From: Luteitalea sp. TBR-22
Lineage (GTDB): Bacteria; Acidobacteriota; Vicinamibacteria; Vicinamibacterales; Vicinamibacteraceae
NCBI RefSeq assembly: GCF_016865485.1
Contig: NZ_AP024452.1
Location: 1,200,501 to 1,264,500 of the forward strand
DNA length: 64,000 nucleotides
Reading direction: 5' to 3'
The position numbers and the translations under genes were made by a program. The stretch's first letter is position 1. Each line of letters begins with the position of its first letter. A model generated the notes under the pieces. That model ran no database searches and had not been told where the DNA came from. It saw only the letters and a program-made list of their open reading frames with translations. This document shows, piece by piece, positions 1 through 64,000 of this stretch.

Positions 1-1
1 G

Positions 2-886
2 CTGGCGCTCGGCAACTCGCTCTCGATGCACCACCTGGCCGACGCGGCCCGCGACTTCCCGCGCGTCAAGGTCTTCTCGGCGGTGGGGTGGTTCGTCGCC
101 GGCGTCGTGCTCAGCCTGCTGGCCGCCGAGCAGCGCGCGCTGCAGTTCTACCTGGCCGGCGCGAGTTCGATCGCCTTCGGGCTCTTCGCCCTCACGCTGC
201 CGCACACGCCGCCGAAGAAGACGGGCGCCGACGTGTCGCTCGGCGAGGTGCTGGGGCTGGATGCCCTGGCGCTGCTCGGCAAGCCGGCCTTCGCGATCTT
301 CATCGCCTGCATGTTCCTGATCTGCATCCCGCTCTACTTCTACTTCGTGATGCTCAGCATCTACCTCACGGACCTGCAGTGGCAGGGCATCGCCGCCAAG
401 ATGACGCTGGCGCAGGTGTCCGACGTGGTGTTCCTGTTCCTGCTGCCGGTGTTCCTGAAGACGCTGGGGTACAAGCGGACGATCGTCGTCGGCATCCTCG
501 CGTGGGTGGCACGGTACTTCGCCCTGTCGGCGAGCGTGCACGCGCCGGCGGCCCAGACGCTGCTCGTGTTCCTCGCGATCGGCGTGCACGGGGTGTGCTA
601 CGACTTCCTGTTCATCGCCGGGCAGTTGTACGTCGACGAGGAAGCCAACGCGCGGATCCGCGGCGCGGCGCAGGGGTTGATCGCCTTCATCCTGTGGGGC
701 GCGGGGGCGTTCGTCGGCACCCTGCTGGCCGGCCGGGTGCTGGCCGCGCATGCGCTCCCTGGCGTCGGCGGCAGCCACGGCGGGTACGACTGGGCGGCGA
801 TCTGGCGCCTGCCCGCATGGGGCGCCGTCGCGGTGCTCGTGCTGTTCCTGCTCTTCTTCCGCGATCCGGCGCGAAAGGCAGCATGA
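2..886 (+). CDS. MFS nucleoside:H+ symporter, NupG-like (5' end outside window)
   Basis: Inner-membrane transporter of the major facilitator superfamily, closest in feel to the NupG/XapB nucleoside:H+ symporters. The frame is already open at base 2 (LALGNSLSMHHL), which corresponds to the middle of the NupG fold, so the start codon lies upstream of the window. About 295 codons are visible, with strongly hydrophobic segments such as VGWFVAGVVLSLLA, FAIFIACMFLICIPLYFYF and GLIAFILWGAGAFVGTLLAG; the protein ends in a short basic tail (FFRDPARKAA). Nucleoside specificity is inferred from family resemblance only; another small polar substrate is possible. It stands alone, converging on the oxidoreductase gene that ends at 958, with a hairpin pair between them. 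A ribokinase and a nucleoside-hydrolase-like gene lie at the far end of the window and would fit nucleoside scavenging. Confidence 0.75.
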   Translation: MALGNSLSMHHLADAARDFPRVKVFSAVGWFVAGVVLSLLAAEQRALQFYLAGASSIAFGLFALTLPHTPPKKTGADVSLGEVLGLDALALLGKPAFAIFIACMFLICIPLYFYFVMLSIYLTDLQWQGIAAKMTLAQVSDVVFLFLLPVFLKTLGYKRTIVVGILAWVARYFALSASVHAPAAQTLLVFLAIGVHGVCYDFLFIAGQLYVDEEANARIRGAAQGLIAFILWGAGAFVGTLLAGRVLAAHALPGVGGSHGGYDWAAIWRLPAWGAVAVLVLFLLFFRDPARKAA

Positions 887-903
887 CCGCTCACCACGGC
901 GGT

Positions 904-969
904 CGGTCGAACTGAAGTTCGACCGCCACGAACTCGTCAGTCCGTGGGCGTCGACCTTCAGGTCGACGC
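904..969. repeat. Pair of 22-nt REP-like hairpins (site A)
   Basis: Two perfect 22-nt hairpins, each a 9-bp stem with a 4-nt loop: 904-925 (arm CGGTCGAAC, loop TGAA) and 948-969 (arm GCGTCGACC, loop TTCA). The loops are reverse complements, so the two units lie in opposite orientation 22 nt apart. They sit between convergent genes. The stop codon of the minus-strand oxidoreductase (958-960) lies in the loop of the second hairpin. Same family as 57440-57525 and 61200-61262. Could act as a bidirectional terminator or be a REP/BIME-type mobile repeat. Confidence 0.8.
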
Positions 970-3159
970 ATCCCCCGGCTCCAGGACGACGACGGCGTTG
1001 TAGTCAGGCTCCATCGACGCGTGGTCGATGGCCGACGAGGACAGCAGCACGTTGCCCTCGGGCCAGTGCACCTCGAGGTTGCCGGGCAGGATGGCCGCCG
1101 CCTTGAGCCGCCCCTGATAACTCCCGGCCCTCGCGCGCAGGCGCACCGCGTCGCCGTCGCGCAGCCCGAGCCGGGCCAGGTCGTCCTCGCTGATCAGGAT
1201 CTCGTCGCGGCTCGCGCCGGTCAGCGGGTCCACCTCGCGCTGGATCATCGAGTTGAACTGCTTGCCGCGCCGCGTCGAGACACGGAAGGCCCGCGACGTG
1301 TCGGGCAGTCCCTCGATCTCCATGACGGCGGCGTGGGCCGGACGCGCGACGTCGACCGGCGCGAACCGCGCCTTTCCGTCGGCGGTGGCGAAGCGGCCGT
1401 CGGCATATAGCGTCGGCCCGCCCCACTGGAACTGGTCGCCCTGGCGCGCGAGGTGTTCGATCCCGGCGTAGAGGGGAATCGCGCGGGCGATCTCCTCGCG
1501 GATGGCCGCCGCGCTCGCGAACCGCACGTGCGGCGCCCGGTCCGGGAACGCGCGTGCCACGGCCTCGCCGATGACCTGCCACTCGGGCCGCGCCGATCCG
1601 ATGCGCCGCCCCTCGATCTCCGGCGAGAAGATGACGCGGCGCTCGGTGGAGGTCTCGGTGCCGCCACCCGGTGACTCGTACCGGGTGGTCGCCGGCAGGA
1701 TCAGCACGTCGCCTTCGCCGTCAGCGAGCATGCCCGACGACAGCACGATGTCCTGGTGCACGCGCAGCCGCGGCCGACGCAAGGCGGCGCGCGTGCGCGC
1801 CTGGTCGGGCAGCGTCTCGAGGAAGTTGCCGCCGACGATCCAGAACAGGTCGACGTCACCGTCGGCCGCGTGCTCGATCATCTCTGCCGTGGTCCAGCCA
1901 GGCGTGTCGGGCACCTGAACTCCCCACACCTGCTGCCATCGCGCGCGCGTCGCGGCCTCGACGGTCGGCACGCAGCCCATCTCGGCGCCGCCCTGCACGC
2001 CCGAGTGGCCGCGGATCGGCACGAGGCCACGGTTGGGCCGCCCGGGCAGGCCCCGCGCGAGACCCACGTTGAGCAGTGCCGCCACCGTCTGCACGCCATG
2101 CGCGTGCTGCGTCAGGCCCATCGACCAGATGAGCACCGCGTTAGGACGGTCCATCAGCAGGCGCGCGAAGTCGCGCATGCGCTCGGCCGTGCTCCCGCTC
2201 TCGCGGGCCAGGGTGTCCCAGTCGGCTGCCAGGGCACGGCTGCGCGCCTCGTCGAAGCCGGTGGTGTGCTCGCGGACGAAGGCCTCGTCGACGCCGCCCA
2301 TCTCGACCAGCGCGCGCAGGACGCCGACGAGGAAGGCGAGATCCCCGCCGGTGTGGACGTCGAACCAGTGATCGGCGATGCGCGTGCCGAAGACCGCCGA
2401 CGAGGGGATGGACGGCACCCAGTACCGATCGAGGCCGGGCTCGCGGTACGTGTTGACCACGGCCACCTGCGCGCCGCGTGCCTTGGCGTAGTGGAGGTAC
2501 TTGGTCGTGACCGGCTGGTTGTTGGCGGCGTTGGAGCCGAAGAACACGATGAGGTCGGCGCCGATCCAGTCGGTGTAGCTGCAGGTGGACGCGCCGTGGC
2601 CGAGGGCCGCCTTCATCGCGATGGTCGACGCCGCATGGCAGAGGCGCGCCGCGTTGTCGACGTGCGCGGTGCCGAGCACGCGCGCCGCCTTCTGCGCTGC
2701 GTAGTACGTCTCGTTGGTGATGCCGCGCGAGGTCATGAAGAACGCCGCGCGGTGCGGATCGATGCCGCGCATCTCCGCCGCAATCCGGTCGAGCGCCTCG
2801 TCCCACGACACGACACGGAAGCCCGGCTCGCCGGCGCGGCGGAGCAGGGGTTCGGGCAGGCGTCCGAGCGATCGCAGGTCGGCCGACGAGGCCGATGTCA
2901 GCGCCGACACGTCGCGCAGCACGGCCGGGTCGAGCGCTGGAGCCGTGTTCAGTCGCAGCAGCTCGAGCCGCACCATGCACAGGTGCGTGCCCTTCAGCGT
3001 CCAGTCCCTCAGGCCCGACGTGCCGAGCGCGCAGCCGTCGCACACCCCGTGGCGCAGGATGCGCCAGGCGAAGGGCAACTCGTCGCGGTTCTCCCACGCG
3101 ATGCGGAACATGTCGCGGAAGTGGCGCGGCTTCTGCCGCGTGAGGCCGAACAGGGGCAT
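958..3159 (-). CDS. FdhF/YdeP-family molybdopterin oxidoreductase
   Basis: Large molybdopterin-dependent oxidoreductase (733 residues, the normal size for the YdeP branch of the formate dehydrogenase/DMSO reductase superfamily). The N-terminus shows the family signature GVCDGCALGTSGLRDW followed by KGTHLCMVRL. Other visible features are the cofactor-domain stretches VFFGSNAANNQPVTTKY, IWSMGLTQHAHGVQTV and RGHSGVQGGAEMG, and a C-terminal molydopterin-dinucleotide-binding barrel (STRRGKQFNSMIQREVDPLTGA). It has no Tat or Sec signal, so it is cytoplasmic. The start ATG lies 3 nt after the stop of fdhD, so the two are co-transcribed; FdhD supplies the sulfur the Mo/bis-MGD site needs, which supports an active enzyme. 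The physiological substrate of YdeP-type enzymes is unclear; formate is possible but not shown. The last codons (DAST, stop) are encoded inside a repeat hairpin. Confidence 0.88.
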   Translation of the reverse strand: MPLFGLTRQKPRHFRDMFRIAWENRDELPFAWRILRHGVCDGCALGTSGLRDWTLKGTHLCMVRLELLRLNTAPALDPAVLRDVSALTSASSADLRSLGRLPEPLLRRAGEPGFRVVSWDEALDRIAAEMRGIDPHRAAFFMTSRGITNETYYAAQKAARVLGTAHVDNAARLCHAASTIAMKAALGHGASTCSYTDWIGADLIVFFGSNAANNQPVTTKYLHYAKARGAQVAVVNTYREPGLDRYWVPSIPSSAVFGTRIADHWFDVHTGGDLAFLVGVLRALVEMGGVDEAFVREHTTGFDEARSRALAADWDTLARESGSTAERMRDFARLLMDRPNAVLIWSMGLTQHAHGVQTVAALLNVGLARGLPGRPNRGLVPIRGHSGVQGGAEMGCVPTVEAATRARWQQVWGVQVPDTPGWTTAEMIEHAADGDVDLFWIVGGNFLETLPDQARTRAALRRPRLRVHQDIVLSSGMLADGEGDVLILPATTRYESPGGGTETSTERRVIFSPEIEGRRIGSARPEWQVIGEAVARAFPDRAPHVRFASAAAIREEIARAIPLYAGIEHLARQGDQFQWGGPTLYADGRFATADGKARFAPVDVARPAHAAVMEIEGLPDTSRAFRVSTRRGKQFNSMIQREVDPLTGASRDEILISEDDLARLGLRDGDAVRLRARAGSYQGRLKAAAILPGNLEVHWPEGNVLLSSSAIDHASMEPDYNAVVVLEPGDAST

Positions 3160-3162
3160 GGG

Positions 3163-3963
3163 TCAGGCGATCCGGTGCGGGTGCGTGTAGAGGTTGAAGC
3201 CGTCGCCGCGCGTGAACCCCGCGAGCGTGAGCCCGCGCTCCTCGGCCAGGTCGATCGCAAGCGTGGAGGGCGCCGACACGGCCACGAGCACCGGGATGCC
3301 GGCGAGCACGGCCTTCTGCACGAGCTCGAACGACGCGCGGCCGCTCACGCAGAGGATGTGGGTGCCGAGCGGCACGGCGCCGGCCAGGACCTGCCGACCC
3401 ACCACCTTGTCGACGGCGTTGTGGCGGCCGACGTCCTCGGCCGAGTGCACCAGGGTGCCGTCGAGCGCAAACAGTCCCGCCGCGTGCAGCCCGCCGGTGT
3501 GATCGAAGACCGCCTGCGCGGCCCGGAGACGATCGGGCAGGCTCGCCACCAGCGAGGCTGGCACGGTCCACCCGTCGGTGAGCGGCGCCGCGTCGGTACG
3601 CAGCGCGTCGAGCGTCGGCCGCCCGCACACGCCGCACGCCGAGGTCGCGGTGACCTGCCGTCGCTCCGCCGCGCGGGCCGCGAGCCGCGCCGGCGCGTCG
3701 CCGGCGAGCCGGACGTCCACGGTGTCACCGCCGGGGTCGACCTCGATGCCTGCGATTTCGTCGGCGTGCTTCACGACCTGCTCCGACAGCAGGAAGCCCG
3801 CGGCCAGCGACGCGTCGTCGCCGGGCGTCCGCATCGTGATCACGAACGGTTCGCCCTGCACCCGGATCGCGAGCGGCGCCTCGGTGGCGGCTCGGTCGGT
3901 GTCCTCGCGGCGCCCACCGTCGTGGACGCGGATCAGTTCGATGGTTCGCCACGGAGCCGGCAC
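3163..3963 (-). CDS. fdhD: FdhD sulfurtransferase for molybdoenzyme maturation
   Basis: Accessory sulfurtransferase that passes sulfur from a cysteine desulfurase to the bis-MGD cofactor of formate-dehydrogenase-type enzymes. It has 266 residues, normal for the family. The two functional cysteines are in ACGVCG (Cys110 and Cys113); other family blocks are LSAGFLL-like SLAAGFLLSEQ, HTGGLHAAGLF, EDVGRHNAVDKVVG and SGRASFELVQKA. The start codon is GTG at 3963; no Shine-Dalgarno site is visible, but a TAAGAT hexamer lies exactly 6 nt upstream, suggesting a leaderless message. First gene of a two-gene unit with the YdeP-type oxidoreductase. A run of GGGGATC heptamers covers the promoter. Confidence 0.95.
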   Translation of the reverse strand: MPAPWRTIELIRVHDGGRREDTDRAATEAPLAIRVQGEPFVITMRTPGDDASLAAGFLLSEQVVKHADEIAGIEVDPGGDTVDVRLAGDAPARLAARAAERRQVTATSACGVCGRPTLDALRTDAAPLTDGWTVPASLVASLPDRLRAAQAVFDHTGGLHAAGLFALDGTLVHSAEDVGRHNAVDKVVGRQVLAGAVPLGTHILCVSGRASFELVQKAVLAGIPVLVAVSAPSTLAIDLAEERGLTLAGFTRGDGFNLYTHPHRIA

Positions 3964-3995
3964 GGGGGGATCTTATCGGGGATCGGGGATCGGGG
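3964..3995 (+). repeat. GGGGATC heptamer run, possible G-quadruplex
   Basis: The plus strand carries four G tracts (3964-3969, 3978-3981, 3985-3988, 3992-3995) separated by 8, 3 and 3 nt, meeting the usual G-quadruplex pattern. It overlaps the putative fdhD promoter, with the G-rich strand being the fdhD template. Related GATCGGGG runs occur at about 46515-46545 and 61163-61190. Confidence 0.6.
3970..3975 (-). promoter_or_regulatory. -10-like element of fdhD
   Basis: TAAGAT on the minus strand ends 6 nt before the GTG start of fdhD, the spacing expected if transcription begins on the start codon. No clear -35 box is visible. Confidence 0.45.
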
Positions 3996-4001
3996 ACGCC
4001 C

Positions 4002-5228
4002 TCACTCGTACCGGACGGCGTCCACCGGCTGCAGGGCCGCCGCGCGCAGGGCCGGGTAGAGGCCGAACACGATGCCGACAAGAAGCGCCACGCCGAGGCC
4101 CATCAGCACGGCCGGGATGGAGACGTGCGTCGGCCACCCGGCCCGGCTGGTGATCAGGGCCGAGGCGGCCACGCCCAGCCCCACGCCAATCACGCCGCCG
4201 CCCGTCGTCATGACCACGGCTTCGACGAGGAACTGCAGCAGCACGTCGCGGCGGCGGGCGCCCGCCACACGGCGCAGGCCGATCTCGGGCGTGCGCTCCG
4301 CCACCGTCGTGAGCATGGTGTTCATGATGCCGATTCCGCCGACGAGCAAGCCGATCGCCGCCACGCACCCGAGTACGATCGCGAACGTGCGCTGCGTCCG
4401 CTGTCGCCGTGCCAGCAACTCGCGAGGGACGACGATGGTCGCCGTGCCCGGGCCGGGCTGGGACTGGAGCGCCTGCTCGGCCACCCGCGCCGCCGTCGCG
4501 GCCTGTGCACCGTCGTGCAGGTGCAGCCAGATTTCCTGGACCTCCTGCAGCGGCGCCGCCTCCCGGGAACGCCCGGTCAGCGTCGCGAGCGGCACCAGCA
4601 CCGACGCGTGGACGTCGCGCCAGGCCAGCGTGCCCGCTGCCTGGCTGGCCGCCCGATCGCCCAGCACGCCGACCACCAGGTAGTAGTCGTCGAGCACCCT
4701 GACCCGTGCGCCGACCGGGTCGGCCGAGCCGAACAGCGCCGCAGCGACCGTGGCGCCGAGCACGCACGCGTGGGCGCGCGACTGCTCGTCGCTCGGGGCG
4801 AGGAACCGTCCGCGCTCCAGCGTCCCGTGGCGCATGCGTGCATACGCCGACGTCACCCCGAGCACGATGGCCGAGGTGCCGCGCCCCCCGTGGGTCGCGA
4901 GCCCGTGTCGGGCGATCAGCGGCGACACCGCGTCGACGCCCGGCACCAGCATCGCCATCCTGTCCGCGTCGCCAACCGTCAGCCCACGCCGGACACGCCC
5001 AGCCGCGTCGAGGCCGCCCACCGGCCGGACGACGAGGTTGTCGATCCCGAGCGCCTCGACCTGCGCCAGCGCGTCACGAGCCCCGCCCTCGCCCACCGAC
5101 AGCATGGCGATGACCGCGGCCACGCCCAGGACCACGCCCAGCACGTTGAGCGCGGTGCGCAGGGGATAGCGTCCCAGCGCCTCCAGCGCCACGGCCAACG
5201 CGCCGAAGGCGTCAGCGCGTCCCGTCAT
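4002..5228 (-). CDS. MacB-type ABC transporter permease (no ATPase domain)
   Basis: Inner-membrane permease of the MacB/FtsX family, 408 residues. Order: TM1 (about 25-43, LNVLGVVLGVAAVIAML), a large periplasmic MacB_PCD domain (about 45-280), then three TM segments near 285-305, 335-360 and 370-398. The cytoplasmic coupling motif between TM2 and TM3 is classic (ERTPEIGLRRVAGARRRDVL). Unlike canonical MacB there is no N-terminal nucleotide-binding domain, and no ATPase gene is found in this operon or elsewhere in the window, so the energising subunit must be encoded in trans. ATG start with GAGG 4 nt upstream, overlapping the end of the adaptor gene by 17 bp. Last gene of the kinase-caspase operon; predicted to form a TolC-linked tripartite exporter with the two preceding genes. 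Confidence 0.88.
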   Translation of the reverse strand: MTGRADAFGALAVALEALGRYPLRTALNVLGVVLGVAAVIAMLSVGEGGARDALAQVEALGIDNLVVRPVGGLDAAGRVRRGLTVGDADRMAMLVPGVDAVSPLIARHGLATHGGRGTSAIVLGVTSAYARMRHGTLERGRFLAPSDEQSRAHACVLGATVAAALFGSADPVGARVRVLDDYYLVVGVLGDRAASQAAGTLAWRDVHASVLVPLATLTGRSREAAPLQEVQEIWLHLHDGAQAATAARVAEQALQSQPGPGTATIVVPRELLARRQRTQRTFAIVLGCVAAIGLLVGGIGIMNTMLTTVAERTPEIGLRRVAGARRRDVLLQFLVEAVVMTTGGGVIGVGLGVAASALITSRAGWPTHVSIPAVLMGLGVALLVGIVFGLYPALRAAALQPVDAVRYE

Positions 5229-6579
5229 TCGTCCTCGCCCGCTCGGCGGCTCCGTCGGGATCGACGAGCGAGACGCGCTGGCCTTCCACCAGGCCGGAGG
5301 TGATCTCGACGACGCGGGTGTCCGATGCGCCGAGTGTCACCGCCTGCGGCCTGACGTCACGGCCATCGACGACGTACGCCACCAGGCCGGTGGGTCGCCG
5401 GAACACGGCCGTCACCGGCACCACGAGCGCGCCCGCACGCGTGCTCACGGTGATGTCCACGCGCGCCGTCATCTCGGGGCGCAGGTCCACGCCCGCCGCC
5501 GCATCGAGGACCACCACCACGTCGAAGCGCTTCTCCTCGAACGGCCGCGAGATCGCCGTGCTGGCCAGCGTACCGACCCGGGCCACCGTGCCCTGCAGCA
5601 GCACGTCGGGATACGCCTCGACGCGCACCGCGACGCGCTGCCCCGGCGTCACGCGATGCAGGTCGGCCTCGGCAATCGAGGTCTCCACCTGCATGCGCGC
5701 GACCTCGGGAATCGTCACGACGCCCTGGCTCGGGGTCACCCGATCGCCGACGCGCACCTTGCGCCGCGGGTTGGCGCCGAGGAACTCCTCGAGCACCACC
5801 AGGCCCGGGCCCTGCGCACGCACCGCGCAAGCCTCGACGAGCGTGGCCAGTTGCGTCACCCGGACCTGCGCCTCGGTGGCCTTCGCCCGCAGCTGTGCCT
5901 GCCGCGCCGCCGCCTGCGACAGCTGCAGCGACGCCCGCTGGCGTTCGCGCGGATGCGTGACGTCCTTCACCACGCCGGCACGCCTGGTGGCCAACGCGAG
6001 TTCCTGCTCGGCCTGTTCCAGCTGGTCGCCCGTCCTTGCGAGTTCCTCGCGCGTGATGAAGCCCCGCTCGAGCAGCGGCCTGAGTTGAGCGAACTCCTCG
6101 CGCAGGCGCGCCACCCGCCGCTCGGCGCCCTGCAGGGCGCTGCGGGCCTCCTCCACCGCCAGGGCACCTTCGCCCTCGACGACGCCCGTCACGGCGGCGC
6201 GTGCGTCGGCCAGCTCGCCGTCGGCGACCTGGGCATCGAGCTCGGCTTGCCGTGCTTCCTGCCGCGCCCGTTCCAGGTCGGCCTCCAGGTCCGTCGTCCC
6301 GAACCGAATCAGCAGGGCGCCGGCCTCGACGCGGCTGCCTTCAGCTGCCAGTTCCCTGATCTCCAGCTCACGCCCGGGCACCGGCGAGCGATAGGTGAGG
6401 GCCTGCCGCGGTCGAAGCGTGCCGCTCGTCGTCAGCGTGGCGACGACGTCGGCGCGGCTCACCGTGGCGACCAGCGCGTCTGAGGCCGCGGTCCCCGTGC
6501 CGCACGCCGCGGTGGCCGTGGCCATGATCGCGACGGCCAGCGTCGCGACGCTCGACGGCATCTCCGTGCTCCACATCAT
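5212..6579 (-). CDS. Membrane-fusion (HlyD/MacA-like) lipoprotein adaptor
   Basis: Periplasmic adaptor linking an inner-membrane permease to TolC. The N-terminus is a lipoprotein signal (TATAACGTG, lipidated Cys). The biotin/lipoyl-like half (LEIRELAAEGSRVEAGALLIRFGTTDLEADL) is followed by a long alpha-hairpin coiled coil rich in Ala, Glu, Arg and Gln (about residues 95-250), the second lipoyl half, then beta-barrel and membrane-proximal domains (VETSIAEADLHRVTPGQRVAVRVEAYP; ALVVPVTAVFRRPTGLVAYVVDG). I chose ATG 6579 because it overlaps the TGA of the TolC gene in an ATGA junction and has a G-rich stretch at the right distance; an in-frame GTG at 6591 would add four residues. 455 residues. 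Partner of the MacB-type permease that follows. Confidence 0.88.
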   Translation of the reverse strand: MMWSTEMPSSVATLAVAIMATATAACGTGTAASDALVATVSRADVVATLTTSGTLRPRQALTYRSPVPGRELEIRELAAEGSRVEAGALLIRFGTTDLEADLERARQEARQAELDAQVADGELADARAAVTGVVEGEGALAVEEARSALQGAERRVARLREEFAQLRPLLERGFITREELARTGDQLEQAEQELALATRRAGVVKDVTHPRERQRASLQLSQAAARQAQLRAKATEAQVRVTQLATLVEACAVRAQGPGLVVLEEFLGANPRRKVRVGDRVTPSQGVVTIPEVARMQVETSIAEADLHRVTPGQRVAVRVEAYPDVLLQGTVARVGTLASTAISRPFEEKRFDVVVVLDAAAGVDLRPEMTARVDITVSTRAGALVVPVTAVFRRPTGLVAYVVDGRDVRPQAVTLGASDTRVVEITSGLVEGQRVSLVDPDGAAERARTNDGTR

Positions 6580-8093
6580 CGGCCCCCGCACAGTGGGGCA
6601 GCGCAGCGCGCGAGTCCGGTGGCCACCGGCGTGACCCCGGCGCGGCCGTCGGCGCGGTTATCGAGGACGCCAAGCAGGGCCTGCAGGCGGAGTTGCCCGA
6701 CCGCGGCGTCTGCGAGCGCCTGGATGCGTCGGCTCTCGGCCAGGAGGAGGCCGCCCTCGGCCGTGATCACGTCGAGGTTGTTGGACAGGCCGGTGCGAAA
6801 CCGCAGCTGCGCCACCTCGAGTTCCTTGCGGCTCAACTCGACACTCGTCTCGGTGGAGGTGACGACGCGCGCGAGGCGCTCGCGCTCACGGATGGCGCGA
6901 CGCACGTCGTCGGCGATCTGGCGCTCGAGGAGCGCGACCTCACGGATCCGCCTCTCCTCATCGAGGCGCGCCAGCGCGTGCTCCACCTGGTCGGCGGTGC
7001 GATCGACCGGCATGCCGATCGCGAAGAACGTGACGAAGCGATATCCGTCGAGGCCGAAGCTGCCGGCCAGGGTCGGCGACGTGGTCTGGCGCGTCAGCGA
7101 CATGTTGACGTCGACCTGGGGCAGCAGCTGGTTGCGCGCAAAGCGCACGCGTTCGCCGGCGTCGGCGCTCGCGGCGCGGCGCATCTGCAGGTCGGCGCGG
7201 TTGGCGAGGGCGATCGCAGTGGCCGCGTCCTGATCCACGGGTTCGGCGGCGGGAGGCGGGATGATCGGGGTGACGTCGATGCCCGTCGCATCGGAGCGAC
7301 CCATCAGCAGCGCCAGCCGCTCGCGCGCGTCGTCGACGGCTGCCCTGGCGTCGAGCACCTGCAGGTCGGCCTGCGCGACCAGTTGCTGGGCCCGCAGCAC
7401 GTCGAGTTGTGACACCAGCCCGGCCTGCAGCTTGGCGGCGGAGGCCTCGGCCAGCGTGCGGGCGCGCGCCAGGCTCTGCGTCGCGGCGTCGACCATGGCG
7501 CGCTGCGCGACGATCGTGTAGTACGCCGTGGCGACCTCCACGGCGACCTGCTGCTCGAGCAGACGCTGCTGCCTGGCCGCGTCGGCGCCCTGCAGCTCGG
7601 CCCAGGTGATGGCACGCCGCGCCACGCTGCGCCCGAAGCCACGCAGCAAGGGCTGGCTCACGCTCACGGTCGTGTCGGCGTTGTAGAAGAGGACGTCGTT
7701 GCCGAGGCCCTGCGGGTCGGAGGGAATGAGCGACGACTGCGTGCCCATGCGCAGCCGCAACTCAGTGCCGGTTTCCAGCTTCTGCGACACGTCGACGCGA
7801 TAGGTCTGGCTGCTGAAGTCGCTGCGCAGGAGCGACCCGTAGACCTGCGGCGTGATGCGCGGGCGGAAGCCGCTGCGGGCAAGGCGGAGCGACAGCGCCG
7901 CCTGCTCGGCGACGTCGCGCTGGTTCACCAGGCGGTCGTTGCGCACCAGGGCCTCGTCGATGGCCTGCTCGAGCGTGAGCGTCGGCGACCCCTGCGCGGC
8001 GGCCACGCCGGTCAGCGTGCCCGTCGCCATGACCAGGCCGCCCGCGATGACGATCGCGCGGACGAGAGTCGAGCCCCTGCCGACGGTGGCCAT
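6576..8093 (-). CDS. TolC-family outer-membrane efflux protein
   Basis: Outer-membrane channel, 505 residues with a Sec signal peptide (IVIAGGLVMATGTLTGVAAAQG). It shows the two-fold repeated TolC architecture: the first half runs through LEQAIDEALVRNDRLVNQRDVAEQAALSL, a strand pair and the helix VEVATAYYTIVAQRAMVDAATQSLARARTLAEASAAKLQAG-like segment, and the second half repeats this after ANRADLQMRRAASADAGERVRFARNQLLPQVDVNMSL. Begins 3 nt after the stop of the Ig-like protein gene and overlaps the adaptor gene by 4 bp, so it belongs to the same transcript. With the adaptor and permease it should form a trans-envelope conduit. A second, unrelated-looking TolC paralogue is encoded at 14279-15622. 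Confidence 0.9.
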   Translation of the reverse strand: MATVGRGSTLVRAIVIAGGLVMATGTLTGVAAAQGSPTLTLEQAIDEALVRNDRLVNQRDVAEQAALSLRLARSGFRPRITPQVYGSLLRSDFSSQTYRVDVSQKLETGTELRLRMGTQSSLIPSDPQGLGNDVLFYNADTTVSVSQPLLRGFGRSVARRAITWAELQGADAARQQRLLEQQVAVEVATAYYTIVAQRAMVDAATQSLARARTLAEASAAKLQAGLVSQLDVLRAQQLVAQADLQVLDARAAVDDARERLALLMGRSDATGIDVTPIIPPPAAEPVDQDAATAIALANRADLQMRRAASADAGERVRFARNQLLPQVDVNMSLTRQTTSPTLAGSFGLDGYRFVTFFAIGMPVDRTADQVEHALARLDEERRIREVALLERQIADDVRRAIRERERLARVVTSTETSVELSRKELEVAQLRFRTGLSNNLDVITAEGGLLLAESRRIQALADAAVGQLRLQALLGVLDNRADGRAGVTPVATGLARCAAPLCGGR

Positions 8094-8096
8094 CGT

Positions 8097-9188
8097 CTAG
8101 CGCGAGCGCGTCAGGGTCACCGGCATCGTCATCGTCGTGCTGTCCACGGGCGCGACGAGCGGGTTCTCGAGGCGCACCTGCTTGGTGAACGTACCGACGA
8201 TGATCTCGCCGTTCTGGGCCCCGGAGAAGGTGAAGGTCGTCGTCACGATGGTCGTGACGCCGTTCTCGACGGCTGTGCCGCGGATCTGCTGCCGGAAGGC
8301 GAGGCTCGACGGCGACCCGGTGACGGCGACATCCGGCATGCCCCATTGGTAGGTCTGGCCCGTCTGTGGACCGTTCGGGCATGCGCTGTTGACGACGACG
8401 TTCTGCGCGTTGTCGACCCGTGCGAAGCTCCCGGACTGCACGGCGTTGTCGACGATGGCGACGTCCATGCGCAGCGTGCCCGTGTCGCGCTCGAGGCGTG
8501 CGCACGTGCGGCCCTGGGCGTCGGGGCCGAACACGAAGGTGTACTCGCCGGTGAACGGCCCGGCGAAGACGCTGCTGTTGCCGGTCGTCGTGGTGCCGCT
8601 GTCGTCCTTGCCGGCCACCTGGGTGGCGACGAGCGCCCCGGCGCCGACCGCCCCGCCGACGATCGCCAGGGTGGTCGCCGAGATGCCGCCGCTGCTGGCC
8701 GCCACCGTGGCGCCCGCCGCGGCCGTGCCGCCGGCCGCGGTGCCGGCGCCCGCCGCAGCGCTGCCGCCGCTTGCCGCCGCGACAGCGTTGGTCTGGACGA
8801 TGGTGGTGCTGGCGGTCTGGCCCTGGAACGCCGCCTTGACGTTGATCCTGACGACGCCCCTGGCCAGCGGCACCAGGCCGTCGGCCGTCGCCTGGCCGGC
8901 GGCGTTGGTGGTCACGGTGAGGGTCCTCGCGCCGGCCGAGAAGGCGGCCGTCTTGCCCGTGTCGATGGCGAACGTGACCAGCGCCCCGGCGACCGGCAGG
9001 TCGTTCCGATCGCGGACCTCGACGAGGGGGGCGACGGCGGTGCGCTGCCGGATGATGTTGACGCCGTCTTCCCCGGCCAGCACCACGATCTTCAGGCCGG
9101 CCGCCGTGGCCTTCGGGGCCTGCGCAGCCGCGGCGGGCCCCGGCAGCGCCATCGCCAGCACGAGCAGCATGCCGAGCGCACTCCTCAT
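8097..9188 (-). CDS. Secreted Ig-like (bacterial Ig/invasin-type) protein, function unknown
   Basis: 363-residue exported protein with a clear signal peptide (RSALGMLLVLAMALPGPAAAAQ). Residues about 30-125 look like a Big-1/Ig-fold domain (VEVRDRNDLPVAGALVTFAI, then TNAAGQATADGLVPLARGVVRINVKAAFQGQTASTT). Then comes an Ala/Gly/Ser-rich linker with a hydrophobic stretch (GISATTLAIVGGAVGAGALVATQVAG) that could be a membrane anchor, and a C-terminal all-beta domain of about 180 residues (FAGPFTGEYTFVFGPDAQGRTC) that I do not recognise. ATG 9188 is preferred over a longer frame to 9245 because GGAGG lies 5 nt upstream and the signal peptide starts there. It sits between the caspase gene (22 nt) and the TolC gene (3 nt), so it may be a cargo or surface component of the same system. 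Confidence 0.75.
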   Translation of the reverse strand: MRSALGMLLVLAMALPGPAAAAQAPKATAAGLKIVVLAGEDGVNIIRQRTAVAPLVEVRDRNDLPVAGALVTFAIDTGKTAAFSAGARTLTVTTNAAGQATADGLVPLARGVVRINVKAAFQGQTASTTIVQTNAVAAASGGSAAAGAGTAAGGTAAAGATVAASSGGISATTLAIVGGAVGAGALVATQVAGKDDSGTTTTGNSSVFAGPFTGEYTFVFGPDAQGRTCARLERDTGTLRMDVAIVDNAVQSGSFARVDNAQNVVVNSACPNGPQTGQTYQWGMPDVAVTGSPSSLAFRQQIRGTAVENGVTTIVTTTFTFSGAQNGEIIVGTFTKQVRLENPLVAPVDSTTMTMPVTLTRSR

Positions 9189-9193
9189 GTGAT

Positions 9194-9198
9194 CCTCC
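9194..9198 (-). promoter_or_regulatory. Shine-Dalgarno site fixing the Ig-like protein start
   Basis: GGAGG on the minus strand, 5 nt before ATG 9188. It decides between this start and an in-frame upstream extension. Confidence 0.8.
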
Positions 9199-9210
9199 GC
9201 GACGCGCACG

Positions 9211-11394
9211 TCAGCGTCCGGTCCTCGCCGTGCCACAGCCGGCACGGGGAGCGATGTCGTCGATCTGCGCGATGTAGTCGCGCGCGTGAGACGCCTCGTC
9301 GAGCCGCGGGTTCACCGCAACCATGCGTACGTAGCTGGCGCGCGCCGCGGTGAGGCAATCGCAGCACTGACGCGCGTTGAACAGGTCGCGGTTGACGTTG
9401 CCGAGCAGGAACAGCGCGATCGGGTCGTCCGGCGTGTGGCGCAGGGCGCGTTGACAGTACTGACGTGCGCGCAGCGGGTTGCCCACCTTCTGCTCGGTGA
9501 GGCACAGGCCGAGGAAGCCTGCGCTGCGCAGGCTGTCGTAGGCCGCTTGCCGGTCGGCATGGGCGCGCCGGCCGACTCCCAGTCCGACGAAGTGGAAGGC
9601 GAGCCGCGCGCCGAGGCCGGACGAGAAGTTGGTCAGCTCGACGAACGCGCGGTACTCGTCGCGGGCGACCGCGTATCGCGCGCGCTGGCGCCCGGGATCG
9701 CTGTCGGCGGCCGCGAGGTGACGCAGCGCGTCGGCCTTCCACAGGTGCGCCTGCGCGTTGGACGGGCGCCACAGCAGGGCCAGGTCTGCGGACGCGACGG
9801 CGGGCTCCCACGCGCCCTTCTCCCAGAAGGCGCGCGCCAGCATCGCGTGCAGATCGTCACTGGAGTCGGCGTCCTTCAGCCGTCGTGCCTCGGTCAGCTG
9901 GCGGATGGCCTCGTCGGCGTCGCCCTGCTCGATCAGCACTCCCGCGTACTGCAGGCGCGGGTCGAGCGCCGACGGGTCGAGCGCAATCGAGGTGCGGAAG
10001 GCCCGGGCAGCGGCGTCGCCCTCGCGCAGCAAGTGTCGCGCCTGTCCCAGGTGGTATGCCGCGAGGGCGAACGAGGGGTCGGCCACCAGCGCGCGCTCGA
10101 ACAGGGCCGCCGCCCGGCGCAGGTCCGCCTCGCTCTGCTTGCGCTCCACCGGCGCGAGATTCAGGAGGCTGAGGGACGACCGCCGCGCGTACAGCAGGCG
10201 CTGGCCCTCCGCGTCGGCCTCGAGGCCGGGCGTGGAGACCTGCCTCGGGTAACGGATCCGGATGCTCACGGCCACCTCCTGGCCGGGCGCAATCATCACG
10301 TCCTTGCGGTCGGGCTCGTAGCCCGCCTTCACGCCGCGGAACTCGTGCAACCCGCTCGAGAGGCTCGGCACGACCAGCGGGGTCTCGCGCGACAGGCGGC
10401 CCACCAGCCTGCCGTCGATGTAGAGGTCCACGTCGTCGGTGTTGACCTCGATGATGGCGGTGCCGAGCAGCGACGGCGCTTGCGCGTCGGCGCCCGGCAG
10501 GCATCCGGTGCCGACCCCGAGCACCATGTCCGGCTCGAAGTCGCCGCGGGCCGTCGGCGTCTGCGTCAACTGGCGCTGGCGCGCGTACCGGCGCACCCCG
10601 GAGCGGACGAAGGTCACCAGTTCGTCGGCGGTGATGCGCCCGTCGCACGGATCGCTGTCGGCGTTGCCGCGGAAGGCCTGCACGAGGAAGTAGGTGAACA
10701 GGCCGAAGCCGGTCGACAGCCCCTGATCCTCGAAGCTCTGCTCGCGATCCGACGTGGCGGTGAGCGTGAGGAAGCTGCGCGGCAGCGCGCCGAACTGCGC
10801 CTCGAGTGCCGGTGTCGTCGTCTCGCCGGTGATCGCGCCGGAATGGCAGGCATCGGCGAGCAGCACCTTCCACTCCGCCTTGACCCGCGTGGCCAGCACC
10901 TCGCCGAGGCGCGCCATCGGGTACGCGGTCTCGGCCAGCCTGTCGGGCTGCACGTCCCAGGGCGCCAGGTAGCCCTTGCCGTCCTGCAGGAAGCCGTGGC
11001 CGGCGAAGTAGACCACCACGCGATCGCTGGGCTGGGCCACCGACGGCAGCCACTCCTCGATCTCGCGCGTGACGTTGGCCAGCGTCGCGTCGCGTCCCAC
11101 GAGCAGGTGGACGTTCTCGGCCGGGAACGCGCCGCCCGCGTGGTCGATGAGCACCCGGTACATCGCCTCGGCGTCGCTCTCCGGGAAGCGCAGTTGCTTC
11201 GACGCGTCGAGGTGCGCGTACGAGGCCACGCCGACGATCACCGCGTAGCCGCGCGGCACGTCGCGCCGCTCCGGGGGCCGCGACTTCGACAGCACGAGAT
11301 CCCGTTCGGTGGCCTGTGCCGCGGCGCGTGCCGGCAACCAGGCGGCCGCGACCGCGAGCGTGCCGACGAGGAGGAGGCGCAGGCTACGGCACAT
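9211..11394 (-). CDS. Caspase-like (peptidase C14) protein with PEGA and TPR domains
   Basis: 727-residue exported protein. Signal peptide 1-27 (LLLVGTLAVAAAWLPARAAAQ). Residues about 48-290 form a caspase/metacaspase fold: first strand GYAVIVGVASYAHLD, catalytic His133 in VVYFAGHGF and catalytic Cys183 in VLLADACHSGAI, both intact, so a working cysteine protease is predicted. A PEGA domain follows (about 310-382: GTAIIEVNTDDVDLYIDGRLVGRL), then a long TPR region (about 410-700) with repeats such as AAYHLGQARHLLREGDAAARAFRTSIALDP. A Cys-rich patch (ARQCCDCLTAA) lies near the C-terminus. The gene overlaps the upstream kinase gene by 11 bp. Caspase domains with protein-interaction repeats are known in bacterial signalling; a periplasmic one coupled to a Ser/Thr kinase and an exporter is unusual. 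The protease substrate is unknown. Confidence 0.85.
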   Translation of the reverse strand: MCRSLRLLLVGTLAVAAAWLPARAAAQATERDLVLSKSRPPERRDVPRGYAVIVGVASYAHLDASKQLRFPESDAEAMYRVLIDHAGGAFPAENVHLLVGRDATLANVTREIEEWLPSVAQPSDRVVVYFAGHGFLQDGKGYLAPWDVQPDRLAETAYPMARLGEVLATRVKAEWKVLLADACHSGAITGETTTPALEAQFGALPRSFLTLTATSDREQSFEDQGLSTGFGLFTYFLVQAFRGNADSDPCDGRITADELVTFVRSGVRRYARQRQLTQTPTARGDFEPDMVLGVGTGCLPGADAQAPSLLGTAIIEVNTDDVDLYIDGRLVGRLSRETPLVVPSLSSGLHEFRGVKAGYEPDRKDVMIAPGQEVAVSIRIRYPRQVSTPGLEADAEGQRLLYARRSSLSLLNLAPVERKQSEADLRRAAALFERALVADPSFALAAYHLGQARHLLREGDAAARAFRTSIALDPSALDPRLQYAGVLIEQGDADEAIRQLTEARRLKDADSSDDLHAMLARAFWEKGAWEPAVASADLALLWRPSNAQAHLWKADALRHLAAADSDPGRQRARYAVARDEYRAFVELTNFSSGLGARLAFHFVGLGVGRRAHADRQAAYDSLRSAGFLGLCLTEQKVGNPLRARQYCQRALRHTPDDPIALFLLGNVNRDLFNARQCCDCLTAARASYVRMVAVNPRLDEASHARDYIAQIDDIAPRAGCGTARTGR

Positions 11395-13252
11395 GCGTCA
11401 GCGTGAAGCTGGCCGCGACCGCCTTGCCGAACTGGCTGCGGTTGACGACGTACGTGGCGTTGACCGCCTGGGCGGACCCGGCGGGCGACCGCTGTTTCTC
11501 GAAGACGAGGTCGCGTGACTGCACCTGCTGCCGCAGCCCGTCGACGACCGGGGCGGCGAGCGACTCGACCTGGCGCACGGGCCGGTCGAAGCCGGGCAAC
11601 TGCGGTATCGCCTCGCGGCTCAGGAACACGAACACCTGCTCGGAGCCCGGCGTCTCGTCGAACAGGAACCAGTCCTCGCCGGGAATCACGTAGCGTTCCT
11701 GGCGCCGCACCGCATTGCGGCCGCCGTTGATCTCCGGGCTGGGGAAGAGCACCGTCCACCGGCCCGACGATCCCTGCTGCACCACGTACAGGTAGCCGTC
11801 GATGCTGGACTCGAAGGCGAAGCGCACGCGGTCGCCGCTGTGGAACGTGGTGGCTGTGTCGACGTCGGCTTCCGCGCCGTCGGCCGTGCGACGGATCACG
11901 CGGTAGCGCACGCCGGCGTTCGCCGCGCTGCTCGCCGGGGCGGGCGCCGCGAACAGCGCGCGCGCCCCCGGCTCCGCCGCGGGCGGTTCCGCCGCCCTGG
12001 CGGGTACGTCGGCGCTCGGCGCAGGTTCGTCCGCGTGTTCCGACCGGACCGGGTCGTTCGCGGCAGGTGTGGCGGTCGGGCCGCGGCCGACTGCCGGTGG
12101 CGTGGACGTCGAAGGGGCTGGCTCGACGATCGGGGCGTCGGTGGTCGCCGAGGCGGTTGCGCGGGGCGCCCCGACGTCGCGGGGAGCTGGCTCCTGGTGG
12201 CGCGCCCGGGTCCACCAGCCGAGGCCGACCGCCAGCGCGAGGACGACCGGCGCGGCCAGCCACCAGCGCCGGAACGCCCTTGCGGGTGCGGCCTCAGGGC
12301 CCGCGCCGGCGGGGGCGGTCACCGTCGTGCCCTGGGCCCACCCCGGCACCTGCGCCGCCACCGCGGTGGTCGCGCCGCTCGCCGATTCGAGGCGGGCCAG
12401 CGTCGCCGTGGATCGTTCGAGCAGGCCCTCGAGCGCGACGCGCATCGCTTCGGCCGAAGCGAACCTGTCGGCGGGCGCCTTGGCCATCGCCCGCTCGACG
12501 ATGGCCACCAGCTCCGGCAGTTCGCGGGCGATCAGCGTGTCCATCGGGCGCGGGGGCTGGCCGATGACGCGCAGCATCACGGCCGACGCCGTGTCGTCGC
12601 GCTCCCCGAACGGCAGGCGTCCGGTGAACAGCTCGTAGGCCAGGACCCCGGTCGAGAAGATGTCGGTCCTGGCGTCGAGTTCCTCGCCGCGCAACTGCTC
12701 CGGCGACGCGTAGTGGAGCGTGCCGAGCACCACCCCGTCGGAGGTCAGCGATGCCGATTGCGGCGCGCGCGCGAGACCGAAGTCCACCAGTTTGACGGTG
12801 CCGTCCGGCAGGCAGTGCACGTTGCGCGGCTTCACGTCGCGGTGGATGACCCCTTGCGCGTGTGCGTGCTGCAGCGCGCCCAGGATGTCGATCAGCACCC
12901 GCAGCCGCCTGGCGTAGCCAAACCCCGGCTCGTGCAGGGCATCGGCCAGCGACCGGCCCTGCAGGTACTCCATGGCGATGTAGACGAGGCCGTCGACCTC
13001 GCCCGCGTCGTGGACGGTGACGATGTTGGGGTGCTGCAGGCGTGCGCAGGCCTGGGCCTCGCGGAGCAGGCGCGCGCGAGACTCCGGCGTCAGCAGGTCT
13101 GGGCGCACCGTCTTGATGGCCACCGTGCGCTGCAGCGTCGGATCGAAGGCGCGATAGACCTCGCCCATACCACCGCGCCCGAGCATCGAGTCGACGCGAA
13201 AACGGCCGACTCGCACTGGCAGGCCTTCATTGCGCACGTTCACGATGCCCAT
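11384..13252 (-). CDS. Membrane Ser/Thr protein kinase with C-terminal DUF4384 domain
   Basis: 622-residue PknB-type kinase. Cytoplasmic Hanks kinase domain at about 16-280: Gly-rich loop GRGGMGEV (25-32), Lys47 in VAIKTV, Glu64, catalytic HRDVKPRN (137-144), DFG (157-159) and SPE in place of APE (183-185), all consistent with activity. A Pro/Ala linker leads to one TM helix (about 330-348, WLAAPVVLALAVGLGWW), a second low-complexity linker, and a periplasmic DUF4384-like domain (about 480-590: GDRVRFAFESSIDGYLYVVQQ, WTVLFPSPEINGG, PGSEQVFVFLSREAI). The frame stays open to 13435, but the added 61 residues are low-quality sequence and a TAGTAT -10 candidate lies inside them, so I use ATG 13252. 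First gene of the operon; it may sense envelope state and control the caspase and exporter encoded behind it. Confidence 0.9.
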   Translation of the reverse strand: MGIVNVRNEGLPVRVGRFRVDSMLGRGGMGEVYRAFDPTLQRTVAIKTVRPDLLTPESRARLLREAQACARLQHPNIVTVHDAGEVDGLVYIAMEYLQGRSLADALHEPGFGYARRLRVLIDILGALQHAHAQGVIHRDVKPRNVHCLPDGTVKLVDFGLARAPQSASLTSDGVVLGTLHYASPEQLRGEELDARTDIFSTGVLAYELFTGRLPFGERDDTASAVMLRVIGQPPRPMDTLIARELPELVAIVERAMAKAPADRFASAEAMRVALEGLLERSTATLARLESASGATTAVAAQVPGWAQGTTVTAPAGAGPEAAPARAFRRWWLAAPVVLALAVGLGWWTRARHQEPAPRDVGAPRATASATTDAPIVEPAPSTSTPPAVGRGPTATPAANDPVRSEHADEPAPSADVPARAAEPPAAEPGARALFAAPAPASSAANAGVRYRVIRRTADGAEADVDTATTFHSGDRVRFAFESSIDGYLYVVQQGSSGRWTVLFPSPEINGGRNAVRRQERYVIPGEDWFLFDETPGSEQVFVFLSREAIPQLPGFDRPVRQVESLAAPVVDGLRQQVQSRDLVFEKQRSPAGSAQAVNATYVVNRSQFGKAVAASFTLTHVP

Positions 13253-13319
13253 CCCGTTCCGCCCGCGCCGACCTGCCGCGGGTCCCGCCGAACGCGTCCT
13301 GTTCGAGTGGAGGGCGAGG

Positions 13320-13325
13320 ATACTA
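13320..13325 (-). promoter_or_regulatory. Candidate -10 box for the kinase operon
   Basis: TAGTAT on the minus strand about 65 nt upstream of ATG 13252, in the divergent gap between the kinase and META-domain genes. A TTGGTA stretch lies farther upstream at a longer-than-ideal spacing (22 nt), so the -35 is uncertain. Confidence 0.35.
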
Positions 13326-13480
13326 CAGCTCAGCCGTGGCGAACTTGTACCAACGGGTGGTCCTCCCGAAGCCGCGTTACCCGATCCAACGGTCGCTGAC
13401 GACACGCCGAACGGCTGAGGTGCGGATCGGAGCACGGCCAGCCCGACCGACAGAGCGCTCCAGGCGTCTGTAGCCTTGTC

Positions 13481-14224
13481 ATGCGCCTGCTGCCGTCGAC
13501 CCTCGCCTTCGCTCTCCTGCTCGGCGCAATCCCGTTGGCGCAGTCGCCGACCCTCGACGGCTCCGCGTGGACGCTTGCCACCCTTGCCGGGTATCCGTCA
13601 GTGCAGGGCACGGTCACGCTTCGATTCGAGGCCGACCACGTCTCCGGCAACGACGGTTGCAACAGCTATCGCGGCCACTACACGGGCGAGGGCGTGACGT
13701 TCCGCGTCGGGCCGCTGACCTCGACGTACATGGCGTGCCGGGAGCCCCGCATGCGACAGGCGGCCGCCTTCACCGAGGCGCTCGGCAAGGCGCGCGTCAC
13801 GCGGTTCGACGAGGGACGCCTGGTGCTCGTCGACGAGGCGGGCGCGGTGCTGGCGACCTTCACGCGCCAGTCGGCGTCGCTGGCGGGCACGACATGGGAG
13901 GTGACCGCCTACAACAACCGGCGGCAGGCGGTGGTGTCCGTGCTGGCCGACACGCGAGTCACCCTTGCCTTCGGCGCCGAGGGACGCGTGACGGGGGAGG
14001 CGGGGTGCAACCGCTTCGCGGCCACCTACACGGCCGAGGGCGAGTCGGTGGCGATCGGCACGCTGTCCACCACGCGCCGCACCTGCCCCGGCGAGGGCGT
14101 CATGGCACAGGAGGCCGCGTTCCTTGCCGCGTTGGCGTCGGGGACCCGTGCACGCATGGACGGCGACCGCCTCGAGTTGCGCACGACCGACGGCGCCCTG
14201 GCCGTCTCGGCGCGGCGCTTCTGA
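13481..14224 (+). CDS. Secreted protein with two META (HslJ-like) domains
   Basis: 247 residues with a signal peptide (MRLLPSTLAFALLLGAIPLAQ). It contains two META domains in tandem. The first (about 25-125) has LDGSAWTLATLAG, GNDGCNSYRGHYTGEG and MACREPRMRQAAAFTEAL; the second (about 130-247) has LAGTTWEVTAYNNRRQAV, GEAGCNRFAATYTAEG and RRTCPGEGVMAQEAAFLAAL. The GC(N)-x-[YF] and C-P/RE-x-M-x-Q signatures are characteristic. META domains occur in envelope proteins linked to heat or chemical stress (HslJ), but their biochemical role is unclear. Divergent from the kinase operon. A TAGCCT hexamer ends 4 nt before the ATG and no Shine-Dalgarno site is visible. Followed after 54 nt by the RND efflux operon, which has its own promoter candidate. 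Confidence 0.88.
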   Translation: MRLLPSTLAFALLLGAIPLAQSPTLDGSAWTLATLAGYPSVQGTVTLRFEADHVSGNDGCNSYRGHYTGEGVTFRVGPLTSTYMACREPRMRQAAAFTEALGKARVTRFDEGRLVLVDEAGAVLATFTRQSASLAGTTWEVTAYNNRRQAVVSVLADTRVTLAFGAEGRVTGEAGCNRFAATYTAEGESVAIGTLSTTRRTCPGEGVMAQEAAFLAALASGTRARMDGDRLELRTTDGALAVSARRF

Positions 14225-14263
14225 CCCGCAAACTTCGTCAGGTCGAAAAGCCGTCGCGGTGCA

Positions 14264-14269
14264 TATAAT
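14264..14269 (+). promoter_or_regulatory. Consensus -10 box (TATAAT) of the RND efflux operon
   Basis: A perfect TATAAT ends 9 nt before the ATG at 14279, so the transcript leader would be only about 2-3 nt. No Shine-Dalgarno site and no convincing -35 box are visible. Confidence 0.6.
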
Positions 14270-14278
14270 TCCGCGCCA

Positions 14279-15622
14279 ATGATCCCAGCGCGGGCGTGGG
14301 CCGGATGGCTCCTGGTGGCGGCGTGTGTCACGCCGGCCGCGGCGCAGCCGGGCGGCACCGGCGAGATCCTGTCGATCGAGGTCGCCGTGAGCCGCGCGCT
14401 CGAGGCCAACCGCGGCCTGCAGATCGCACGATCCGAGGTCGAGGGGCTCAGCGACCGGATCGCGGCCGTCAGGACGCGCAAGTACCCGGTGCTGTCGGCG
14501 CGCCTGCTCGAAGGCGCGTTCCTGCTGCCCCTCGAGGCGACGTTTCCCGCCGGCGCCTTCGGCAGCTTCGGCGCGATCGGTCCCTTCCCGCCCACCGACA
14601 CCACCGTGCGCAGCGACACGCGCTTCCTGTCGGCGGCCGTGCTCACCGCCGCGCAGCCGCTCACGCAACTGCGCAAGGTGTCGCGCGGCATCCGCGGCTT
14701 GCAGCTCGAACAGGACCTGGCCCGCGAGCGCATCGACGCGCAGTCGCGCGAGGTTGCCAGTGGCGTCCGCAAGGCCTACTACCAGCTGCAGCGCACGCAG
14801 GCAGGGCTGCAGGCCACCGAGGAGACGGTGGCGCTGGCGCGCGAGCTGGTACGGTTGGCGACGGCGCACCGTGACGCCCGTGTCGTGCTCGGCGCCGACC
14901 TGCTCACCGCGCAGAGCCGCCTGGCGCGGGCCGAGCACGAGGCCCGCCGGCTGGAGGACGCGGCCGTGACGCTGCGCGAGCAGCTCAACGCGCTGATGGG
15001 ACGTGACCTCGCGCTGGGCTTCGACGTGCCGCCGCTGCCGGCTCCCGGGGCGACGGAAGCCAGCCTGCCCGAGGCCGAGGCGCGGGCCCTCGAAGCGCGC
15101 AGCGAGATCCGGCAGGCGGAGCTGCGTCGACAGCAGGCCGAGAACGCCGTGCACCTGGCGCGCGAGGCGTACATCCCCGACATCAGCGTGGCCGTCACTT
15201 ACGCCGCGCTGGCCAACGTCGAGGTGCTCCCTCGGCAGACGTTCACCGCCGGCGTCCTGCTGGAATGGGAGCCGTGGACGTGGGGCCGGGTCGGCCACGA
15301 GGTCGCGGCCAGCCGCCGGGCCGTCGATCGGGCCGCCCTGGCGGCCACCGAGGCGGGCGAGGGCATCCGCCGCGAGGTGCGCGCCGCGTGGCGCACGCTC
15401 GGCGAGGCGCGGCGGTTCATCGACGTCACTGCGCTCGCCCAGCAAGCGGCGCGCGAGCAGGTGCGCGTCGCCAACGAGCGCGTCCGCGCCGAAGCCAGCC
15501 TCGTGCGCGAGGCGCTGCAGGCGCAGGCGGCGCTCGCCGAGGCCGACGCCCAGCACGACGCGGCCCTCACGTCCTTCTGGACCGCATTCGCCGAGTTCGA
15601 GCGGGTCACCGGAGTCCGATGA
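14279..15622 (+). CDS. TolC-family outer-membrane protein of an RND efflux system
   Basis: 447-residue outer-membrane channel with a signal peptide (GWLLVAACVTPAAAQ). TolC hallmarks: SIEVAVSRALEANRGLQIARSEVEGLSDRI at the start, the coiled-coil half GVRKAYYQLQRTQAGLQATEE, and the second half built around EARSEIRQAELRRQQAENAVHLAREAYIPDISV. It is shorter than the TolC protein encoded at 6576 and not a close copy of it. The stop overlaps the start of the adaptor gene (ATGATG/TGA), so the three efflux genes are co-translated. Its own near-leaderless promoter lies at 14264. Confidence 0.9.
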   Translation: MIPARAWAGWLLVAACVTPAAAQPGGTGEILSIEVAVSRALEANRGLQIARSEVEGLSDRIAAVRTRKYPVLSARLLEGAFLLPLEATFPAGAFGSFGAIGPFPPTDTTVRSDTRFLSAAVLTAAQPLTQLRKVSRGIRGLQLEQDLARERIDAQSREVASGVRKAYYQLQRTQAGLQATEETVALARELVRLATAHRDARVVLGADLLTAQSRLARAEHEARRLEDAAVTLREQLNALMGRDLALGFDVPPLPAPGATEASLPEAEARALEARSEIRQAELRRQQAENAVHLAREAYIPDISVAVTYAALANVEVLPRQTFTAGVLLEWEPWTWGRVGHEVAASRRAVDRAALAATEAGEGIRREVRAAWRTLGEARRFIDVTALAQQAAREQVRVANERVRAEASLVREALQAQAALAEADAQHDAALTSFWTAFAEFERVTGVR

Positions 15623-16734
15623 TGCACACCGCGCGCGCGTGGGCCCTGACGGCCTTCCTCCTCACGATCGGGGGCTGTCATGCGGAGACCCCTTACGAGA
15701 AGCCGATCACGCCGGTGGGTGTTGCGGTGGCGCGCGAGGTGCACGCCTCCGGCACCACGCGCTATTCGGCGACCATCGATGCGGCCACCCGCGTCGACCT
15801 CTCGTTCCGCGTCGGGGGCTACGTGCGCGCCCTTGGCGTGGTCGACGAGGGCGGAGTGCGCCGACCGCTGCGCGACGGCGACCCCGTGCGCAAGGGGCAG
15901 GCGCTCGCGACGATCGACCAGACCGACGGGGGCGAGCGCGTCAAGCAGGGCCGCGCGCAGCTGGCCGAGGCCACCGCCGCCGCGGCACAGGCCGAGCGGT
16001 CCCTGGCGCGGGCCCGTGGCCTGTTCGAGAAGGACGCGCTGACCAGGCCGGAGTTCGAGGCGGCACAGACGGCCGCGGAGGCGGCACGGGCGCGGGTCAC
16101 GGCGGCCGAAGCGGCGGTGCGGCAGGTGGAGGCGGTGGCCGGCGACGCGACGCTCGTCGCGCCCTTCGACGGCATCCTGCTCCGCAAGCAGGTCTCGGTC
16201 GGCGCCCTCGCGATGCCCGGGCAGCCGGCCTTCACCCTGGCCGACATCACGACGGTCAAGGTGGTGTTCGGCGTCCCGGACGTCGCGCTCGCCACGGTGC
16301 GGCAGTCGGTCGTCGAGGTCGAGGCCGACGCGTTCCCGGGCGTGACGTTCCCCGCGCGGCTGACCCACGTGTCGCCGGTTGCCGACCCACGCGGCCGTGT
16401 CTTCGACGTCGAGCTCGCGATCGCCAACGGCGACGGCCGCCTGCGTCCCGGGATGGTCGCCTCGGTCGGCCTTCGCGAGGCCGACGCCGGCCCGCCCGAG
16501 ATCGTGATTCCCCTCGCCGCCATCACGCGCCCGCCCGGTGCGTCCTCGGGGTATGCCGTGTACGTGGTGCAGGGGCAGGGCGACGCGACCCGCGTGGCCC
16601 AGCGGACCATCGAGATCGGCGAGTTGCGCGGCAACGAGGTGACCGTCAGGCGCGGTCTGGCGCGCGGCGATCGCGTCGTCGTGAGCGGCACCACGATGGT
16701 CACCGACGGCGCGCCCGTGCGCGTGGTGCTCTGA
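15619..16734 (+). CDS. RND efflux periplasmic adaptor lipoprotein
   Basis: 371-residue membrane-fusion protein of an RND pump. The N-terminus is a lipoprotein signal (LTAFLLTIGGCHAE, lipidated Cys). Lipoyl domain halves surround GYVRALGVVDEGGVRR...GDPVRKGQALATIDQ and VAPFDGILLRKQVSVGALAMPGQPAF; a short alpha-hairpin (AQLAEATAAAAQAERSLARARGLFEKDALTRPEFEAAQTAAEAARARV) lies between them; then beta-barrel and membrane-proximal domains. The start ATG (15619) overlaps the TolC stop, and a second in-frame ATG follows immediately. Ends 7 nt before the RND pump gene. No transcriptional regulator is encoded next to the operon, so its control is not visible here. Confidence 0.92.
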   Translation: MMHTARAWALTAFLLTIGGCHAETPYEKPITPVGVAVAREVHASGTTRYSATIDAATRVDLSFRVGGYVRALGVVDEGGVRRPLRDGDPVRKGQALATIDQTDGGERVKQGRAQLAEATAAAAQAERSLARARGLFEKDALTRPEFEAAQTAAEAARARVTAAEAAVRQVEAVAGDATLVAPFDGILLRKQVSVGALAMPGQPAFTLADITTVKVVFGVPDVALATVRQSVVEVEADAFPGVTFPARLTHVSPVADPRGRVFDVELAIANGDGRLRPGMVASVGLREADAGPPEIVIPLAAITRPPGASSGYAVYVVQGQGDATRVAQRTIEIGELRGNEVTVRRGLARGDRVVVSGTTMVTDGAPVRVVL

Positions 16735-16741
16735 GGCGGGC

Positions 16742-19700
16742 ATGAGCGGCCATCCGCCGGGACCCGACCCTCTCCTGCACGTCCACAACACGGCGCGTTT
16801 CTTCACCGAGAACCGCCAGATCGCCTGGGTGTTGCTCGTCGCCACGCTGCTGTGGGGCGTGTACGGCTACATGGGCATGGCCAAGCGCAAGGATCCGGTG
16901 GTGCCGGTCCTGTACGCTGCGGCGATCTGTCCCTGGCCGGGCGCGAGCGCCGAGAAGATCGAGCAGCTGGTCACGCGGCGCATCGAGGAGCGGATCGCCG
17001 AGAACGCGCGCGTCGAGCGGATCGAGTCGACCTCGCGCGGCAGCGTCGCGATCATCCTGATTGCCCTCGACGAGCGCACGGAGGACGCGCGCAAGGAACT
17101 CGACGACATCGCCCTGCGGCTGGCCGCGATCCGCGACCTGCCGGCCGGCGCCGGGCCGATCGAGTTCCAGAAGGACTTCGGCGACACGGCCGCGCTGATG
17201 CTCACGGTCGCCAGCCCGCCGGTCAACGGGATCGAGCTCGAGCTGCGGGCGCGCGGCATCCGCGAAGCCATCGAGTCGACGCGCCAGGGCGCCACCGGCA
17301 CGCGGGCCACCGTGGTCGTGCCCTTCCCGGTGTCGATCGCGCCGTCGATCGCCGCCCGGCAGCGCGACATCATCGTCACCGCGCTCACCGCACGGGACCT
17401 CGGCCGCGACATTCGCACCTTCGACGGGCCCGGGTTCGTCGGCGCCGACATCGAGACGACGCTCGACGACGAGGCCCTAGCGAGCGGGGTGCGCACCCTG
17501 ATCGACGAGAACCTGCTCCCGGCCGAACTGCCGCCCGACGTCTGGCCGCCGGTCCTCGTGCGCGACCCGAAGGACACGCAGGCCCGCATGGCGGCAGTGG
17601 CCGGCGACAAGTACACGTACCGCGATCTCGATCGGTTCACCGACCAGATCAAGCGGGTGCTGCAGACCGTGCCGCAGGTCTCCAAGATCACCCGCGCCGG
17701 CCTGCTGCCCGAGCAGATCTACCTCGAGTACTCGCAGGAGCGCCTGGCCTCGTACGGGCTGCAGCTCACCAAGCTGGCCGACATCCTGCGGGCCCGCAAC
17801 ATCACCGTGCCCGGCGGCATCCTCGACGTGCGTGGCAAGCGCGTCGCCATCGATCCGTCGGGCGAGTTCACGTCCGAGTCGCAGATCGGCGACGTGCTCG
17901 TCGGCACCACGGCGGAGGGGCGGCCCATCTACCTGCGCGACGGCGTGCAGGTGGTGCGGGCCTACCAGACGCCGGCGCGCTACCTGAACTACTACCAGGC
18001 GCGTGGTGCCGACGGCACCTTCCACCGGTCCCGCGCCGTCACCCTCGCCGTGCAGATGCGGCCTGGCGAGCAGATCGCCGCGTTCGGCGAGGCCGTCGAT
18101 GCCGCGCTGGCCGACCTGCGAGCCTCGGGCCTGCCGCACGACCTGATCGTCGACCGCCCGTCCGACCAGCCACTCCAGGTGCGCGAGAGCGTCGACCTGT
18201 TCATGCGGAGCCTCTACGAGGCGATCATCCTGGTCATCCTCGTGGCGCTGGTCGGCTTCTGGGAATGGCGCGCCGCGCTGCTGATGGCGCTGGCCATCCC
18301 GCTGACGCTCGCGATGACGTTCGGGATGATGCACGTGCTGCACGTGGACGTGCAGCAGGTGTCGATCGCCTCGCTGATCATCGCGCTCGGGCTGCTCGTC
18401 GACGACCCGGTGGTGGCCGGCGACGCCATCAAGCGCGAGCTGCAGGCCGGGCGGCCACCGATCCTGGCGGCCTGGCTCGGGCCGACGCGCCTGGCCACCG
18501 CCATCCTCTTCGCCACCATCACCAACATCGTCGCGTACCTGCCGTTCCTGCTGATCAGCGGCAACATCGGCAAGTTCATCTACTCGCTGCCGGTCGTCCT
18601 CGCATGCTCGCTGGTCGCCTCCCGCATCGTGTCGATGACGTTCATCCCGCTGCTCGGGTACTACCTGCTGCGCCCGAGTCGCACGCCGGAGCCGCCGATC
18701 GAGCATCGCCGCGCCCACGGCGTCACCGGGGCGTACTACCGGCTCGCCGGTTGGGCGCTCGACCACCGGTGGGCGACGCTCGCGGTCGCGATGCTGTTGC
18801 TGGTGGCGACGCTGGCCGCCTCGCGCGGGATCAGGATCCAGTTCTTCCCGAAGGACCTCGCGTACCTGTCCTACGTGGACGTGTGGCTGCCCGAGGACGC
18901 CACGCTGTCGGCGACGCGCGAGCGCGCCGGGGCGGCCGAGGCGGTGATCCGTCGCGTCGCCGCGGAGTTCGGGCGCACGCATACCGGTGAGGACGGCAAG
19001 GCCCGCGCGGTGCTCGAGTCGCTGACCACGTTCGTGGGCGGCGGCGGACCGCGCTTCTGGTTCTCGGTCGCGCCGGAGCTGTTCCAGCCCAACTACGCGC
19101 AGATCATCATCAAGGTCGGCGACAAACACGACACCCGCCTCCTCGTGCCCCTGCTGCAGCGCGCCCTGGCCGCGGAAGTGGCCGGCGCGCGCATCGACGT
19201 GCGCGAGCTCGAGAACGGCAAGCCAGTGGGCATCCCGGTGGCGGTGCGGCTGTCGGGAGACAACCCCGCCGAACTGCGCCGCATGGCCGAGGGGGTGAAG
19301 GCGATCTTCCGCAGCGTGCCGAAGGCCGATCGGGTGCGCGACGACTGGGGCGCCGACAGCTTCAGCGTCAAGCTGCAGGTCGACTCGGACAAGGCCAACC
19401 TCGCCGGCGTGTCGAACCTCGACGTGGCGCTCTCGTCGGTGACCGGCATGAACGGCTACCCGCTCACCGTGTTGCGCGAGGGCGACCAGCAGATCCCGGT
19501 CGTCGCGCGCCTGCGGCCCGAGGAGCGGGCCCGTATCACCGACGTGCAGAACCTGTACGTGTACTCGCAGGTCTCGTCACAGCGCGTGCCGCTGCGGCAG
19601 GTGTCCGAGGTGACCTATGCGATGCAGACCGAGAAGATCCGGCGTCGAAACCAGTTCCGGACCATCAGCGTGTCGGCGTTCCCGGTGCCGGGCGCACTGC

Positions 19701-20359
19701 CGTCGGAGGTGCTCCGCGCGGCGCGTCCGAAGCTCGACGCCTTCGCCCGCACCATGCCGCCGGGCTATCGCTTCGTGATCGGCGGCGAGTACGAGGAGCA
19801 GGTCAAGGGCTTCCGGCAGCTGGCGATCGTCATGCTGGTGTCGGTCAGCGCGATCTTCATGGCCCTCGTGTTCCAGTTCCGCAACGTCATCAAGCCGCTG
19901 ATCGTGTACTCGGCCATCCCGTTCGGGGTCGCCGGGGCGCTCCTCGGGCTCGACGTGATGGGCGCGCCGTTCGGCTTCATGGCCTTCCTCGGGATCGCGA
20001 GCCTGGTCGGCGTCATCGTCAGCCACGTGATCGTCCTGTTCGACTTCATCGAGGAGCGGCACGAGCACGGGGCGCCGTTCCGCGAGGCGCTGCTCGACGC
20101 CGGCATCGTCCGCCTCCGTCCGGTGATGGTCACCGTCGGTGCCACGGTGTTCGGCCTCGTGCCACTCGCGATGCACGGCGGGCCCCTGTGGGAGGGGCTC
20201 TGTTACACCCAGATCGCCGGGCTGACGATTGCCACCGGGGTGACGCTGGTGCTGGTGCCCGTGCTCTACGCGATCTTCGTGCAGGACCTGAAGTGGCTGG
20301 CGTGGGAGGAGGCCTCGTCCCCGCCGGCCATCGAGGCCGCACCCGTGGAGCCCGCTTGA
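16742..20359 (+). CDS. RND-family efflux pump inner-membrane subunit
   Basis: 1205-residue proton-driven pump, about 150 residues longer than AcrB-type proteins. N-terminal TM (about 20-42) followed by a large periplasmic domain, the TM2-TM6 block (ILVILVALVGFWEWRAALLMALAIPLTLAM, then SLIIALGLLVDDPVVAGDAIKRE with the paired Asp residues of TM4), a second periplasmic domain, and the TM8-TM12 block (LAIVMLVSVSAIFMALVFQF, GIASLVGVIVSHVIVLFDFIEE, VMVTVGATVFGLVPLAMHGGPLW). The sequence resembles the AcrB/MdtB-like export branch; drug or lipid substrates cannot be told from sequence. GAGGCGGGC precedes the ATG. Forms a complete tripartite pump with the two upstream genes. The patatin gene begins 40 nt downstream on the same strand. 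Confidence 0.92.
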   Translation: MSGHPPGPDPLLHVHNTARFFTENRQIAWVLLVATLLWGVYGYMGMAKRKDPVVPVLYAAAICPWPGASAEKIEQLVTRRIEERIAENARVERIESTSRGSVAIILIALDERTEDARKELDDIALRLAAIRDLPAGAGPIEFQKDFGDTAALMLTVASPPVNGIELELRARGIREAIESTRQGATGTRATVVVPFPVSIAPSIAARQRDIIVTALTARDLGRDIRTFDGPGFVGADIETTLDDEALASGVRTLIDENLLPAELPPDVWPPVLVRDPKDTQARMAAVAGDKYTYRDLDRFTDQIKRVLQTVPQVSKITRAGLLPEQIYLEYSQERLASYGLQLTKLADILRARNITVPGGILDVRGKRVAIDPSGEFTSESQIGDVLVGTTAEGRPIYLRDGVQVVRAYQTPARYLNYYQARGADGTFHRSRAVTLAVQMRPGEQIAAFGEAVDAALADLRASGLPHDLIVDRPSDQPLQVRESVDLFMRSLYEAIILVILVALVGFWEWRAALLMALAIPLTLAMTFGMMHVLHVDVQQVSIASLIIALGLLVDDPVVAGDAIKRELQAGRPPILAAWLGPTRLATAILFATITNIVAYLPFLLISGNIGKFIYSLPVVLACSLVASRIVSMTFIPLLGYYLLRPSRTPEPPIEHRRAHGVTGAYYRLAGWALDHRWATLAVAMLLLVATLAASRGIRIQFFPKDLAYLSYVDVWLPEDATLSATRERAGAAEAVIRRVAAEFGRTHTGEDGKARAVLESLTTFVGGGGPRFWFSVAPELFQPNYAQIIIKVGDKHDTRLLVPLLQRALAAEVAGARIDVRELENGKPVGIPVAVRLSGDNPAELRRMAEGVKAIFRSVPKADRVRDDWGADSFSVKLQVDSDKANLAGVSNLDVALSSVTGMNGYPLTVLREGDQQIPVVARLRPEERARITDVQNLYVYSQVSSQRVPLRQVSEVTYAMQTEKIRRRNQFRTISVSAFPVPGALPSEVLRAARPKLDAFARTMPPGYRFVIGGEYEEQVKGFRQLAIVMLVSVSAIFMALVFQFRNVIKPLIVYSAIPFGVAGALLGLDVMGAPFGFMAFLGIASLVGVIVSHVIVLFDFIEERHEHGAPFREALLDAGIVRLRPVMVTVGATVFGLVPLAMHGGPLWEGLCYTQIAGLTIATGVTLVLVPVLYAIFVQDLKWLAWEEASSPPAIEAAPVEPA

Positions 20360-20399
20360 GCATGGCCCGACCCTGCCGTACGATTCCGGCTCGACCCCG

Positions 20400-22562
20400 A
20401 TGACCTCCGACCCGTCCATCAGCGCCATCGACGTTGCCGCCCGCGGGCTCCTGCGCGGCATCGCCGTCCGCACCGCTGCCACCGGCACGCTCCTCTGCGA
20501 GGGCGGCAGCCCCGCCACCGAGGCCATCCTCCTCGTCAACGGGATCGTCGAAGCGGTGGACGGGCCCGAGGTCTACACGCGCCAGTTGATTGCCGGGACG
20601 GGCGAGCCGCCGGTGTTCGTGAGGGGGCTGCGCGCCCGGACCGAGGTGCGGGTGGCGCGCGTGCCCGTGGATCGCCTCGAGGCCGCGGCACCAGGGCAGG
20701 CGGCAGCGCTCACCGAGGTGTTGCTCGATCGCCTGCTGCGCCGCGAACTCGTCGCCAACGCCTCGGCGATCTTCGGCGACCTCGACGGACAGGCGCTCGC
20801 CGACATCGATGACGCCTCCGATTGGGTCGATCTCAAGCGGGGCGGCATCCTGATGCGGCAGGGCGACACGGGTGACCGCGTGTTCGTGCTCCTGTCGGGC
20901 CGCCTGCAGGCCGTGCACGAGGGCGCCAACGGCGCCAGTCGCGTGGTGGGCGACATCGCCGCCGGCGAGACCGTCGGGGAGATGTCGTTCTTCACCGGCG
21001 AGCCTCGCAGCGCGACGGTGCGGGCCGTGCGCGACAGCCTGCTCATCGGGCTGGATCGCGCCATCGTCGATCGGCTGATCGCGACGCGCCCCTCCGCGAT
21101 GCGGCACATCATCAAGGTCCAGATCGACCGCGTGCGCCGCGCCAACTCCGGTGTGCCGCTACGCGCTCCGCTCACCAACATCGCGGTCGTTCCGCTCGAC
21201 GACCTGGTGCCGACCGGCCAGTTCTGCCGGGACCTCGCAAGTGCCCTGGAGCCGTTCGGCGCCGTCGTGCACGTCGATGCCGAACGGCTCGACCAGCGCC
21301 TGCAGCAGCCGGGGCTCGCCGACTCGCCGGAAGACGGCCCCGAGTCGACGCGCCTGGCCGCATGGCTGGAGGAACTCGAGCGCGCCGCCCGCTTCGTCGT
21401 GTACGAGACGTCGGCGCGGCACCCCGGCTGGGTGGCCCGCAGCATCAGCCGCGCCGATTGCGTGGTCCTGGTGGGCCGCGGTTCCGGCGATCCCGCGCCG
21501 ACCGAGATCGAGCGCATCGTCGCGCGCGAGGAGGGCGAGCACGGGGCCGCTCAGCGACTGCTGGTGCTCCTGCACGACGACGAGGCGCTGCCCTCGGGCA
21601 CGTCGAGGTGGACGGCGGCGCGGGCGGTGTCGCGGCATCACCACGTGCGCCTGTCGAGGCCGGGCGACATCGCGCGCGTCGCGCGCTTCCTCGCCGACCG
21701 CGCGGTCGGCCTCGTCCTCGGCGCCGGCGGCGCACGGGGGTTCGCCCACATCGGCGTGCTGCGCGTGTTGCAGGAGGCAGGCATCCCCATCGACCTCGTC
21801 GCAGGCACCAGCATGGGCTCGGCGATGGCCGCCCAGCACGCGATGGGGTGGTCGCCCGACCGGATCATGGAGACGGCCGACGACGTCTGGAACCGCATCC
21901 GCCCGCACACCGAGTACACGCTGCCGCTGCTGTCGCTCGTGCGCGGCCAGAGCGCGCAGAAGTGCGGCGAGATGATGTACGGCACCACCTGCATCGAGGA
22001 CCTGTGGCTCCCGTACTTCTGCGTGTCGGCCGACCTCACCGACGCCTCGATGTACGTGCACCGCGACGGGTCGCTGCTGCTCGCCGTGACGGCGAGCTCG
22101 TCGCTGCCGGCCGTGATCGTGCCGACCCAGGCCGGCGACCACCTGCTCTGCGACGGGTCGCTCTTCAACACGCTGCCGGTGAACCTGGCGCGCGCCTCCG
22201 GCTGCGGCACGGTGATCGCCTCGCGTGTGTCGGTGCCGCAGGACAAGGACTTCGTCTACGAGCAGATCCCCTCGCTGCGCGAGGTGCTCGGGGCGAAGCT
22301 GCGACGGCGCCCGCTCCGCTACCCGAGCATCATGAGCGTGCTGCTCCGGAGCTCGATGCTGGCGGCCGTCGACCAGGAGAACAAGGAGTCGCTCAGCGCC
22401 GACCTGCTCTTCGCGCCCGCCCTCGAGCAGTTCGGGCTGATGGAGTTCACGGCATTGAAGCAGATTGCCGCGGTGGGCGAGGCCGACGCCCGCCGACAGG
22501 TCGCCGAGTGGCAGGCCGAGGGCCGGCTGGCCCGCATTCCGAGGGAACGTACCGGTGAATGA
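20400..22562 (+). CDS. Patatin-like phospholipase with cyclic-nucleotide-binding domain
   Basis: 720-residue protein with the layout of neuropathy-target-esterase-type lipases. A degenerate cNMP-like region occupies about 20-100, and a better one about 115-235 includes the phosphate-binding cassette GETVGEMSFFTGEPRSATVRA (189-209). A linker domain (about 255-430) contains RADCVVLVGRG and LLVLLHDDEALPSG. The C-terminal patatin domain (about 435-690) has the oxyanion motif GAGGARG (441-447), nucleophile Ser471 in GTSMGS and Asp585 in DGS, so the Ser-Asp dyad is complete. It probably hydrolyses membrane phospholipids under nucleotide or effector control. The stop overlaps the GTG of the CFA-like methyltransferase by 8 bp, pairing lipid hydrolysis with lipid modification. 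A TACGAT hexamer lies 15 nt before the ATG. Confidence 0.9.
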   Translation: MTSDPSISAIDVAARGLLRGIAVRTAATGTLLCEGGSPATEAILLVNGIVEAVDGPEVYTRQLIAGTGEPPVFVRGLRARTEVRVARVPVDRLEAAAPGQAAALTEVLLDRLLRRELVANASAIFGDLDGQALADIDDASDWVDLKRGGILMRQGDTGDRVFVLLSGRLQAVHEGANGASRVVGDIAAGETVGEMSFFTGEPRSATVRAVRDSLLIGLDRAIVDRLIATRPSAMRHIIKVQIDRVRRANSGVPLRAPLTNIAVVPLDDLVPTGQFCRDLASALEPFGAVVHVDAERLDQRLQQPGLADSPEDGPESTRLAAWLEELERAARFVVYETSARHPGWVARSISRADCVVLVGRGSGDPAPTEIERIVAREEGEHGAAQRLLVLLHDDEALPSGTSRWTAARAVSRHHHVRLSRPGDIARVARFLADRAVGLVLGAGGARGFAHIGVLRVLQEAGIPIDLVAGTSMGSAMAAQHAMGWSPDRIMETADDVWNRIRPHTEYTLPLLSLVRGQSAQKCGEMMYGTTCIEDLWLPYFCVSADLTDASMYVHRDGSLLLAVTASSSLPAVIVPTQAGDHLLCDGSLFNTLPVNLARASGCGTVIASRVSVPQDKDFVYEQIPSLREVLGAKLRRRPLRYPSIMSVLLRSSMLAAVDQENKESLSADLLFAPALEQFGLMEFTALKQIAAVGEADARRQVAEWQAEGRLARIPRERTGE

Positions 22563-23706
22563 TCGCGTGAGTCAGTGGTTGGCCCGACGGATCGAGTCCG
22601 TGCTGGCCTCGAGGCTGAACCCCGAGGTGCCTGCGCTGGGGCTGCGCCTCGCCGACGGCGACCTGCGGGCGATCGGGCAAGGCGATCCGCTGGCGACCAT
22701 CGTCATCCACTCGCGGCGCGGGCTCGCGGCGCTGGCCAGCATGGACGCGACCAGGATTGCCGAGGCGTACCGCGCCGGGGCCATCGACGTCGAGGGATCG
22801 CTGCAGCGCATCCTGGCGCTGCGCGAGGCCTTCGCCGATCGCCACCCGATCACCGACACCTGGCGGTTCATCAGGCCGCTGTTCTTCGGGCAGGTCAACA
22901 GCGACAAGAAGTGGATTGCCGATCACTACGAGCGCGACGGCGACTTCTACACGTCGTTCCTCGACCGTCGGCACCGCTGCTACTCGCAGGGGCTGTTCGC
23001 GTCGCCGGACGAGCCGCTCGAGGACGCACAGACCCGCAAGCTCGACGCCGCGGTCGAGGCCCTGGGCCTTGGCGCCGGGGCGCGCGTGCTCGACGTCGGA
23101 GGCGGCTGGGGGGCCTTCACCGAGCACGGCGGCAGGCACGGCCTCCACGTGACGTCACTGACGATCTCGCGCGCCTCGGAGCGATTCATCCAGGGCATCA
23201 TCGACGCGCAGGGCCTGCCCTGTCGCGTGGTGCGCGAGCACCTGATGGAGCACGAGTCGGCCGAGCCCTACGACGGCATCGTGAACCTCGGGGTGACCGA
23301 GCACCTGCCCGACTACCCGGCAACGCTGAAGAAGTACCAGCAACTGCTCAAGCCGGGCGGGTTCATCTACCTGGACGCCAGCGCCGCCCGCGTGAGCCAC
23401 GACTACTCGGCGTTCCTGCTGCGGCACCTGTTCCCGGGCAACGGCACCACGCTGTGCCTGCACAAGTACCTCGCGGCCGTGGCGGATTCGCCGTTCGAGG
23501 TGCTGCGCGTGCACAACGACCGCGAGAACTACCGGCTCACCACCCTGCACTGGGCCCGCAACCTCGACGCCCAGAAGGACTTCATCTGCGAGCGGTACGG
23601 CCCCGAGACGTGGCGCACGTTCCGGCTGTACCTGTGGGGGTGCGTCGACGGCTTCGAGCGCGACATGATCCAGGCCTACCGCTGGGTCCTGCAACTGCCG
23701 CGCTGA
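22555..23706 (+). CDS. Cyclopropane-fatty-acyl-phospholipid synthase family methyltransferase
   Basis: 383-residue SAM-dependent methyltransferase of the CFA synthase family, acting on phospholipid acyl chains at the inner membrane. The N-terminal lipid-binding region is about 1-115; the Rossmann domain starts with VLDVGGGWGAFTEHG (the family's usual GCGWG has Gly in place of Cys here), then LTISRASERFIQGII, YDGIVNLGVTEHLPDYPATLKKY and PGGFIYLDASAARVSHDYSAF. HYERDGDFYTSFLD matches the substrate-positioning segment. The GTG start (22555) lies inside the end of the patatin gene; the frame is open farther upstream, but family similarity begins near here. Whether it makes cyclopropane or methylates differently is uncertain. 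An AATTTGAAATTT-type element starts 4 nt after the stop. Confidence 0.85.
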   Translation: MNDRVSQWLARRIESVLASRLNPEVPALGLRLADGDLRAIGQGDPLATIVIHSRRGLAALASMDATRIAEAYRAGAIDVEGSLQRILALREAFADRHPITDTWRFIRPLFFGQVNSDKKWIADHYERDGDFYTSFLDRRHRCYSQGLFASPDEPLEDAQTRKLDAAVEALGLGAGARVLDVGGGWGAFTEHGGRHGLHVTSLTISRASERFIQGIIDAQGLPCRVVREHLMEHESAEPYDGIVNLGVTEHLPDYPATLKKYQQLLKPGGFIYLDASAARVSHDYSAFLLRHLFPGNGTTLCLHKYLAAVADSPFEVLRVHNDRENYRLTTLHWARNLDAQKDFICERYGPETWRTFRLYLWGCVDGFERDMIQAYRWVLQLPR

Positions 23707-23709
23707 GGT

Positions 23710-23840
23710 GGCAATTTGAAATTTGACATTTGATATTCCCGCGGGCGACGGCCTTCGGCCTGTCGCCCTCGAGGCGCGTCGAGCGGCAGCGACCGGAGGT
23801 CGCGCCGCCGAGAATTTCAAATCTCGAATTTCCGATTGCC
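23710..23840. repeat. 131-bp element with AT-rich inverted arms (copy 1)
   Basis: GC-rich core bounded by AT-rich arms: GGCAATTTGAAATTTGAC at the left and a matching inverted, imperfect arm ending GAATTTCCGATTGCC at the right. It fills the gap between convergent genes. The arms match copies at 44417-44545 and 44953-45082; the core differs from those two. Could be a non-autonomous mobile repeat or a bidirectional terminator. Confidence 0.75.
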
Positions 23841-23847
23841 GCCGCGG

Positions 23848-24555
23848 CTAGCGTTTGTACGTGATCGCCAGCCCGCCGCCGCGCTCGTCCACCGTGGTGT
23901 CAGCCCCTGGCGTCGCGCGCAGCACCGCCAGGTACTCGCGCGATCCCATGGCGCCTCGGCGGCCCGATTCACTCACGTTGTGCGTGGTGAACACGCCGCC
24001 CTTCACCAGTTTCGGGAACACCGCGCGGAAGTAGTTCGGATACCAGTCCTTGTCGGCGTCGCTGAACACGAAGTCGAACGGCCCCTCGAGCGCGGGCACG
24101 ATGGCGTGCGCATCACCGAGCCGCGCGTCGACGTAGCGGGCCAGGCCCGCCTTGTCGAAGTTCGCCTTCGCCTCCTTGTGCCGGCCCTCGTCGAGTTCGA
24201 CGGTGACAAGCTTGCCGCCGGTCTTGCTCAGTGCCCACGCGATCCAGATGCCCGAGTGCCCCGTGGAGGTGCCGATCTCCAGGGCGCGTGTGTACCTGTT
24301 CTTGACGATGAGGTCGTGGAGCGTCTGGCCATCGACGTCGGGGACGTTGAGGTCGCGCCAGGTGCCGGCCCGCTCGGCCAGGAACGCCTTGACGCGCGCG
24401 TCCAGCGCAGCCTGGTCGTGGGTTGGTGACTGGACAGCGCGCCCCAGTGCCGGCAGAACTGACCGGCCCGTGCGGCCTGCCTGCCACGTCAGAGGCGTGG
24501 CGACGACGAGGGCACTGGTCAGCAGCGTGGCAAGGGCGAGGACTGGGGTAGGCAT
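23848..24555 (-). CDS. Exported class I O-methyltransferase
   Basis: 235-residue SAM-dependent O-methyltransferase of the catechol/caffeoyl-CoA-type family. SAM-binding motif I is ALEIGTSTGHSGIW; later family blocks are VTVELDEGRHKEAKANFDKAGL, FDFVFSDADKDWYPNYF and LVKGGVFTTHNVSESG. Unusually for this family, the N-terminus resembles a signal peptide (PTPVLALATLLTSALVVATPLTW), so export or membrane tethering is suggested although SAM is cytoplasmic; this is the odd point of the gene. ATG 24555 is chosen over GTG 24564 because GGAG lies 8 nt upstream. It is separated by 129 bp from the TrpB2 gene on the same strand. Substrate unknown. Confidence 0.82.
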   Translation of the reverse strand: MPTPVLALATLLTSALVVATPLTWQAGRTGRSVLPALGRAVQSPTHDQAALDARVKAFLAERAGTWRDLNVPDVDGQTLHDLIVKNRYTRALEIGTSTGHSGIWIAWALSKTGGKLVTVELDEGRHKEAKANFDKAGLARYVDARLGDAHAIVPALEGPFDFVFSDADKDWYPNYFRAVFPKLVKGGVFTTHNVSESGRRGAMGSREYLAVLRATPGADTTVDERGGGLAITYKR

Positions 24556-24684
24556 GAGCGGCACTCCATCTGAAGACTCCGACGATTGTCGCGCTGCTCA
24601 CGCCGCCGCACTGTGAAACAACCGTGACGCCCTGATGAAGGGAGAGTCGTATCCGGCGGACACCAGCCTTGACGTGGTTCCGAG

Positions 24685-26049
24685 CTATCCGTTCACGGAC
24701 GGCAGGCCGGCCAGGGCCATCGCGAGTTCCGACTCGTCGTAGGTCTGGTTGACCAGCTTGCCGGCGAAGTAGTCCATGTACGCCTGCATGTCGAAGTGTC
24801 CATGGCCGCACAGGTTGAACAGGATGGCGCGCGACACGCCCTCCTCGCGGCAGCGGATCGCCTCGTCGATCGCGCCGCGCACTGCGTGATTGGCCTCGGG
24901 CGCCGGCAGGATGCCTTCCGCGCGGGCGAACTGCACGCCGGCGTCGAAGCAGTCGCGCTGCATCAGCGCGCGGGCCTCGATCAGGCCGAGCTCCTTCAGG
25001 TGCGACACCATCGGCGCCATGCCGTGGTAGCGAAGGCCGCCGGCGTGGAACCCGGGCGGCATGAAGGTCGACCCGAGCGTGTGCATCTTGGTGAGCGGCG
25101 TCATGTGCGCCGTGTCGCCGAAGTCGTACGCATACGTCCCGCGCGTCAGGCTCGGGCACGCGGCCGGCTCCACGGCCACGATGCGCACGTCCTTGCCGCC
25201 GCGCAGCTTCGCGCCGATGAACGGGAACACGATGCCGGCGAAATTGGAGCCGCCGCCCGTCGCTCCGACGATGACGTCCGGGTAGTCGTCGGCCATCTCG
25301 AGCTGCGCCATCGCCTCCTTGCCGATCACGGTCTGGTGCAACAGCACGTGATTGAGCACCGAGCCGAGGGCGTAGTTGGTGTCGCCGTTGGTGGCGGCGA
25401 CCTCCACGGCTTCCGAGATCGCCATGCCGAGGCTGCCCTTGCAGTCGGGATCCTTCTCGAGCACCGCACGACCGTAGTTGGTGAGCGGCGACGGGCTGGC
25501 CACGCACGAGGCGCCGTAGGTCTCCATCAGGGCGCGGCGGTACGGCTTCTGGTCGTACGACACGCGCACCATGAAGACCTGCACCTCGATGCCGAAGAGC
25601 GCGCCGGCGAAGGCCAGCGACGACCCCCACTGGCCCGCGCCGGTCTCGGTGGCAATCTTCCGGATGCCCGCCTCGCGGTTGTAGAAGGCCTGCGCCACCG
25701 ACGTGTTCGGCTTGTGACTCCCGGCCGGGCTCACGCCCTCGTACTTGTAGTAGATGCGCGCCGGCGTCTGCAGCGCCTGCTCGAGGCGCCGCGCGCGGAA
25801 CAGCGGCGTCGGCCGCCACTGGCGGTACACGTCGCGCACCGGGCCGGGGATCTCGATCTCGCGCTCGGTGGAGACCTCCTGCTCGATGAGCGCCATCGGG
25901 AAGAGCGGCGCGAGGTCGTCGGGGCCGAGCGGCTGCAGCGTGCCGGGATGCAGCGGCGGCGGGCAGGGCGCTGGCAGGTCGGCGGCCAGGTTGTACCAGG
26001 TGGTGGGGAGCTTCGATTCGTCGAGCAGGAACTTCACACGGTCGGTCAA
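24685..26049 (-). CDS. TrpB2-type tryptophan synthase beta chain
   Basis: 454-residue PLP enzyme of the TrpB2 group, longer than classic TrpB (about 400). It should condense indole with serine to tryptophan. Features: [13 protein letters not shown], the PLP lysine block [34 protein letters not shown], phosphate-binding [12 protein letters not shown] and the C-terminal CGHGHFDM. The N-terminal extension ([33 protein letters not shown]) is typical of TrpB2. The start is TTG at 26049: GGAGG lies 5 nt upstream and the following residues fit the family start, whereas an upstream ATG at 26106 would add unmatched sequence. No trpA or other trp gene is adjacent; stand-alone TrpB2 genes are common and may act in indole salvage. 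Confidence 0.92.
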
Positions 26050-26054
26050 GACAG

Positions 26055-26059
26055 CCTCC
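26055..26059 (-). promoter_or_regulatory. Shine-Dalgarno site fixing a TTG start for TrpB2
   Basis: GGAGG on the minus strand, 5 nt before TTG 26049. It is the main reason for choosing this rare start codon. Confidence 0.75.
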
Positions 26060-26893
26060 GGAGCAACGCTTCGAGATCCTATACGATGCGTTCGAGCCCG
26101 GATCATGCGCTTCTGTCCTCTGACGCCGCTCGGTCAGCTCGGTCTGTTGCGGTGGTCGCGCTGCAGATGATCGAACCGGTCGGCGCCGGACGCCTGCGTG
26201 CGCTGGTCGATGCCCCTGCAGGTATCGTCTCCACCTGACCGGGGTTGCCTCCATGCATGGCGAGCTCAGGGACGACCCGCGTGAATTTCCACGGTTCGCA
26301 CTGCCGCAGCATCTCGACACGACGCCGCATCTCTCCCCAGAAGCGCTGGGGCGATGCGCCGCGTCCTGCGCGCGGCAATCGTTGGCGACACCCTTACCCG
26401 TCAGGCGTCCGACCGCGTGACACCGTGCATGGCGCGACGCGCCAGGCACGCTCCGAAAGGGGCTCACGCCGTGGAAGGTGTCCCCACGAGCAACTGCAAG
26501 GTACGGACCACGGATGCGCCGCGGCGCGGTGGGTCGCCCGTCGTGCCAGCGTGAGTACTGTCACGCCACGCCGTTCGAGGAATTCTGCGTGCACCTGCGG
26601 GGATTTCCGCGCGCCCTGCGTAAGCCACTTCGGGGCCCGGCATGCGCCCGGCTGCATCACGGCCCCCGGCGTGCGGCGCAGGCAGTCCGATCGTGATGCA
26701 GGCGTGCGCACTGCCGGGGAAATTCCCGCTGCCGCTCGCAGGACCCCACCACCTGCGAGGTCGGCGCCGCCGGACCTGATTGGCAGTCGTTGTGCAATAT
26801 CGAGACGGGGGCGCAGGTCTGGCGGTGTTTGCGAGTGGACCCTGCAGTCTGGCGGGGCCGGACCGTGAGTCCTCGTCACGCGAAGGGGGAACC
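26060..26893. other. 834-bp region with no recognisable gene
   Basis: Divergent gap between TrpB2 and the Sel1-repeat gene. Open frames exist on both strands (for example + 26245-26868 and - 26464-27036), but their products are Arg/Ser/Pro-rich, lack domains or signal peptides and look like frames kept open by high GC. The TrpB2 promoter should lie at the left edge (a GTATAGGAT stretch on the minus strand at about 26076-26084) and the Sel1 promoter at the right. No tRNA-like or strong terminator-like fold was seen. It may hold decayed coding sequence, an unrecognised RNA or a long control region. Confidence 0.5.
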
Positions 26894-28024
26894 ATGTCGA
26901 CCCGCCTCATCGAAGTCGGTCTCGCGTGCGTGCTGCTCGGCGGGATGTCCTTCGCACAGAGCACGACGCCCCAGAAGCCGACGCCCGACGCCGCCACGCC
27001 GCCGCTCTCGTCGCTCACCACGCTCTCACCGTGCACGGCCGGCGCGCAGGCGCCTGCCCCGCAGCCCGAGGCCGACGACGAGTTCCGGATGCTGGCGATC
27101 TACCAGCGCCTGACGCCCGGCGACCTTCCGGCGCTCGAAGAGTGCGTCACCGCCGACCAGCCCGAGGCGCAGTTCCTGCTGGGGCATGCCCTGCTCGAGG
27201 GACGACTGGTCGACCGGGACGTCAATCGGGGGCTGGTCCTCCTGCGCCGCTCGGCGGCGCAGGGATTCAGGGCCGCCGAGATGGCGCTCGGCGATCGCTA
27301 CGCCGCGGGTGGCCTCGTCGCACGGGACGAGGCCGAGGCGTTCCGCTGGTACCTGAAGGCGGCCGAGCACCGCAGCGTGACGGCCCAGGCCATCGTCGGG
27401 GAGATGTACCTCGCGGGGCGCGGCACGCGTCGTGACGCGGCGGATGCAGCCCAGTGGTTGTCGCGCGCCGGCCAGCAGGGGCATGCGGCGGCGCAGCGGT
27501 CGCTGGCGGCCCTCTACGCCAATGGTGACGGCGTGCCGAGGGACGACCGCGAGGCCGTCGCGTGGTACATGAAGGCGGCCGACGGCGGCGATGTCGTCGC
27601 GCAGGTCGAGATGGGCGTCCGCTACGCGACCGGCCACGGTGTGCCGAAGAGCGAGGCCATGGCGCAGCAGTGGGAGGAACTGGCGGCCGCGCAGGGCAGT
27701 GGCGAGGCCCTCCGGGCCCTCGGCCAGCGGTTCCTGGAGGGCCGCGGCGTGACCGCCGACAACGCCAGGGCGGCGAGCTACTTCCTGCAGGCGGCCGAGG
27801 CTGGCGACGGCATCGGGATGTGCGCGCTCGGCGACATGTACGCCTCGGGCAAGGGCGTGGCGCGGAGCGACCGCGACGCGTATCGCTGGTACATGACCGC
27901 GGTGACCGCCGGCAACAGGAAATGCGAGCCGGCGCAGCGCGAGGCCGGCCGGCGTCTGTCGAAGCAGGACCGCGACGCTGCCGAGCGCGACGCGCGGGCG
28001 TGGATGGCCCGCCGGTCGTCCTGA
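26894..28024 (+). CDS. Secreted Sel1-repeat (SLR) protein
   Basis: 376-residue protein with a signal peptide (VGLACVLLGGMSFAQS), a short Pro/Ala-rich linker and about seven Sel1-like repeats of 36 residues from about residue 85 to 350. Repeat examples are AEMALGDRYAAGGLVARDEAEAFRWYLKAAE and AQRSLAALYANGDGVPRDDREAVAWYMKAAD; the G-x-x-Y-x-x-G-x-G-V pattern and AxxWYxKAA helix are clear. Sel1 proteins are alpha-solenoid scaffolds for protein-protein contacts, here in the periplasm or outside. The ATG (26894) follows AAGGGGGA at 4 nt; the open frame continues upstream to 26780, but the signal peptide fixes the start. Convergent with the small secreted protein gene ending at 28041. No partner is evident. 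Confidence 0.88.
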   Translation: MSTRLIEVGLACVLLGGMSFAQSTTPQKPTPDAATPPLSSLTTLSPCTAGAQAPAPQPEADDEFRMLAIYQRLTPGDLPALEECVTADQPEAQFLLGHALLEGRLVDRDVNRGLVLLRRSAAQGFRAAEMALGDRYAAGGLVARDEAEAFRWYLKAAEHRSVTAQAIVGEMYLAGRGTRRDAADAAQWLSRAGQQGHAAAQRSLAALYANGDGVPRDDREAVAWYMKAADGGDVVAQVEMGVRYATGHGVPKSEAMAQQWEELAAAQGSGEALRALGQRFLEGRGVTADNARAASYFLQAAEAGDGIGMCALGDMYASGKGVARSDRDAYRWYMTAVTAGNRKCEPAQREAGRRLSKQDRDAAERDARAWMARRSS

Positions 28025-28040
28025 CAGCCCGCGGTGGCCG

Positions 28041-28499
28041 TCACCTGTTGTACGCGCCCAGGTAGATGCGGGCGACCTCCGACAGGCGGAAGCGCCGCTG
28101 GCCGCCGGCCTGGAAGCTCACCACGCGCGGCTCGTTCTCCTTGGCCGATCCCTGGCCGCCTTCGATGTTGATCAGGCGGCCGCGCAGCACCTCGCCGCTG
28201 CGGGTCACGAGGATGTGGTCGCTGCCGCGGGCCTGCTGCACTTCGGCGGCGGGCAGGTTCTCGGCGTTGCCGCCGACGTCGATCAACTGCACGTCGGCCA
28301 TCGGGAACTTCTGCTGGTCGTTCTGGGTGACGCGCACGTAGACCGTGTCGGTCGCGCGGTTCCAGTCCTCGAAGCGGCCGGAGATCTTCTGGCTGCCGCG
28401 ACGGACCACGGTCACCTGTTCCTGGGCCTGGGCGGCCAGTGGGGCCAGGGCCAGGAGGCCGCAGGCGACGAGGGAGGCACGGAGGATGAGCTTGGTCAT
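28041..28499 (-). CDS. Small secreted protein of unknown function
   Basis: 152 residues with a signal peptide (LRASLVACGLLALAPLAAQAQ). The mature part looks all-beta, with two similar halves: VTVVRRGSQKISGRFEDWNRATDTVYVRV and ILVTRSGEVLRGRLINIEGGQGS. Each has a strand-turn-strand with a G-x-[FL] core, reminiscent of SH3-like or Sm-like small barrels, but I cannot name a family. It ends YLGAYNR. Convergent with the Sel1 gene (16-bp gap) and followed upstream by the DUF4214-like gene on the same strand, 63 bp away. Confidence 0.7.
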   Translation of the reverse strand: MTKLILRASLVACGLLALAPLAAQAQEQVTVVRRGSQKISGRFEDWNRATDTVYVRVTQNDQQKFPMADVQLIDVGGNAENLPAAEVQQARGSDHILVTRSGEVLRGRLINIEGGQGSAKENEPRVVSFQAGGQRRFRLSEVARIYLGAYNR

Positions 28500-28562
28500 C
28501 CCCCGTTCTTAGCTCAACAGGAGCGCTTTTCGCAATCCTTCGGGCACTCGCGCGACGCGACG

Positions 28563-29414
28563 TCAGCGTCGATTGCGGTACTCGTCGCTCTTGCGAAGCT
28601 CGTTGGCGACGTCGCGCTCTGTCCACTTCTCGCGAAGCACCTTCTGCACGTAGACGTCGGCGCCCGGGTCGGGATCGCGGCCGAGCACGCTGCGGTAGGC
28701 GTTCCTGACGATGTCGCGGGCCTTGGCCTCGGTCATCGTGTTCTTCTCGCGATACTCGGGGCTCTCGCGCAACGCCTGGCGGACGTCGCTCTCGGTCCAG
28801 CCCTTGCGCTTGACCTGGTTGCGGAAGTCGGACAAGCCGGCCGGGTCCGGCGCCCGCTCGAGCACGTCGCGATAGGCGCGCGTGATCATCCGGTCGATGT
28901 CGGCGTCGTTGAGCTCCGCCTTCTCGTTGCTCCGGCGCAGCGCGTCGCGCACCTGCCGCTCGCTCCAGCCGTCGTCGATCATGCGGCGACGGTACTCGCG
29001 CAGGCCCTGCGTGTCGGGGTCGCGCCCGAGGATGTCCTGGTACGCGCGGGTGATGACGCGGTCCACGTCCTGTGACGAGGGGCGGCCGTTGTCGTTGTAG
29101 TTGCCCCCGTACCCGCTGCCGTAGCCGCCGTTGTTCCCGTTGCCGTAGCGGTCGCGCTCGTCGCGCTGCCGGCGCAGCTCGTTGCGGATGTCGCGCTCGC
29201 TCCAGTCATCGTCGTACACGCGGGAACGGTACAGGCGCATCTCGCGCGAGTCGGGGCGGCGCCCCAGCACGTCGTCGAAGGCGCGCTCGATCATCCGGTC
29301 GACGCTGCTGGCGCTCTGGTACTGCGCCGCCGCCTCCGCGATCAGGGGGGAGGTCGGGGTGGCGACGACGCCCGCCGCGAGGACGAAGGCCAGGGGGAGA
29401 TGTCTGGTGTGCAT
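28563..29414 (-). CDS. Secreted protein with four DUF4214-like repeats
   Basis: 283 residues with a signal peptide ending near AEAAAQ. Four copies of a 45-50-residue helical repeat are visible, each with the pattern hhxRAYxDhLGRxPDxxGLxxYRxxhxxxxWSExxVRxxLRxS: SVDRMIERAFDDVLGRRPDS, DVDRVITRAYQDILGRDPDT, DIDRMITRAYRDVLERAPDP and KARDIVRNAYRSVLGRDPDP begin the units. A Gly/Asn/Tyr-rich linker (about residues 85-108) separates repeats 1 and 2. The LGRDPDxxG core is that of DUF4214, often found in large exported proteins; here the repeats form a whole small protein. ATG 29414 has a strong AAGGAGG 7 nt upstream. Function unknown; a surface or matrix role is possible. Confidence 0.8.
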   Translation of the reverse strand: MHTRHLPLAFVLAAGVVATPTSPLIAEAAAQYQSASSVDRMIERAFDDVLGRRPDSREMRLYRSRVYDDDWSERDIRNELRRQRDERDRYGNGNNGGYGSGYGGNYNDNGRPSSQDVDRVITRAYQDILGRDPDTQGLREYRRRMIDDGWSERQVRDALRRSNEKAELNDADIDRMITRAYRDVLERAPDPAGLSDFRNQVKRKGWTESDVRQALRESPEYREKNTMTEAKARDIVRNAYRSVLGRDPDPGADVYVQKVLREKWTERDVANELRKSDEYRNRR

Positions 29415-29460
29415 GCGTGACCTCCTTCCGGGTCAGTCAATGGTAGCGCTGGGCCGGGTA

Positions 29461-29525
29461 GGCGCGGTCGCCGACCGCGCCGTCAGCCATGGCCTCGAAC
29501 CAACGGCCGGTTCGGAGAACCGGCC
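29461..29525. repeat. Two intergenic hairpins flanked by GTAGG/CCTAC
   Basis: 29461-29481 is a 10-bp palindrome (arm GGCGCGGTCG, one central base) and 29505-29525 a 9-bp stem with loop GGA (arm GGCCGGTTC). The pair is bordered outside by GGTAGG and CCTACC, the same kind of border seen around the TGAA/TTCA hairpins at 57425-57540. Tandem CCGGTAC copies follow at about 29538-29553. Confidence 0.65.
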
Positions 29526-29559
29526 CTACCCCTTACCGGTACCCGGTACCCGGCCCTTC

Positions 29560-30489
29560 CTACATCCCCGTCAGCCAGTCGGTGCCGAGCCAGTAGCGCT
29601 CGCGCTCGTCCAGCCAACCCCCTTCGCGGTGGAAGGTCAGCCAGCTGTTGAGGAAGTTCAGGAAGTCCGCGTCGCCCTTGCGGATCGCCATGGCGGCGCG
29701 CGTCACCTGCAGCGGCTGTTCCAGGGGCTGGAACAGCTTGTCGGGAGCCTGGCGCACCACCAGGTACGGCGTTGGCGTGGTGACGATCAGCGCGTTGGCC
29801 TTTCCTTCGAGGACGGGCGCCAGCGGATCGGCGTCGCCCTGCACCTTCACGAGGGTGGCGCGCGGGAACGTGCGGCTGGCCACCGCTTCCTGACTGGTGC
29901 CGGCCATGACCACCAGCTTCACCTCGGGCGTGTTGAAGTCGTCGATCGACTTCGCGCTGCCCGAGAGCGCCTTGCTCGCCACCAGGTGCATGGCGCCGAC
30001 CGAGGTCGCCTCGGTGAAGTTCACCACGAGGGCGCGCGCGGGCGTGATCCACAGGCCGGTCGCGGCGACGTCGAAGTGCCTGGCGATGAGGTCGGGGACG
30101 ATCTGCGACCAGGAGGTCGGCACGAACTCCGCCTCGACGCCCATGTCGGCGGCGAGCTGTCGGCCGAGGTCGATACTGAAGCCCACGAGCTCGCCCTTCG
30201 CGTCGTGCATCACGAACGGCTCGTTGGCGACCACGCCGATCCTCAGGGTGCCGCGGGTGCGGATGGTGGCGAGCATGTCCACCGCCGGGCGTGCCCACAC
30301 CGGCTCCTCGGCGTTCGGCGTACGCAGGGGCAGCGCGCCCGGATCGTCGTAGCCACGGCCGGAGGCGGCTGGGGCGGCAGGGGTGGTGGCCGGCGCCTGC
30401 GCGAACGCGGCTGCGCCGCCGAGGGCGAGGCAGGCAAGGGCAAGGGCGCCGAGGCGGGCGGCTGGCTTGAGGGTGTGGGCGTGCGTCAT
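29560..30489 (-). CDS. Periplasmic solute-binding protein (SBP family 3 / PBP2 fold)
   Basis: 309 residues: signal peptide (GALALACLALGGAAAFAQ), an Ala/Pro linker, then a type 2 periplasmic-binding fold from about residue 75. Blocks: IRTRGTLRIGVVANEPFVMHDAKG, LVGFSIDLGRQLAADMGVEAEFVPTSW, LIARHFDVAATGLWITPARA (ligand contacts) and PDKLFQPLEQPLQVTRAAMAIRKGD. It resembles amino-acid-binding components of polar amino-acid ABC importers. No permease or ATPase gene is nearby, so it may serve a distant transporter or act as a sensor or enzyme. Starts 2 nt after the stop of the DUF3011 gene, so the two are co-transcribed. Confidence 0.85.
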   Translation of the reverse strand: MTHAHTLKPAARLGALALACLALGGAAAFAQAPATTPAAPAASGRGYDDPGALPLRTPNAEEPVWARPAVDMLATIRTRGTLRIGVVANEPFVMHDAKGELVGFSIDLGRQLAADMGVEAEFVPTSWSQIVPDLIARHFDVAATGLWITPARALVVNFTEATSVGAMHLVASKALSGSAKSIDDFNTPEVKLVVMAGTSQEAVASRTFPRATLVKVQGDADPLAPVLEGKANALIVTTPTPYLVVRQAPDKLFQPLEQPLQVTRAAMAIRKGDADFLNFLNSWLTFHREGGWLDERERYWLGTDWLTGM

Positions 30490-30491
30490 GG

Positions 30492-31109
30492 CTAGTACCC
30501 CCCACCCACGCGGCGGAAGAAGACCTCGTGGTTCCTGTCGTTCTCGTCGGTGGCGCGGAAGCCGTTGCCGGACTTCTCGACCCTGAACCGGTAGTTGCCC
30601 AGGGTCAGGCGCTTGTCGTCCCAGCGGCCGCTGAAGCGCGAGTCATTGGCCCGGCCCTCGGCGTTGCCGCCCGGGAAGATGGTGACCCGGACGTCGGCGT
30701 TGTCGCGCCCGTCGAACCCCTGGAACTCGCCGACGGCCCACGACGGCACGCCATCCTCGTGGTGGTCCTTGTTGGCGGCGATGGCGGCGGCGATGGCGAT
30801 GCCGGCGATGGCGGCACCCGCGATGGCGGCGTCGCGGCCCGAGTTGTCACGGCCGACGCGGAACTCGCCGGCGCAGCCGCGATCGACCCACACGCCGCGG
30901 TTGTCGTAGCCCCAGTTGTCCCAGAGGCGGCACCGCGTGCTCGAACGCTGGCGCACGAGGGTGACCTGCCTGTCGGTGTCGACACGGCAATAGCTGTAAC
31001 GGTAGTTCCGGCTTTCGCAGGTGACGGTGGTATCGGCGACGGCCGGCACGGGCACTGCGAACAGCGCGGCGGCCAGCAGGCAGCCGGCAGCGGCGTGGGT
31101 CTTGCGCAC
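30492..31109 (-). CDS. Secreted DUF3011-domain protein
   Basis: 205 residues. Signal peptide (AAGCLLAAALFAVPVPAVAD), then a DUF3011 domain (about 25-85) recognisable from TVTCESRNYRYSYCRVDTDRQVTLVRQ, SSTRCRLWDNWGYDNRGVWVDRGC and AGEF. An Ala/Ile-rich hydrophobic segment follows (DAAIAGAAIAGIAIAAAIAANKD), possibly a membrane anchor, and then a beta-rich C-terminal domain (SWAVGEFQGFDGRDNADVRVTIFPGG...) that looks like a small lipocalin-like or ligand-binding unit. GTG 31109 is chosen because GGAGG lies 4 nt upstream; the open frame continues to 31178 without a site. Co-transcribed with the solute-binding protein. DUF3011 function is unknown. Confidence 0.82.
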   Translation of the reverse strand: MRKTHAAAGCLLAAALFAVPVPAVADTTVTCESRNYRYSYCRVDTDRQVTLVRQRSSTRCRLWDNWGYDNRGVWVDRGCAGEFRVGRDNSGRDAAIAGAAIAGIAIAAAIAANKDHHEDGVPSWAVGEFQGFDGRDNADVRVTIFPGGNAEGRANDSRFSGRWDDKRLTLGNYRFRVEKSGNGFRATDENDRNHEVFFRRVGGGY

Positions 31110-31113
31110 GGGT

Positions 31114-31118
31114 CCTCC
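31114..31118 (-). promoter_or_regulatory. Shine-Dalgarno site fixing the DUF3011 protein start
   Basis: GGAGG on the minus strand, 4 nt before GTG 31109. It decides this start over an upstream in-frame one. Confidence 0.75.
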
Positions 31119-31268
31119 AGGTGAGGCATCCGGAGGGCCGCGGGCACACCTTTCCCGCAGGCTGGATGCCACCGCCATTGTGGCATCAACGGCCGGGGTG
31201 GCGGCTATCCGGATCGTGCCAGCGCCGCCAATTCGGCTACGGGCCGAGGGCTCAGGGCCGTGAGCCGT

Positions 31269-32390
31269 TCAGCCCAGCTTCACCGGCCGCCCCGTCCTCA
31301 CCGACTCGTAGCAGGCTTCGATGACGCGCATGTCGTTGCGGCCGTCCTCGCCGTCAGTGAGCGGGCGCGTGCCCGTCGCCGCGCACTCGGCCAGGTGATC
31401 CATCATCGCGGCAAAGTGATCGGGCTCGCGCAGCGTGCGCGACTCGATCGTGTTGCCCCGGAACACGCGCAGGCCCAGGCCCCGCCGGCTCCAGGCCGGC
31501 TCGAGTTCGAACGACCCCTTCTCGGCGTACACCCGGAAGCGATTGAGGTAGGCGCCGTAGCTCGAGACGCAGTTGGCCAGCGTGCCCGACGGAAAACGCA
31601 ACTGGAAGGTGAGCGTGTCCTCGACCTCCTTGAACCGCGGGTCGTTCCTGTCGGTGGTCTCCATCGCGAAGACCTCGGTGGGCTCCTCACCGGCGAGGTA
31701 CCGCGCGGCGTTGACCGAGTAGATGCCGATGTCCATCATCGACCCGCCGCCGCCCATCTTCTTCGTGAGTCGCCACTGCTCGGGATTGCCGATATTGAAG
31801 CCGGAGTCGCACAGGACGATCTTCGTCCTGCCGTACTCCTTGTCGCGGGCCATCTTGATCATCGCCTGCGTGTACGGCTCGAACCGCAGGCGGTAGGCCA
31901 CCGCGAGATGCTTGCCGGCCGCCTTCGCGGCGGCGAGCATCGCGTCGCACTCGGCCACGGTGTTGGCCATCGGCTTCTCGACGAGCACGTGCTTGCCGGC
32001 CTTCGACGCGCGCACGCTGTACTCGGCGTGCAGGCCGTTGGGCAGCACGATGTAGACGCCGTCGACATCGGGGTTGTCAGCAATCCGATCGAAGGTCTCG
32101 TACGAGTAGAGACCCCGCTCGGGCACGCCGTACTGCGTCGCCAGCCCCCTGGCCTTGGACGGGTCACTGCTGACGAGCGCGGTGACGCGGCACCTCTTCG
32201 CGTGCACGAACGCGGGCAGGATCTCGCCCTGCGCCAGACTGCCGAGTCCGACGATGGCGTAGCCGAAGGGTTTGGCCGGCGCGGTGGCCGGCGCCTGCGC
32301 GCTGGCGGTCGCGGCGGCGATGGGGCCGGCGGCCAGGGACGCGCCAGTGGCGCGGAGGAAGTCGCGGCGGGTCGAAGTCGGGTCGGTCAC
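31269..32390 (-). CDS. Tat-exported Gfo/Idh/MocA-family oxidoreductase
   Basis: About 373 residues. The N-terminus has a twin-arginine signal (STRRDFLRATGASLAAGPIAAATASAQ), so the folded enzyme with bound NAD(P) is predicted to be exported, as for glucose-fructose oxidoreductase. The Rossmann domain begins GYAIVGLGSLAQGEILPAF; the EKP motif is in VLVEKPMANTVAECDAM. The C-terminal sheet domain holds MMDIGIYSVNAARYLAGEEP and the substrate-side segment TRPLTDGEDGRNDMRVIEA. GTG 32390 is preferred to GTG 32396 because GAGG lies 5 nt upstream. Probably oxidises or reduces a sugar or sugar derivative; the substrate is not predictable. It lies 28 nt downstream of the PrsW gene on the same strand. A second Tat-exported family member is encoded at 48245. 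Confidence 0.9.
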   Translation of the reverse strand: MTDPTSTRRDFLRATGASLAAGPIAAATASAQAPATAPAKPFGYAIVGLGSLAQGEILPAFVHAKRCRVTALVSSDPSKARGLATQYGVPERGLYSYETFDRIADNPDVDGVYIVLPNGLHAEYSVRASKAGKHVLVEKPMANTVAECDAMLAAAKAAGKHLAVAYRLRFEPYTQAMIKMARDKEYGRTKIVLCDSGFNIGNPEQWRLTKKMGGGGSMMDIGIYSVNAARYLAGEEPTEVFAMETTDRNDPRFKEVEDTLTFQLRFPSGTLANCVSSYGAYLNRFRVYAEKGSFELEPAWSRRGLGLRVFRGNTIESRTLREPDHFAAMMDHLAECAATGTRPLTDGEDGRNDMRVIEACYESVRTGRPVKLG

Positions 32391-32418
32391 GGTCACCTCG
32401 CCGCGATGGTGTCATGAA

Positions 32419-33423
32419 TCAGCCACCTCGAGCTTGTGCCAGCAGGTGCCTGTGCCAGTCGTCGTGGTCGCTCACCACCTGGACCGGGCCGAGCGCCAGC
32501 ATGCCGGTGCGGCCGATCGACCTGCGGAGGAAGTCGTACTCCCCCAGTGCGATCGCGAGGTCTTCGTCGGCCGGCAGGTGCAGGCCCGCGCCGCGGGCCA
32601 GGACGAGTGCCTTGGCCTGCACCGACAGCTCCAGCTCGAGCCGCAGCAGGCAGAACATGTCGGCGACGACCGGTCCGGGAAATCGTGCGCGCAGCTCCTG
32701 CAGGTACGACGCGATCCGCGTGACCCCGAAGAACTCCGACGTCACCAGCTGCAGCAACTCGATGTCCAGGTCGAGGCCGGCGCCGACCCACTCGCGGGTC
32801 ACGCGCTCGCTGCGCTCGAAGACCGTCGTCATCAGCAGCGGCAGCGCCACGAGGACGAGGGCCGTCTGCGCCAGCGGCGGCAACAGCAGGTGATTGAAGG
32901 CCACGTGCACCGCCATCGCCGCGCCGAGGCCGGGCAGCATCGCCAGCGGCTTGTGGCGCGGGTAGCGGTCCACGAGCGTGCGCGCCAGCATCGCGAAGAC
33001 CGCCGTCGTGCCGCCGTGCATGACCGCCGTCCCGAGGCCGCGCACCAGCCACAGGCCGAGCGGCGCGTCGGCGAGCGCCCGGAGGTAGACGACGTTCTCG
33101 ACGAGCGCGAAGCCGGCGCCGACCGCGAAGCCGAGCACCGCGGCGTCCACGAGGAACCCGACGCGTCGGGTCCACACCAGCCAGGCCACCAGCAGTGCCT
33201 TGCCGCATTCCTCGACGATGGGGCCGATCCACCCGACGATCAACGCGTCGGGCATCGTGGCCAGCGGAGTGCCTTCGATGAGCCATGCCGACACGAGAGC
33301 GGCCACGGCGCCGCCGGCCAGCGATCGCAGCACGTGCCGCAACGCGACCAGCTTGAAGCTGTCCATCAGCGACAGCCCCACCAGGAAGGCGAGCACGGGC
33401 AGGAGGGCGATGGCGATGTTCAC
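32419..33423 (-). CDS. PrsW-family intramembrane metalloprotease
   Basis: 334-residue multi-pass membrane protein of the PrsW/CAAX-like protease group. The expected motifs are all present: EECGK (71-75), FALVEN (105-110), HGG (136-138) and HVAFNH (173-178), which supply the glutamate and histidine zinc ligands within TM helices. A cytoplasmic tail of about 120 residues follows the last TM. In Bacillus, PrsW cleaves an anti-sigma factor, so it is notable that an ECF sigma/anti-sigma pair lies about 3 kb away on the same strand. The GTG start overlaps the TGA of the upstream peptidase gene (GTGA), so translation is coupled. A much longer open frame upstream is only a shadow of that gene. Confidence 0.88.
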   Translation of the reverse strand: MNIAIALLPVLAFLVGLSLMDSFKLVALRHVLRSLAGGAVAALVSAWLIEGTPLATMPDALIVGWIGPIVEECGKALLVAWLVWTRRVGFLVDAAVLGFAVGAGFALVENVVYLRALADAPLGLWLVRGLGTAVMHGGTTAVFAMLARTLVDRYPRHKPLAMLPGLGAAMAVHVAFNHLLLPPLAQTALVLVALPLLMTTVFERSERVTREWVGAGLDLDIELLQLVTSEFFGVTRIASYLQELRARFPGPVVADMFCLLRLELELSVQAKALVLARGAGLHLPADEDLAIALGEYDFLRRSIGRTGMLALGPVQVVSDHDDWHRHLLAQARGG

Positions 33424-36398
33424 CGGAGGATCTTGAGCGAGATCATCGCCTCGCGCCGCGGGCCGCGTCCCCGCTCGAAGGCCACCGCGCCGCCGAACGA
33501 CAGCGTCAGCTGCTGGGTGGCCGCCACGCCGAGCCGCACGTCCACCTGTCCGCCGACGTTGGTCGCGACGGTGCGCGTCGCGTCGTGATCGAGGTCGGTG
33601 CCCAGGCCGCCCACGAAGACGGCCGGCCGTGCCCACGTGGCGTGGAAGCCCGGCCAGCCGAGGCGCCGGAAGCGCCACGGCGGGAGGTTCCACTCGAGCG
33701 CCGACTTGAGGAAGTTGCGCCCGCCGATGCCGTTGAGCGCCGCGCCAGGGAAGCTGTGGAGCGTCCGGTAGCGCTTCTCCTCGAGGTGGTCCACCCAGTT
33801 GTTGCCGAACGCACCGAAGTAGAAGTTCGCGAACGGGTCGTCGCGGTCGTCGGGCGACAGGCCGGCCGCGTTACGGAGCCACAGCGTCGAGTGATTGCCG
33901 AAGGCGGCGACGTGGTGGTCGTAGGTGCCGGCCACACGCGTCACGAAGCGGCCGGCCACCTGTTGTCCCTGCGCGGCCACCGACCACTTCGACCCCTTCT
34001 CGTCGTCGACGTGCCCGAGCGAGTTGCGCACGTCGGACCACGACAGCTTCGCCTGCAGCGTGCCCAACCGGTCGACGTCGACGGCGACGTTCTGGTAGTC
34101 GGGCAGTCGATCGAGGTTGCCCGAGTAGGTGCCGCTCAGGTCCAGCTCGAGACGCTTCGGGCTGTCGTACACGAGCAGGTGCTTCCACCCGCCCTCGAGC
34201 ACGTAGCCCTTGCGGCTCGCCTTGGTCGGCCCGAAGAAGTCGTAGAAGTCGGCCCCGTTCAGCGTGAACCCGCCCCGCCAGTCACCGCGCTCGACCTCGG
34301 CCTGCACGTGGATGCGTTCGGCCTCCGGCAGTCCGGTGATGGCCGAATACGTGGCGACGACGCTGCCGCGGCTGAACTGGAGCGGATCGGAGAAGGCGAG
34401 GCGGACGCCGGGGGCACCGGTGCCCTTGTACGACTGGACGATCGGGTGCAGCGCGTCGAGCCGCATCCGCCGCAGCGGCGAGTAGGGCGAGGTGGACTGC
34501 GGCAGGGTCTCGAGCGGGATCTTCTGCGGCGAGCCGACCGCCCACTCGCGCACGATCGGGTGCTCCTCGGCAAGGCGCTCGCCGAGGAAGGTGATCGGCG
34601 CGATGTCCTCGATCGGCGCGATGCGCACCCGCGTCGGCACGAAGCCCTCGCCCGAGTACCGGAACGCGATCATCGTCCCGTCGTCGAGCGGCAGCGGCCG
34701 GAAGAAGCCGGTGTCGGTGTTGGTCACCGCCTCGACCTTCTTCGCCTCGAGGTCGTACCTGAAGATGTTGGACACCCCGGTGTAGTACGCGCTGCCGTAG
34801 ACGTAGCGCCCGTCGGGCGAGAACACGAAGTGGTTGGGCACGCTCTGCCCGAAGTCGAACCTGGCGACCGGCGCCGTGCCGCGCGCCCGCAGGGTCGCGG
34901 CGTCGAACACGCGCACGTCCTGCGTGCCGCTGATCTCGCCGAAGGAGGCGACGATGCGGGTCCCGTCGGGCGACACGTCGAGGTCGTACACCACCGTGCC
35001 GTACGGCCACGACACGACCTGCTCCCACTGACGATACGGCGCGGGCAGGCGCACGATCGTGCAGATGCCGTTGAGGTGACGGATGCCCCAGATGGAGCGG
35101 TCGGCGCGGTTGAAGGCGAGGTCGCCGATGCGCGCGTCCTTGATCAGCAGCTCGGTGCGCCGCGTCGCCGGGTCGAGGCGCATCAGGTCGCGCTGCTGGC
35201 CGTTGTCGGCGGTGTAGAAGAGCGTGCCGCTCTCCGGGTCGCGCGCCAGCGAGGCGACGGTGAACATGCTCGGGCCCTTGATGTCGACGAGACGCTCGAC
35301 GCGGCCGGAGTCGAGCGACAGCGCCGCGATGTGCGACACCGTGCCCGGGTAGCTCACGCCGGCGTAGAGCGTCCGCGTGCGCTCGTCGAGGTACGCACGC
35401 GACACGGCGCCGAGCGCGCGTGGCACGAGATCCTCGAAGGGCGTGAGCGGGTACCTGCCGATGGCGTCGAGGTTGGCCTGCTGGAAGGTCTTCTCGTCGC
35501 GCTGCCAGGTGGCCCAGGCCTGATCGAGCGTCTCGCCGAACACGCGGTGGAAGTCCCGGGCGTAGGAGGCCCGGCTGCCTTCGGGCCGCGACACCCACTG
35601 CACCAGCTTCTCCGGCGAGTGCCGACGCGCCACCCACGTCATGAAGCGCGTCCCGTAGAGGTACGAATTGGCCTCGTCCTGGAAGTCGATCTTGGTGCCC
35701 TCCGACACCAGCCCGAGGCGGTCGTAGATGGTCGCGCCGTCGCGCACCTTGGCGCGGAACACCATCTCGTCGTAGCCGCCCTGCGCCCGCCCGAGGCCGG
35801 CCGCCATCCACGTGTCGAAGAACACCGCGGCGCCCTCGAGGTACCAGCGGGGCGAGAAGTTGCGCGGCGCGGTGAGCCACGACCACAGGGCCGTCTCCGG
35901 GTGCTCGGCGACGGGCCGCACCTTGCCCGCGAACAGCGTCCGGAACAGCCGGTCGCGCCGCGAGGGCTGGTCCATCATCGTCACGTGGACCAGCTCGTGG
36001 TTCATGATCATGAACATCCGCTCGTTGGCATGCACGGTCTCGAAGGCATGGCTCAACGGCGCGAGCTGCACCATCAGCAGGTTGTGGGGCACGGCCGACG
36101 CGCCCGCATTGCCCGTGTCCTGCAGGTCGACCACGAGGACGACGGTGTCCTCGGCGGGGTCGAAGCCGAGGACCCGCTTCTGGAAGTCGAGCGAGGCGAG
36201 GAAGGTGCGTGCCGCGTACGGCACGATGAAGCGACCGCTCGGATCGAGGTAGACGAGGCGCAGGCCTGGCGTCTCGAAGACCGACAGCTGCGCCGCGGCA
36301 GGCCCGGTTGTCGCGACCAGGCAGACCAACAGCAGGAGGGCGCGCGGCAGCCAGCGCTGCACGCACGCCCTGATGTCGCGGACGCCGAGCGGGGTCAC
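33420..36398 (-). CDS. Exported MA-clan zinc peptidase with TolB-like propeller and C-terminal beta region
   Basis: 992 residues. Signal peptide (ALLLLVCLVATTGPAAAQ). The N-terminal third is a zinc-peptidase domain with HELVH (134-138) and a downstream Glu in WYLEGAAVFFD (Glu188), fitting gluzincin-type ligands. The middle (about 330-650) carries TolB/WD40-like propeller units, e.g. GTLFYTADNGQQRDLMRLDP, DLDVSPDGTRIVASFGE and FVFSPDGRYVYGSAYY. The C-terminal 300 residues are beta-rich with alternating aromatic strands and end SLKILR, consistent with an outer-membrane barrel or surface domain. GTG start; a TACGAT hexamer ends 6 nt upstream and no Shine-Dalgarno site is visible. Translationally coupled to PrsW, suggesting a shared envelope-proteolysis role. 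Substrates unknown. Confidence 0.82.
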   Translation of the reverse strand: MTPLGVRDIRACVQRWLPRALLLLVCLVATTGPAAAQLSVFETPGLRLVYLDPSGRFIVPYAARTFLASLDFQKRVLGFDPAEDTVVLVVDLQDTGNAGASAVPHNLLMVQLAPLSHAFETVHANERMFMIMNHELVHVTMMDQPSRRDRLFRTLFAGKVRPVAEHPETALWSWLTAPRNFSPRWYLEGAAVFFDTWMAAGLGRAQGGYDEMVFRAKVRDGATIYDRLGLVSEGTKIDFQDEANSYLYGTRFMTWVARRHSPEKLVQWVSRPEGSRASYARDFHRVFGETLDQAWATWQRDEKTFQQANLDAIGRYPLTPFEDLVPRALGAVSRAYLDERTRTLYAGVSYPGTVSHIAALSLDSGRVERLVDIKGPSMFTVASLARDPESGTLFYTADNGQQRDLMRLDPATRRTELLIKDARIGDLAFNRADRSIWGIRHLNGICTIVRLPAPYRQWEQVVSWPYGTVVYDLDVSPDGTRIVASFGEISGTQDVRVFDAATLRARGTAPVARFDFGQSVPNHFVFSPDGRYVYGSAYYTGVSNIFRYDLEAKKVEAVTNTDTGFFRPLPLDDGTMIAFRYSGEGFVPTRVRIAPIEDIAPITFLGERLAEEHPIVREWAVGSPQKIPLETLPQSTSPYSPLRRMRLDALHPIVQSYKGTGAPGVRLAFSDPLQFSRGSVVATYSAITGLPEAERIHVQAEVERGDWRGGFTLNGADFYDFFGPTKASRKGYVLEGGWKHLLVYDSPKRLELDLSGTYSGNLDRLPDYQNVAVDVDRLGTLQAKLSWSDVRNSLGHVDDEKGSKWSVAAQGQQVAGRFVTRVAGTYDHHVAAFGNHSTLWLRNAAGLSPDDRDDPFANFYFGAFGNNWVDHLEEKRYRTLHSFPGAALNGIGGRNFLKSALEWNLPPWRFRRLGWPGFHATWARPAVFVGGLGTDLDHDATRTVATNVGGQVDVRLGVAATQQLTLSFGGAVAFERGRGPRREAMISLKILR

Positions 36399-36404
36399 GC
36401 GCGG

Positions 36405-36410
36405 ATCGTA
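36405..36410 (-). promoter_or_regulatory. -10-like element of the peptidase-PrsW unit
   Basis: TACGAT on the minus strand ends exactly 6 nt before the GTG start at 36398, as expected for a leaderless message. It lies between this gene and the stop of the anti-sigma gene at 36430. Confidence 0.45.
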
Positions 36411-36429
36411 CCCGGGAGTCCCAGCCGGA

Positions 36430-37494
36430 TCAGAACTCCTTCTGGCCCTCGCCCGACTTGCGGGCAGCGGTGTCGAAGGCCGAGAACAGCGTGTCGGCGT
36501 TCATGTTGAGGAAGTTGGTGTCGTTGACGACGTTGCGGAACGTGGCGTCGTTGAGCAGCCTGGCGAACTCGACGTCGCTGAAGAGCACCGCGAAGTCGGC
36601 ATCGCGCAGCAGCGCGGCGAGCTCGACGTCGGCAAAGGCCGTCTTCAGGGCGCTGTCGTACGCCAGGGCCTTGAAGTCCACCTCGGTGGCCAGCCTGGCG
36701 AAGGTCGCGTCGCTGGCCAGCTGCCGGAGCTCGACGTCGCTGATGGCGCGCCTCAGCTCCACGTCGGCGATGGCCATCCGCAGCGCCTCGGTGTCGATGG
36801 CGGCGTGCTTCAACTGGGCGTCCCTGGCCAGCGCCTGGACGTCGGCGTCCATGGCGAGGGCGCGCATGTCGGCGTCCATGGCGCGCGCCATCAGGGCCGG
36901 TTCACTGGCCAGCTGACGGAACTCGGCCCCGCGCAGCATCGCGGCGAGGTTGCCGCTGGTGACCGCCTTCTGGAAGGCCTTGCGCGCCTCCGGGCTGCGG
37001 CGCAGCGTGTCGAACGCCGGGCTCTGGAGGAACGACTGCAGCGCCTGATCGCCGAGCTTCACGTCGCTGGCCGTCAACTGCTGGCCCTGATAGCGCTTGG
37101 CCGCGCCGATGGTGCCCTCGGTCCCGCGCGGCGGGATGCTGCCACCCATGGCGACGTACAACCCCAGTCCGGCGGCCACGGTGGCGGCAATTCCCAGCAT
37201 CAGCTTCTTGCTCATCGTCTCTTCCGTCCTCATCTCCGGGGCGGCCAGCTGGCCACCCTCCGGGGTCAGGGCCCGAGCCGCGACGTGCTGCATCACGGTG
37301 GGCTTCAGGTCGGCCGGCGCGTCGACGGTCCCCATCGCGCGCAGGTCGCCAGCCAGTTGCTGCAGGTGCTCGAATCGGGCGCGCGCCTCGGGGGCTTCCG
37401 CGAGGGCGCGGTCCAGGGCGGTCCGGTCGACCAGGTCGCCGAACGCCGCCGCGTGCAACATCGCTTCCGTGCGTGGGTCCAGCATCTCGGTCAA
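36430..37494 (-). CDS. Membrane anti-sigma factor with a 9-residue tandem-repeat periplasmic domain
   Basis: 354 residues. Its position (4-bp overlap after an ECF sigma gene) and layout identify an anti-sigma factor: a cytoplasmic helical region (1-93, with EAMLHAAAFGDLVDRTALDRAL; no zinc-binding Cys), one TM helix (about 98-118, LMLGIAATVAAGLGLYVAM), and a periplasmic part. From about residue 158 to 338 the periplasmic part is built of about 19 units of 9 residues with the pattern D-x-x-[FLMV]-x-x-[LAI]-[AVL]-x; Asp occurs at 207, 216, 225, 234, then 244, 253, 262, 280, 289, 298, 307, 316, 325 and 334. One unit is 10 residues long and Glu replaces Asp at 271. I do not recognise this repeat. 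It may form a helical or solenoid sensor domain. The PrsW gene close by is a candidate site-1 protease. Confidence 0.78.
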   Translation of the reverse strand: MTEMLDPRTEAMLHAAAFGDLVDRTALDRALAEAPEARARFEHLQQLAGDLRAMGTVDAPADLKPTVMQHVAARALTPEGGQLAAPEMRTEETMSKKLMLGIAATVAAGLGLYVAMGGSIPPRGTEGTIGAAKRYQGQQLTASDVKLGDQALQSFLQSPAFDTLRRSPEARKAFQKAVTSGNLAAMLRGAEFRQLASEPALMARAMDADMRALAMDADVQALARDAQLKHAAIDTEALRMAIADVELRRAISDVELRQLASDATFARLATEVDFKALAYDSALKTAFADVELAALLRDADFAVLFSDVEFARLLNDATFRNVVNDTNFLNMNADTLFSAFDTAARKSGEGQKEF

Positions 37495-38036
37495 CCTGCC
37501 TGCGCGACCTTCAGGGCCGCGAGCTTGTCGGCGAGGCGTTGCCGCGCCGCGTACAGCCTGGACTTGACCGTCACCACCGGGATGCCCAGGGTGGCGGCCA
37601 CCTCGTCGTACGACAGCTCGCCGAAGTGCCGGAGCAGCACGACGTCGCGGTGCTCAGGCGTCAGCTCGGCGATCGCCTTCCGCAGGGCGTCCCGGCGCCG
37701 GGCCTCGTCGAGGGCCGACCCCGGATCGCGTGACACCGGCGGGACGGCGTCGAGGGCATCGGGCCGCGGCCGGCGTTTCTGCGTCAGGCACTCGTTCACG
37801 AGAATCCGGTAGATCCAGCTGAAGAACCGGTGCTGGCGGTCGTACGTCGCCAGCTTCTCGTAGGCGCGGATGAAGGCCGTCTGGGTCGCGTCCTGCGCAG
37901 CGTCCCGGTCGTGGAGCATCCGGTAGGCCACGCTGAAGAGCACGCGTTCGTAACGTCCGACCAACGCCTCGAAGGCGTTGACATCGCCGGCCGCCACCCG
38001 GGCGATGACGGCCTGTTCATCTCGATCCTGCAGCAA
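37491..38036 (-). CDS. ECF-type RNA polymerase sigma factor
   Basis: 181-residue sigma-70 family factor of the extracytoplasmic-function type. Region 2 is visible as AFEALVGRYERVLFSVAYRMLHDRDAAQDATQTAFIRAYEKLATYDRQHRFFSWIYRILVNE, and region 4 as LRKAIAELTPEHRDVVLLRHFGELSYDEVAATLGIPVVTVKSRLYAARQRLADKL. The linker holds KRRPRPDALDAVPPV. The start is uncertain: the listed start is TTG 38036, followed by CTG; no ATG fits. An ECF-like promoter on the same strand ends right at this start, which would make the message leaderless or place the start slightly downstream. Translationally coupled to the anti-sigma gene (4-bp overlap). Divergent from the STAS-TIG pair, which could be among its targets. 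Confidence 0.9.
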   Translation of the reverse strand: MLQDRDEQAVIARVAAGDVNAFEALVGRYERVLFSVAYRMLHDRDAAQDATQTAFIRAYEKLATYDRQHRFFSWIYRILVNECLTQKRRPRPDALDAVPPVSRDPGSALDEARRRDALRKAIAELTPEHRDVVLLRHFGELSYDEVAATLGIPVVTVKSRLYAARQRLADKLAALKVAQAG

Positions 38037-38037
38037 T

Positions 38038-38062
38038 GACGCGGCTACCTGAAAAAAGTTGG
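38038..38062 (-). promoter_or_regulatory. Candidate ECF autoregulatory promoter
   Basis: On the minus strand, CCAACTTT (from 38062) is followed after a 16-nt spacer (counted from AAC) by CGTC (38041-38038), the spacing and bases of ECF-dependent promoters (AAC -35 core, CGTC -10 core). It ends one base before the TTG start of the sigma gene. The -35 lacks the usual GG before AAC. Confidence 0.45.
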
Positions 38063-38094
38063 TGCGGGGGTGCGCGGCCTATTGATAGCACGGA

Positions 38095-38100
38095 TAAGAT
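38095..38100 (+). promoter_or_regulatory. -10-like element of the STAS-TIG unit
   Basis: TAAGAT ends 8 nt before ATG 38109; no Shine-Dalgarno site is visible. The -35 region shows no consensus box. Confidence 0.35.
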
Positions 38101-38108
38101 GCCGGTCG

Positions 38109-38504
38109 ATGGCAGCGCGCCGGCAGATCTGGCGACCCGAGGTCAGCACGCGCCTGGCCGGCAACGTCCTGGTGGTCAGCCTCTCCGGACGCCTCGGCGA
38201 GGCGGGCGCCCGCAGCGAGCCGCTCCTGGCGGCGCTGGCCGGCGCCGAGCCCCACCAGGCCGTGGTCGTCGACCTGTCGCGGCTCGACTACGTCTCCAGT
38301 CCGGGCGTGGCGCACCTGGCGGCTTTCGCCCGGACCCAGGCCGAGCGGGGTATCCCGTGCGTCTGGTGCGACCTCACGGAGGCGGTCCGTATTTCCCTTG
38401 ACCTTGCGGGCACGCTGCCGGAGTTCACGCTCGCGATGTCGCGAGAGGCGGCGATCGAGGCGGCGTCACGTTCTGCCTCCGGGAGCCCACCCTCTGTCCA
38501 ATGA
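38109..38504 (+). CDS. STAS-domain protein (anti-sigma antagonist type)
   Basis: 131 residues, one STAS domain: TRLAGNVLVVSLSGRLGEAGARSEPLLAALAG, then the core AVVVDLSRLDYVSSPGVAHLAAFARTQAERG, with SS-P-G at the phosphoacceptor loop (VSSPG, usually DSSGL in SpoIIAA-type antagonists, so Ser is available), and VWCDLTEAVRISLDLAGTLPEF. Such proteins bind anti-sigma kinases or act in partner-switching networks; no matching kinase gene is adjacent. An in-frame ATG at 38070 would add 13 unmatched residues. The stop overlaps the ATG of the TIG-repeat gene (ATGA), so a cytoplasmic switch protein is translationally coupled to a giant secreted protein. Divergent from the ECF sigma gene. Confidence 0.82.
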   Translation: MAARRQIWRPEVSTRLAGNVLVVSLSGRLGEAGARSEPLLAALAGAEPHQAVVVDLSRLDYVSSPGVAHLAAFARTQAERGIPCVWCDLTEAVRISLDLAGTLPEFTLAMSREAAIEAASRSASGSPPSVQ

Positions 38505-41500
38505 GTACCCGTGTCCGGCGTGCGCTGACCTGCCTCTCGACCGTCCTCCTGCTGGTCACGCTGACTGCCGCGACCGCTCGTGCCGGCACCGCCGTCCTGA
38601 AGGGGCGCGTGACCGACAAGGCCACCGGGCAGCCGATCGCCAACGCGCTGGTGACCCTCTACGAGGTCTTCCTCGGGGTCAACAACGTCTCGTGGGGCGC
38701 CACCTTCACCAACGCCAATGGGGAGTTCACCCATCTTGGTAGCGACACGAAGGTGTACCGGCTGCGTGCCTTCGACCGCGCCTACCGCCAGCAGGTGTAC
38801 GACGGCCTCGATTGCGCGTATTGGGGGGGCGGCCAGTGCGACACGGCGATGAACGCGGGCACGATCATCAGCCCGGGAGACGACGCCTCCTGCAATCCGG
38901 GCCCGTGCACGGTCACGGGCCTCGACTTCGCGCTCGAGAGGCTGCCCGCGCCGTCCATCAGCAGCATCACGCCGAACTCCGGGACCAAGGACGGCGGCAC
39001 GTCCGTGCTCATCACGGGCAGCAATTTCTACGGCCTGCCGGCGGTGGAGATTGCCGGTCGGGACTTCAACGACATGACCGTGACGGGCCCCGGCACGATC
39101 ACGGCAAAGACGCCTTCCAATCCGGTCGGGCCGGCCAACGTCAGCATCACCACCAGCAGCAAGGTCACGCTCGTCGGCGGCTTCACCTACACGGGGCCGC
39201 AACCGGCGCCGACGCTGACGGCCGTGTCGCCGGCCTCGGGCGTCACGACGGGCGGGACGCCCATCACGCTCACGGGCACCAACTTCAGTGGGTCTCCCAC
39301 CGTCACCGTCGGTGGTGTGGCGGCTACCGGCGTGACCGTCATCAACAGCACCACGATCACTGCAGTCACGCCCACCGGTACGGCCGGGGCCAGGGACGTG
39401 GTGGTCACGACGCTCGGCGGCGACGCCACGTTGGTCGGTGGCTTCACGTACGTCGCCCCACCGACCGTGAGTGGCCTCACGCCCTCGTCCGGGCCGACGG
39501 CCGGCGGGACCACGGTCACCATCACGGGGAGCAACTTCACTGCGGATACGCAGGTGCGGTTCAGCGGGGTCATCGCCCAGTCGGTCACGGTCTCGAGCGC
39601 GACGACCCTGACCGCGGTGACCCCCGGCGGCGCGGCGGGCGCTGCGGATGTGCGCGTGACGACACCGGGCGGCGACATCACCCTGCCGGGCGGCTTCACC
39701 TATCGGCCCCCACCCCCGACCTTGAGCGGCATCGCGCCGGCCAGCGGCCCCGTGGCGGGTGGCACCCCGGTGACGCTGACCGGGCAGTGGTCGGCCGACG
39801 TGACCCGGGTCACCATCGGCGGCGCAGACGCGACCTCGGTCGTGCAGGCCGGCGGGTCGCTGACGGCGGTGACGCCGCCCGGTGCCGCCGGCCCCCGGGA
39901 CGTGGTGGTCACGACGCTCGGCGGCGACGCCACGTTGGTCGGTGGCTTCACGTACGTCGCCCCACCGACCGTGAGTGGCCTCACGCCCTCGTCCGGGCCG
40001 ACGGCCGGCGGGACCACGGTCACCATCACCGGCACGGACTTCGTCGGCAGCACCACCGTCACGTTGGGGGGAGTCGCCGCGACCGCGGTTGCCGTCGTCA
40101 ACAGCACCACGCTCACCGCCGTCACGCCGCAGCGCTCGGCCGGCGCGCGCAGCGTCGTGGTCACGACGCCATACGGCTCGGCGACGTCGCCCACGCCCTT
40201 CACCTTCGCGGCGAGCCCCACGGTACTGTCGGTCAGCCCCAACAGCGGTCCGACGACCGGCCAGACGACCATCGCCATCACCGGCACCGGGTTCGAAGGC
40301 ACGCCCACCGTGACGCTGCGTGGCATCCCGGCGACCGACGTCACGCGGCTCGGTCCGACCCTGCTGACCGCGGTCACGCCGGCCGCGGCTGTCGGGCCCA
40401 GCGACGTGACCGTGACGGCCGCCGGGGGATCGGCCACGGCGGCCGGCGCCTTCACCTACATCGATCCGGCGAGCCTCACCGGACCGGCGCGCATCGACGT
40501 CGTCACGCCGGTGGCCGGGACCGTCAACGGCGGTACGGTGGTCACCGTGTGCGGCTATCGGCTCGACGCCGCCGTCACCATCCTGTTCGGCGCCCGCGCC
40601 GGTACCAACGTGCAGCCCTTGTTCGGCGATTGTGTGGCCGTGAGGACACCGGCCGGCGTCGCCCTCGGGCCTGTCGACGTGACCATCCTGACCGCCGCCG
40701 GCAAGGCGACGCGGGCGGCCGGCTTCTCGTACCTGCCGGTGCCGCAACTCGGGACGTTCGGAGCGATCACGCCCTCGCGGGGGAGCCAGGCCGGCGGCAC
40801 CACGGTGCTGATTGCAGGTGACGGGTTCGTCGGTGCACCGATTGTCCGGATCGGTGGCGCGCTTGCGACGTCGGTGACGGTGATCAACCCGGGATACCTC
40901 ACGGCCGTCACGCCCCCGGGGACGGGCGTTGGCGACCTGAGCGTGGAGGTGGGAGGTGCGACCGCCACGCGGGCCGGCGCGTTCACCTACCTGCCCGTGA
41001 CACCGGGCGCGCCGACGATCGCGAGCGTCGCCCCGGTGTCTGGCCCACTGTCAGGTGGGACCCTCGTGACGATCTGCGGCCAGAACCTGGACACCCAGAC
41101 CGCGGTGCTGTTCGGCGGCCGGCCCGGCCCCGTGCAGACGCGCGGCGAGGGGTGCCTCCGCGCGTACACGCCGTTCAACGACACGGCCGGTGCGGTCGAC
41201 ATCACGGTGCTGGCACCAGGCGGAAGCACGACGCGCTCGGCCGCCTTCTCGTACGTCACGCCCGGACCACTCCTCTCGTCCGGGCCGCTCGGGGATGGCA
41301 CCATGTCCGTCGTGGCCGGCTACGTGGCCGGGACGTCGCCGAACGCGATCGTGCCGCAGGATCTCAACGGCGTCGAGGACGTGTATCTCTCCGACAACGC
41401 CGGCGGCCCGCGGCGTCTCGTGAGCGCGAACCCGGCCGGCGCTGCCGGCAATGGACGCAGCACGTTGCCCCGCCTCAGTGCGACGGGCCGGTTCCTGACG

Positions 41501-44413
41501 TTCGTCTCGGCGGCCTCGGACCTCGTGCCCGGCGACACCAACTTCGCCGACGACGTGTTCCTGCTCGATCGCGACAGCGACGGCAACGGGACGTTCGACG
41601 AGCCCGGCACATGGTCGCTCCGCCGCGTCAGCGTCGACACCACTGGCCTCCAGGGCAACGGCAACAGCGGTCAGGCCGAGATCAGCCCCGACGGGTACTG
41701 GGTGGCGTTCGCATCGGCGGCGACCAATCTCGTGGCGGGCGACGTCAACGACATGCCGGACATCTTCCTGCACCACTGGCCCTCCGGCACGACGACGCGC
41801 GTCAGCCAGCGCAGCGACGGCGGCCCGGCCAACCTGGCCAGTCGCGTGCCCAAGATCAGCCGCGATGGCAAGCGCGTCGTGTTCGCCTCGCGCGCCAGCG
41901 ACCTCGTGCCCGGCGACGGCAACGGCCTGCTCGACGTCTTCCTCTGGGAGCAGGCCACAGGGGCAATCACACGCCTGTCCACGGCGCGCAACACGGGCGG
42001 ACTCGGCGATGCCTCGGGCGAGAGCGATCTGCCGACGATCAGCGCCGACGGCACGCGCGTCACCTTCTGGACGAAGGCCGCCGACATCGTCGGGACGCAG
42101 CCCGGGCTGCTGCCGGACTGGCAAGTGGTCGTCGTCGACCTCGCGCCGCCACTCTCGGGCGACGCCGCTGTCGCCACGACGACCGACCCGTTCGCCGCAG
42201 GGCGCGCGACGGTGAGCGACGTTGGCCTCGCGCCCGCCTGGCGCGCGTTCGCCGGCGCCGCGGTGACGGTGCCCGACAACGGGCGCCACTGGCTCGCGAC
42301 GAGCGTGTCGGGCGGGCTCGGCAACGGCCCGAGCACCAACGCCCAGATCAGCGGCGACGGGCGGACCGTGGTGTTCGAGTCCGCGGCCTCCGATCTGGTG
42401 CCCGACGACACCAACGGCGTCAGCGACGTGTTCCTCGTGCGCATCGACGAGTCCGGTGCACCCGGCGCGCCAGAGCGCGTCAGCCTCGACGCGGCAGGAC
42501 GACAGATCGAGAGCCCGAGCCGGTCGCCCGTCGTCTCCTTCGATGGCGGCGTCGTCGGGTTCGTCTCGGGGGCCGGGCTCACTCCCGAGAGCGTCGGACA
42601 GTCGGGCTCCTGGCTCTACGTGCGGCTGCCATCGACCTGGGTGTCATCGGTCACGCCGGCGCACGGCCAGGCAGGCACGAGCGTCACCCTGACACTGCGT
42701 GGCGGCGGCCTGGTGCCCGGCACGACCGTGCGCCTGGGGCAGGGCACGCCGGTGGTGGCGCAGGCAGTGAGCGGCAGCGCACTGACCGTGACGCTGCCGG
42801 TCAGCGGCTCCGGTGTCCTCGACGTCGTGGTCACCGATCCCGACGGATCGTCGGCGACGCTGCCCGGCGCGTTCACGGTGACGACGGCGGGCACGGAAGA
42901 CGCGGACGCCGACGGCCTGCCCGACACGTGGGAGCAGGCGTTCGGCCTGAGCGCGGTGTCGGCGTCGGGCCGCGACGGGGCGGGTGGCGACGCCGACGGC
43001 GACGGCCTGTCCAATGCTGCCGAATTCGCCCAGGGCACGCACCCGGCCGGCGTGTTCACACGCTACCTGGCCGAGGGCGCCACGAGCAGCTTCTTCTCGA
43101 CGCGGATCGCGCTGGCAAACCCGTCGTCGACGACTCCGGTGACGGCGCTGCTGCACTTCCAGAAGGGCGACGGCAGCAGCGTGCCGCTCACCGTGGTCGT
43201 GCCCGCCCGGGAGAGTCGGAAGATCGTGGTCGAGTCGGTGCCAGGCATGGCGGAGGCGGAGTTCGCCACGCTCGTCGAGAGCGACGGCCCCGTCGTCGTC
43301 GACCGCCTCCTGTCGTGGGACAGGGGCACCGGCTACGGATCGCATGCGGAGGCGTCGCTGCCGGCGACATCCACCACGTGGTACCTGGCCGAAGGGGCCA
43401 CGCACTCCGGCTTCGAGCTGTTCTACCTGCTCCAGAACCCGTCGGCGACCGAAGCGCAGGTGCGGGTGCGCTACCTGCGCCCGTCGGGACCGCCCCTCGA
43501 GCGCACGTATCCGGTGGCGCCTCGATCGCGCTTCAACATCTGGGTGGACCTCGAGACGTTCACGACGGGCGGGGTGACCGAGACGCTGGCCAGCACCGAC
43601 GTGTCGGCCGCCATCGAGGTGATCAACGGCGTGCCGATCATCGCCGAGCGCGCCATGTACCTGAACCGGAACGGCCAGACGTTCGCGGCTGGGCACGAAA
43701 GCGCCGGCATCCGGGCGCCCGCCACCGAGTGGTTCCTGGCCGAGGGCGCGACCCTGAACTACTTCGACGAGTTCCTGCTGCTGGCCAACCCGAATGCGGC
43801 CGACGCGCAGGCGACGATTACGTACCTGCTGGAGGACGGCTCGACGCGTCAGCGCGCGATGACGGTTCCGGCCAACACCAGGCAGAACGTGTGGGTCAAC
43901 GTCGAGCAGTTCGACGGCACGCCCGGCTACCCGATGGCCAACGTCGCGCACTCCACGCGCGTCACCGTGACCAACGGCGTGCCGATCGTCGTCGAGCGGG
44001 CGATGTGGTGGCCGCGGGAGTCGCCCAACTGGGTGGAAGCGCACAACTCGCCGGGCGCGGTCGTGACGGGGACGGCCTGGGCGGTGGCCGAGGGGCAGGC
44101 ACAGGCGTCACCCCGGGTGTCCACCTACCTGCTGGTGGCCAACACCGCGGCCACCGACGCCACCGTGACGCTCACGCTGATGTTCGAGGGCGCGGCGCCG
44201 GTCAGCAGGACGTTCACGGTGGCGCCGACCAGTCGTCGCACCTTCGATGTCGCGGCGGAGTTCCCGGAGGCGATGGGCAGGACCTTCGGCGCGCGCGTGG
44301 AGAGCGTCGGCGCCGGGGGCGAGGCGATCGTCGTCGAGTGCGCGATCTACAGCGACGCGCAGGGCGTGACGTGGGCGGCCGGGAGCAACCACCTGGCGAC
44401 GCGCCTGCGCTGA
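38501..44413 (+). CDS. Giant secreted TIG-repeat, PD40 and DUF5719-like surface protein
   Basis: 1970 residues. Signal peptide (LTCLSTVLLLVTLTAATARAG), then a carboxypeptidase-regulatory-like beta domain (VLKGRVTDKATGQPIANALVTLY). Nine TIG/IPT Ig-like units run from about residue 150 to 916 (each opens with P-x-SGPxxGGTxVTITGxxF). A TolB/PD40-type region lies at about 927-1367 (SPDGYWVAFASAATNLVAGDVNDMPDIFLH and similar). A tenth TIG unit at about 1378-1463 is followed by a calcium-binding thrombospondin-3-like stretch (DADADGLPDTWEQ, DADGDGLSNAAEF). Four C-terminal repeats (from about 1521) begin YLAEGAT/WFLAEGAT and contain a LANP core; they resemble DUF5719 units. No LPXTG, autotransporter barrel or PEP-CTERM was seen, so the anchoring is unknown. 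Adhesion or matrix binding is a reasonable inference. Translationally coupled to STAS. Confidence 0.85.
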   Translation: MSTRVRRALTCLSTVLLLVTLTAATARAGTAVLKGRVTDKATGQPIANALVTLYEVFLGVNNVSWGATFTNANGEFTHLGSDTKVYRLRAFDRAYRQQVYDGLDCAYWGGGQCDTAMNAGTIISPGDDASCNPGPCTVTGLDFALERLPAPSISSITPNSGTKDGGTSVLITGSNFYGLPAVEIAGRDFNDMTVTGPGTITAKTPSNPVGPANVSITTSSKVTLVGGFTYTGPQPAPTLTAVSPASGVTTGGTPITLTGTNFSGSPTVTVGGVAATGVTVINSTTITAVTPTGTAGARDVVVTTLGGDATLVGGFTYVAPPTVSGLTPSSGPTAGGTTVTITGSNFTADTQVRFSGVIAQSVTVSSATTLTAVTPGGAAGAADVRVTTPGGDITLPGGFTYRPPPPTLSGIAPASGPVAGGTPVTLTGQWSADVTRVTIGGADATSVVQAGGSLTAVTPPGAAGPRDVVVTTLGGDATLVGGFTYVAPPTVSGLTPSSGPTAGGTTVTITGTDFVGSTTVTLGGVAATAVAVVNSTTLTAVTPQRSAGARSVVVTTPYGSATSPTPFTFAASPTVLSVSPNSGPTTGQTTIAITGTGFEGTPTVTLRGIPATDVTRLGPTLLTAVTPAAAVGPSDVTVTAAGGSATAAGAFTYIDPASLTGPARIDVVTPVAGTVNGGTVVTVCGYRLDAAVTILFGARAGTNVQPLFGDCVAVRTPAGVALGPVDVTILTAAGKATRAAGFSYLPVPQLGTFGAITPSRGSQAGGTTVLIAGDGFVGAPIVRIGGALATSVTVINPGYLTAVTPPGTGVGDLSVEVGGATATRAGAFTYLPVTPGAPTIASVAPVSGPLSGGTLVTICGQNLDTQTAVLFGGRPGPVQTRGEGCLRAYTPFNDTAGAVDITVLAPGGSTTRSAAFSYVTPGPLLSSGPLGDGTMSVVAGYVAGTSPNAIVPQDLNGVEDVYLSDNAGGPRRLVSANPAGAAGNGRSTLPRLSATGRFLTFVSAASDLVPGDTNFADDVFLLDRDSDGNGTFDEPGTWSLRRVSVDTTGLQGNGNSGQAEISPDGYWVAFASAATNLVAGDVNDMPDIFLHHWPSGTTTRVSQRSDGGPANLASRVPKISRDGKRVVFASRASDLVPGDGNGLLDVFLWEQATGAITRLSTARNTGGLGDASGESDLPTISADGTRVTFWTKAADIVGTQPGLLPDWQVVVVDLAPPLSGDAAVATTTDPFAAGRATVSDVGLAPAWRAFAGAAVTVPDNGRHWLATSVSGGLGNGPSTNAQISGDGRTVVFESAASDLVPDDTNGVSDVFLVRIDESGAPGAPERVSLDAAGRQIESPSRSPVVSFDGGVVGFVSGAGLTPESVGQSGSWLYVRLPSTWVSSVTPAHGQAGTSVTLTLRGGGLVPGTTVRLGQGTPVVAQAVSGSALTVTLPVSGSGVLDVVVTDPDGSSATLPGAFTVTTAGTEDADADGLPDTWEQAFGLSAVSASGRDGAGGDADGDGLSNAAEFAQGTHPAGVFTRYLAEGATSSFFSTRIALANPSSTTPVTALLHFQKGDGSSVPLTVVVPARESRKIVVESVPGMAEAEFATLVESDGPVVVDRLLSWDRGTGYGSHAEASLPATSTTWYLAEGATHSGFELFYLLQNPSATEAQVRVRYLRPSGPPLERTYPVAPRSRFNIWVDLETFTTGGVTETLASTDVSAAIEVINGVPIIAERAMYLNRNGQTFAAGHESAGIRAPATEWFLAEGATLNYFDEFLLLANPNAADAQATITYLLEDGSTRQRAMTVPANTRQNVWVNVEQFDGTPGYPMANVAHSTRVTVTNGVPIVVERAMWWPRESPNWVEAHNSPGAVVTGTAWAVAEGQAQASPRVSTYLLVANTAATDATVTLTLMFEGAAPVSRTFTVAPTSRRTFDVAAEFPEAMGRTFGARVESVGAGGEAIVVECAIYSDAQGVTWAAGSNHLATRLR
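39393..39525 (+). repeat. 133-bp exact internal direct repeat, copy 1
   Basis: Base-for-base identical to 39897-40029, at an offset of 504 bp (168 codons, two TIG units), inside the TIG-repeat gene. Neighbouring TIG units are far less alike, so this reflects recent duplication or gene conversion. Confidence 0.92.
39897..40029 (+). repeat. 133-bp exact internal direct repeat, copy 2
   Basis: Second copy of the repeat at 39393-39525. Recombination between the copies would delete or add exactly two TIG units in frame. Confidence 0.92.
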
Positions 44414-44416
44414 TAC

Positions 44417-44545
44417 GGCAATTTGAAATTTGACATTTGAAATTCATCGGCGGCCGGCCTGTCGGCCTTGCCGCTCGAGGGATCCCGAGGGGCGCCGGCG
44501 AGAGCCGCGCCCACGAGAATTTCGAATTTCAAATTTCCAATTGCC
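44417..44545. repeat. 129-bp element with AT-rich inverted arms (copy 2)
   Basis: Left arm GGCAATTTGAAATTTGAC and right arm ending AATTTCCAATTGCC enclose a GC-rich core (CGGCCGGCCTGTCGGCCTTG). It lies between the convergent TIG and YqaA genes. The core is nearly the same as in copy 3 (44953-45082). The right arm supplies the last codons and stop of the YqaA gene. Confidence 0.8.
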
Positions 44546-44939
44546 AGCTCACGTAGGCCACAGCGACGTAGCGCGCCGCCTTGCCGATGGTCGTCCAGAG
44601 CAGGAACGGCGCCAGCGGCATGCGCGCCGCGCCGGCGAGCGCCACCAACACGTCGCCGATGAGCGGCACCCACGAGAGCAGCAGGACGGGCGACCCGTAG
44701 CGGGCGAGCAGCGCCGCGGCACGCGCGACGCGCGGCGAGGGCTCGGGCGCGCGGGTCACCGCCAGCCGCGCGAGCCCGTAGGTGGTCGCCGCCCCCAGCA
44801 CGTTGCCCACCGTGGCCACGGCCACGGGCACGTGCCAGTGACCGGTGCGCGCGACCTCGACGGCCAGTGGCACCTCGGACGACAGCGGCAGGATCGTCGC
44901 GGCGGCAAAGGCCCAGAGGAAGAGGACGATCAGCGTCAT
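44529..44939 (-). CDS. YqaA/DedA-like small membrane protein
   Basis: 136 residues, a short member of the SNARE-associated/DedA superfamily resembling YqaA. Hydrophobic segments: TLIVLFLWAFAAATILPLSSEVPLAV, VPVAVATVGNVLGAATTYGLARLAV, YGSPVLLLSWVPLIGDVLVALAGAARMPLAPFLLWTTIGKAARYVAVAYV. The conserved motif is G-[SN]-x-LG and SWVPLIGD...G-x-x-[RK]-x-P. DedA-type proteins are linked to lipid flipping and proton-motive-force homeostasis; YqaA itself is uncharacterised. ATG 44939 fits the family better than an upstream in-frame start at 44957, which would fall in the repeat. The C-terminal WQLEI and stop are encoded by the repeat element. Confidence 0.82.
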   Translation of the reverse strand: MTLIVLFLWAFAAATILPLSSEVPLAVEVARTGHWHVPVAVATVGNVLGAATTYGLARLAVTRAPEPSPRVARAAALLARYGSPVLLLSWVPLIGDVLVALAGAARMPLAPFLLWTTIGKAARYVAVAYVSWQLEI

Positions 44940-44952
44940 CGGTGGCTGTGGT

Positions 44953-45082
44953 GGCAATTTGAAATTGGAAATTTGAAATTGATCGGCGGCCGGCCTGTCG
45001 GCCTTGCCGCTCGAAGCAATCCCGAGGGGCGCCGGCGAGAGCCGCGCCCCGCGGGAATTTCAAATTCCAGATTTCGAATTGC
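44953..45082. repeat. 130-bp element with AT-rich inverted arms (copy 3)
   Basis: Left arm GGCAATTTGAAATTGG, right arm ending AGATTTCGAATTGC, core closely matching copy 2 (GATCGGCGGCCGGCCTGTCG and onward). It lies between two minus-strand genes and reaches 23 bp into the coding end of the amino-acid permease, giving it the C-terminal residues NSKSGI and the stop codon. Confidence 0.8.
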
Positions 45083-46475
45083 GGGTCCAGTACAGGTAGA
45101 AGGGCACGCCCAGCGCCACCAGCGCGAGGCCGGCCAGCGACTGGCGCGGGCTGGTGATCAGTGTGTTGACGATCAGCCAGCCGGCGGTGAGCAGGAAGAG
45201 CGCCGGCACCACGGGGTAGCCCCAGGTGCGGTACGGGCGCGGGGCGTCGGGCATCCGGCGCCGGAACACGAACACCGACGCCGTGCCGAGGCCCAGGAAG
45301 ATGAGGACCGCGAAGATCACGTAGTCGGTCAGCGTGTCGAACGAGCCGGTCACCACCAGCAGCGAGGCCCAGACCGCCTGCGCGACGAGCGCCCGAATCG
45401 GCACCCTCGTCCGCGGACTCAGCGTCGCGAGGCTGCGGAAGAACACGCCGTCCTGCGCCATCGCGTACGGGATGCGCGCGCCGACCAGCGCGACGATCAG
45501 CAGTGCCGTGAAGACCGACACCGACAGCATCCCGGCCATCAGGCTCGTGGCCGCCGGCCCGAGGAACTGCGTCGCAGCCACCGTGGCCACCGGCGAGGCC
45601 GCCGGCACGCTGGCCACCGCCTCTGGCGTGAGCACGTAGAAGTAGCCGGCATTCACGGTGACGTAGAGCGCCGCCACCGTCAGGATGCCGCCGATGATCG
45701 CCAGCGGCAGCGCCCGGCCCGGGTCGCGCACCTCGCCGGCGACGTAGGTCACCTCGTTCCAGCCGTTGTAGCCCCACAGGGCGGCCATCATCGCGGCGCC
45801 GATCCCGGCCAGGCCGCCGCGCGCCGCCGCATCCACGCCTTCGCAGGCGCCACCGGCGCCCGACAGCGCGTAGTGACTCCACGAGCCGTCGGCCAGCAGG
45901 AAGGCGCCGAGGCCGACGCCGCTGACCAGCAGCAGCTTCATGGCGGTGAGCCCCGAGGCGACCGTCCCGCTCGTCGACACGTCGAGGCAGTTGATCAGCG
46001 TCACCACCCACACGGCGACGACGGCCGCCATGGCGATGCCGCCGATGGCGCCGAACCCCGGCACCGTGACCTGCCAGGCCGCCAGCTGGTTGCCCGCCAG
46101 CGCGTTCAGGAAGATGGCGCCGCCGGTCGCCAGCGCCGCCAGCGCGCCTGCGGTCGCGACGAAGAACCGCGTCCAGCCGTACAGGAACCCCCAGAGCCGA
46201 CCGTAGGCCTGCCGGAGGAAGACGTACTCGCCGCCGGCGTCGGGGAAGAGCGTCGCCAGTTCGGCGTAGGTGAGCGCGCCCAGCAGGCTCATGAGGCCGG
46301 CCACCACCCACACCGCGATCACCATGCCGGGCGACTCGACGTTGCAGGTCATCACCCGCGCCTTCAGGAACACACCCGTGCCGATGACGTTGCCGACGAC
46401 CATGGAGTAGGCGGCAAACAGGCCGAGTCCGCGGACCAGCGTCAGCGGGGTGGAAGGCGGCGCGGGGGAAGGCAC
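45060..46475 (-). CDS. APC-family amino acid permease
   Basis: 471-residue inner-membrane transporter with about 12 TM segments. The N-terminal signature is GLGLFAAYSMVVGNVIGTGVFLKARVM (unwound TM1 with the substrate-binding G-x-G), followed by MVIAVWVVAGLMSLLGALTYAELATLFPDAGGEYVFLRQAYG, typical of the LAT/APC superfamily. NEVTYVAGEVRDPGRALPLAII matches the cytoplasmic loop of this family. It imports or exchanges amino acids; specificity cannot be read. GTG start, with TACACT 10 nt upstream. The C-terminal tail NSKSGI is encoded by repeat copy 3, so the native end may have been altered by insertion of the element. Divergent from the ThuA gene with a short shared control region. Confidence 0.9.
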   Translation of the reverse strand: MPSPAPPSTPLTLVRGLGLFAAYSMVVGNVIGTGVFLKARVMTCNVESPGMVIAVWVVAGLMSLLGALTYAELATLFPDAGGEYVFLRQAYGRLWGFLYGWTRFFVATAGALAALATGGAIFLNALAGNQLAAWQVTVPGFGAIGGIAMAAVVAVWVVTLINCLDVSTSGTVASGLTAMKLLLVSGVGLGAFLLADGSWSHYALSGAGGACEGVDAAARGGLAGIGAAMMAALWGYNGWNEVTYVAGEVRDPGRALPLAIIGGILTVAALYVTVNAGYFYVLTPEAVASVPAASPVATVAATQFLGPAATSLMAGMLSVSVFTALLIVALVGARIPYAMAQDGVFFRSLATLSPRTRVPIRALVAQAVWASLLVVTGSFDTLTDYVIFAVLIFLGLGTASVFVFRRRMPDAPRPYRTWGYPVVPALFLLTAGWLIVNTLITSPRQSLAGLALVALGVPFYLYWTRNSKSGI

Positions 46476-46548
46476 GGTGCGACGCAGTGTATCCTCGCGC
46501 CATCAGGACAGCGCGGATCGGGGGATCGCGGATCGGGGCGGAGGATCG

Positions 46549-48021
46549 ATGACTACGAGACATGCGGCGACGATGGCCGTGATCGCCGGGACGACGGCGG
46601 GGCTGCTGGTGGCGGTGCAAGGCGTCGGCGCGCAGGGCGGCGGGCGGGCGCAGGTGGCGGCCGGCCTGTTCAGGGCGCTCGACGCCAACGGCGACGGCAG
46701 CCTGACGCGCGAGGAGACCCAGGCCGGCTTCGACGGCTGGTTCACGAAGTGGAAGGCCGCCGACGCGGCGGGGCTGACCAACGAGTCGCTGATGATGGGC
46801 CTCTCGCAGGTGCTCCCCGACACGGGTCCGCAGTGCGGTGGCCGCAGCCCCAATCCGCGCACGCCGTGCCAGCCCGACGTCGACGCGATGACGGCGCAGC
46901 TGCCTGCCGCGGCACCGGCGAAGGCAGCCCGCCCGCGCAAGGTGCTCGTGCTGGCGCGTGCCGCCGGCTTCGTGCACTCCTCGATCCCGCTCGCCGCCCG
47001 TACGGTGGAGGAACTCGGCAAGAAGACCGGGGCGTGGACGACGACGGTCAGCTACGACGCGGCCGACATCACCGAGGCCAACCTGAAGCAGTACGACGCA
47101 ATCTTCCTCGCCAGCACCACCGGCCACTTCCTCGACGATCCGAAGGACGCCGCCGCGACCGCGGCGCGCCGCAAGGCCTTCCTCGACTTCGTGCGCGGCG
47201 GCAAGGGCATCGCCGCCATCCACGCCGCCTCCGACGCCTACCACGCCAGCGCGGCGGCTCTGAAGCGCGCAGGGCAGGGCGCCGACCCGACGGCCGCGCG
47301 GCTCGCGGCACTCGGCCCCGGCATCATGTCGGCCTTCCCGATGGCCGGTCGCATCCTCGCCGAGGGCGACGCCGACAAGAGCGGCGCGCTCAGCCGCGAC
47401 GAGGTGAAGGCGGTGGGCGGGGCCTGGTTCGACAAGGTGGACACCGGCAGGACGGGCCGGGTGAGCCAGGCCGACTTCGTGGCCCGGTACGACCTGCTGA
47501 TGCCGCCGCCTCCCGCGCGCCCCACGCGGCCGGGCAACGGCCAGGCCGCGGCCACCGAACTCGGCCCCGACGATCAGGTCGGCACGTGGCCCGAGTTCAA
47601 CATGCTCATCGGCGGCATGTTCAAGTTCCACTGGAACGACGGCCAGGAGATCACCTACAAGGTCGACGACCCGGCCAGCCCGCTCACGGCGCCCTTCAAG
47701 GGACACGCGCCGTTCGTCGTCGCCGACGAGACCTACACGTTCGGCCGCGAGGTGTACTCGCGCCGCAACCTGCGGGTGCTGACCAGCGTGGACATGGCGA
47801 AGATGACGCCCGAGGACAAGGCCAAGGAGCAGTTCCCGCGGCCCGACGGCGATCACGCGCTCAGCTGGATCCGCGCCGAGCAGAAGGGCCGCGTGTTCTA
47901 CATGTCGCACGGCCACAACGAGAAGGTGTACGCCAACCCGGTGCTCCTGCAGCACCTGCTGGCCGGCATCCAGTACGCGCTCGGCGACCTGAAGGCCGAC
48001 GACTCGCCGAGCCAGAAGTAG
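46549..48021 (+). CDS. Secreted ThuA-domain protein with inserted EF-hands
   Basis: 490 residues. Signal peptide (MAVIAGTTAGLLVAVQGVGAQ), then an EF-hand (DANGDGSLTREE, 45-56). The ThuA (trehalose-utilisation, class I glutaminase-like) fold starts at about 129 (RKVLVLARAAGFVHSSIPLAA) and includes YDAIFLASTTGHFLDD and GKGIAAIHAASDAYH (to 222). About 120 residues are then inserted, with two more EF-hand loops (DADKSGALSRDE, 264-275; DTGRTGRVSQADF, 288-300), before the ThuA fold resumes at TWPEFNMLIGGMFKFHWN (about 346) and ends GRVFYMSHGHNEKVYANPVLLQHLLAGIQYALG. ATG 46549 has GGAGG 4 nt upstream. The EF-hands suggest calcium control of a carbohydrate-related enzyme; the activity is unknown. Same strand as the Gfo-FGE pair but 223 bp away. 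Confidence 0.86.
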   Translation: MTTRHAATMAVIAGTTAGLLVAVQGVGAQGGGRAQVAAGLFRALDANGDGSLTREETQAGFDGWFTKWKAADAAGLTNESLMMGLSQVLPDTGPQCGGRSPNPRTPCQPDVDAMTAQLPAAAPAKAARPRKVLVLARAAGFVHSSIPLAARTVEELGKKTGAWTTTVSYDAADITEANLKQYDAIFLASTTGHFLDDPKDAAATAARRKAFLDFVRGGKGIAAIHAASDAYHASAAALKRAGQGADPTAARLAALGPGIMSAFPMAGRILAEGDADKSGALSRDEVKAVGGAWFDKVDTGRTGRVSQADFVARYDLLMPPPPARPTRPGNGQAAATELGPDDQVGTWPEFNMLIGGMFKFHWNDGQEITYKVDDPASPLTAPFKGHAPFVVADETYTFGREVYSRRNLRVLTSVDMAKMTPEDKAKEQFPRPDGDHALSWIRAEQKGRVFYMSHGHNEKVYANPVLLQHLLAGIQYALGDLKADDSPSQK

Positions 48022-48244
48022 GCGGCTGGCGTCACAACAAGGAGGCTGGTCGCGTCGCGCGTCCGGCCCCGTCCACCCCCGCCGCCCCGAGTGTTTTGCC
48101 GCCGACTTTGTCCCATTCCGGGACGAGTTCGTCGGCCGGGGTGTAGCGCTCGCGGCTCCGGCGGCGTCATGCAGGAAGGGATATGATTTGCGCGATCCGG
48201 GCGCCGCGAGGACGTGCGCTCACTCCGACCCTCCAGTGACTGCC

Positions 48245-49555
48245 ATGACCAACACATCGAAGAACGTGCCCAGCAGGACCGACCGCCGCGACTTCCTCAG
48301 GAAGTCGGGAGCCGCCGCAGGCGTCGCCGCGGCCGGGTTCCCGGCCATCATCTCCGGCCAGTCGGTGACCAACGCCCTCAAGGTCGGTTTGGTCGGCGCC
48401 GGCGGGCGTGGCAGCGGCGCCGCCGCCCAGGCCCTCACCGCCGACAAGAACGCGGTGCTCACCCAGATCTGCGACATCGACGAAGCCATCGTTCTCCGGT
48501 CGCTCACGCGCCTGCAGGGCAGCCAGAAGTTCGGCGCCCAGGTGAAGGTCACCAAGGCGGCCTGGGGCCTCGACGCCTACGAGCAGGTGATCAACAGCGA
48601 CGTCGACGTGGTGTTGCTCGCGGCGCCGCCGGGGTTCCGTCCCGCGCACCTCAAGGCCGCGGTGGACGCCGGCAAGCACATCTTCTGCGAGAAGCCGGCT
48701 GCGACCGACGCGCCGGGCATCCGCTCGGTGATGGAGTCGCACAAGGCCCAGCAGGCCAAGGGCAAGGCGCTCGTGGCGGGCTTCTGCTGGCGCTACAACA
48801 ACATGATCTCGGCCGCGATCGAGCAGGTGCACAACGGCGCCCTCGGCCGGCTCGTGGCCCACTACTCGACCTACTACACCAACCCGGTCAAGCCGATGCC
48901 GCCCGAGAACACGCGGCCGGCGGGCATGGGCGACATCGAGTGGCAGGTGCGCAACTGGTACAACTTCGTGTGGCTGTCGGGCGACAGCCTCGTCGAGCAG
49001 GCCGTCCACAACGCCGACAAGATCATGTGGGTGATGAAGGACCAGCCGCCGGCCAGCTGCGTGGCGGTGGGCGGTCGAGCCGTGCCGGCCAACGGCGGCA
49101 ACATCTACGACCACTTCGAGGCCAACTTCGTGTACCCGAACGGGTACCGCGTGTTCCTCGCCAACCGGCAGTCGACCGGCTGCTTCAACGGCACGCTCGA
49201 CTACGTGATGGGCACCGACGGCACGCTGTTCCTCGGCAAGGGCAAGCCGCGCATCGAGACGCCCGACGGCAAGATCAAGTGGCAGTGGGAGGGCGAGGAG
49301 TACGACATGTACCAGCGCGAGCACGACGTGCTGTTCAAGTCGATCCGCGACGGCAAGCCCAAGAACGACGACCTGAACCTCGCCACGAGCACGCTGCTGG
49401 CCATCATGGGCCGCGACGCGGCGTACTCGGGCCTGGAGCTCACCTGGGAGCAGGCGCTCAACTCGACGGTGAACCTCCTGCCGCCGACCCTGCAGATGAA
49501 CGCCGCGTTCGAGGCGCCCGGCCTCGCCATCCCGGGACGTACCAGGGTCTCCTAG
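48245..49555 (+). CDS. Tat-exported Gfo/Idh/MocA-family oxidoreductase
   Basis: 436 residues. Twin-arginine signal RTDRRDFLRKSGAAAGVAAAGFPAIISG, then a Rossmann domain starting LKVGLVGAGGRGSGAAAQAL, with the EKP motif in IFCEKPAATDAPGI. The C-terminal sheet domain contains GRLVAHYSTYYTNPVKPMPP, VWLSGDSLVEQAVHNADKIMWVM and YVMGTDGTLFLGKGKPRIETPDG. It is of the longer type abundant in Acidobacteria and Planctomycetes, thought to act on sugars or glycoside derivatives. ATG 48245 is chosen because the Tat signal starts just behind it. A TATGAT hexamer lies at 48182-48187. The FGE-fold gene follows after 2 nt, so they form one operon ending at a strong terminator. Confidence 0.9.
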   Translation: MTNTSKNVPSRTDRRDFLRKSGAAAGVAAAGFPAIISGQSVTNALKVGLVGAGGRGSGAAAQALTADKNAVLTQICDIDEAIVLRSLTRLQGSQKFGAQVKVTKAAWGLDAYEQVINSDVDVVLLAAPPGFRPAHLKAAVDAGKHIFCEKPAATDAPGIRSVMESHKAQQAKGKALVAGFCWRYNNMISAAIEQVHNGALGRLVAHYSTYYTNPVKPMPPENTRPAGMGDIEWQVRNWYNFVWLSGDSLVEQAVHNADKIMWVMKDQPPASCVAVGGRAVPANGGNIYDHFEANFVYPNGYRVFLANRQSTGCFNGTLDYVMGTDGTLFLGKGKPRIETPDGKIKWQWEGEEYDMYQREHDVLFKSIRDGKPKNDDLNLATSTLLAIMGRDAAYSGLELTWEQALNSTVNLLPPTLQMNAAFEAPGLAIPGRTRVS

Positions 49556-49557
49556 TC

Positions 49558-50628
49558 ATGACCGCACGACTCGCGGCCGTCGTCGCCCTCGCCCTCGTGG
49601 CCGGGGCGGCGACCGTGCCGCTCTCCAGCTTCCAACCGGCCGCGGCCCCCGCCGCGCCGGCGATCGACCCGAAGGAGATGAAGGCCGTCGAGGAGATCCG
49701 CGCGCGCATCCTCGCCAAGGCGAAGGCGACGCCCGCGGCCAAGGCCTACACGGTCACCGTCCCCGACACCACGGCCACCTTCGGCATGGCGCCGATCCCC
49801 GCCGGTGAGTTCGACATGGGGTCGGCCGATGCGGCGGCGCCAGCCGACCAGAAGCCGGTCCGGAAGGTGAAGCTCGACGCGTTCTGGATGATGACCACCG
49901 AGGTCAACTGGGACGCGTACCTGATGTTCATGTTCGCCGACCAGGCCAACGAGAAGGCCAAGCCGGACGCCATCGTCGATGCGTTGAGCCGGCCGACCGC
50001 GCCGCACCTCGAGATGAGCTTCGGACGCGGCAATGGCGGCTTCCCGGCGATCAGCATGACGCCGCACGCCGCCAACAAGTACGCGCAGTGGCTCAGCGCC
50101 AAGACCGGCGAGTACTACCGCCTGCCGACCGAGGCCGAGTGGGAGTACGCCTGCCGGGCCGGTGGCGCGCCGGCGTTGCCGGAGGCGCAGCTGGCCGAGG
50201 TGGCGTGGTACCAGAAGAACTCCGGCACGCAGGAGTTCACCGACGGCACGTACCACAAGCTCGGCTCGAAGAAGCCGAACGCGTGGGGACTCCACGACAT
50301 GCTCGGCAACGTGATGGAGTGGACCGCCGATCAGTACGCGCCGTACGTCGCGGGTCCGCAGGTCAACCCGTGGGTGCGCCCGACGACCTCGTACCCGATG
50401 GCCGTCCGCGGTGGCTCGTGGAACGACCCGGCCGATCGCGTCAACTGCACCATCCGCTACAAGTCGGACCCGGTGTGGAAGGAACGCGACCCGCAGCTGC
50501 CAACCAGCCTCTGGTACATGACCGACGCCGAGTGGCTCGGGTTCCGCCTGGTGCGCCCGGCCAAGGTGCCGAGCGCCGAGGAGATGTACAAGGCCTGGAA
50601 CAACGGCGTCGAGGTCGATCCGTACTGA
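49558..50628 (+). CDS. Secreted formylglycine-generating-enzyme-fold (SUMF1/FGE) protein
   Basis: 356 residues with a signal peptide (AAVVALALVAGAATVPLSS) and an FGE-sulfatase domain from about residue 70: MAPIPAGEFDMGSADAAAPADQKPVRKVKLDAFWMMTTEVNWDAY, YYRLPTEAEWEYACRAG, GLHDMLGNVMEWTADQY, VRGGSWND and LGFRLVRPAK. True FGEs oxidise a Cys of sulfatases; no sulfatase gene is present in the window, and many bacterial proteins with this fold have other roles, including C-type-lectin-like binding and other C-H oxidations. Its pairing with an exported oxidoreductase suggests a periplasmic modification role. It starts 2 nt after the Gfo stop and ends 43 nt before a perfect 12-bp terminator-like hairpin. 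Confidence 0.88.
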   Translation: MTARLAAVVALALVAGAATVPLSSFQPAAAPAAPAIDPKEMKAVEEIRARILAKAKATPAAKAYTVTVPDTTATFGMAPIPAGEFDMGSADAAAPADQKPVRKVKLDAFWMMTTEVNWDAYLMFMFADQANEKAKPDAIVDALSRPTAPHLEMSFGRGNGGFPAISMTPHAANKYAQWLSAKTGEYYRLPTEAEWEYACRAGGAPALPEAQLAEVAWYQKNSGTQEFTDGTYHKLGSKKPNAWGLHDMLGNVMEWTADQYAPYVAGPQVNPWVRPTTSYPMAVRGGSWNDPADRVNCTIRYKSDPVWKERDPQLPTSLWYMTDAEWLGFRLVRPAKVPSAEEMYKAWNNGVEVDPY

Positions 50629-50671
50629 GACGGCCGTCGTCATTCGGCCTTCGGCCTTGGGAACACCATAG

Positions 50672-50700
50672 CGCCCCGGAGATCCGCAATCTCCGGGGCG
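50672..50700. terminator. Terminator-like hairpin after the Gfo-FGE operon
   Basis: Perfect 12-bp stem (arm CGCCCCGGAGAT) with a 5-nt loop CCGCA, followed by TCTGTCGTTTCC, a weak T-rich tail. It shares the core CGGAGAT/ATCTCCG with the hairpin at 51495-51526. Confidence 0.75.
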
Positions 50701-50889
50701 TCTGTCGTTTCCGAGTGAGTCAGGGGCCAGCCGTCTCCCGTGTCCGGCGGCCCCACGCCTTTCGTTCCTCGGCGACAATCGCGAAATCGTTCAGTTTCAG
50801 TTCTGCCGACGTTTCTCCCCTCTGTACGCACACAACAGACGCATGACCGCCAGGGACACCTGCCTCCGGCGGGTGCGGGGAGGACCGAG

Positions 50890-51486
50890 ATGGCGAACAT
50901 GAATGGCTCGGGTCGCGTCCTGATCGCGGCCGCGGCAATGGGACTCCTGGTCGCGCAGGCCCAGCGCGTCACCGCCCAGGCGCAGAAACCGGCCGCCCCG
51001 GTCAGGATCGTGGAATCGGTGCCGCTGCCCATCAGCGGCACGGTGACGGTCGGCGGGGACACGTCGGTCACCGTCAACAACGCGGCCACCGCTCCGGTGC
51101 CGACCCGCGACGTCGATCGCGTTGCCAGGGAAGCGTTCCAGGTTGGCGTCGTTCCGACGAGTTTCTCGGGCTCGTCCGCCACCCGAGACCTGGCCACGGT
51201 CCCTGCGGGCAAGCGCCTGGTCGTCGAGTACGCCTCGGCCTGGATCAACGCAGGCGGCGCCGGTGGATTGCTATCGGTCGCCATCTATACGGGGTCCCAG
51301 GCCGTCAACGATCTGCCATGCACGCCGCAGGGGCAGAACGCTCTCAACTTCGTGTATGCATGCGGGGCGCTCACCAGGCAGTACGTCAACGCCGGCGAGA
51401 CGCTTCGCTTCTCGGCCGAGACCTTCGCCAACTCCGGAGGGTTCTTCCGCGTCCTGGTGAGCGGCTACTACGAGCCGGCGCCCTGA
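50890..51486 (+). CDS. Small secreted protein of unknown function
   Basis: 198 residues with a signal peptide (VLIAAAAMGLLVAQAQRVTAQA). The mature protein is rich in Val, Thr, Ser and Gly and predicted all-beta: RIVESVPLPISGTVTVGGDTSVTVNNAA resembles linkers seen before viral or surface beta-sandwich domains; the rest (RLVVEYASAWINAGGAGGLLSVAIYTGS...GETLRFSAETFANSGGFFRVLVSGYYEP) looks like a single jelly-roll-type domain. Two Cys residues (DLPCTP and VYACGAL) could form a disulfide. I do not recognise a named family. ATG 50890 is preceded by GGGGAGGA at about 6 nt. The gene is bracketed by two nearly identical terminator-like hairpins, so it is probably a stand-alone cassette. Confidence 0.75.
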   Translation: MANMNGSGRVLIAAAAMGLLVAQAQRVTAQAQKPAAPVRIVESVPLPISGTVTVGGDTSVTVNNAATAPVPTRDVDRVAREAFQVGVVPTSFSGSSATRDLATVPAGKRLVVEYASAWINAGGAGGLLSVAIYTGSQAVNDLPCTPQGQNALNFVYACGALTRQYVNAGETLRFSAETFANSGGFFRVLVSGYYEPAP

Positions 51487-51494
51487 GGCCGCGT

Positions 51495-51526
51495 ACTGCC
51501 TCGGAGATCCCCATCTCCGGGGCAGT
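51495..51526. terminator. Terminator-like hairpin after the small secreted protein gene
   Basis: 14-bp stem with one G-T wobble (arm ACTGCCTCGGAGAT, loop CCCC), starting 9 nt after the stop codon and followed by CGTGTCT. It is a sister of the hairpin at 50672-50700. Confidence 0.72.
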
Positions 51527-51654
51527 CGTGTCTGGGGCGATGAAGGCGAGCGAAGGTCAGACAACGCCAACGGCGCCGTCGCTCGCGTCGCTGACAGTCG
51601 CCTTGCATGTGAGGGGCGGCACCCGGAACGGGCCCGCCGCCCCGCTGCCGCGCG

Positions 51655-53985
<2,331 letters not shown>

Positions 53986-53991
53986 GTCCGA

Positions 53992-55269
53992 TTATGCTCC
54001 CGACGGCCGGGCGAGCAGCGTGTCCTCGAAGGCCCGGAGATGCTCGGCCACCAGGTGTGGCCATGCGAACTCCCGCTCGGCACGCTCGCGGCCGCGCGCC
54101 ACGAGTCGGCAACGCAGCCCCTCGTCGCCATGCAGGCGCGTGAACTGCCTGAGGAAGTCGCCTGCGTCGTCGCTCTCGAAGAGCAGGCCGTTGTCCTGGT
54201 GCGTCACGACACTCGGGATGCCGCCCGAACGGCTCGCCAGCACCGGGAGGCCTGCCGCGTTCGCCTCGCAGAGCACTCGCCCCATCGTCTCGGCGTCGTG
54301 CAGCCCGCTGACGCGATGTCGAGTGATGCGGCTGGCGAGCACGAACGCATCGGCGGCCGCGTAGTACCGCTGGATCTCCCGCTGCGGTACCCGGCCGACC
54401 AGGCGCACCGCCTCGCCCGCTCGCGCGGCCTCGACCATCGCCTCGCACCTGGCCCGCTGGGTGCCGTCGCCGACGACCACCAGCTGCAGCCGCGGCTCGA
54501 CCTGCCGGAGGGCGGGTACCTGCGCCACGAGGAAGTCGAGTCCCTTCTTGGCTACCAGGCGGCAGGCCGTGAGCAGCACCCAGGCGTCGGGGTCCAGCCC
54601 GCAGGCGCGACGGGCCCGGGCCCGGTCACGGGTCGGCGCGAAGCGGAGGGTGTCCACGCCACCCGGCAGCACGCGCACCTGGCGCGCGTCGGCGCCGACG
54701 CGCGCGAGCAGGTCACGCGTGTAGGCGCTGTTGGCGAGAATCAGTCGATTGGCCGCGACGCTGCGCCGCACCAGCGCCTGCCGTCGTCGGCGGAACGCCG
54801 CTTCGAGCCACTCGGGTGCGTTCCACCGGCGGTACCAGCGGTGCAGCCGCTGCTCCAGCGCCGGATGGCTCACGATCCGGCTGCCGGCGCGGTAAGGGTA
54901 GGCGATCCACGGGCGCTGCACGTCGTTGCCCGCCGAACGACACACGACCGGCACGCCCAGCGCCGGGCCGAGCAGGCCGTAATAGACGTTCGAGGCGTAC
55001 ACGAGCGCCACCCGAGAGGCGCGCAGGCGGGCGACGAGCCACTGATGGTTCGCCCAGAACCCGAGGCGACTGAGCACGCGGTGCACCGGGTAGCCGGCAT
55101 CGCGGTCGAACGCGCGGGCCTCCTCGGCGAGGCGCGGGTCGTCACAGCGGTAGGTGTACACGCTGATGTCGTGACCGCCCTCGCGCAGCGCCCGGGCCAG
55201 GCTCTCGGCATGCGTCTGCATGCCGCCGATGCCGGGCGGGAACTCCGTGAGAATCAGCGCGAGCCGCAT
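53992..55269 (-). CDS. Family 4 glycosyltransferase
   Basis: 425-residue GT-B retaining glycosyltransferase. The N-terminal acceptor half begins LALILTEFPPGIGGMQTHAESLARAL (the glycine-rich loop of GT4) and contains VVCRSAGNDVQRPWIAYPY. The C-terminal donor half has VRVLPGGVDTLRFAP, LLTACRLVAKKGLDFLV, LVVVGDGTQRARCEAM and the E-x7-E region ETMGRVLCEANAAGLPVLASRSGGIPSVV. It presumably adds a sugar to a cell-surface glycan or lipid. ATG 55269 is chosen over an upstream TTG (55278). No other polysaccharide genes flank it; the histidine kinase follows after 6 nt and a GH3 glycosidase lies upstream. Confidence 0.9.
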   Translation of the reverse strand: MRLALILTEFPPGIGGMQTHAESLARALREGGHDISVYTYRCDDPRLAEEARAFDRDAGYPVHRVLSRLGFWANHQWLVARLRASRVALVYASNVYYGLLGPALGVPVVCRSAGNDVQRPWIAYPYRAGSRIVSHPALEQRLHRWYRRWNAPEWLEAAFRRRRQALVRRSVAANRLILANSAYTRDLLARVGADARQVRVLPGGVDTLRFAPTRDRARARRACGLDPDAWVLLTACRLVAKKGLDFLVAQVPALRQVEPRLQLVVVGDGTQRARCEAMVEAARAGEAVRLVGRVPQREIQRYYAAADAFVLASRITRHRVSGLHDAETMGRVLCEANAAGLPVLASRSGGIPSVVTHQDNGLLFESDDAGDFLRQFTRLHGDEGLRCRLVARGRERAEREFAWPHLVAEHLRAFEDTLLARPSGA

Positions 55270-55327
55270 CGCCGGCAATTCGACACTCGGATCCGGAATC
55301 GACGGGGCCGCGGCGATGCCGCGCCCC

Positions 55328-57385
55328 CTACCTGCCGTACGTGCGGCCGTGGCCGAACGGGTAGAGCGGGTTCGCCGAGTCGTGCGGCAGGTCTTCCTTC
55401 TGCGCGCGCACGGCCTCCATCGACGAGGGCAACTCGAAGGGCAGCTTGCCCACCGGCGGGTACGTGCCGGTGACCACGTCGAGGAGCGCCTCGTCGCTCA
55501 CGCCGAAGTGCGCGAGCATCGCCGCCGATTCCCTCGCGAGTTCGGGGACGACGTACGGCCGGTCGAAGTACATGGCGACGATGGTCGGCCTGGCGCCCAT
55601 CACGGCGCGAAGCTTCGCCAGGCGCTCGGCCGGCAGCGTCAGGTCGATGGGCGCGCCGCCCGTGTTCATCCCGCCGAGGCCCGCGCCGCGTGGATTGCGG
55701 CCGCCCGGCGCACCCGGAGCGCCGCCGGGCCCCCCGGGGCGACCGCCGCCTGCGCCAGCGCCACCACCGCCTGGACGCGGACCCATCGGCCTGGCGCCCG
55801 GCACCTCGCTGGACACCTCGTTGAAGGTCACGCGGACGAGCGCGACGTCGGCCTCCTGCGGCGTCGCCACCACCGTGAAGCCGCGCAACGACACCACCTT
55901 CGGATCGACGCCCTCGAGATACACCTTGCGGCCGGCCTTCAGCGGCAGCACGCCCTTGTCGTCGTGCAGCAACACCACCGACTTGCGCTGCGCCTCGAGC
56001 GCCTGCTTCTGGAAGGCGGCATTGCGGATGGTCCGCTCCGCCGCGTCGGGGTCGGCGTACGGGTTCTCGAAGATGCCGAGCGCCATGCGCACCTTCAGGA
56101 TCCGCCTCGCCGACTCGTCGACGCGCGCCTCGGTGAGCTCGCCCTTGCGCACCAGGTCGACCACGTAGTGCGGCGTCGCGTCGTTGCTGTAGATGTCGAC
56201 GCCCGCGTCGATGCCCTTCCTGTAGCGCTGCTCGATCGTCAGGTCCTCGACGCCCCACACCATCGACGTCGTGATGCCGGAGTCGGAGTTGACGATGCCG
56301 CGGAAGCCGAGGCGGTTGCGCAGCAGGTCGGTGACGATCGCCTTGTTGTAGCTCATCCCGACCTGCTCCGCCGTGATGCCCTTCGGAATGGAGTAGTACG
56401 GCATGATGGCGACCGCCCCGGCATCGATCGCGGCCTTGAACGGCTTGACGTGGTACTCGAAGTTGTCGCCCGGGTACACGTCGTACTTGCCGTAGTCGAA
56501 GTGCGAGTCCTGCCCCTGGATGGCGGGGCCGCCGCCGGGGAAGTGCTTGAAGATCAGCGCCACGCTCTTCGGACCGAGCGAGGCCCCCTGGTAGCCTCGG
56601 ACCATCGCCCGCGCGATGTCGCTGGTCAGGTCGGCGTCCTCGCCGAACGTGCCCGAGATGCGCGCCCAGCGTGGCTCGGTGGCCAGATCGATCTGCGGGT
56701 GATACGCGCCGCGGATGCCGACGGCGACGTGCTCCTCGGCGGAGATGCGCGAGAACTCGGTGATCAGCGCCATGTCGCGCGTCGCGGCGAGCCCCAGCGT
56801 GCCCGGCCACTGCGAGAAGCTCTCGCCAGCCTCGGCGATCCCCACCACCGCGGTGCCACCGAGGTGGTTGCGCGGGTTGGTCACGAAGAACGCCGGGATG
56901 CCCAGTCGCGACGACTCGGCGATCGCCTGCACGGCGTTGAGCCAGGTGACCATCGTCCGTGGGCTGGTGTTGACGCGGTTGATGAACTGCCGCATGTGCA
57001 GCTTCAGGATGGCCTCCGAGGTGCCCGGCAGGTTCCACGACGGACCGCCGAACGGATTCGGCATCGGCCGCGACTCCTCGTTCACCGTGCCGTCCGGCCC
57101 CATCGGCAGCGTCGGGCTCACCATCAGGCCCGCCTTCTCCTCGAGGGTCATCTGCGCCACGAGGTCGTCGACCCGCGCGTCGATCGGTTGCCGCCAGTCT
57201 TCGTACACGTCCACGCGGCCGTTCTTGTTCAGGTCCTTGAACCGGAAGCCGTCGGCCTCGATCACCTTGACCGATCGCGTGCCGAGCACCGGCATCGTCG
57301 GGCGCGCAGGTTGCGTGTGGGTGACGATGGCGAGACCCGTCATGACGAGGGTGACGCACGCGAGCGTGGCGAGGCGATAGGACAT
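55328..57385 (-). CDS. Exported GH3-family beta-glycosidase
   Basis: 685 residues with a signal peptide (LATLACVTLVMTGLAIVTHTQ). GH3 (beta/alpha)8 domain at about 55-390: LVAQMTLEEKAGLM, KHFPGGG (transition-state-stabilising KH(F) motif), GYHVKPF-like substrate loop YHVKPFKAAI and the nucleophile Asp in GIVNSDSGITT. A C-terminal alpha/beta sandwich follows (VLLHDDKGVLPLKAGRKVYLEGV). Between about residues 530 and 568 it is interrupted by a low-complexity Gly/Pro/Arg insert. DLNKNGRVDVYEDW near the N-terminus looks like a dockerin/EF-hand calcium loop fused before the catalytic domain. It probably releases glucose or xylose from plant-type oligosaccharides. ATG 57385 is chosen for the signal peptide and a GGAG 8 nt upstream; longer open sequence upstream is non-coding. 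Confidence 0.9.
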   Translation of the reverse strand: MSYRLATLACVTLVMTGLAIVTHTQPARPTMPVLGTRSVKVIEADGFRFKDLNKNGRVDVYEDWRQPIDARVDDLVAQMTLEEKAGLMVSPTLPMGPDGTVNEESRPMPNPFGGPSWNLPGTSEAILKLHMRQFINRVNTSPRTMVTWLNAVQAIAESSRLGIPAFFVTNPRNHLGGTAVVGIAEAGESFSQWPGTLGLAATRDMALITEFSRISAEEHVAVGIRGAYHPQIDLATEPRWARISGTFGEDADLTSDIARAMVRGYQGASLGPKSVALIFKHFPGGGPAIQGQDSHFDYGKYDVYPGDNFEYHVKPFKAAIDAGAVAIMPYYSIPKGITAEQVGMSYNKAIVTDLLRNRLGFRGIVNSDSGITTSMVWGVEDLTIEQRYRKGIDAGVDIYSNDATPHYVVDLVRKGELTEARVDESARRILKVRMALGIFENPYADPDAAERTIRNAAFQKQALEAQRKSVVLLHDDKGVLPLKAGRKVYLEGVDPKVVSLRGFTVVATPQEADVALVRVTFNEVSSEVPGARPMGPRPGGGGAGAGGGRPGGPGGAPGAPGGRNPRGAGLGGMNTGGAPIDLTLPAERLAKLRAVMGARPTIVAMYFDRPYVVPELARESAAMLAHFGVSDEALLDVVTGTYPPVGKLPFELPSSMEAVRAQKEDLPHDSANPLYPFGHGRTYGR

Positions 57386-57424
57386 CGACAGGACTCCGGC
57401 TGGAAGGGAACCGCTCGATTGTAG

Positions 57425-57525
57425 GGCAGGCGAAGCCGCCTGCCGACCTGAAGGTCGGCAGCCACACATTTCGGGCTGCCCCCGCGGCTTCTCTTGAGCG
57501 TGGGCGTCGACCTTCAGGTCGACGC
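57425..57525. repeat. Hairpin cluster (site B): two 22-nt units plus an overlapping stem
   Basis: 57440-57461 (arm CTGCCGACC, loop TGAA) and 57504-57525 (arm GCGTCGACC, loop TTCA) are 22-nt hairpins of the site A/C family in opposite orientation, 42 nt apart. A further 8-bp stem at 57425-57444 (arm GGCAGGCG, loop AAGC) overlaps the first unit by 5 nt, so the two cannot form together. GTAGG lies at 57421 and CCTAC at 57534-57538. They separate two minus-strand genes. Confidence 0.78.
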
Positions 57526-57534
57526 GAGGCGCGC

Positions 57535-60237
57535 CTACCGCACTTTCGCCAGTTCCGCGTCGGTCCACGGCGTCCTGCGTGCCTTCGTCGTGGCACGCAC
57601 CCTGCCGATGAGGGTCGGAGTGACCGGCGACCCCTCCTGTCCCCACTCGCGCCGCACGTAGGTCAGCACCTGCGCGATCTGCGCATCGGTCATCGCGGCG
57701 CCGAGCGCCGGCATCAGGCCGGTCTGCCCTTCCTTGCCGTGCAGCAGCACGCGAGCCGGCACCGCCGCGTCGGCATGCTGCGCGATCGGTGAGCCGACCA
57801 GGCTGGCCGCCCGGCCGGGCTGACCGCGGCCGTCGGCCTGGTGGCAGGCCTGGCACAGCGCCTGGAACAGCACCCGCCCGGCGTCGAACCGCGCCTGCTC
57901 CTCGGTGGTGAGCGGCGGCGGCGCAGCGACGTCGCCAGGCTTGCCGGGCCACGAGACGCGGGTGAGCACCGTGGCGGCCTGCTTGCCGATCACGGAATCG
58001 CGGGTGGCCAGCGCGATGAAGGGCTCCGGCGCACGCGCCAGCCGCAGTGGCGGTGCCGCAGGTGCGGGGCGGGAGGCGGGCCACGCGTACGCGTAGGCAC
58101 CGCCCTCACTCAGGCGTCCACCAGGGCAGGTCGGACAGGTCGCGCCAGGAGGCGGTGGCAGGGCCGGCAGTTGGCCCGGGACTGGCGCCCCGAGGATCCC
58201 GATCTCGGCCCCGTGCATGAGCGCGGCGGCAAGGGCGGGCGTGCGGTCCACTTCGGTGGCGATCGCGCCAAGCACCCGTTGCGCGTCCTGTTCGCGCGCC
58301 GTCCGCAGCAGGGTCGCCGTCAGCATCGTCAGGGCCGGATGGGTCGAGGCAGGGGAGGCGCCGGCCGCCGCGGCGCTCACGAGGCGATCGAAGACCGGCC
58401 GTTCGGCGCCACGCAGGCCGCTCAACACGACGTCCACGAGGACCGGATCGTCGCCGCGGGCCTGCAGCAGCGCGGCGGCGGCGTCCCACTTGCGGTCGCC
58501 GTCGGCGAGCGTGCCGAGCGTGGCGGCGGCCTGCAGGCGGACGCGAGCATCGGGGTCGGCCGTGCGCGCGATCACCAGGGCGTGCAGCACGTGGCTGGGC
58601 ACGTCGATCCAGCGCTCGGCGATGCGGAGCGCGGCCGCCCGCACGTCCGGCGACGGGTCGTCGAGGGCGAGCTGGACGTGGCCGGTCGTGATGGCGTCGA
58701 GCCCGTCGAGCGTCCACAGCGCGTGGACGCGGGTGCGTGCGTCGGGCGCCGTGCGCGCCAGGCGCTCGAGTGCGGGCGCGGCCGTGGACTCGCCACGTTG
58801 CACGAGCAGCCGCTGCGCGGTGTCGCGGCGCCAGCCGTTGGGGTGCGCCAGCATCGCCAGCAGGCCGGCTTCATCGGCCGGCACCGGCGCGGTGTCGCGA
58901 ACGGTCGTGTCGTGCACCACGCGCCAGATGCGCCCGAGGCCACGCGGGGCGAGCAGCCCGTGCTGCTCCGCATAGGCCTTCAGGTACACGGTGAGCGAGA
59001 GCCGATGCTCGATGAGGCCCCGGTACATGTCGACCACCGTGAGCGTGCCGTCGGGAGCATTGGCGAGGAACACGGGTCGGAAGCGCTCGTCGGTGGACGC
59101 GAGGAACTCGGCATCGGGGTACGCCTTCGACGCGCGCACGCCGGCCCCGTCGTCGCGCAGGGTGATGCGGCTGACGACGTTGCCGGCCGGGTCGGCGATG
59201 AAGACGTTGCCGTACACCTCGGCGGGCAGTCGGTCGCCTCGATACACCAGGGGACTGCAGGCGGCGGTGTAGCGTGCGAGGGTCCCGTCGGCGCGACGGA
59301 CGCCGGCCTGGTACCCACGATTCAGTCCGGGAGTGGGCCGCACCGGCCACACGGCATTGAGATCGTTGTCGGGCATCGACAGGCGCTCGTAGCTGCCGCG
59401 CGTGCGCAGCAGCGCCGGGTGGCGTGCGAAGTACTCGCCGGCGACCATGTCGACGTGCAGCGCCGACTCGTTCGAGTTCCGGTACGTGCGTCCCGCATCG
59501 TCGTGCGAGACGCCCCACTGGCCTCGGGTCGGCGAGGGCGCGGCCAGCAGCGTGCCCGCCTTCCACTGCAGGTGAAGGCCGGACTGGCCGGCCGAACGGA
59601 GCCGGTTGTCGAGCGACCAGTCGAAGCTGTTGGCGTTGTTCTGGACGTCGATGTCGCGCCGGCCGAAGCGATCGGTGACGCGCTCCTTCGTGTCCATGCG
59701 CAGGTCGCCGTTGGTGTCCTTCATCAACCAGACGTCCGGGGGCTCGGCGACGAGCACCCCGCCGGCCAGCACCTTCACGCTGCGGGCGAGCACGAGGCCC
59801 TCGGCAAACACGGTGCGGCGGTCCATGCGGCCGTCACCGTCGCGATCCTCGAGCACCACGACGCGCCCGAGTGGCTCGTGCTCGGTCGACGCGACGTCGG
59901 CCATGTACCCGGGCATCTCGACGACCCACACGCGTCCTTGCGGATCCCAGTCGATGGCGATGGGATCCTGCACGAGCGGTTCGGCCGCCACCAGCTCCAC
60001 CCGATAGCCGGGAGCCAGGAAGAAGGTGTCGCGTTCCTCGTCGGGACTGCGCGGCGGCGAGTCGGGGGCGACGGCCTGGACCCCGGGGGGCCACGGACGC
60101 GCCGAGCCCGGCAGCGCGCCGGCCTGCGCGGCGGCGCGCGTCGGCGTCGCGACGAGCGGCTGGCCATCGACGCCCGAGAGGCAGGCGATGGCGGCGAGCG
60201 CAAGGACGGGCAGGATCCGGGACACAATGGCGCGCAT
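57535..60237 (-). CDS. PVC-type membrane dehydrogenase-like protein with HEAT repeats and cytochrome c domain
   Basis: 900 residues. Signal peptide (RILPVLALAAIACLSG, possibly lipidated at Cys). An N-terminal NHL/glucose-dehydrogenase-like propeller (about 65-450) opens with TFFLAPGYRVELVAAEPLVQDPIAIDWDPQGRVWVVEMPGYM, the signature of the large PVC-type heme-binding family; it includes a calcium-loop-like DRDGDGRMDRR. HEAT repeats follow (about 475-640, e.g. LALDDPSPDVRAAALRIAERW), then a C-terminal class I cytochrome c domain with the heme motif CQACH (about 794-798) and a Met ligand probably in GLMPALG. It most likely oxidises a sugar in the periplasm and passes electrons to the respiratory chain. 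ATG 60237 overlaps the ATG of the divergent amidohydrolase gene by 2 bp. Confidence 0.88.
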   Translation of the reverse strand: MRAIVSRILPVLALAAIACLSGVDGQPLVATPTRAAAQAGALPGSARPWPPGVQAVAPDSPPRSPDEERDTFFLAPGYRVELVAAEPLVQDPIAIDWDPQGRVWVVEMPGYMADVASTEHEPLGRVVVLEDRDGDGRMDRRTVFAEGLVLARSVKVLAGGVLVAEPPDVWLMKDTNGDLRMDTKERVTDRFGRRDIDVQNNANSFDWSLDNRLRSAGQSGLHLQWKAGTLLAAPSPTRGQWGVSHDDAGRTYRNSNESALHVDMVAGEYFARHPALLRTRGSYERLSMPDNDLNAVWPVRPTPGLNRGYQAGVRRADGTLARYTAACSPLVYRGDRLPAEVYGNVFIADPAGNVVSRITLRDDGAGVRASKAYPDAEFLASTDERFRPVFLANAPDGTLTVVDMYRGLIEHRLSLTVYLKAYAEQHGLLAPRGLGRIWRVVHDTTVRDTAPVPADEAGLLAMLAHPNGWRRDTAQRLLVQRGESTAAPALERLARTAPDARTRVHALWTLDGLDAITTGHVQLALDDPSPDVRAAALRIAERWIDVPSHVLHALVIARTADPDARVRLQAAATLGTLADGDRKWDAAAALLQARGDDPVLVDVVLSGLRGAERPVFDRLVSAAAAGASPASTHPALTMLTATLLRTAREQDAQRVLGAIATEVDRTPALAAALMHGAEIGILGAPVPGQLPALPPPPGATCPTCPGGRLSEGGAYAYAWPASRPAPAAPPLRLARAPEPFIALATRDSVIGKQAATVLTRVSWPGKPGDVAAPPPLTTEEQARFDAGRVLFQALCQACHQADGRGQPGRAASLVGSPIAQHADAAVPARVLLHGKEGQTGLMPALGAAMTDAQIAQVLTYVRREWGQEGSPVTPTLIGRVRATTKARRTPWTDAELAKVR

Positions 60238-61159
60238 GATCGATCGTCGGGAGTTCCTTGCCGCCACTGGCGCGGTGCTCGCGCTTCGGGGTCTGGCGCG
60301 GGCGCAGGGTGAGCCCATCATAGACATCCACCAGCACGTGGGCTACAGCGGGCGTCCCGACGAGGTGCTGCTGGCGCACCAGCGGGCGATGGGGATCACG
60401 ACCACGATCCTGCTCCCCGCCGGTCGGCCGGCGACGCGCCCCTCGACGCACCAGGGCGGCTCCAACGGGCTGCAGGCCCAGGCGCTCGGGCAGGACGCGT
60501 GCTTCGCGTTCGCGCTGGCGCATCCCGGCGAGTTCCTGGTCGGCGCCAACGACGTACCCGATCTCGAGGGCGCTCTCGTCGAGATCGAGCGGCAGTTGAA
60601 GCGCGGCGCGGTGGTCATCGCCGAGCAGAAGTTCGGCGTCGCCTGCGACGCGCCGGAGATGCAGGCGATCTACCGCCTGGCCGAGCAGTACCGCGTGCCC
60701 GTGCTCATGCACTGGCAGTTCGGGATGTACAACCACGGCTTCGAGCGGTTCCACACGATGCTCGAGAAGTACCCGCGCGTGAACTTCATCGGTCACGCGC
60801 AGACGTGGTGGGCCAACATCGACGCGCGTCACGCCGACCAGACGGTGCTCTATCCGAAGGGTCCGGTGACACCGGGCGGGATCACCGATCGCTACCTGCG
60901 CGACTACCCGAACATGTACGGCGACCTGTCGGCCGGCTCGGGACTCAACGCCCTCACCCGCGACGAGGCGTTCACGCGCGACTTCCTCGTGCGCCACCAG
61001 GACAAGCTGCTGTACGGCAGCGACTGCAACGATCACGTCGGCAGCGGCGAGAAGTGCCAGGGCGCGCAGACCATCGCCGCGGTGCGCCGGCTCGCGGGCA
61101 GCAAGGCCGTGGAGCGGAAGCTGCTCCACGACAACGCGAAGCGGCTGTTCAGGATCTAG
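60236..61159 (+). CDS. Tat-exported amidohydrolase-2-type metal hydrolase
   Basis: 307 residues. Twin-arginine-like signal MIDRREFLAATGAVLALRGLARAQ. The TIM-barrel amidohydrolase fold begins with the metal motif DIHQHVGYSG; other blocks are LMHWQFGMYNHGFERFHTMLEKYPRVNFIGHAQTWW (His ligand), and KLLYGSDCNDHVGSG (final Asp ligand in YGSD). Members hydrolyse or decarboxylate small cyclic or aromatic substrates; the substrate here is unknown. The frame remains open upstream, but the Tat signal fixes the start at 60236 (or ATG 60227, three codons earlier). The start codon overlaps that of the divergent PVC-type gene, so no intergenic promoter space exists. Followed by GATCGGGG and hairpin repeats. 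Confidence 0.87.
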   Translation: MIDRREFLAATGAVLALRGLARAQGEPIIDIHQHVGYSGRPDEVLLAHQRAMGITTTILLPAGRPATRPSTHQGGSNGLQAQALGQDACFAFALAHPGEFLVGANDVPDLEGALVEIERQLKRGAVVIAEQKFGVACDAPEMQAIYRLAEQYRVPVLMHWQFGMYNHGFERFHTMLEKYPRVNFIGHAQTWWANIDARHADQTVLYPKGPVTPGGITDRYLRDYPNMYGDLSAGSGLNALTRDEAFTRDFLVRHQDKLLYGSDCNDHVGSGEKCQGAQTIAAVRRLAGSKAVERKLLHDNAKRLFRI

Positions 61160-61199
61160 TCGCGGATCGCGGTTCGGGGATCGGGGATGTTGTTCGTAG

Positions 61200-61262
61200 C
61201 CGTCGACCTTCAGGTCGACGGGCGGCACGGGTTCGCCTTCGCGTCGAGCTGAAGCTCGACGC
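61200..61262. repeat. Pair of 22-nt REP-like hairpins (site C)
   Basis: 61200-61221 (arm CCGTCGACC, loop TTCA) and 61241-61262 (arm GCGTCGAGC, loop TGAA), each with a perfect 9-bp stem, in opposite orientation 19 nt apart. The GAGC/GCTC pair in the second unit replaces GACC/GGTC of the others with pairing kept. GTAG lies just outside on the left and CCTAC on the right. Confidence 0.8.
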
Positions 61263-61280
61263 CTACGACTGCCGGTCCGT

Positions 61281-61286
61281 CATAAT
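61281..61286 (+). promoter_or_regulatory. -10-like element of apbE
   Basis: CATAAT ends 6 nt before the GTG start at 61293, consistent with a leaderless message. The only purine-rich stretch (AGGA) is too close to the start codon to act as a Shine-Dalgarno site. Confidence 0.45.
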
Positions 61287-61292
61287 CAGGAC

Positions 61293-62318
61293 GTGCGCCG
61301 GTTTCCCATGTGGTTGCTCCTGCTCGCGTGGCTGGCGGCTGCGGCGGCGGGGGCGCAGCCGGCGCCGGTGCTCGCGCGGTTCGAAGGAGTCGAGCCGCAC
61401 ATGGGCACGCTCGCGCGAATCACCGTCTTCGCGCCCGACGAGGCGGCTGCGCGAGTGGCCTTGCGCGCCGGCTTCGACCGCATCGCCGCCTTGAACGCCA
61501 CGCTGTCGGACTACCTGCCCGACAGCGAGCTGAGCCGCATCACGCGCGAGGCGGTCGGCCGCGAGGTCGAGATGAGCCGTGACCTCTGCCGCGTGCTATC
61601 GCGGGCGCAGGCCCTCGCCGAGGCCACCGACGGCGCCTTCGACGTGACGCAAGGCCCGGTGATCCGGCTGTGGCGCGAGGCGCGCCGGCTCAAGCGGCTA
61701 CCTGATGCCGCGGCGCTCGAGGAGGCCGCGCAGCGCAGCGGGTTCCGCCACATGCGGCTCGACGCCAGGCGCTGCGTGGTGTCGTTCGACATCGCCGGCA
61801 TGCAACTCGACGTCGGAGCGATCGGCAAGGGCTACGCGGCGAGCGAGGCGCTCGCGGCCGTCACCGCCACCGGCGTCCGCAGCGCGCTGGTCGCGGTGAG
61901 CGGCGACCTCGCCTTCAGCGACGCGCCGCCCGGGCAGCCGGGCTGGCGCATCCGCGTGCACGACGGCGACATCGGCGAGGTCGGCGTCCCCGCCGTCCTG
62001 CGGCTCACGCAGGCGGCCGTGTCGACGTCGGGCAACGTCGAGCAGCACCTCGACGTCGACGGGCGTCGCTACTCGCACGTGATCGATCCCGCGTCGCGCA
62101 CGGGGTTGCTCGACGACATCACCGTGACCGTGGTGGCCCGGCACGGCGTGGACGCCGACGGGCTCGACACGGCCATGGGCATCCTCGGCGTCGAGCGCGG
62201 CCTGGCGCTGGTGGAACGCGACCCCGACGCCGCGGCGCTCGTCGTCGTGCGCAAGGACGGTGTGGTCACCGCGAGGGCCTCGAGCCGCATGCGCACGCTC
62301 GCCGCTGCGCAGGAGTAG
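61293..62318 (+). CDS. apbE: ApbE, FAD:protein FMN transferase
   Basis: 341 residues, typical for the family. ApbE transfers FMN from FAD onto a Thr of periplasmic redox proteins such as NqrB/C or RnfG. Signal peptide (WLLLLAWLAAAAAGAQ). Family blocks: MGTLARITVFAPDEAAARVAL, LNATLSDYLPDSELSRI, the FAD-binding AIGKGYAASEALAAV, LVAVSGDLAFSD (GGD-type motif as SGD), and YSHVIDPASRTGLLDDITVTVVA, with HxIDPxTG as HVIDPASRTG, then the metal-binding DGLDTAMGILG. GTG 61293 or ATG 61308 could be the start; the -10-like spacing favours the GTG. No Nqr/Rnf target is encoded in the window; other secreted flavoproteins may be the acceptor. Confidence 0.93.
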   Translation: MRRFPMWLLLLAWLAAAAAGAQPAPVLARFEGVEPHMGTLARITVFAPDEAAARVALRAGFDRIAALNATLSDYLPDSELSRITREAVGREVEMSRDLCRVLSRAQALAEATDGAFDVTQGPVIRLWREARRLKRLPDAAALEEAAQRSGFRHMRLDARRCVVSFDIAGMQLDVGAIGKGYAASEALAAVTATGVRSALVAVSGDLAFSDAPPGQPGWRIRVHDGDIGEVGVPAVLRLTQAAVSTSGNVEQHLDVDGRRYSHVIDPASRTGLLDDITVTVVARHGVDADGLDTAMGILGVERGLALVERDPDAAALVVVRKDGVVTARASSRMRTLAAAQE

Positions 62319-62360
62319 CGAGCGGTCTTCGATCGCGCCGCTCCGGTCACGACAGCCGCC

Positions 62361-63284
62361 CTACCTCGGTGGTGCTCCCTCGCGCAGCCACGCGTCGAGT
62401 TCCCCCCGCGTGGGCAGCGACGGCTGCGCGCCCGAGCGGGTGACGGCAATCGCACCAGCGGCGTTGCCGCGCCGCAGCGCCACCTCGTCGGAGGCGCCCT
62501 CGGCCAGGGCGACGGCCAACGCGCCGACGAACGCGTCGCCAGCCGCCGTCGAGTCGACGACGTCCACCGGGTAAGCGCGCACCATCGACTCCGCGCCAGA
62601 CGCACGCAGGAGGCGGGCGCCGGCTGCGCCCAGCGTCACGACGATCGAACGCGCCCCGCGCTGGCGCAGGTGGGCGGTCGCCTGCGCGAGATCGCTCGCC
62701 TCTGGCCCCGCCAGCGAGAAGAGCTCGGTCTCGTTGACGACGAGGTAGTCGACCAGCGCCAGCAGCGCGTCGGGCACCGGCGATGCCGGAGCGGCGTTCA
62801 GGACGACGATGGCGCCGGACTCGCTGGCCACCTGCGCGGCCAGCGTCACGGCCGTCACTGGCACCTCCAACTGCAGCAACAGCACCCGCGCGGCCGTGAG
62901 CTGCGGCGCGGCGAGCATGATGTCGGCATCGGCAAGTGTCCCGTTGGCCCCGGGGACCACCACGATCGAGTTCTCGCCGCTGCCGTCAACCGTGATCAGC
63001 GCCACGCCCGACGCCAGGCCGCCGCGGACGTCGACCGCCGTGACGTCGATGCCCTCCTCGGCCAGCCCCTGCCTCAGCGCCGCGCCGAACGCGTCCTCGC
63101 CGACGCACCCGATCATGGCCACCTGCCCACCGAGCCGCTGCGCCGCGACCGCCTGGTTGGCGCCCTTGCCGCCGGGGATGGTGAGGAAGAGATCGCCGGT
63201 GATCGTCTCGCCGGGCCGTGCGAACCGTGGCGCGCGGACCACGAGGTCCATGTTCAGGCTGCCGACGACGGCGATGCGGGGCAT
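62361..63284 (-). CDS. rbsK: Ribokinase (PfkB family)
   Basis: 307 residues, standard ribokinase length. It phosphorylates D-ribose to ribose-5-phosphate with ATP. Motifs: VVGSLNMDLVVRAPRFARPGETI at the N-terminus, GGKGANQAVAAQRLG (substrate loop), VNETELFSL, and the catalytic anion-hole motif DSTAAGDAFVGALA near the C-terminus with Asp as base. Other PfkB sugar kinases are similar, but the NMDLV and GGKGANQA signatures favour ribokinase. ATG 63284 is chosen by homology; the frame is open much farther upstream through a purine tract. CATACT lies 8 nt upstream, with a C-run rather than a Shine-Dalgarno site. Divergent from the DUF1593 nucleoside-hydrolase-like gene, suggesting ribose salvage from nucleosides. 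Confidence 0.92.
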   Translation of the reverse strand: MPRIAVVGSLNMDLVVRAPRFARPGETITGDLFLTIPGGKGANQAVAAQRLGGQVAMIGCVGEDAFGAALRQGLAEEGIDVTAVDVRGGLASGVALITVDGSGENSIVVVPGANGTLADADIMLAAPQLTAARVLLLQLEVPVTAVTLAAQVASESGAIVVLNAAPASPVPDALLALVDYLVVNETELFSLAGPEASDLAQATAHLRQRGARSIVVTLGAAGARLLRASGAESMVRAYPVDVVDSTAAGDAFVGALAVALAEGASDEVALRRGNAAGAIAVTRSGAQPSLPTRGELDAWLREGAPPR

Positions 63285-63296
63285 GGGGGGAGAGTA

Positions 63297-63390
63297 TGGG
63301 AAAGGAAGGAAGGGTAGAAGAGCAGAAGGGGAGAAGGCAGAGCGGGAAGGGCGAAGGGGGGAAGGGCGAAGGAGGAAGGGGTGAAGGGGT
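63297..63390 (+). repeat. Purine-rich tract with GGGAAGGGCGAAGG direct repeats
   Basis: About 94 bp, almost purely A and G on the plus strand, built from variants of GAAGGGGGAA; the unit GGGAAGGGCGAAGG occurs twice in tandem at about 63339-63370. It occupies the whole divergent gap between the ribokinase and DUF1593 genes and provides several Shine-Dalgarno-like stretches before ATG 63391. Confidence 0.7.
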
Positions 63391-64000
63391 ATGCTGCGCT
63401 TCTTCAGGGAGGCTGTGGTGGTTGGCAGGACTCTGCGGTTCGTGTGCCTGACGGGGGTGCTCGTGGCGGGCGTGGGGATTGTCGGGGTGCGCACGCAGCC
63501 GGCCACCACGCCGCTGCAGGCGAGGCCCGATCCGTACGTCGGGCGGCCGCGGGTGTTCGTGCTCACCGACATCGCCAACGAGCCCGACGACCAGATGTCG
63601 CTCGTCCGGCTGCTCGTGTACGCCGAGGGCTTCGACATCGAGGGCCTGGTGGCCACGACCTCCACGTGGATGCGCACCGGCACGCGCGTCGACGTGATCC
63701 GAGCCGTGCTCGACGCCTACGCCGAGGTGCAGCCACGGCTGGCGACCCACGCGTCCGGCTATCCGACCGCCGACGCGCTGCGGGCCGTGGTCGCGGCGGG
63801 GCAGGGCGGCTACGGGATGGCCGCGGTCGGCGACGGCCGCGCGACCGAGGGTTCGGCGCGCCTGCTCGCTGCGGCGCGCCGCGACGACCCGCGGCCGCTG
63901 TGGGTGCTCGCCTGGGGCGGCACCAACACCCTTGCGCAGGCACTTGGCGACGCACGGGCGACGCTGTCGACCGCTGAACTCGCCTCCGTCGTCGATCGGC
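63391..64000 (+). CDS. DUF1593 (nucleoside-hydrolase-like) secreted protein, 3' end outside window
   Basis: 203 codons are visible, open to the window end. The N-terminus has a signal peptide or anchor (TLRFVCLTGVLVAGVGIVGV). The mature part begins PRVFVLTDIANEPDDQMSLVRLLVYAEGFDIEGLVATTS, which is the hallmark of DUF1593 and resembles the calcium-binding DxDxxxDD site of inosine-uridine nucleoside hydrolases; WVLAWGGTNTLAQAL is the second conserved block. Family members are found with carbohydrate-active genes and are predicted to cleave glycosidic or N-ribosidic bonds. ATG 63391 follows a GAAGGGGT stretch. Divergent from ribokinase, it fits a nucleoside-to-ribose-phosphate route, with the permease at the left edge as a possible uptake step. 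Confidence 0.85.
   Translation, partial: MLRFFREAVVVGRTLRFVCLTGVLVAGVGIVGVRTQPATTPLQARPDPYVGRPRVFVLTDIANEPDDQMSLVRLLVYAEGFDIEGLVATTSTWMRTGTRVDVIRAVLDAYAEVQPRLATHASGYPTADALRAVVAAGQGGYGMAAVGDGRATEGSARLLAAARRDDPRPLWVLAWGGTNTLAQALGDARATLSTAELASVVDR

Follow-up and report, generated by a model that had tools for sequence, protein, structure and literature searches.

The question raised by this locus is whether a membrane protein in which an anti-sigma domain precedes a long run of nine-residue repeats represents a new stress-sensing fold, as the original prediction proposed. In the stretch of 64,000 nucleotides analysed here (the window), the open reading frame lies at 36430-37494 on the minus strand, starts with TTG, encodes 354 residues and overlaps by 4 nucleotides the stop of an ECF sigma factor gene. 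Its parts and neighbours are the following.

37491..38036 (-): ECF sigma factor gene (Pfam Sigma70_r4_2, 1.1e-16; Sigma70_r2, 1.1e-15)
37273..37485 (-): anti-sigma domain, residues 4-74, no Cys (hhalign, profile match, AlphaFold2)
37213..37235 (-): internal ATG (M94) ahead of the transmembrane (TM) helix, with a weak Shine-Dalgarno-like stretch (score 4, AGGA, spacing 11)
37150..37209 (-): TM helix, residues 96-115 (sequence and AlphaFold2 helix 96-115)
37048..37125 (-): juxtamembrane family motif, residues 124-149, GTEGTIGAAKRYQGQQLTASDVKLGD (invariant residues in a 14-row alignment)
36469..36927 (-): nonad array, residues 190-342, the pattern being weaker from about 150 (periodicity, AlphaFold2)
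33420..36398 (-): partner protein of 992 residues, with an HExxH (putative peptidase) domain, a beta-propeller and a C-terminal probable outer-membrane barrel
32419..33438 (-): PrsW-type intramembrane protease (profile match 2.6e-113; PF13367, 4.5e-18; EECGK motif); start codon not fixed, the open frame extending to 33693
38070..38504 (+): divergent STAS-domain gene (PF13466, 7.9e-11; PF01740, 1.6e-8)

The reading of the N-terminal part as an anti-sigma domain followed by a TM helix held up. Hhalign aligns residues 4-74, with probability 89.4 and E 2e-6, to a profile built from ten stand-alone anti-sigma factors of operons of this type, and they match the anti-sigma factors of the operons described below at 4e-9; NCBIfam NF052375 'anti-sigma factor' gives 1.3e-6, below its cut-off, and is also matched by 9 of the 10 stand-alone factors. 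The AlphaFold2 pLDDT is 84-95 over residues 1-50, and the sigma factor gene overlaps. The H-x3-C-x2-C zinc motif (ZAS) was not found in the window protein, which has no Cys, and the domain therefore appears, from these matches, to be an ECF anti-sigma domain of a kind that lacks zinc. The stand-alone factors are similar in this respect, with one Cys before the TM helix in 2 of 19 and none in 17, although two of them give weak zf-HC2 matches, below cut-off. The sigma factor has the SigW family as its top NCBIfam match (2.4e-35, under that model's cut-off), and matches a profile of the operon sigma factors at 2e-67, the window's own sigma being included in that profile.

The nine-residue repeat and its predicted fold

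The nine-residue repeat of the window protein is real. Between residues 146 and 354, the fraction of identical residues nine positions apart is 0.28, against an average of 0.094 (sd 0.020) in shuffles, and the autocorrelation of V, I, L, M and F at lag 9 is 0.49 (shuffle mean about 0); neither value was matched by any of 2000 shuffles at lags 2 to 40, in agreement with the near-perfect period claimed past the TM helix. In the DNA of the array, 27-bp periods match at 67-82%, so that the units have diverged. Asp had been proposed for the first position of the nonad, and the positions listed for it are correct, but residue 271 is Glu and the register slips by one residue between 234 and 244. Hydrophobic residues do occupy positions 4, 7 and 8, the residue at 7 often being Ala. 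The extent, put at some 19 units, calls for a correction: the sequence is nonad-like already just past the juxtamembrane motif, and AlphaFold2 gives 21 helices in residues 150-346, not all of them seven residues long.

One nonad pattern is common to 39 proteins of several phyla. In their units, position 1 is N, S or D in 80% of cases, a share not built in by the phasing, whereas position 4 holds a hydrophobic residue in 93% and position 8 in 91%, values that are partly built in since the phase was set by hydrophobicity. The consensus has F, L, V or M at position 4, A or L at position 7, which is the small one, and L or M at position 8 (Leu 57%, Met 20%); Pro stands at position 2 in 24% of units. 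Given the cap residues at position 1 and this Pro, a continuous alpha-helix, in which 18 residues make 5 turns, was thought unlikely. An RTX beta-roll was also set aside, no GGxGxD being seen by eye and the NCBIfam calcium-repeat match of one relative (L057, E 1e-6) lying far under the cut-off.

AlphaFold2 models of the window protein (14 alignment rows) and of a clean homologue, L128 (17 rows), fold most nonads into a seven-residue helix and a two-residue linker. The array is thus predicted to be helical rather than disordered, at low confidence for the window protein (array pLDDT 50-70, pTM 0.33) and at higher values for L128 (74-86, pTM 0.55). Foldseek found nothing with the window model (best E 4.3). 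For the L128 array, the nearest PDB folds are mainly designed helical repeat fibres (8g8i, 8eoz; Foldseek E 0.018, TM-score 0.26), which are artificial, and the VIA Z of 6.7 lies under the level that shows kinship.

Sequence searches agreed with the view that the array belongs to no familiar repeat. The window protein has no Pfam match over threshold, its array has no sequence match in Pfam or PDB, and the best PDB hit of the whole protein, to CopC, has E 0.035 and runs across the N-terminal domain and TM helix. A period of 9 with no Pfam match over cut-off also bears out the exclusion of heptad coiled coils, TPR, LRR and pentapeptide repeats. For TPR, the window protein reaches only E 0.15 against the end-of-group model NF047558; two relatives, L055 and L051, exceed the cut-off of that model (55.9 and 37.6 against 32 bits) with no stretch passing singly, which counts against the exclusion. 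Array matches to DUF826, RPN13_C, Med31, TPR_END_plus and others were taken as effects of repetition, many unrelated families being matched.

Alternatively, the nonads may form a homotrimeric alpha/beta coiled coil, that is, a fibrous stalk anchored in the membrane. According to Hartmann (2016, PMC4786415), natural nonads with hydrophobic residues at a, beta1 and beta2 form trimeric fibres of this kind, and Tcar0761 and the stalks of trimeric autotransporters share with REP, as the family is called below, the nine-residue period and three hydrophobic positions in the register of positions 4, 7 and 8. A weak phmmer match of L081 to the construct 5apz (E 0.097) and a period of 7 in some relatives point in the same direction. 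However, in that fold beta2 tends to be small (Ala or Val), so that the order of sizes is reversed in REP, with Leu or Met at position 8 and the small residue at 7, and the AlphaFold2 monomer model gives seven-residue helices. We regard this explanation as very unlikely.

A conserved core with an exchangeable tail

The window protein is a member of an uncharacterised family without a Pfam entry, here called REP, which is defined by a TM helix, the motif GTI-x2-A-x-R-Y-x3-Q-x4-DV and a tandem-repeat tail, all of them present in the window protein. In its motif, T128, I129, A132, R134, Q139, D144 and V145 are invariant among the 14 aligned rows. The 18 REP cores scanned gave no consistent Pfam match, a Wzz match in one of them (E 4e-4) being taken as TM similarity, and a literature search over titles and abstract openings found no paper on the REP operon or the repeat. 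Searched with a DNA pattern for the motif, genome contigs gave 109 matching stretches; of the 80 loci examined among them, 61 passed a TM filter and one, L117, was dropped by eye, leaving 60 REP loci. With the window protein and 23 others these make a set of 84 proteins, among which L008, L011 and L072 are array fragments at contig ends without a core.

Counts in genome draws make the family wide but sparse. The core profile was matched in 10 of 162 genomes of the window's order, 14 of 193 of its class (with one chance match each in order and class, L021 and L030) and 19 of 396 drawn from its phylum. Outside it, REP was found in 2 of 274 Gammaproteobacteria, one being the genome on which the draw was centred, in 5 of 289 Alphaproteobacteria, one doubtful and one the central genome, and in 8 of 247 genomes of the Bacteroidota, the phylum of a Spirosoma locus. 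None was found in 246 genomes of the Actinomycetota, the phylum of a Microbacterium locus, in a draw that had no positive control. By record titles, the family is present in Alpha-, Beta- and Gammaproteobacteria, Acidobacteria, Eisenbacteria, Latescibacterota and Aminicenantes, to which the Bacteroidota draw is added. A match in genome G976 (E 8e-4) is doubtful, and five candidates were rejected or set aside: L003 (E 0.57), L010 (by eye an NRPS frame), L002 in the window's own genome (E 0.075, by eye a sensor-kinase-like frame), and the pair of chance matches already mentioned. One record, CALQBJ020000050.1 (L124), is titled Bifidobacterium breve, and it has the REP protein of G103, a genome of the window's order; the label is probably wrong.

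The same family looks quite different when one compares tails. Within the window's order, relatives share the TM helix and motif, and the nonads of their arrays are quite different. Of the 84 proteins, 38 have 9 as their dominant period; it is 18 in 4, 10 in 17, 8 in 6, 4 in 5, 5 in 4, 7 in 3, 11 in 3, and 3, 12 and 20 in one each, one tail being too short. A tandem tail thus stands at the same place in nearly all of them (the periodicity is weak in L045 and L145, with z 1.6), and its period is 9 or 18 in 42 and another in 41, which goes against the nonad as an essential stress-sensing fold. Alphaproteobacterial titles account for 16 of the 17 loci with period 10, if Marinicaulis and Croceicoccus belong to that class, as we take them to, the remaining one (L131) being titled only 'Proteobacteria'. 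Two Eisenbacteria loci and a Latescibacterota locus have an 11-residue PDADGG unit between nonad stretches, and the tails of Betaproteobacteria consist of short units rich in Gly, Ala, Ser, Asn and Gln. Array length ranges from 81 to 793 residues, with up to about 88 units, so that the array is no strict ruler.

Two loci deserve separate mention. L052 has two REP genes (7488-8660 and 9886-10776) on either side of one anti-sigma gene, the first with an 18-residue unit resembling VDSGKLITGEAGAKYMVP, the second with a less regular tail. The REP gene of L080 contains an N run within the array and a repeated core, which suggests an assembly error across the tandem repeat; arrays assembled from short reads need care.

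This diversity bears on the possibility that the array is a chain of helical hands, like those of STI1 and HOP-DP domains, binding the hydrophobic segments of misfolded envelope proteins, so that client load would be the stress signal. Of 25 array proteins picked from the 84 and scanned, 10 match PF17830 (STI1-HOP_DP) at E<=1e-3, and L055, with seven stretches and E down to 9.2e-21, and L128 pass the Pfam cut-off. DP domains are described (PMC8010706) as amphipathic helices making a flexible hydrophobic groove, and the likeness of the arrays to them and to ubiquilin STI1 lies in short amphipathic helices capped by Asp/Asn-Pro, with helix-breaking Pro and a comparable hydrophobic spacing. In that description, though, an STI1/DP domain is one compact hand of about five helices, whereas REP has far more units and is, by its likely topology, periplasmic. 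The window protein has no PF17830 match, 27 families, other unrelated ones included, match these repetitive sequences, and among the 41 tails of other period some have units rich in Gly, Ser, Asn and Gln without hydrophobic faces. STI1/DP domains are cytosolic. On balance, we consider client binding unlikely.

Does selection act on the array at all? It changes faster than the core in 4 of 5 pairs of congeners, the exception being L149/L079 (array 96% and core 94% identical). In L038/L039, whose arrays do not differ in length, identity is 98% over the core and 82% over the array, and changes are rare at nonad position 7 (1 of 48) and frequent at position 9 (27 of 48). In L149/L091, position 8 is unchanged (0 of 36) and position 7 changed in 10 of 36, and in L132/L041 changes are fewest at positions 4 (9 of 55) and 7 (8 of 55), the arrays of these two pairs differing in length, with 46 and 333 gap columns. 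The spared position therefore differs between pairs: 7, then 8, then 4 and 7. Because change is uneven along the nonad, these comparisons suggest that the fold matters where the nonad is used. They also weigh against neutral slippage, by which the tail would be a tolerated tandem expansion without function. Its unit and length do change quickly, as such an origin would have it, but the same nonad pattern recurs in 39 proteins of several phyla and a tandem tail is there in nearly all 84, and we hold this origin to be highly improbable.

Gene neighbourhood and fusion to the anti-sigma domain

REP genes lie in a conserved operon, whose usual order is SpoIIE phosphatase, HATPase, STAS, ECF sigma, anti-sigma, REP, HExxH/propeller/barrel protein and PrsW. 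With profiles built from these same loci, the HExxH gene was found directly downstream of REP in 36 of 39 loci (intact REP end, at least 600 bp downstream) and PrsW, also on the downstream side, in 13 of the 18 loci whose sequence reaches far enough. Upstream, the sigma factor is present in 34 of 51 loci, the anti-sigma domain in 31 of 52, STAS in 31 of 46, HATPase in 27 of 42 and SpoIIE in 20 of 32. Seven further loci have the HExxH gene in all seven, PrsW in six (one at only E 1.1e-5), and sigma, anti-sigma, STAS and HATPase in six each. In the window, the sigma factor, the fusion, the HExxH protein and PrsW are in place, and of the SpoIIE, HATPase and STAS genes only a STAS gene, divergent, was found next to them. 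Scanning the window operon for sigma-70 promoters yielded nothing, ECF promoters being outside the coverage of the scan.

Co-occurrence extends beyond adjacency. Among 80 relatives of the window genome, the HExxH gene (E<=1e-20) is present in 7, all of them with REP, and one more has REP alone, so that the two genes are both present or both absent in 79 of 80 (Fisher 2.5e-9, uncorrected for kinship). Six close relatives in the window's genus and family (G001-G006) gave neither gene; the operon is therefore patchy, and may be subject to horizontal transfer or to frequent loss. REP stands without an adjoining HExxH gene in L079, L124 and L149. In one genus (G103 and G057; L065/L124 and L066/L020), REP and a sigma factor were seen with no HExxH gene nearby, and the array of L020 is short and irregular, as if the system were being lost.

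The catalytic motifs of both putative proteases are conserved. All 28 copies of the HExxH protein over 700 residues have HExxH and, at one fixed spacing of about 50 residues, EGxA; the window copy has HELVH and LEGAAVFFDTW. No Pfam peptidase family matches the HExxH protein. The propeller of the window copy is barely over the cut-off of the LpqB-type model Gmad1 (20.9 against 20.5 bits) and has a PDB profile match to a TolB propeller (2e-5), and a homologue shows a weak Omp85_2 match (E 0.036), from which, together with the C-terminal residues, a location in the outer membrane is probable. EExxK is found in 20 of 20 PrsW proteins; that of the window has it as well, and is the sole PF13367 match in its genome.

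How general is the fusion to the anti-sigma domain? The array had been taken for the periplasmic half of an anti-sigma factor, which fits 15 of the 60 loci, where the anti-sigma domain runs in frame into REP, but not the 19 in which a separate anti-sigma gene, whose product has its own TM helix and a different outer domain, precedes REP; the remaining loci either show no anti-sigma gene in the vicinity or are cut off by the end of the contig. Fusions are found in the window and its relatives, in Betaproteobacteria and in one Aminicenantes locus (L139 but not L115). REP is hence not in general the sensor half of an anti-sigma factor, and the window protein is one member of a widespread, sparse and uncharacterised repeat family encoded in a conserved signalling operon.

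The fused genes have kept a second start. A Shine-Dalgarno match of four or more bases precedes REP's own ATG in 18 of 23 fused frames, and precedes 46 of the 367 other ATGs in them; the p-value of this contrast, 1e-11, is too good, the sequences being related. Two of 25 frames, L006 and L020, were dropped as having no ATG just before the TM helix (18 of 25 if kept as misses), and in L042 the internal Met was chosen anew. In the window this site, M94, corresponds to the start of the stand-alone REP proteins and is weak. Since the start codon is mostly kept, translation of a fused gene may give two products, the anti-sigma fusion and REP by itself.

Loci without a sigma factor raise another possibility. 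The sigma factor is absent in 17 of 51 loci, all with alphaproteobacterial (15) or 'Proteobacteria' (2) titles, and the anti-sigma domain in 21 of 52, so that not every REP is linked to a sigma factor. REP, the HExxH gene and PrsW nevertheless stay together in the alphaproteobacteria concerned, as they would if REP were a product rather than a sensor, a repetitive fibre or matrix protein released by the HExxH protein and PrsW under sigma control. Tails of low complexity, faster than the core in all congener pairs save L149/L079, would suit a fibre, whereas a fusion to an anti-sigma domain (Betaproteobacteria, the window's class and one Aminicenantes locus) would make little sense, though the internal start could still yield one. 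We judge this explanation distinctly unlikely.

Some neighbours fall outside the usual order. A frame of 1970 residues at 38501-44413 of the window adjoins the STAS gene; inspected by eye, it contains numerous IPT/TIG-like repeats along with a propeller-like stretch, and it is perhaps a large surface or secreted protein and a candidate target of the system. In L055 (7406-12330) and L060 (2649-7621), an ABC transporter and a STAS-like protein lie beside the REP gene, the transporter genes of L055 matching Pfam ABC_tran, BPD_transp_2 and ABC_sub_bind, with similar genes in L060.

Possible role of the array

The nearest known arrangement is that of Bacillus subtilis, in which RsiW, a zinc anti-sigma factor, is cleaved in its TM segment first by PrsW and then by RasP, and SigW is set free (PMC5358783). 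The operon described here likewise has an ECF sigma factor with its best match in the SigW family (below cut-off), a single-pass anti-sigma factor and PrsW, but the anti-sigma domain of the window protein is without Cys and is tied to REP. To our knowledge, RsiW has no repeat array and SigW no operon encoding an HExxH protein of outer-membrane type. SpoIIE phosphatase, RsbW-type HATPase and STAS genes, which lie upstream in REP loci, recall the partner-switching regulators; here the sigma factor next to them is of the ECF type and has, in addition, an anti-sigma factor in the membrane.

Our tentative first choice, to which we give somewhat under an even chance, is that REP is a periplasmic rod, anchored in the inner membrane, that links the HExxH protein to proteolysis by PrsW of the anti-sigma factor in an envelope-stress operon. 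The cytoplasmic N-terminal domain would hold the ECF sigma factor, and the single TM helix would anchor REP, or the fusion, in the inner membrane. Past the motif, a predicted superhelix of two-turn helices, one for each nine residues (N-cap N, S or D at position 1, F, L or V at 4, A or L at 7, L or M at 8), would project into the periplasm. Its task would most likely be mechanical, that of a rod or tether bringing a cleavage site near the membrane to the HExxH/propeller/barrel protein in the outer membrane, and between the two membranes REP would keep the substrate in place or bring it into position. A disturbance of the envelope would lead to cleavage of REP and the anti-sigma factor beside the membrane, at the GT[IMV] region, then to the action of PrsW and to release of the sigma factor. 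In this scheme the motif, the period of the array, the operon, the co-occurrence and the conserved HExxH and EExxK are observations and the helical fold is a prediction, whereas the tethering, the site and activity of the HExxH protein, the sequence of cuts and the nature of the stress signal are inferences.

GT[IMV] lies 12-18 residues past the TM helix in at least 16 of the 19 stand-alone anti-sigma factors (the TM helix of L094 is misassigned, L080 has GTL and L131 GA), and among ten of them aligned the G is invariant and the T nearly so. In 60 REPs, GTI lies 5-16 residues (median 11) past the TM helix. Because these distances are similar, the site could be a common recognition site of anti-sigma factors and REP. 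A mechanical role, that of a physical spacer, also accounts better than a specific binding surface for a repeat unit that is exchanged while its flanks are conserved.

The tether is further favoured by the linkage of the HExxH gene and PrsW, their catalytic motifs, the nonad pattern and its helical model, the uneven substitutions, and the lack of REP in the Actinomycetota draw, which had no positive control. Against it count the variable length of the array, the loci without a sigma factor or an anti-sigma domain, the three REP genes without an adjoining HExxH gene, the change of the spared nonad position from pair to pair, the low confidence of the window model, the want of a Pfam peptidase match and the weakness of the Omp85_2 match behind the outer-membrane location.

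ECF signalling itself is well known; here, an operon recurs across several diderm phyla, with a rod that has no Pfam entry. Its set of parts comprises an HExxH protein, probably of the outer membrane, a repeat rod, PrsW and an anti-sigma factor, and signalling from the outer membrane to an anti-sigma factor of the inner membrane is, as far as we know, established in few systems. Taken further, the tether would make this operon an envelope sensor of a new kind, in which an exchangeable repeat rod couples an outer-membrane metallopeptidase to PrsW and an ECF anti-sigma factor, and in which what proteolysis reads out is no ligand but the periplasm's physical state; we consider this larger claim doubtful. 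The unit having been swapped many times with the flanks kept, whether length, stiffness or sequence matters is a directly testable question. If the prediction is true, the commonest form of the rod would be a natural solenoid with one two-turn helix for each nine residues, an unusually short natural alpha-repeat that would be useful to protein designers.
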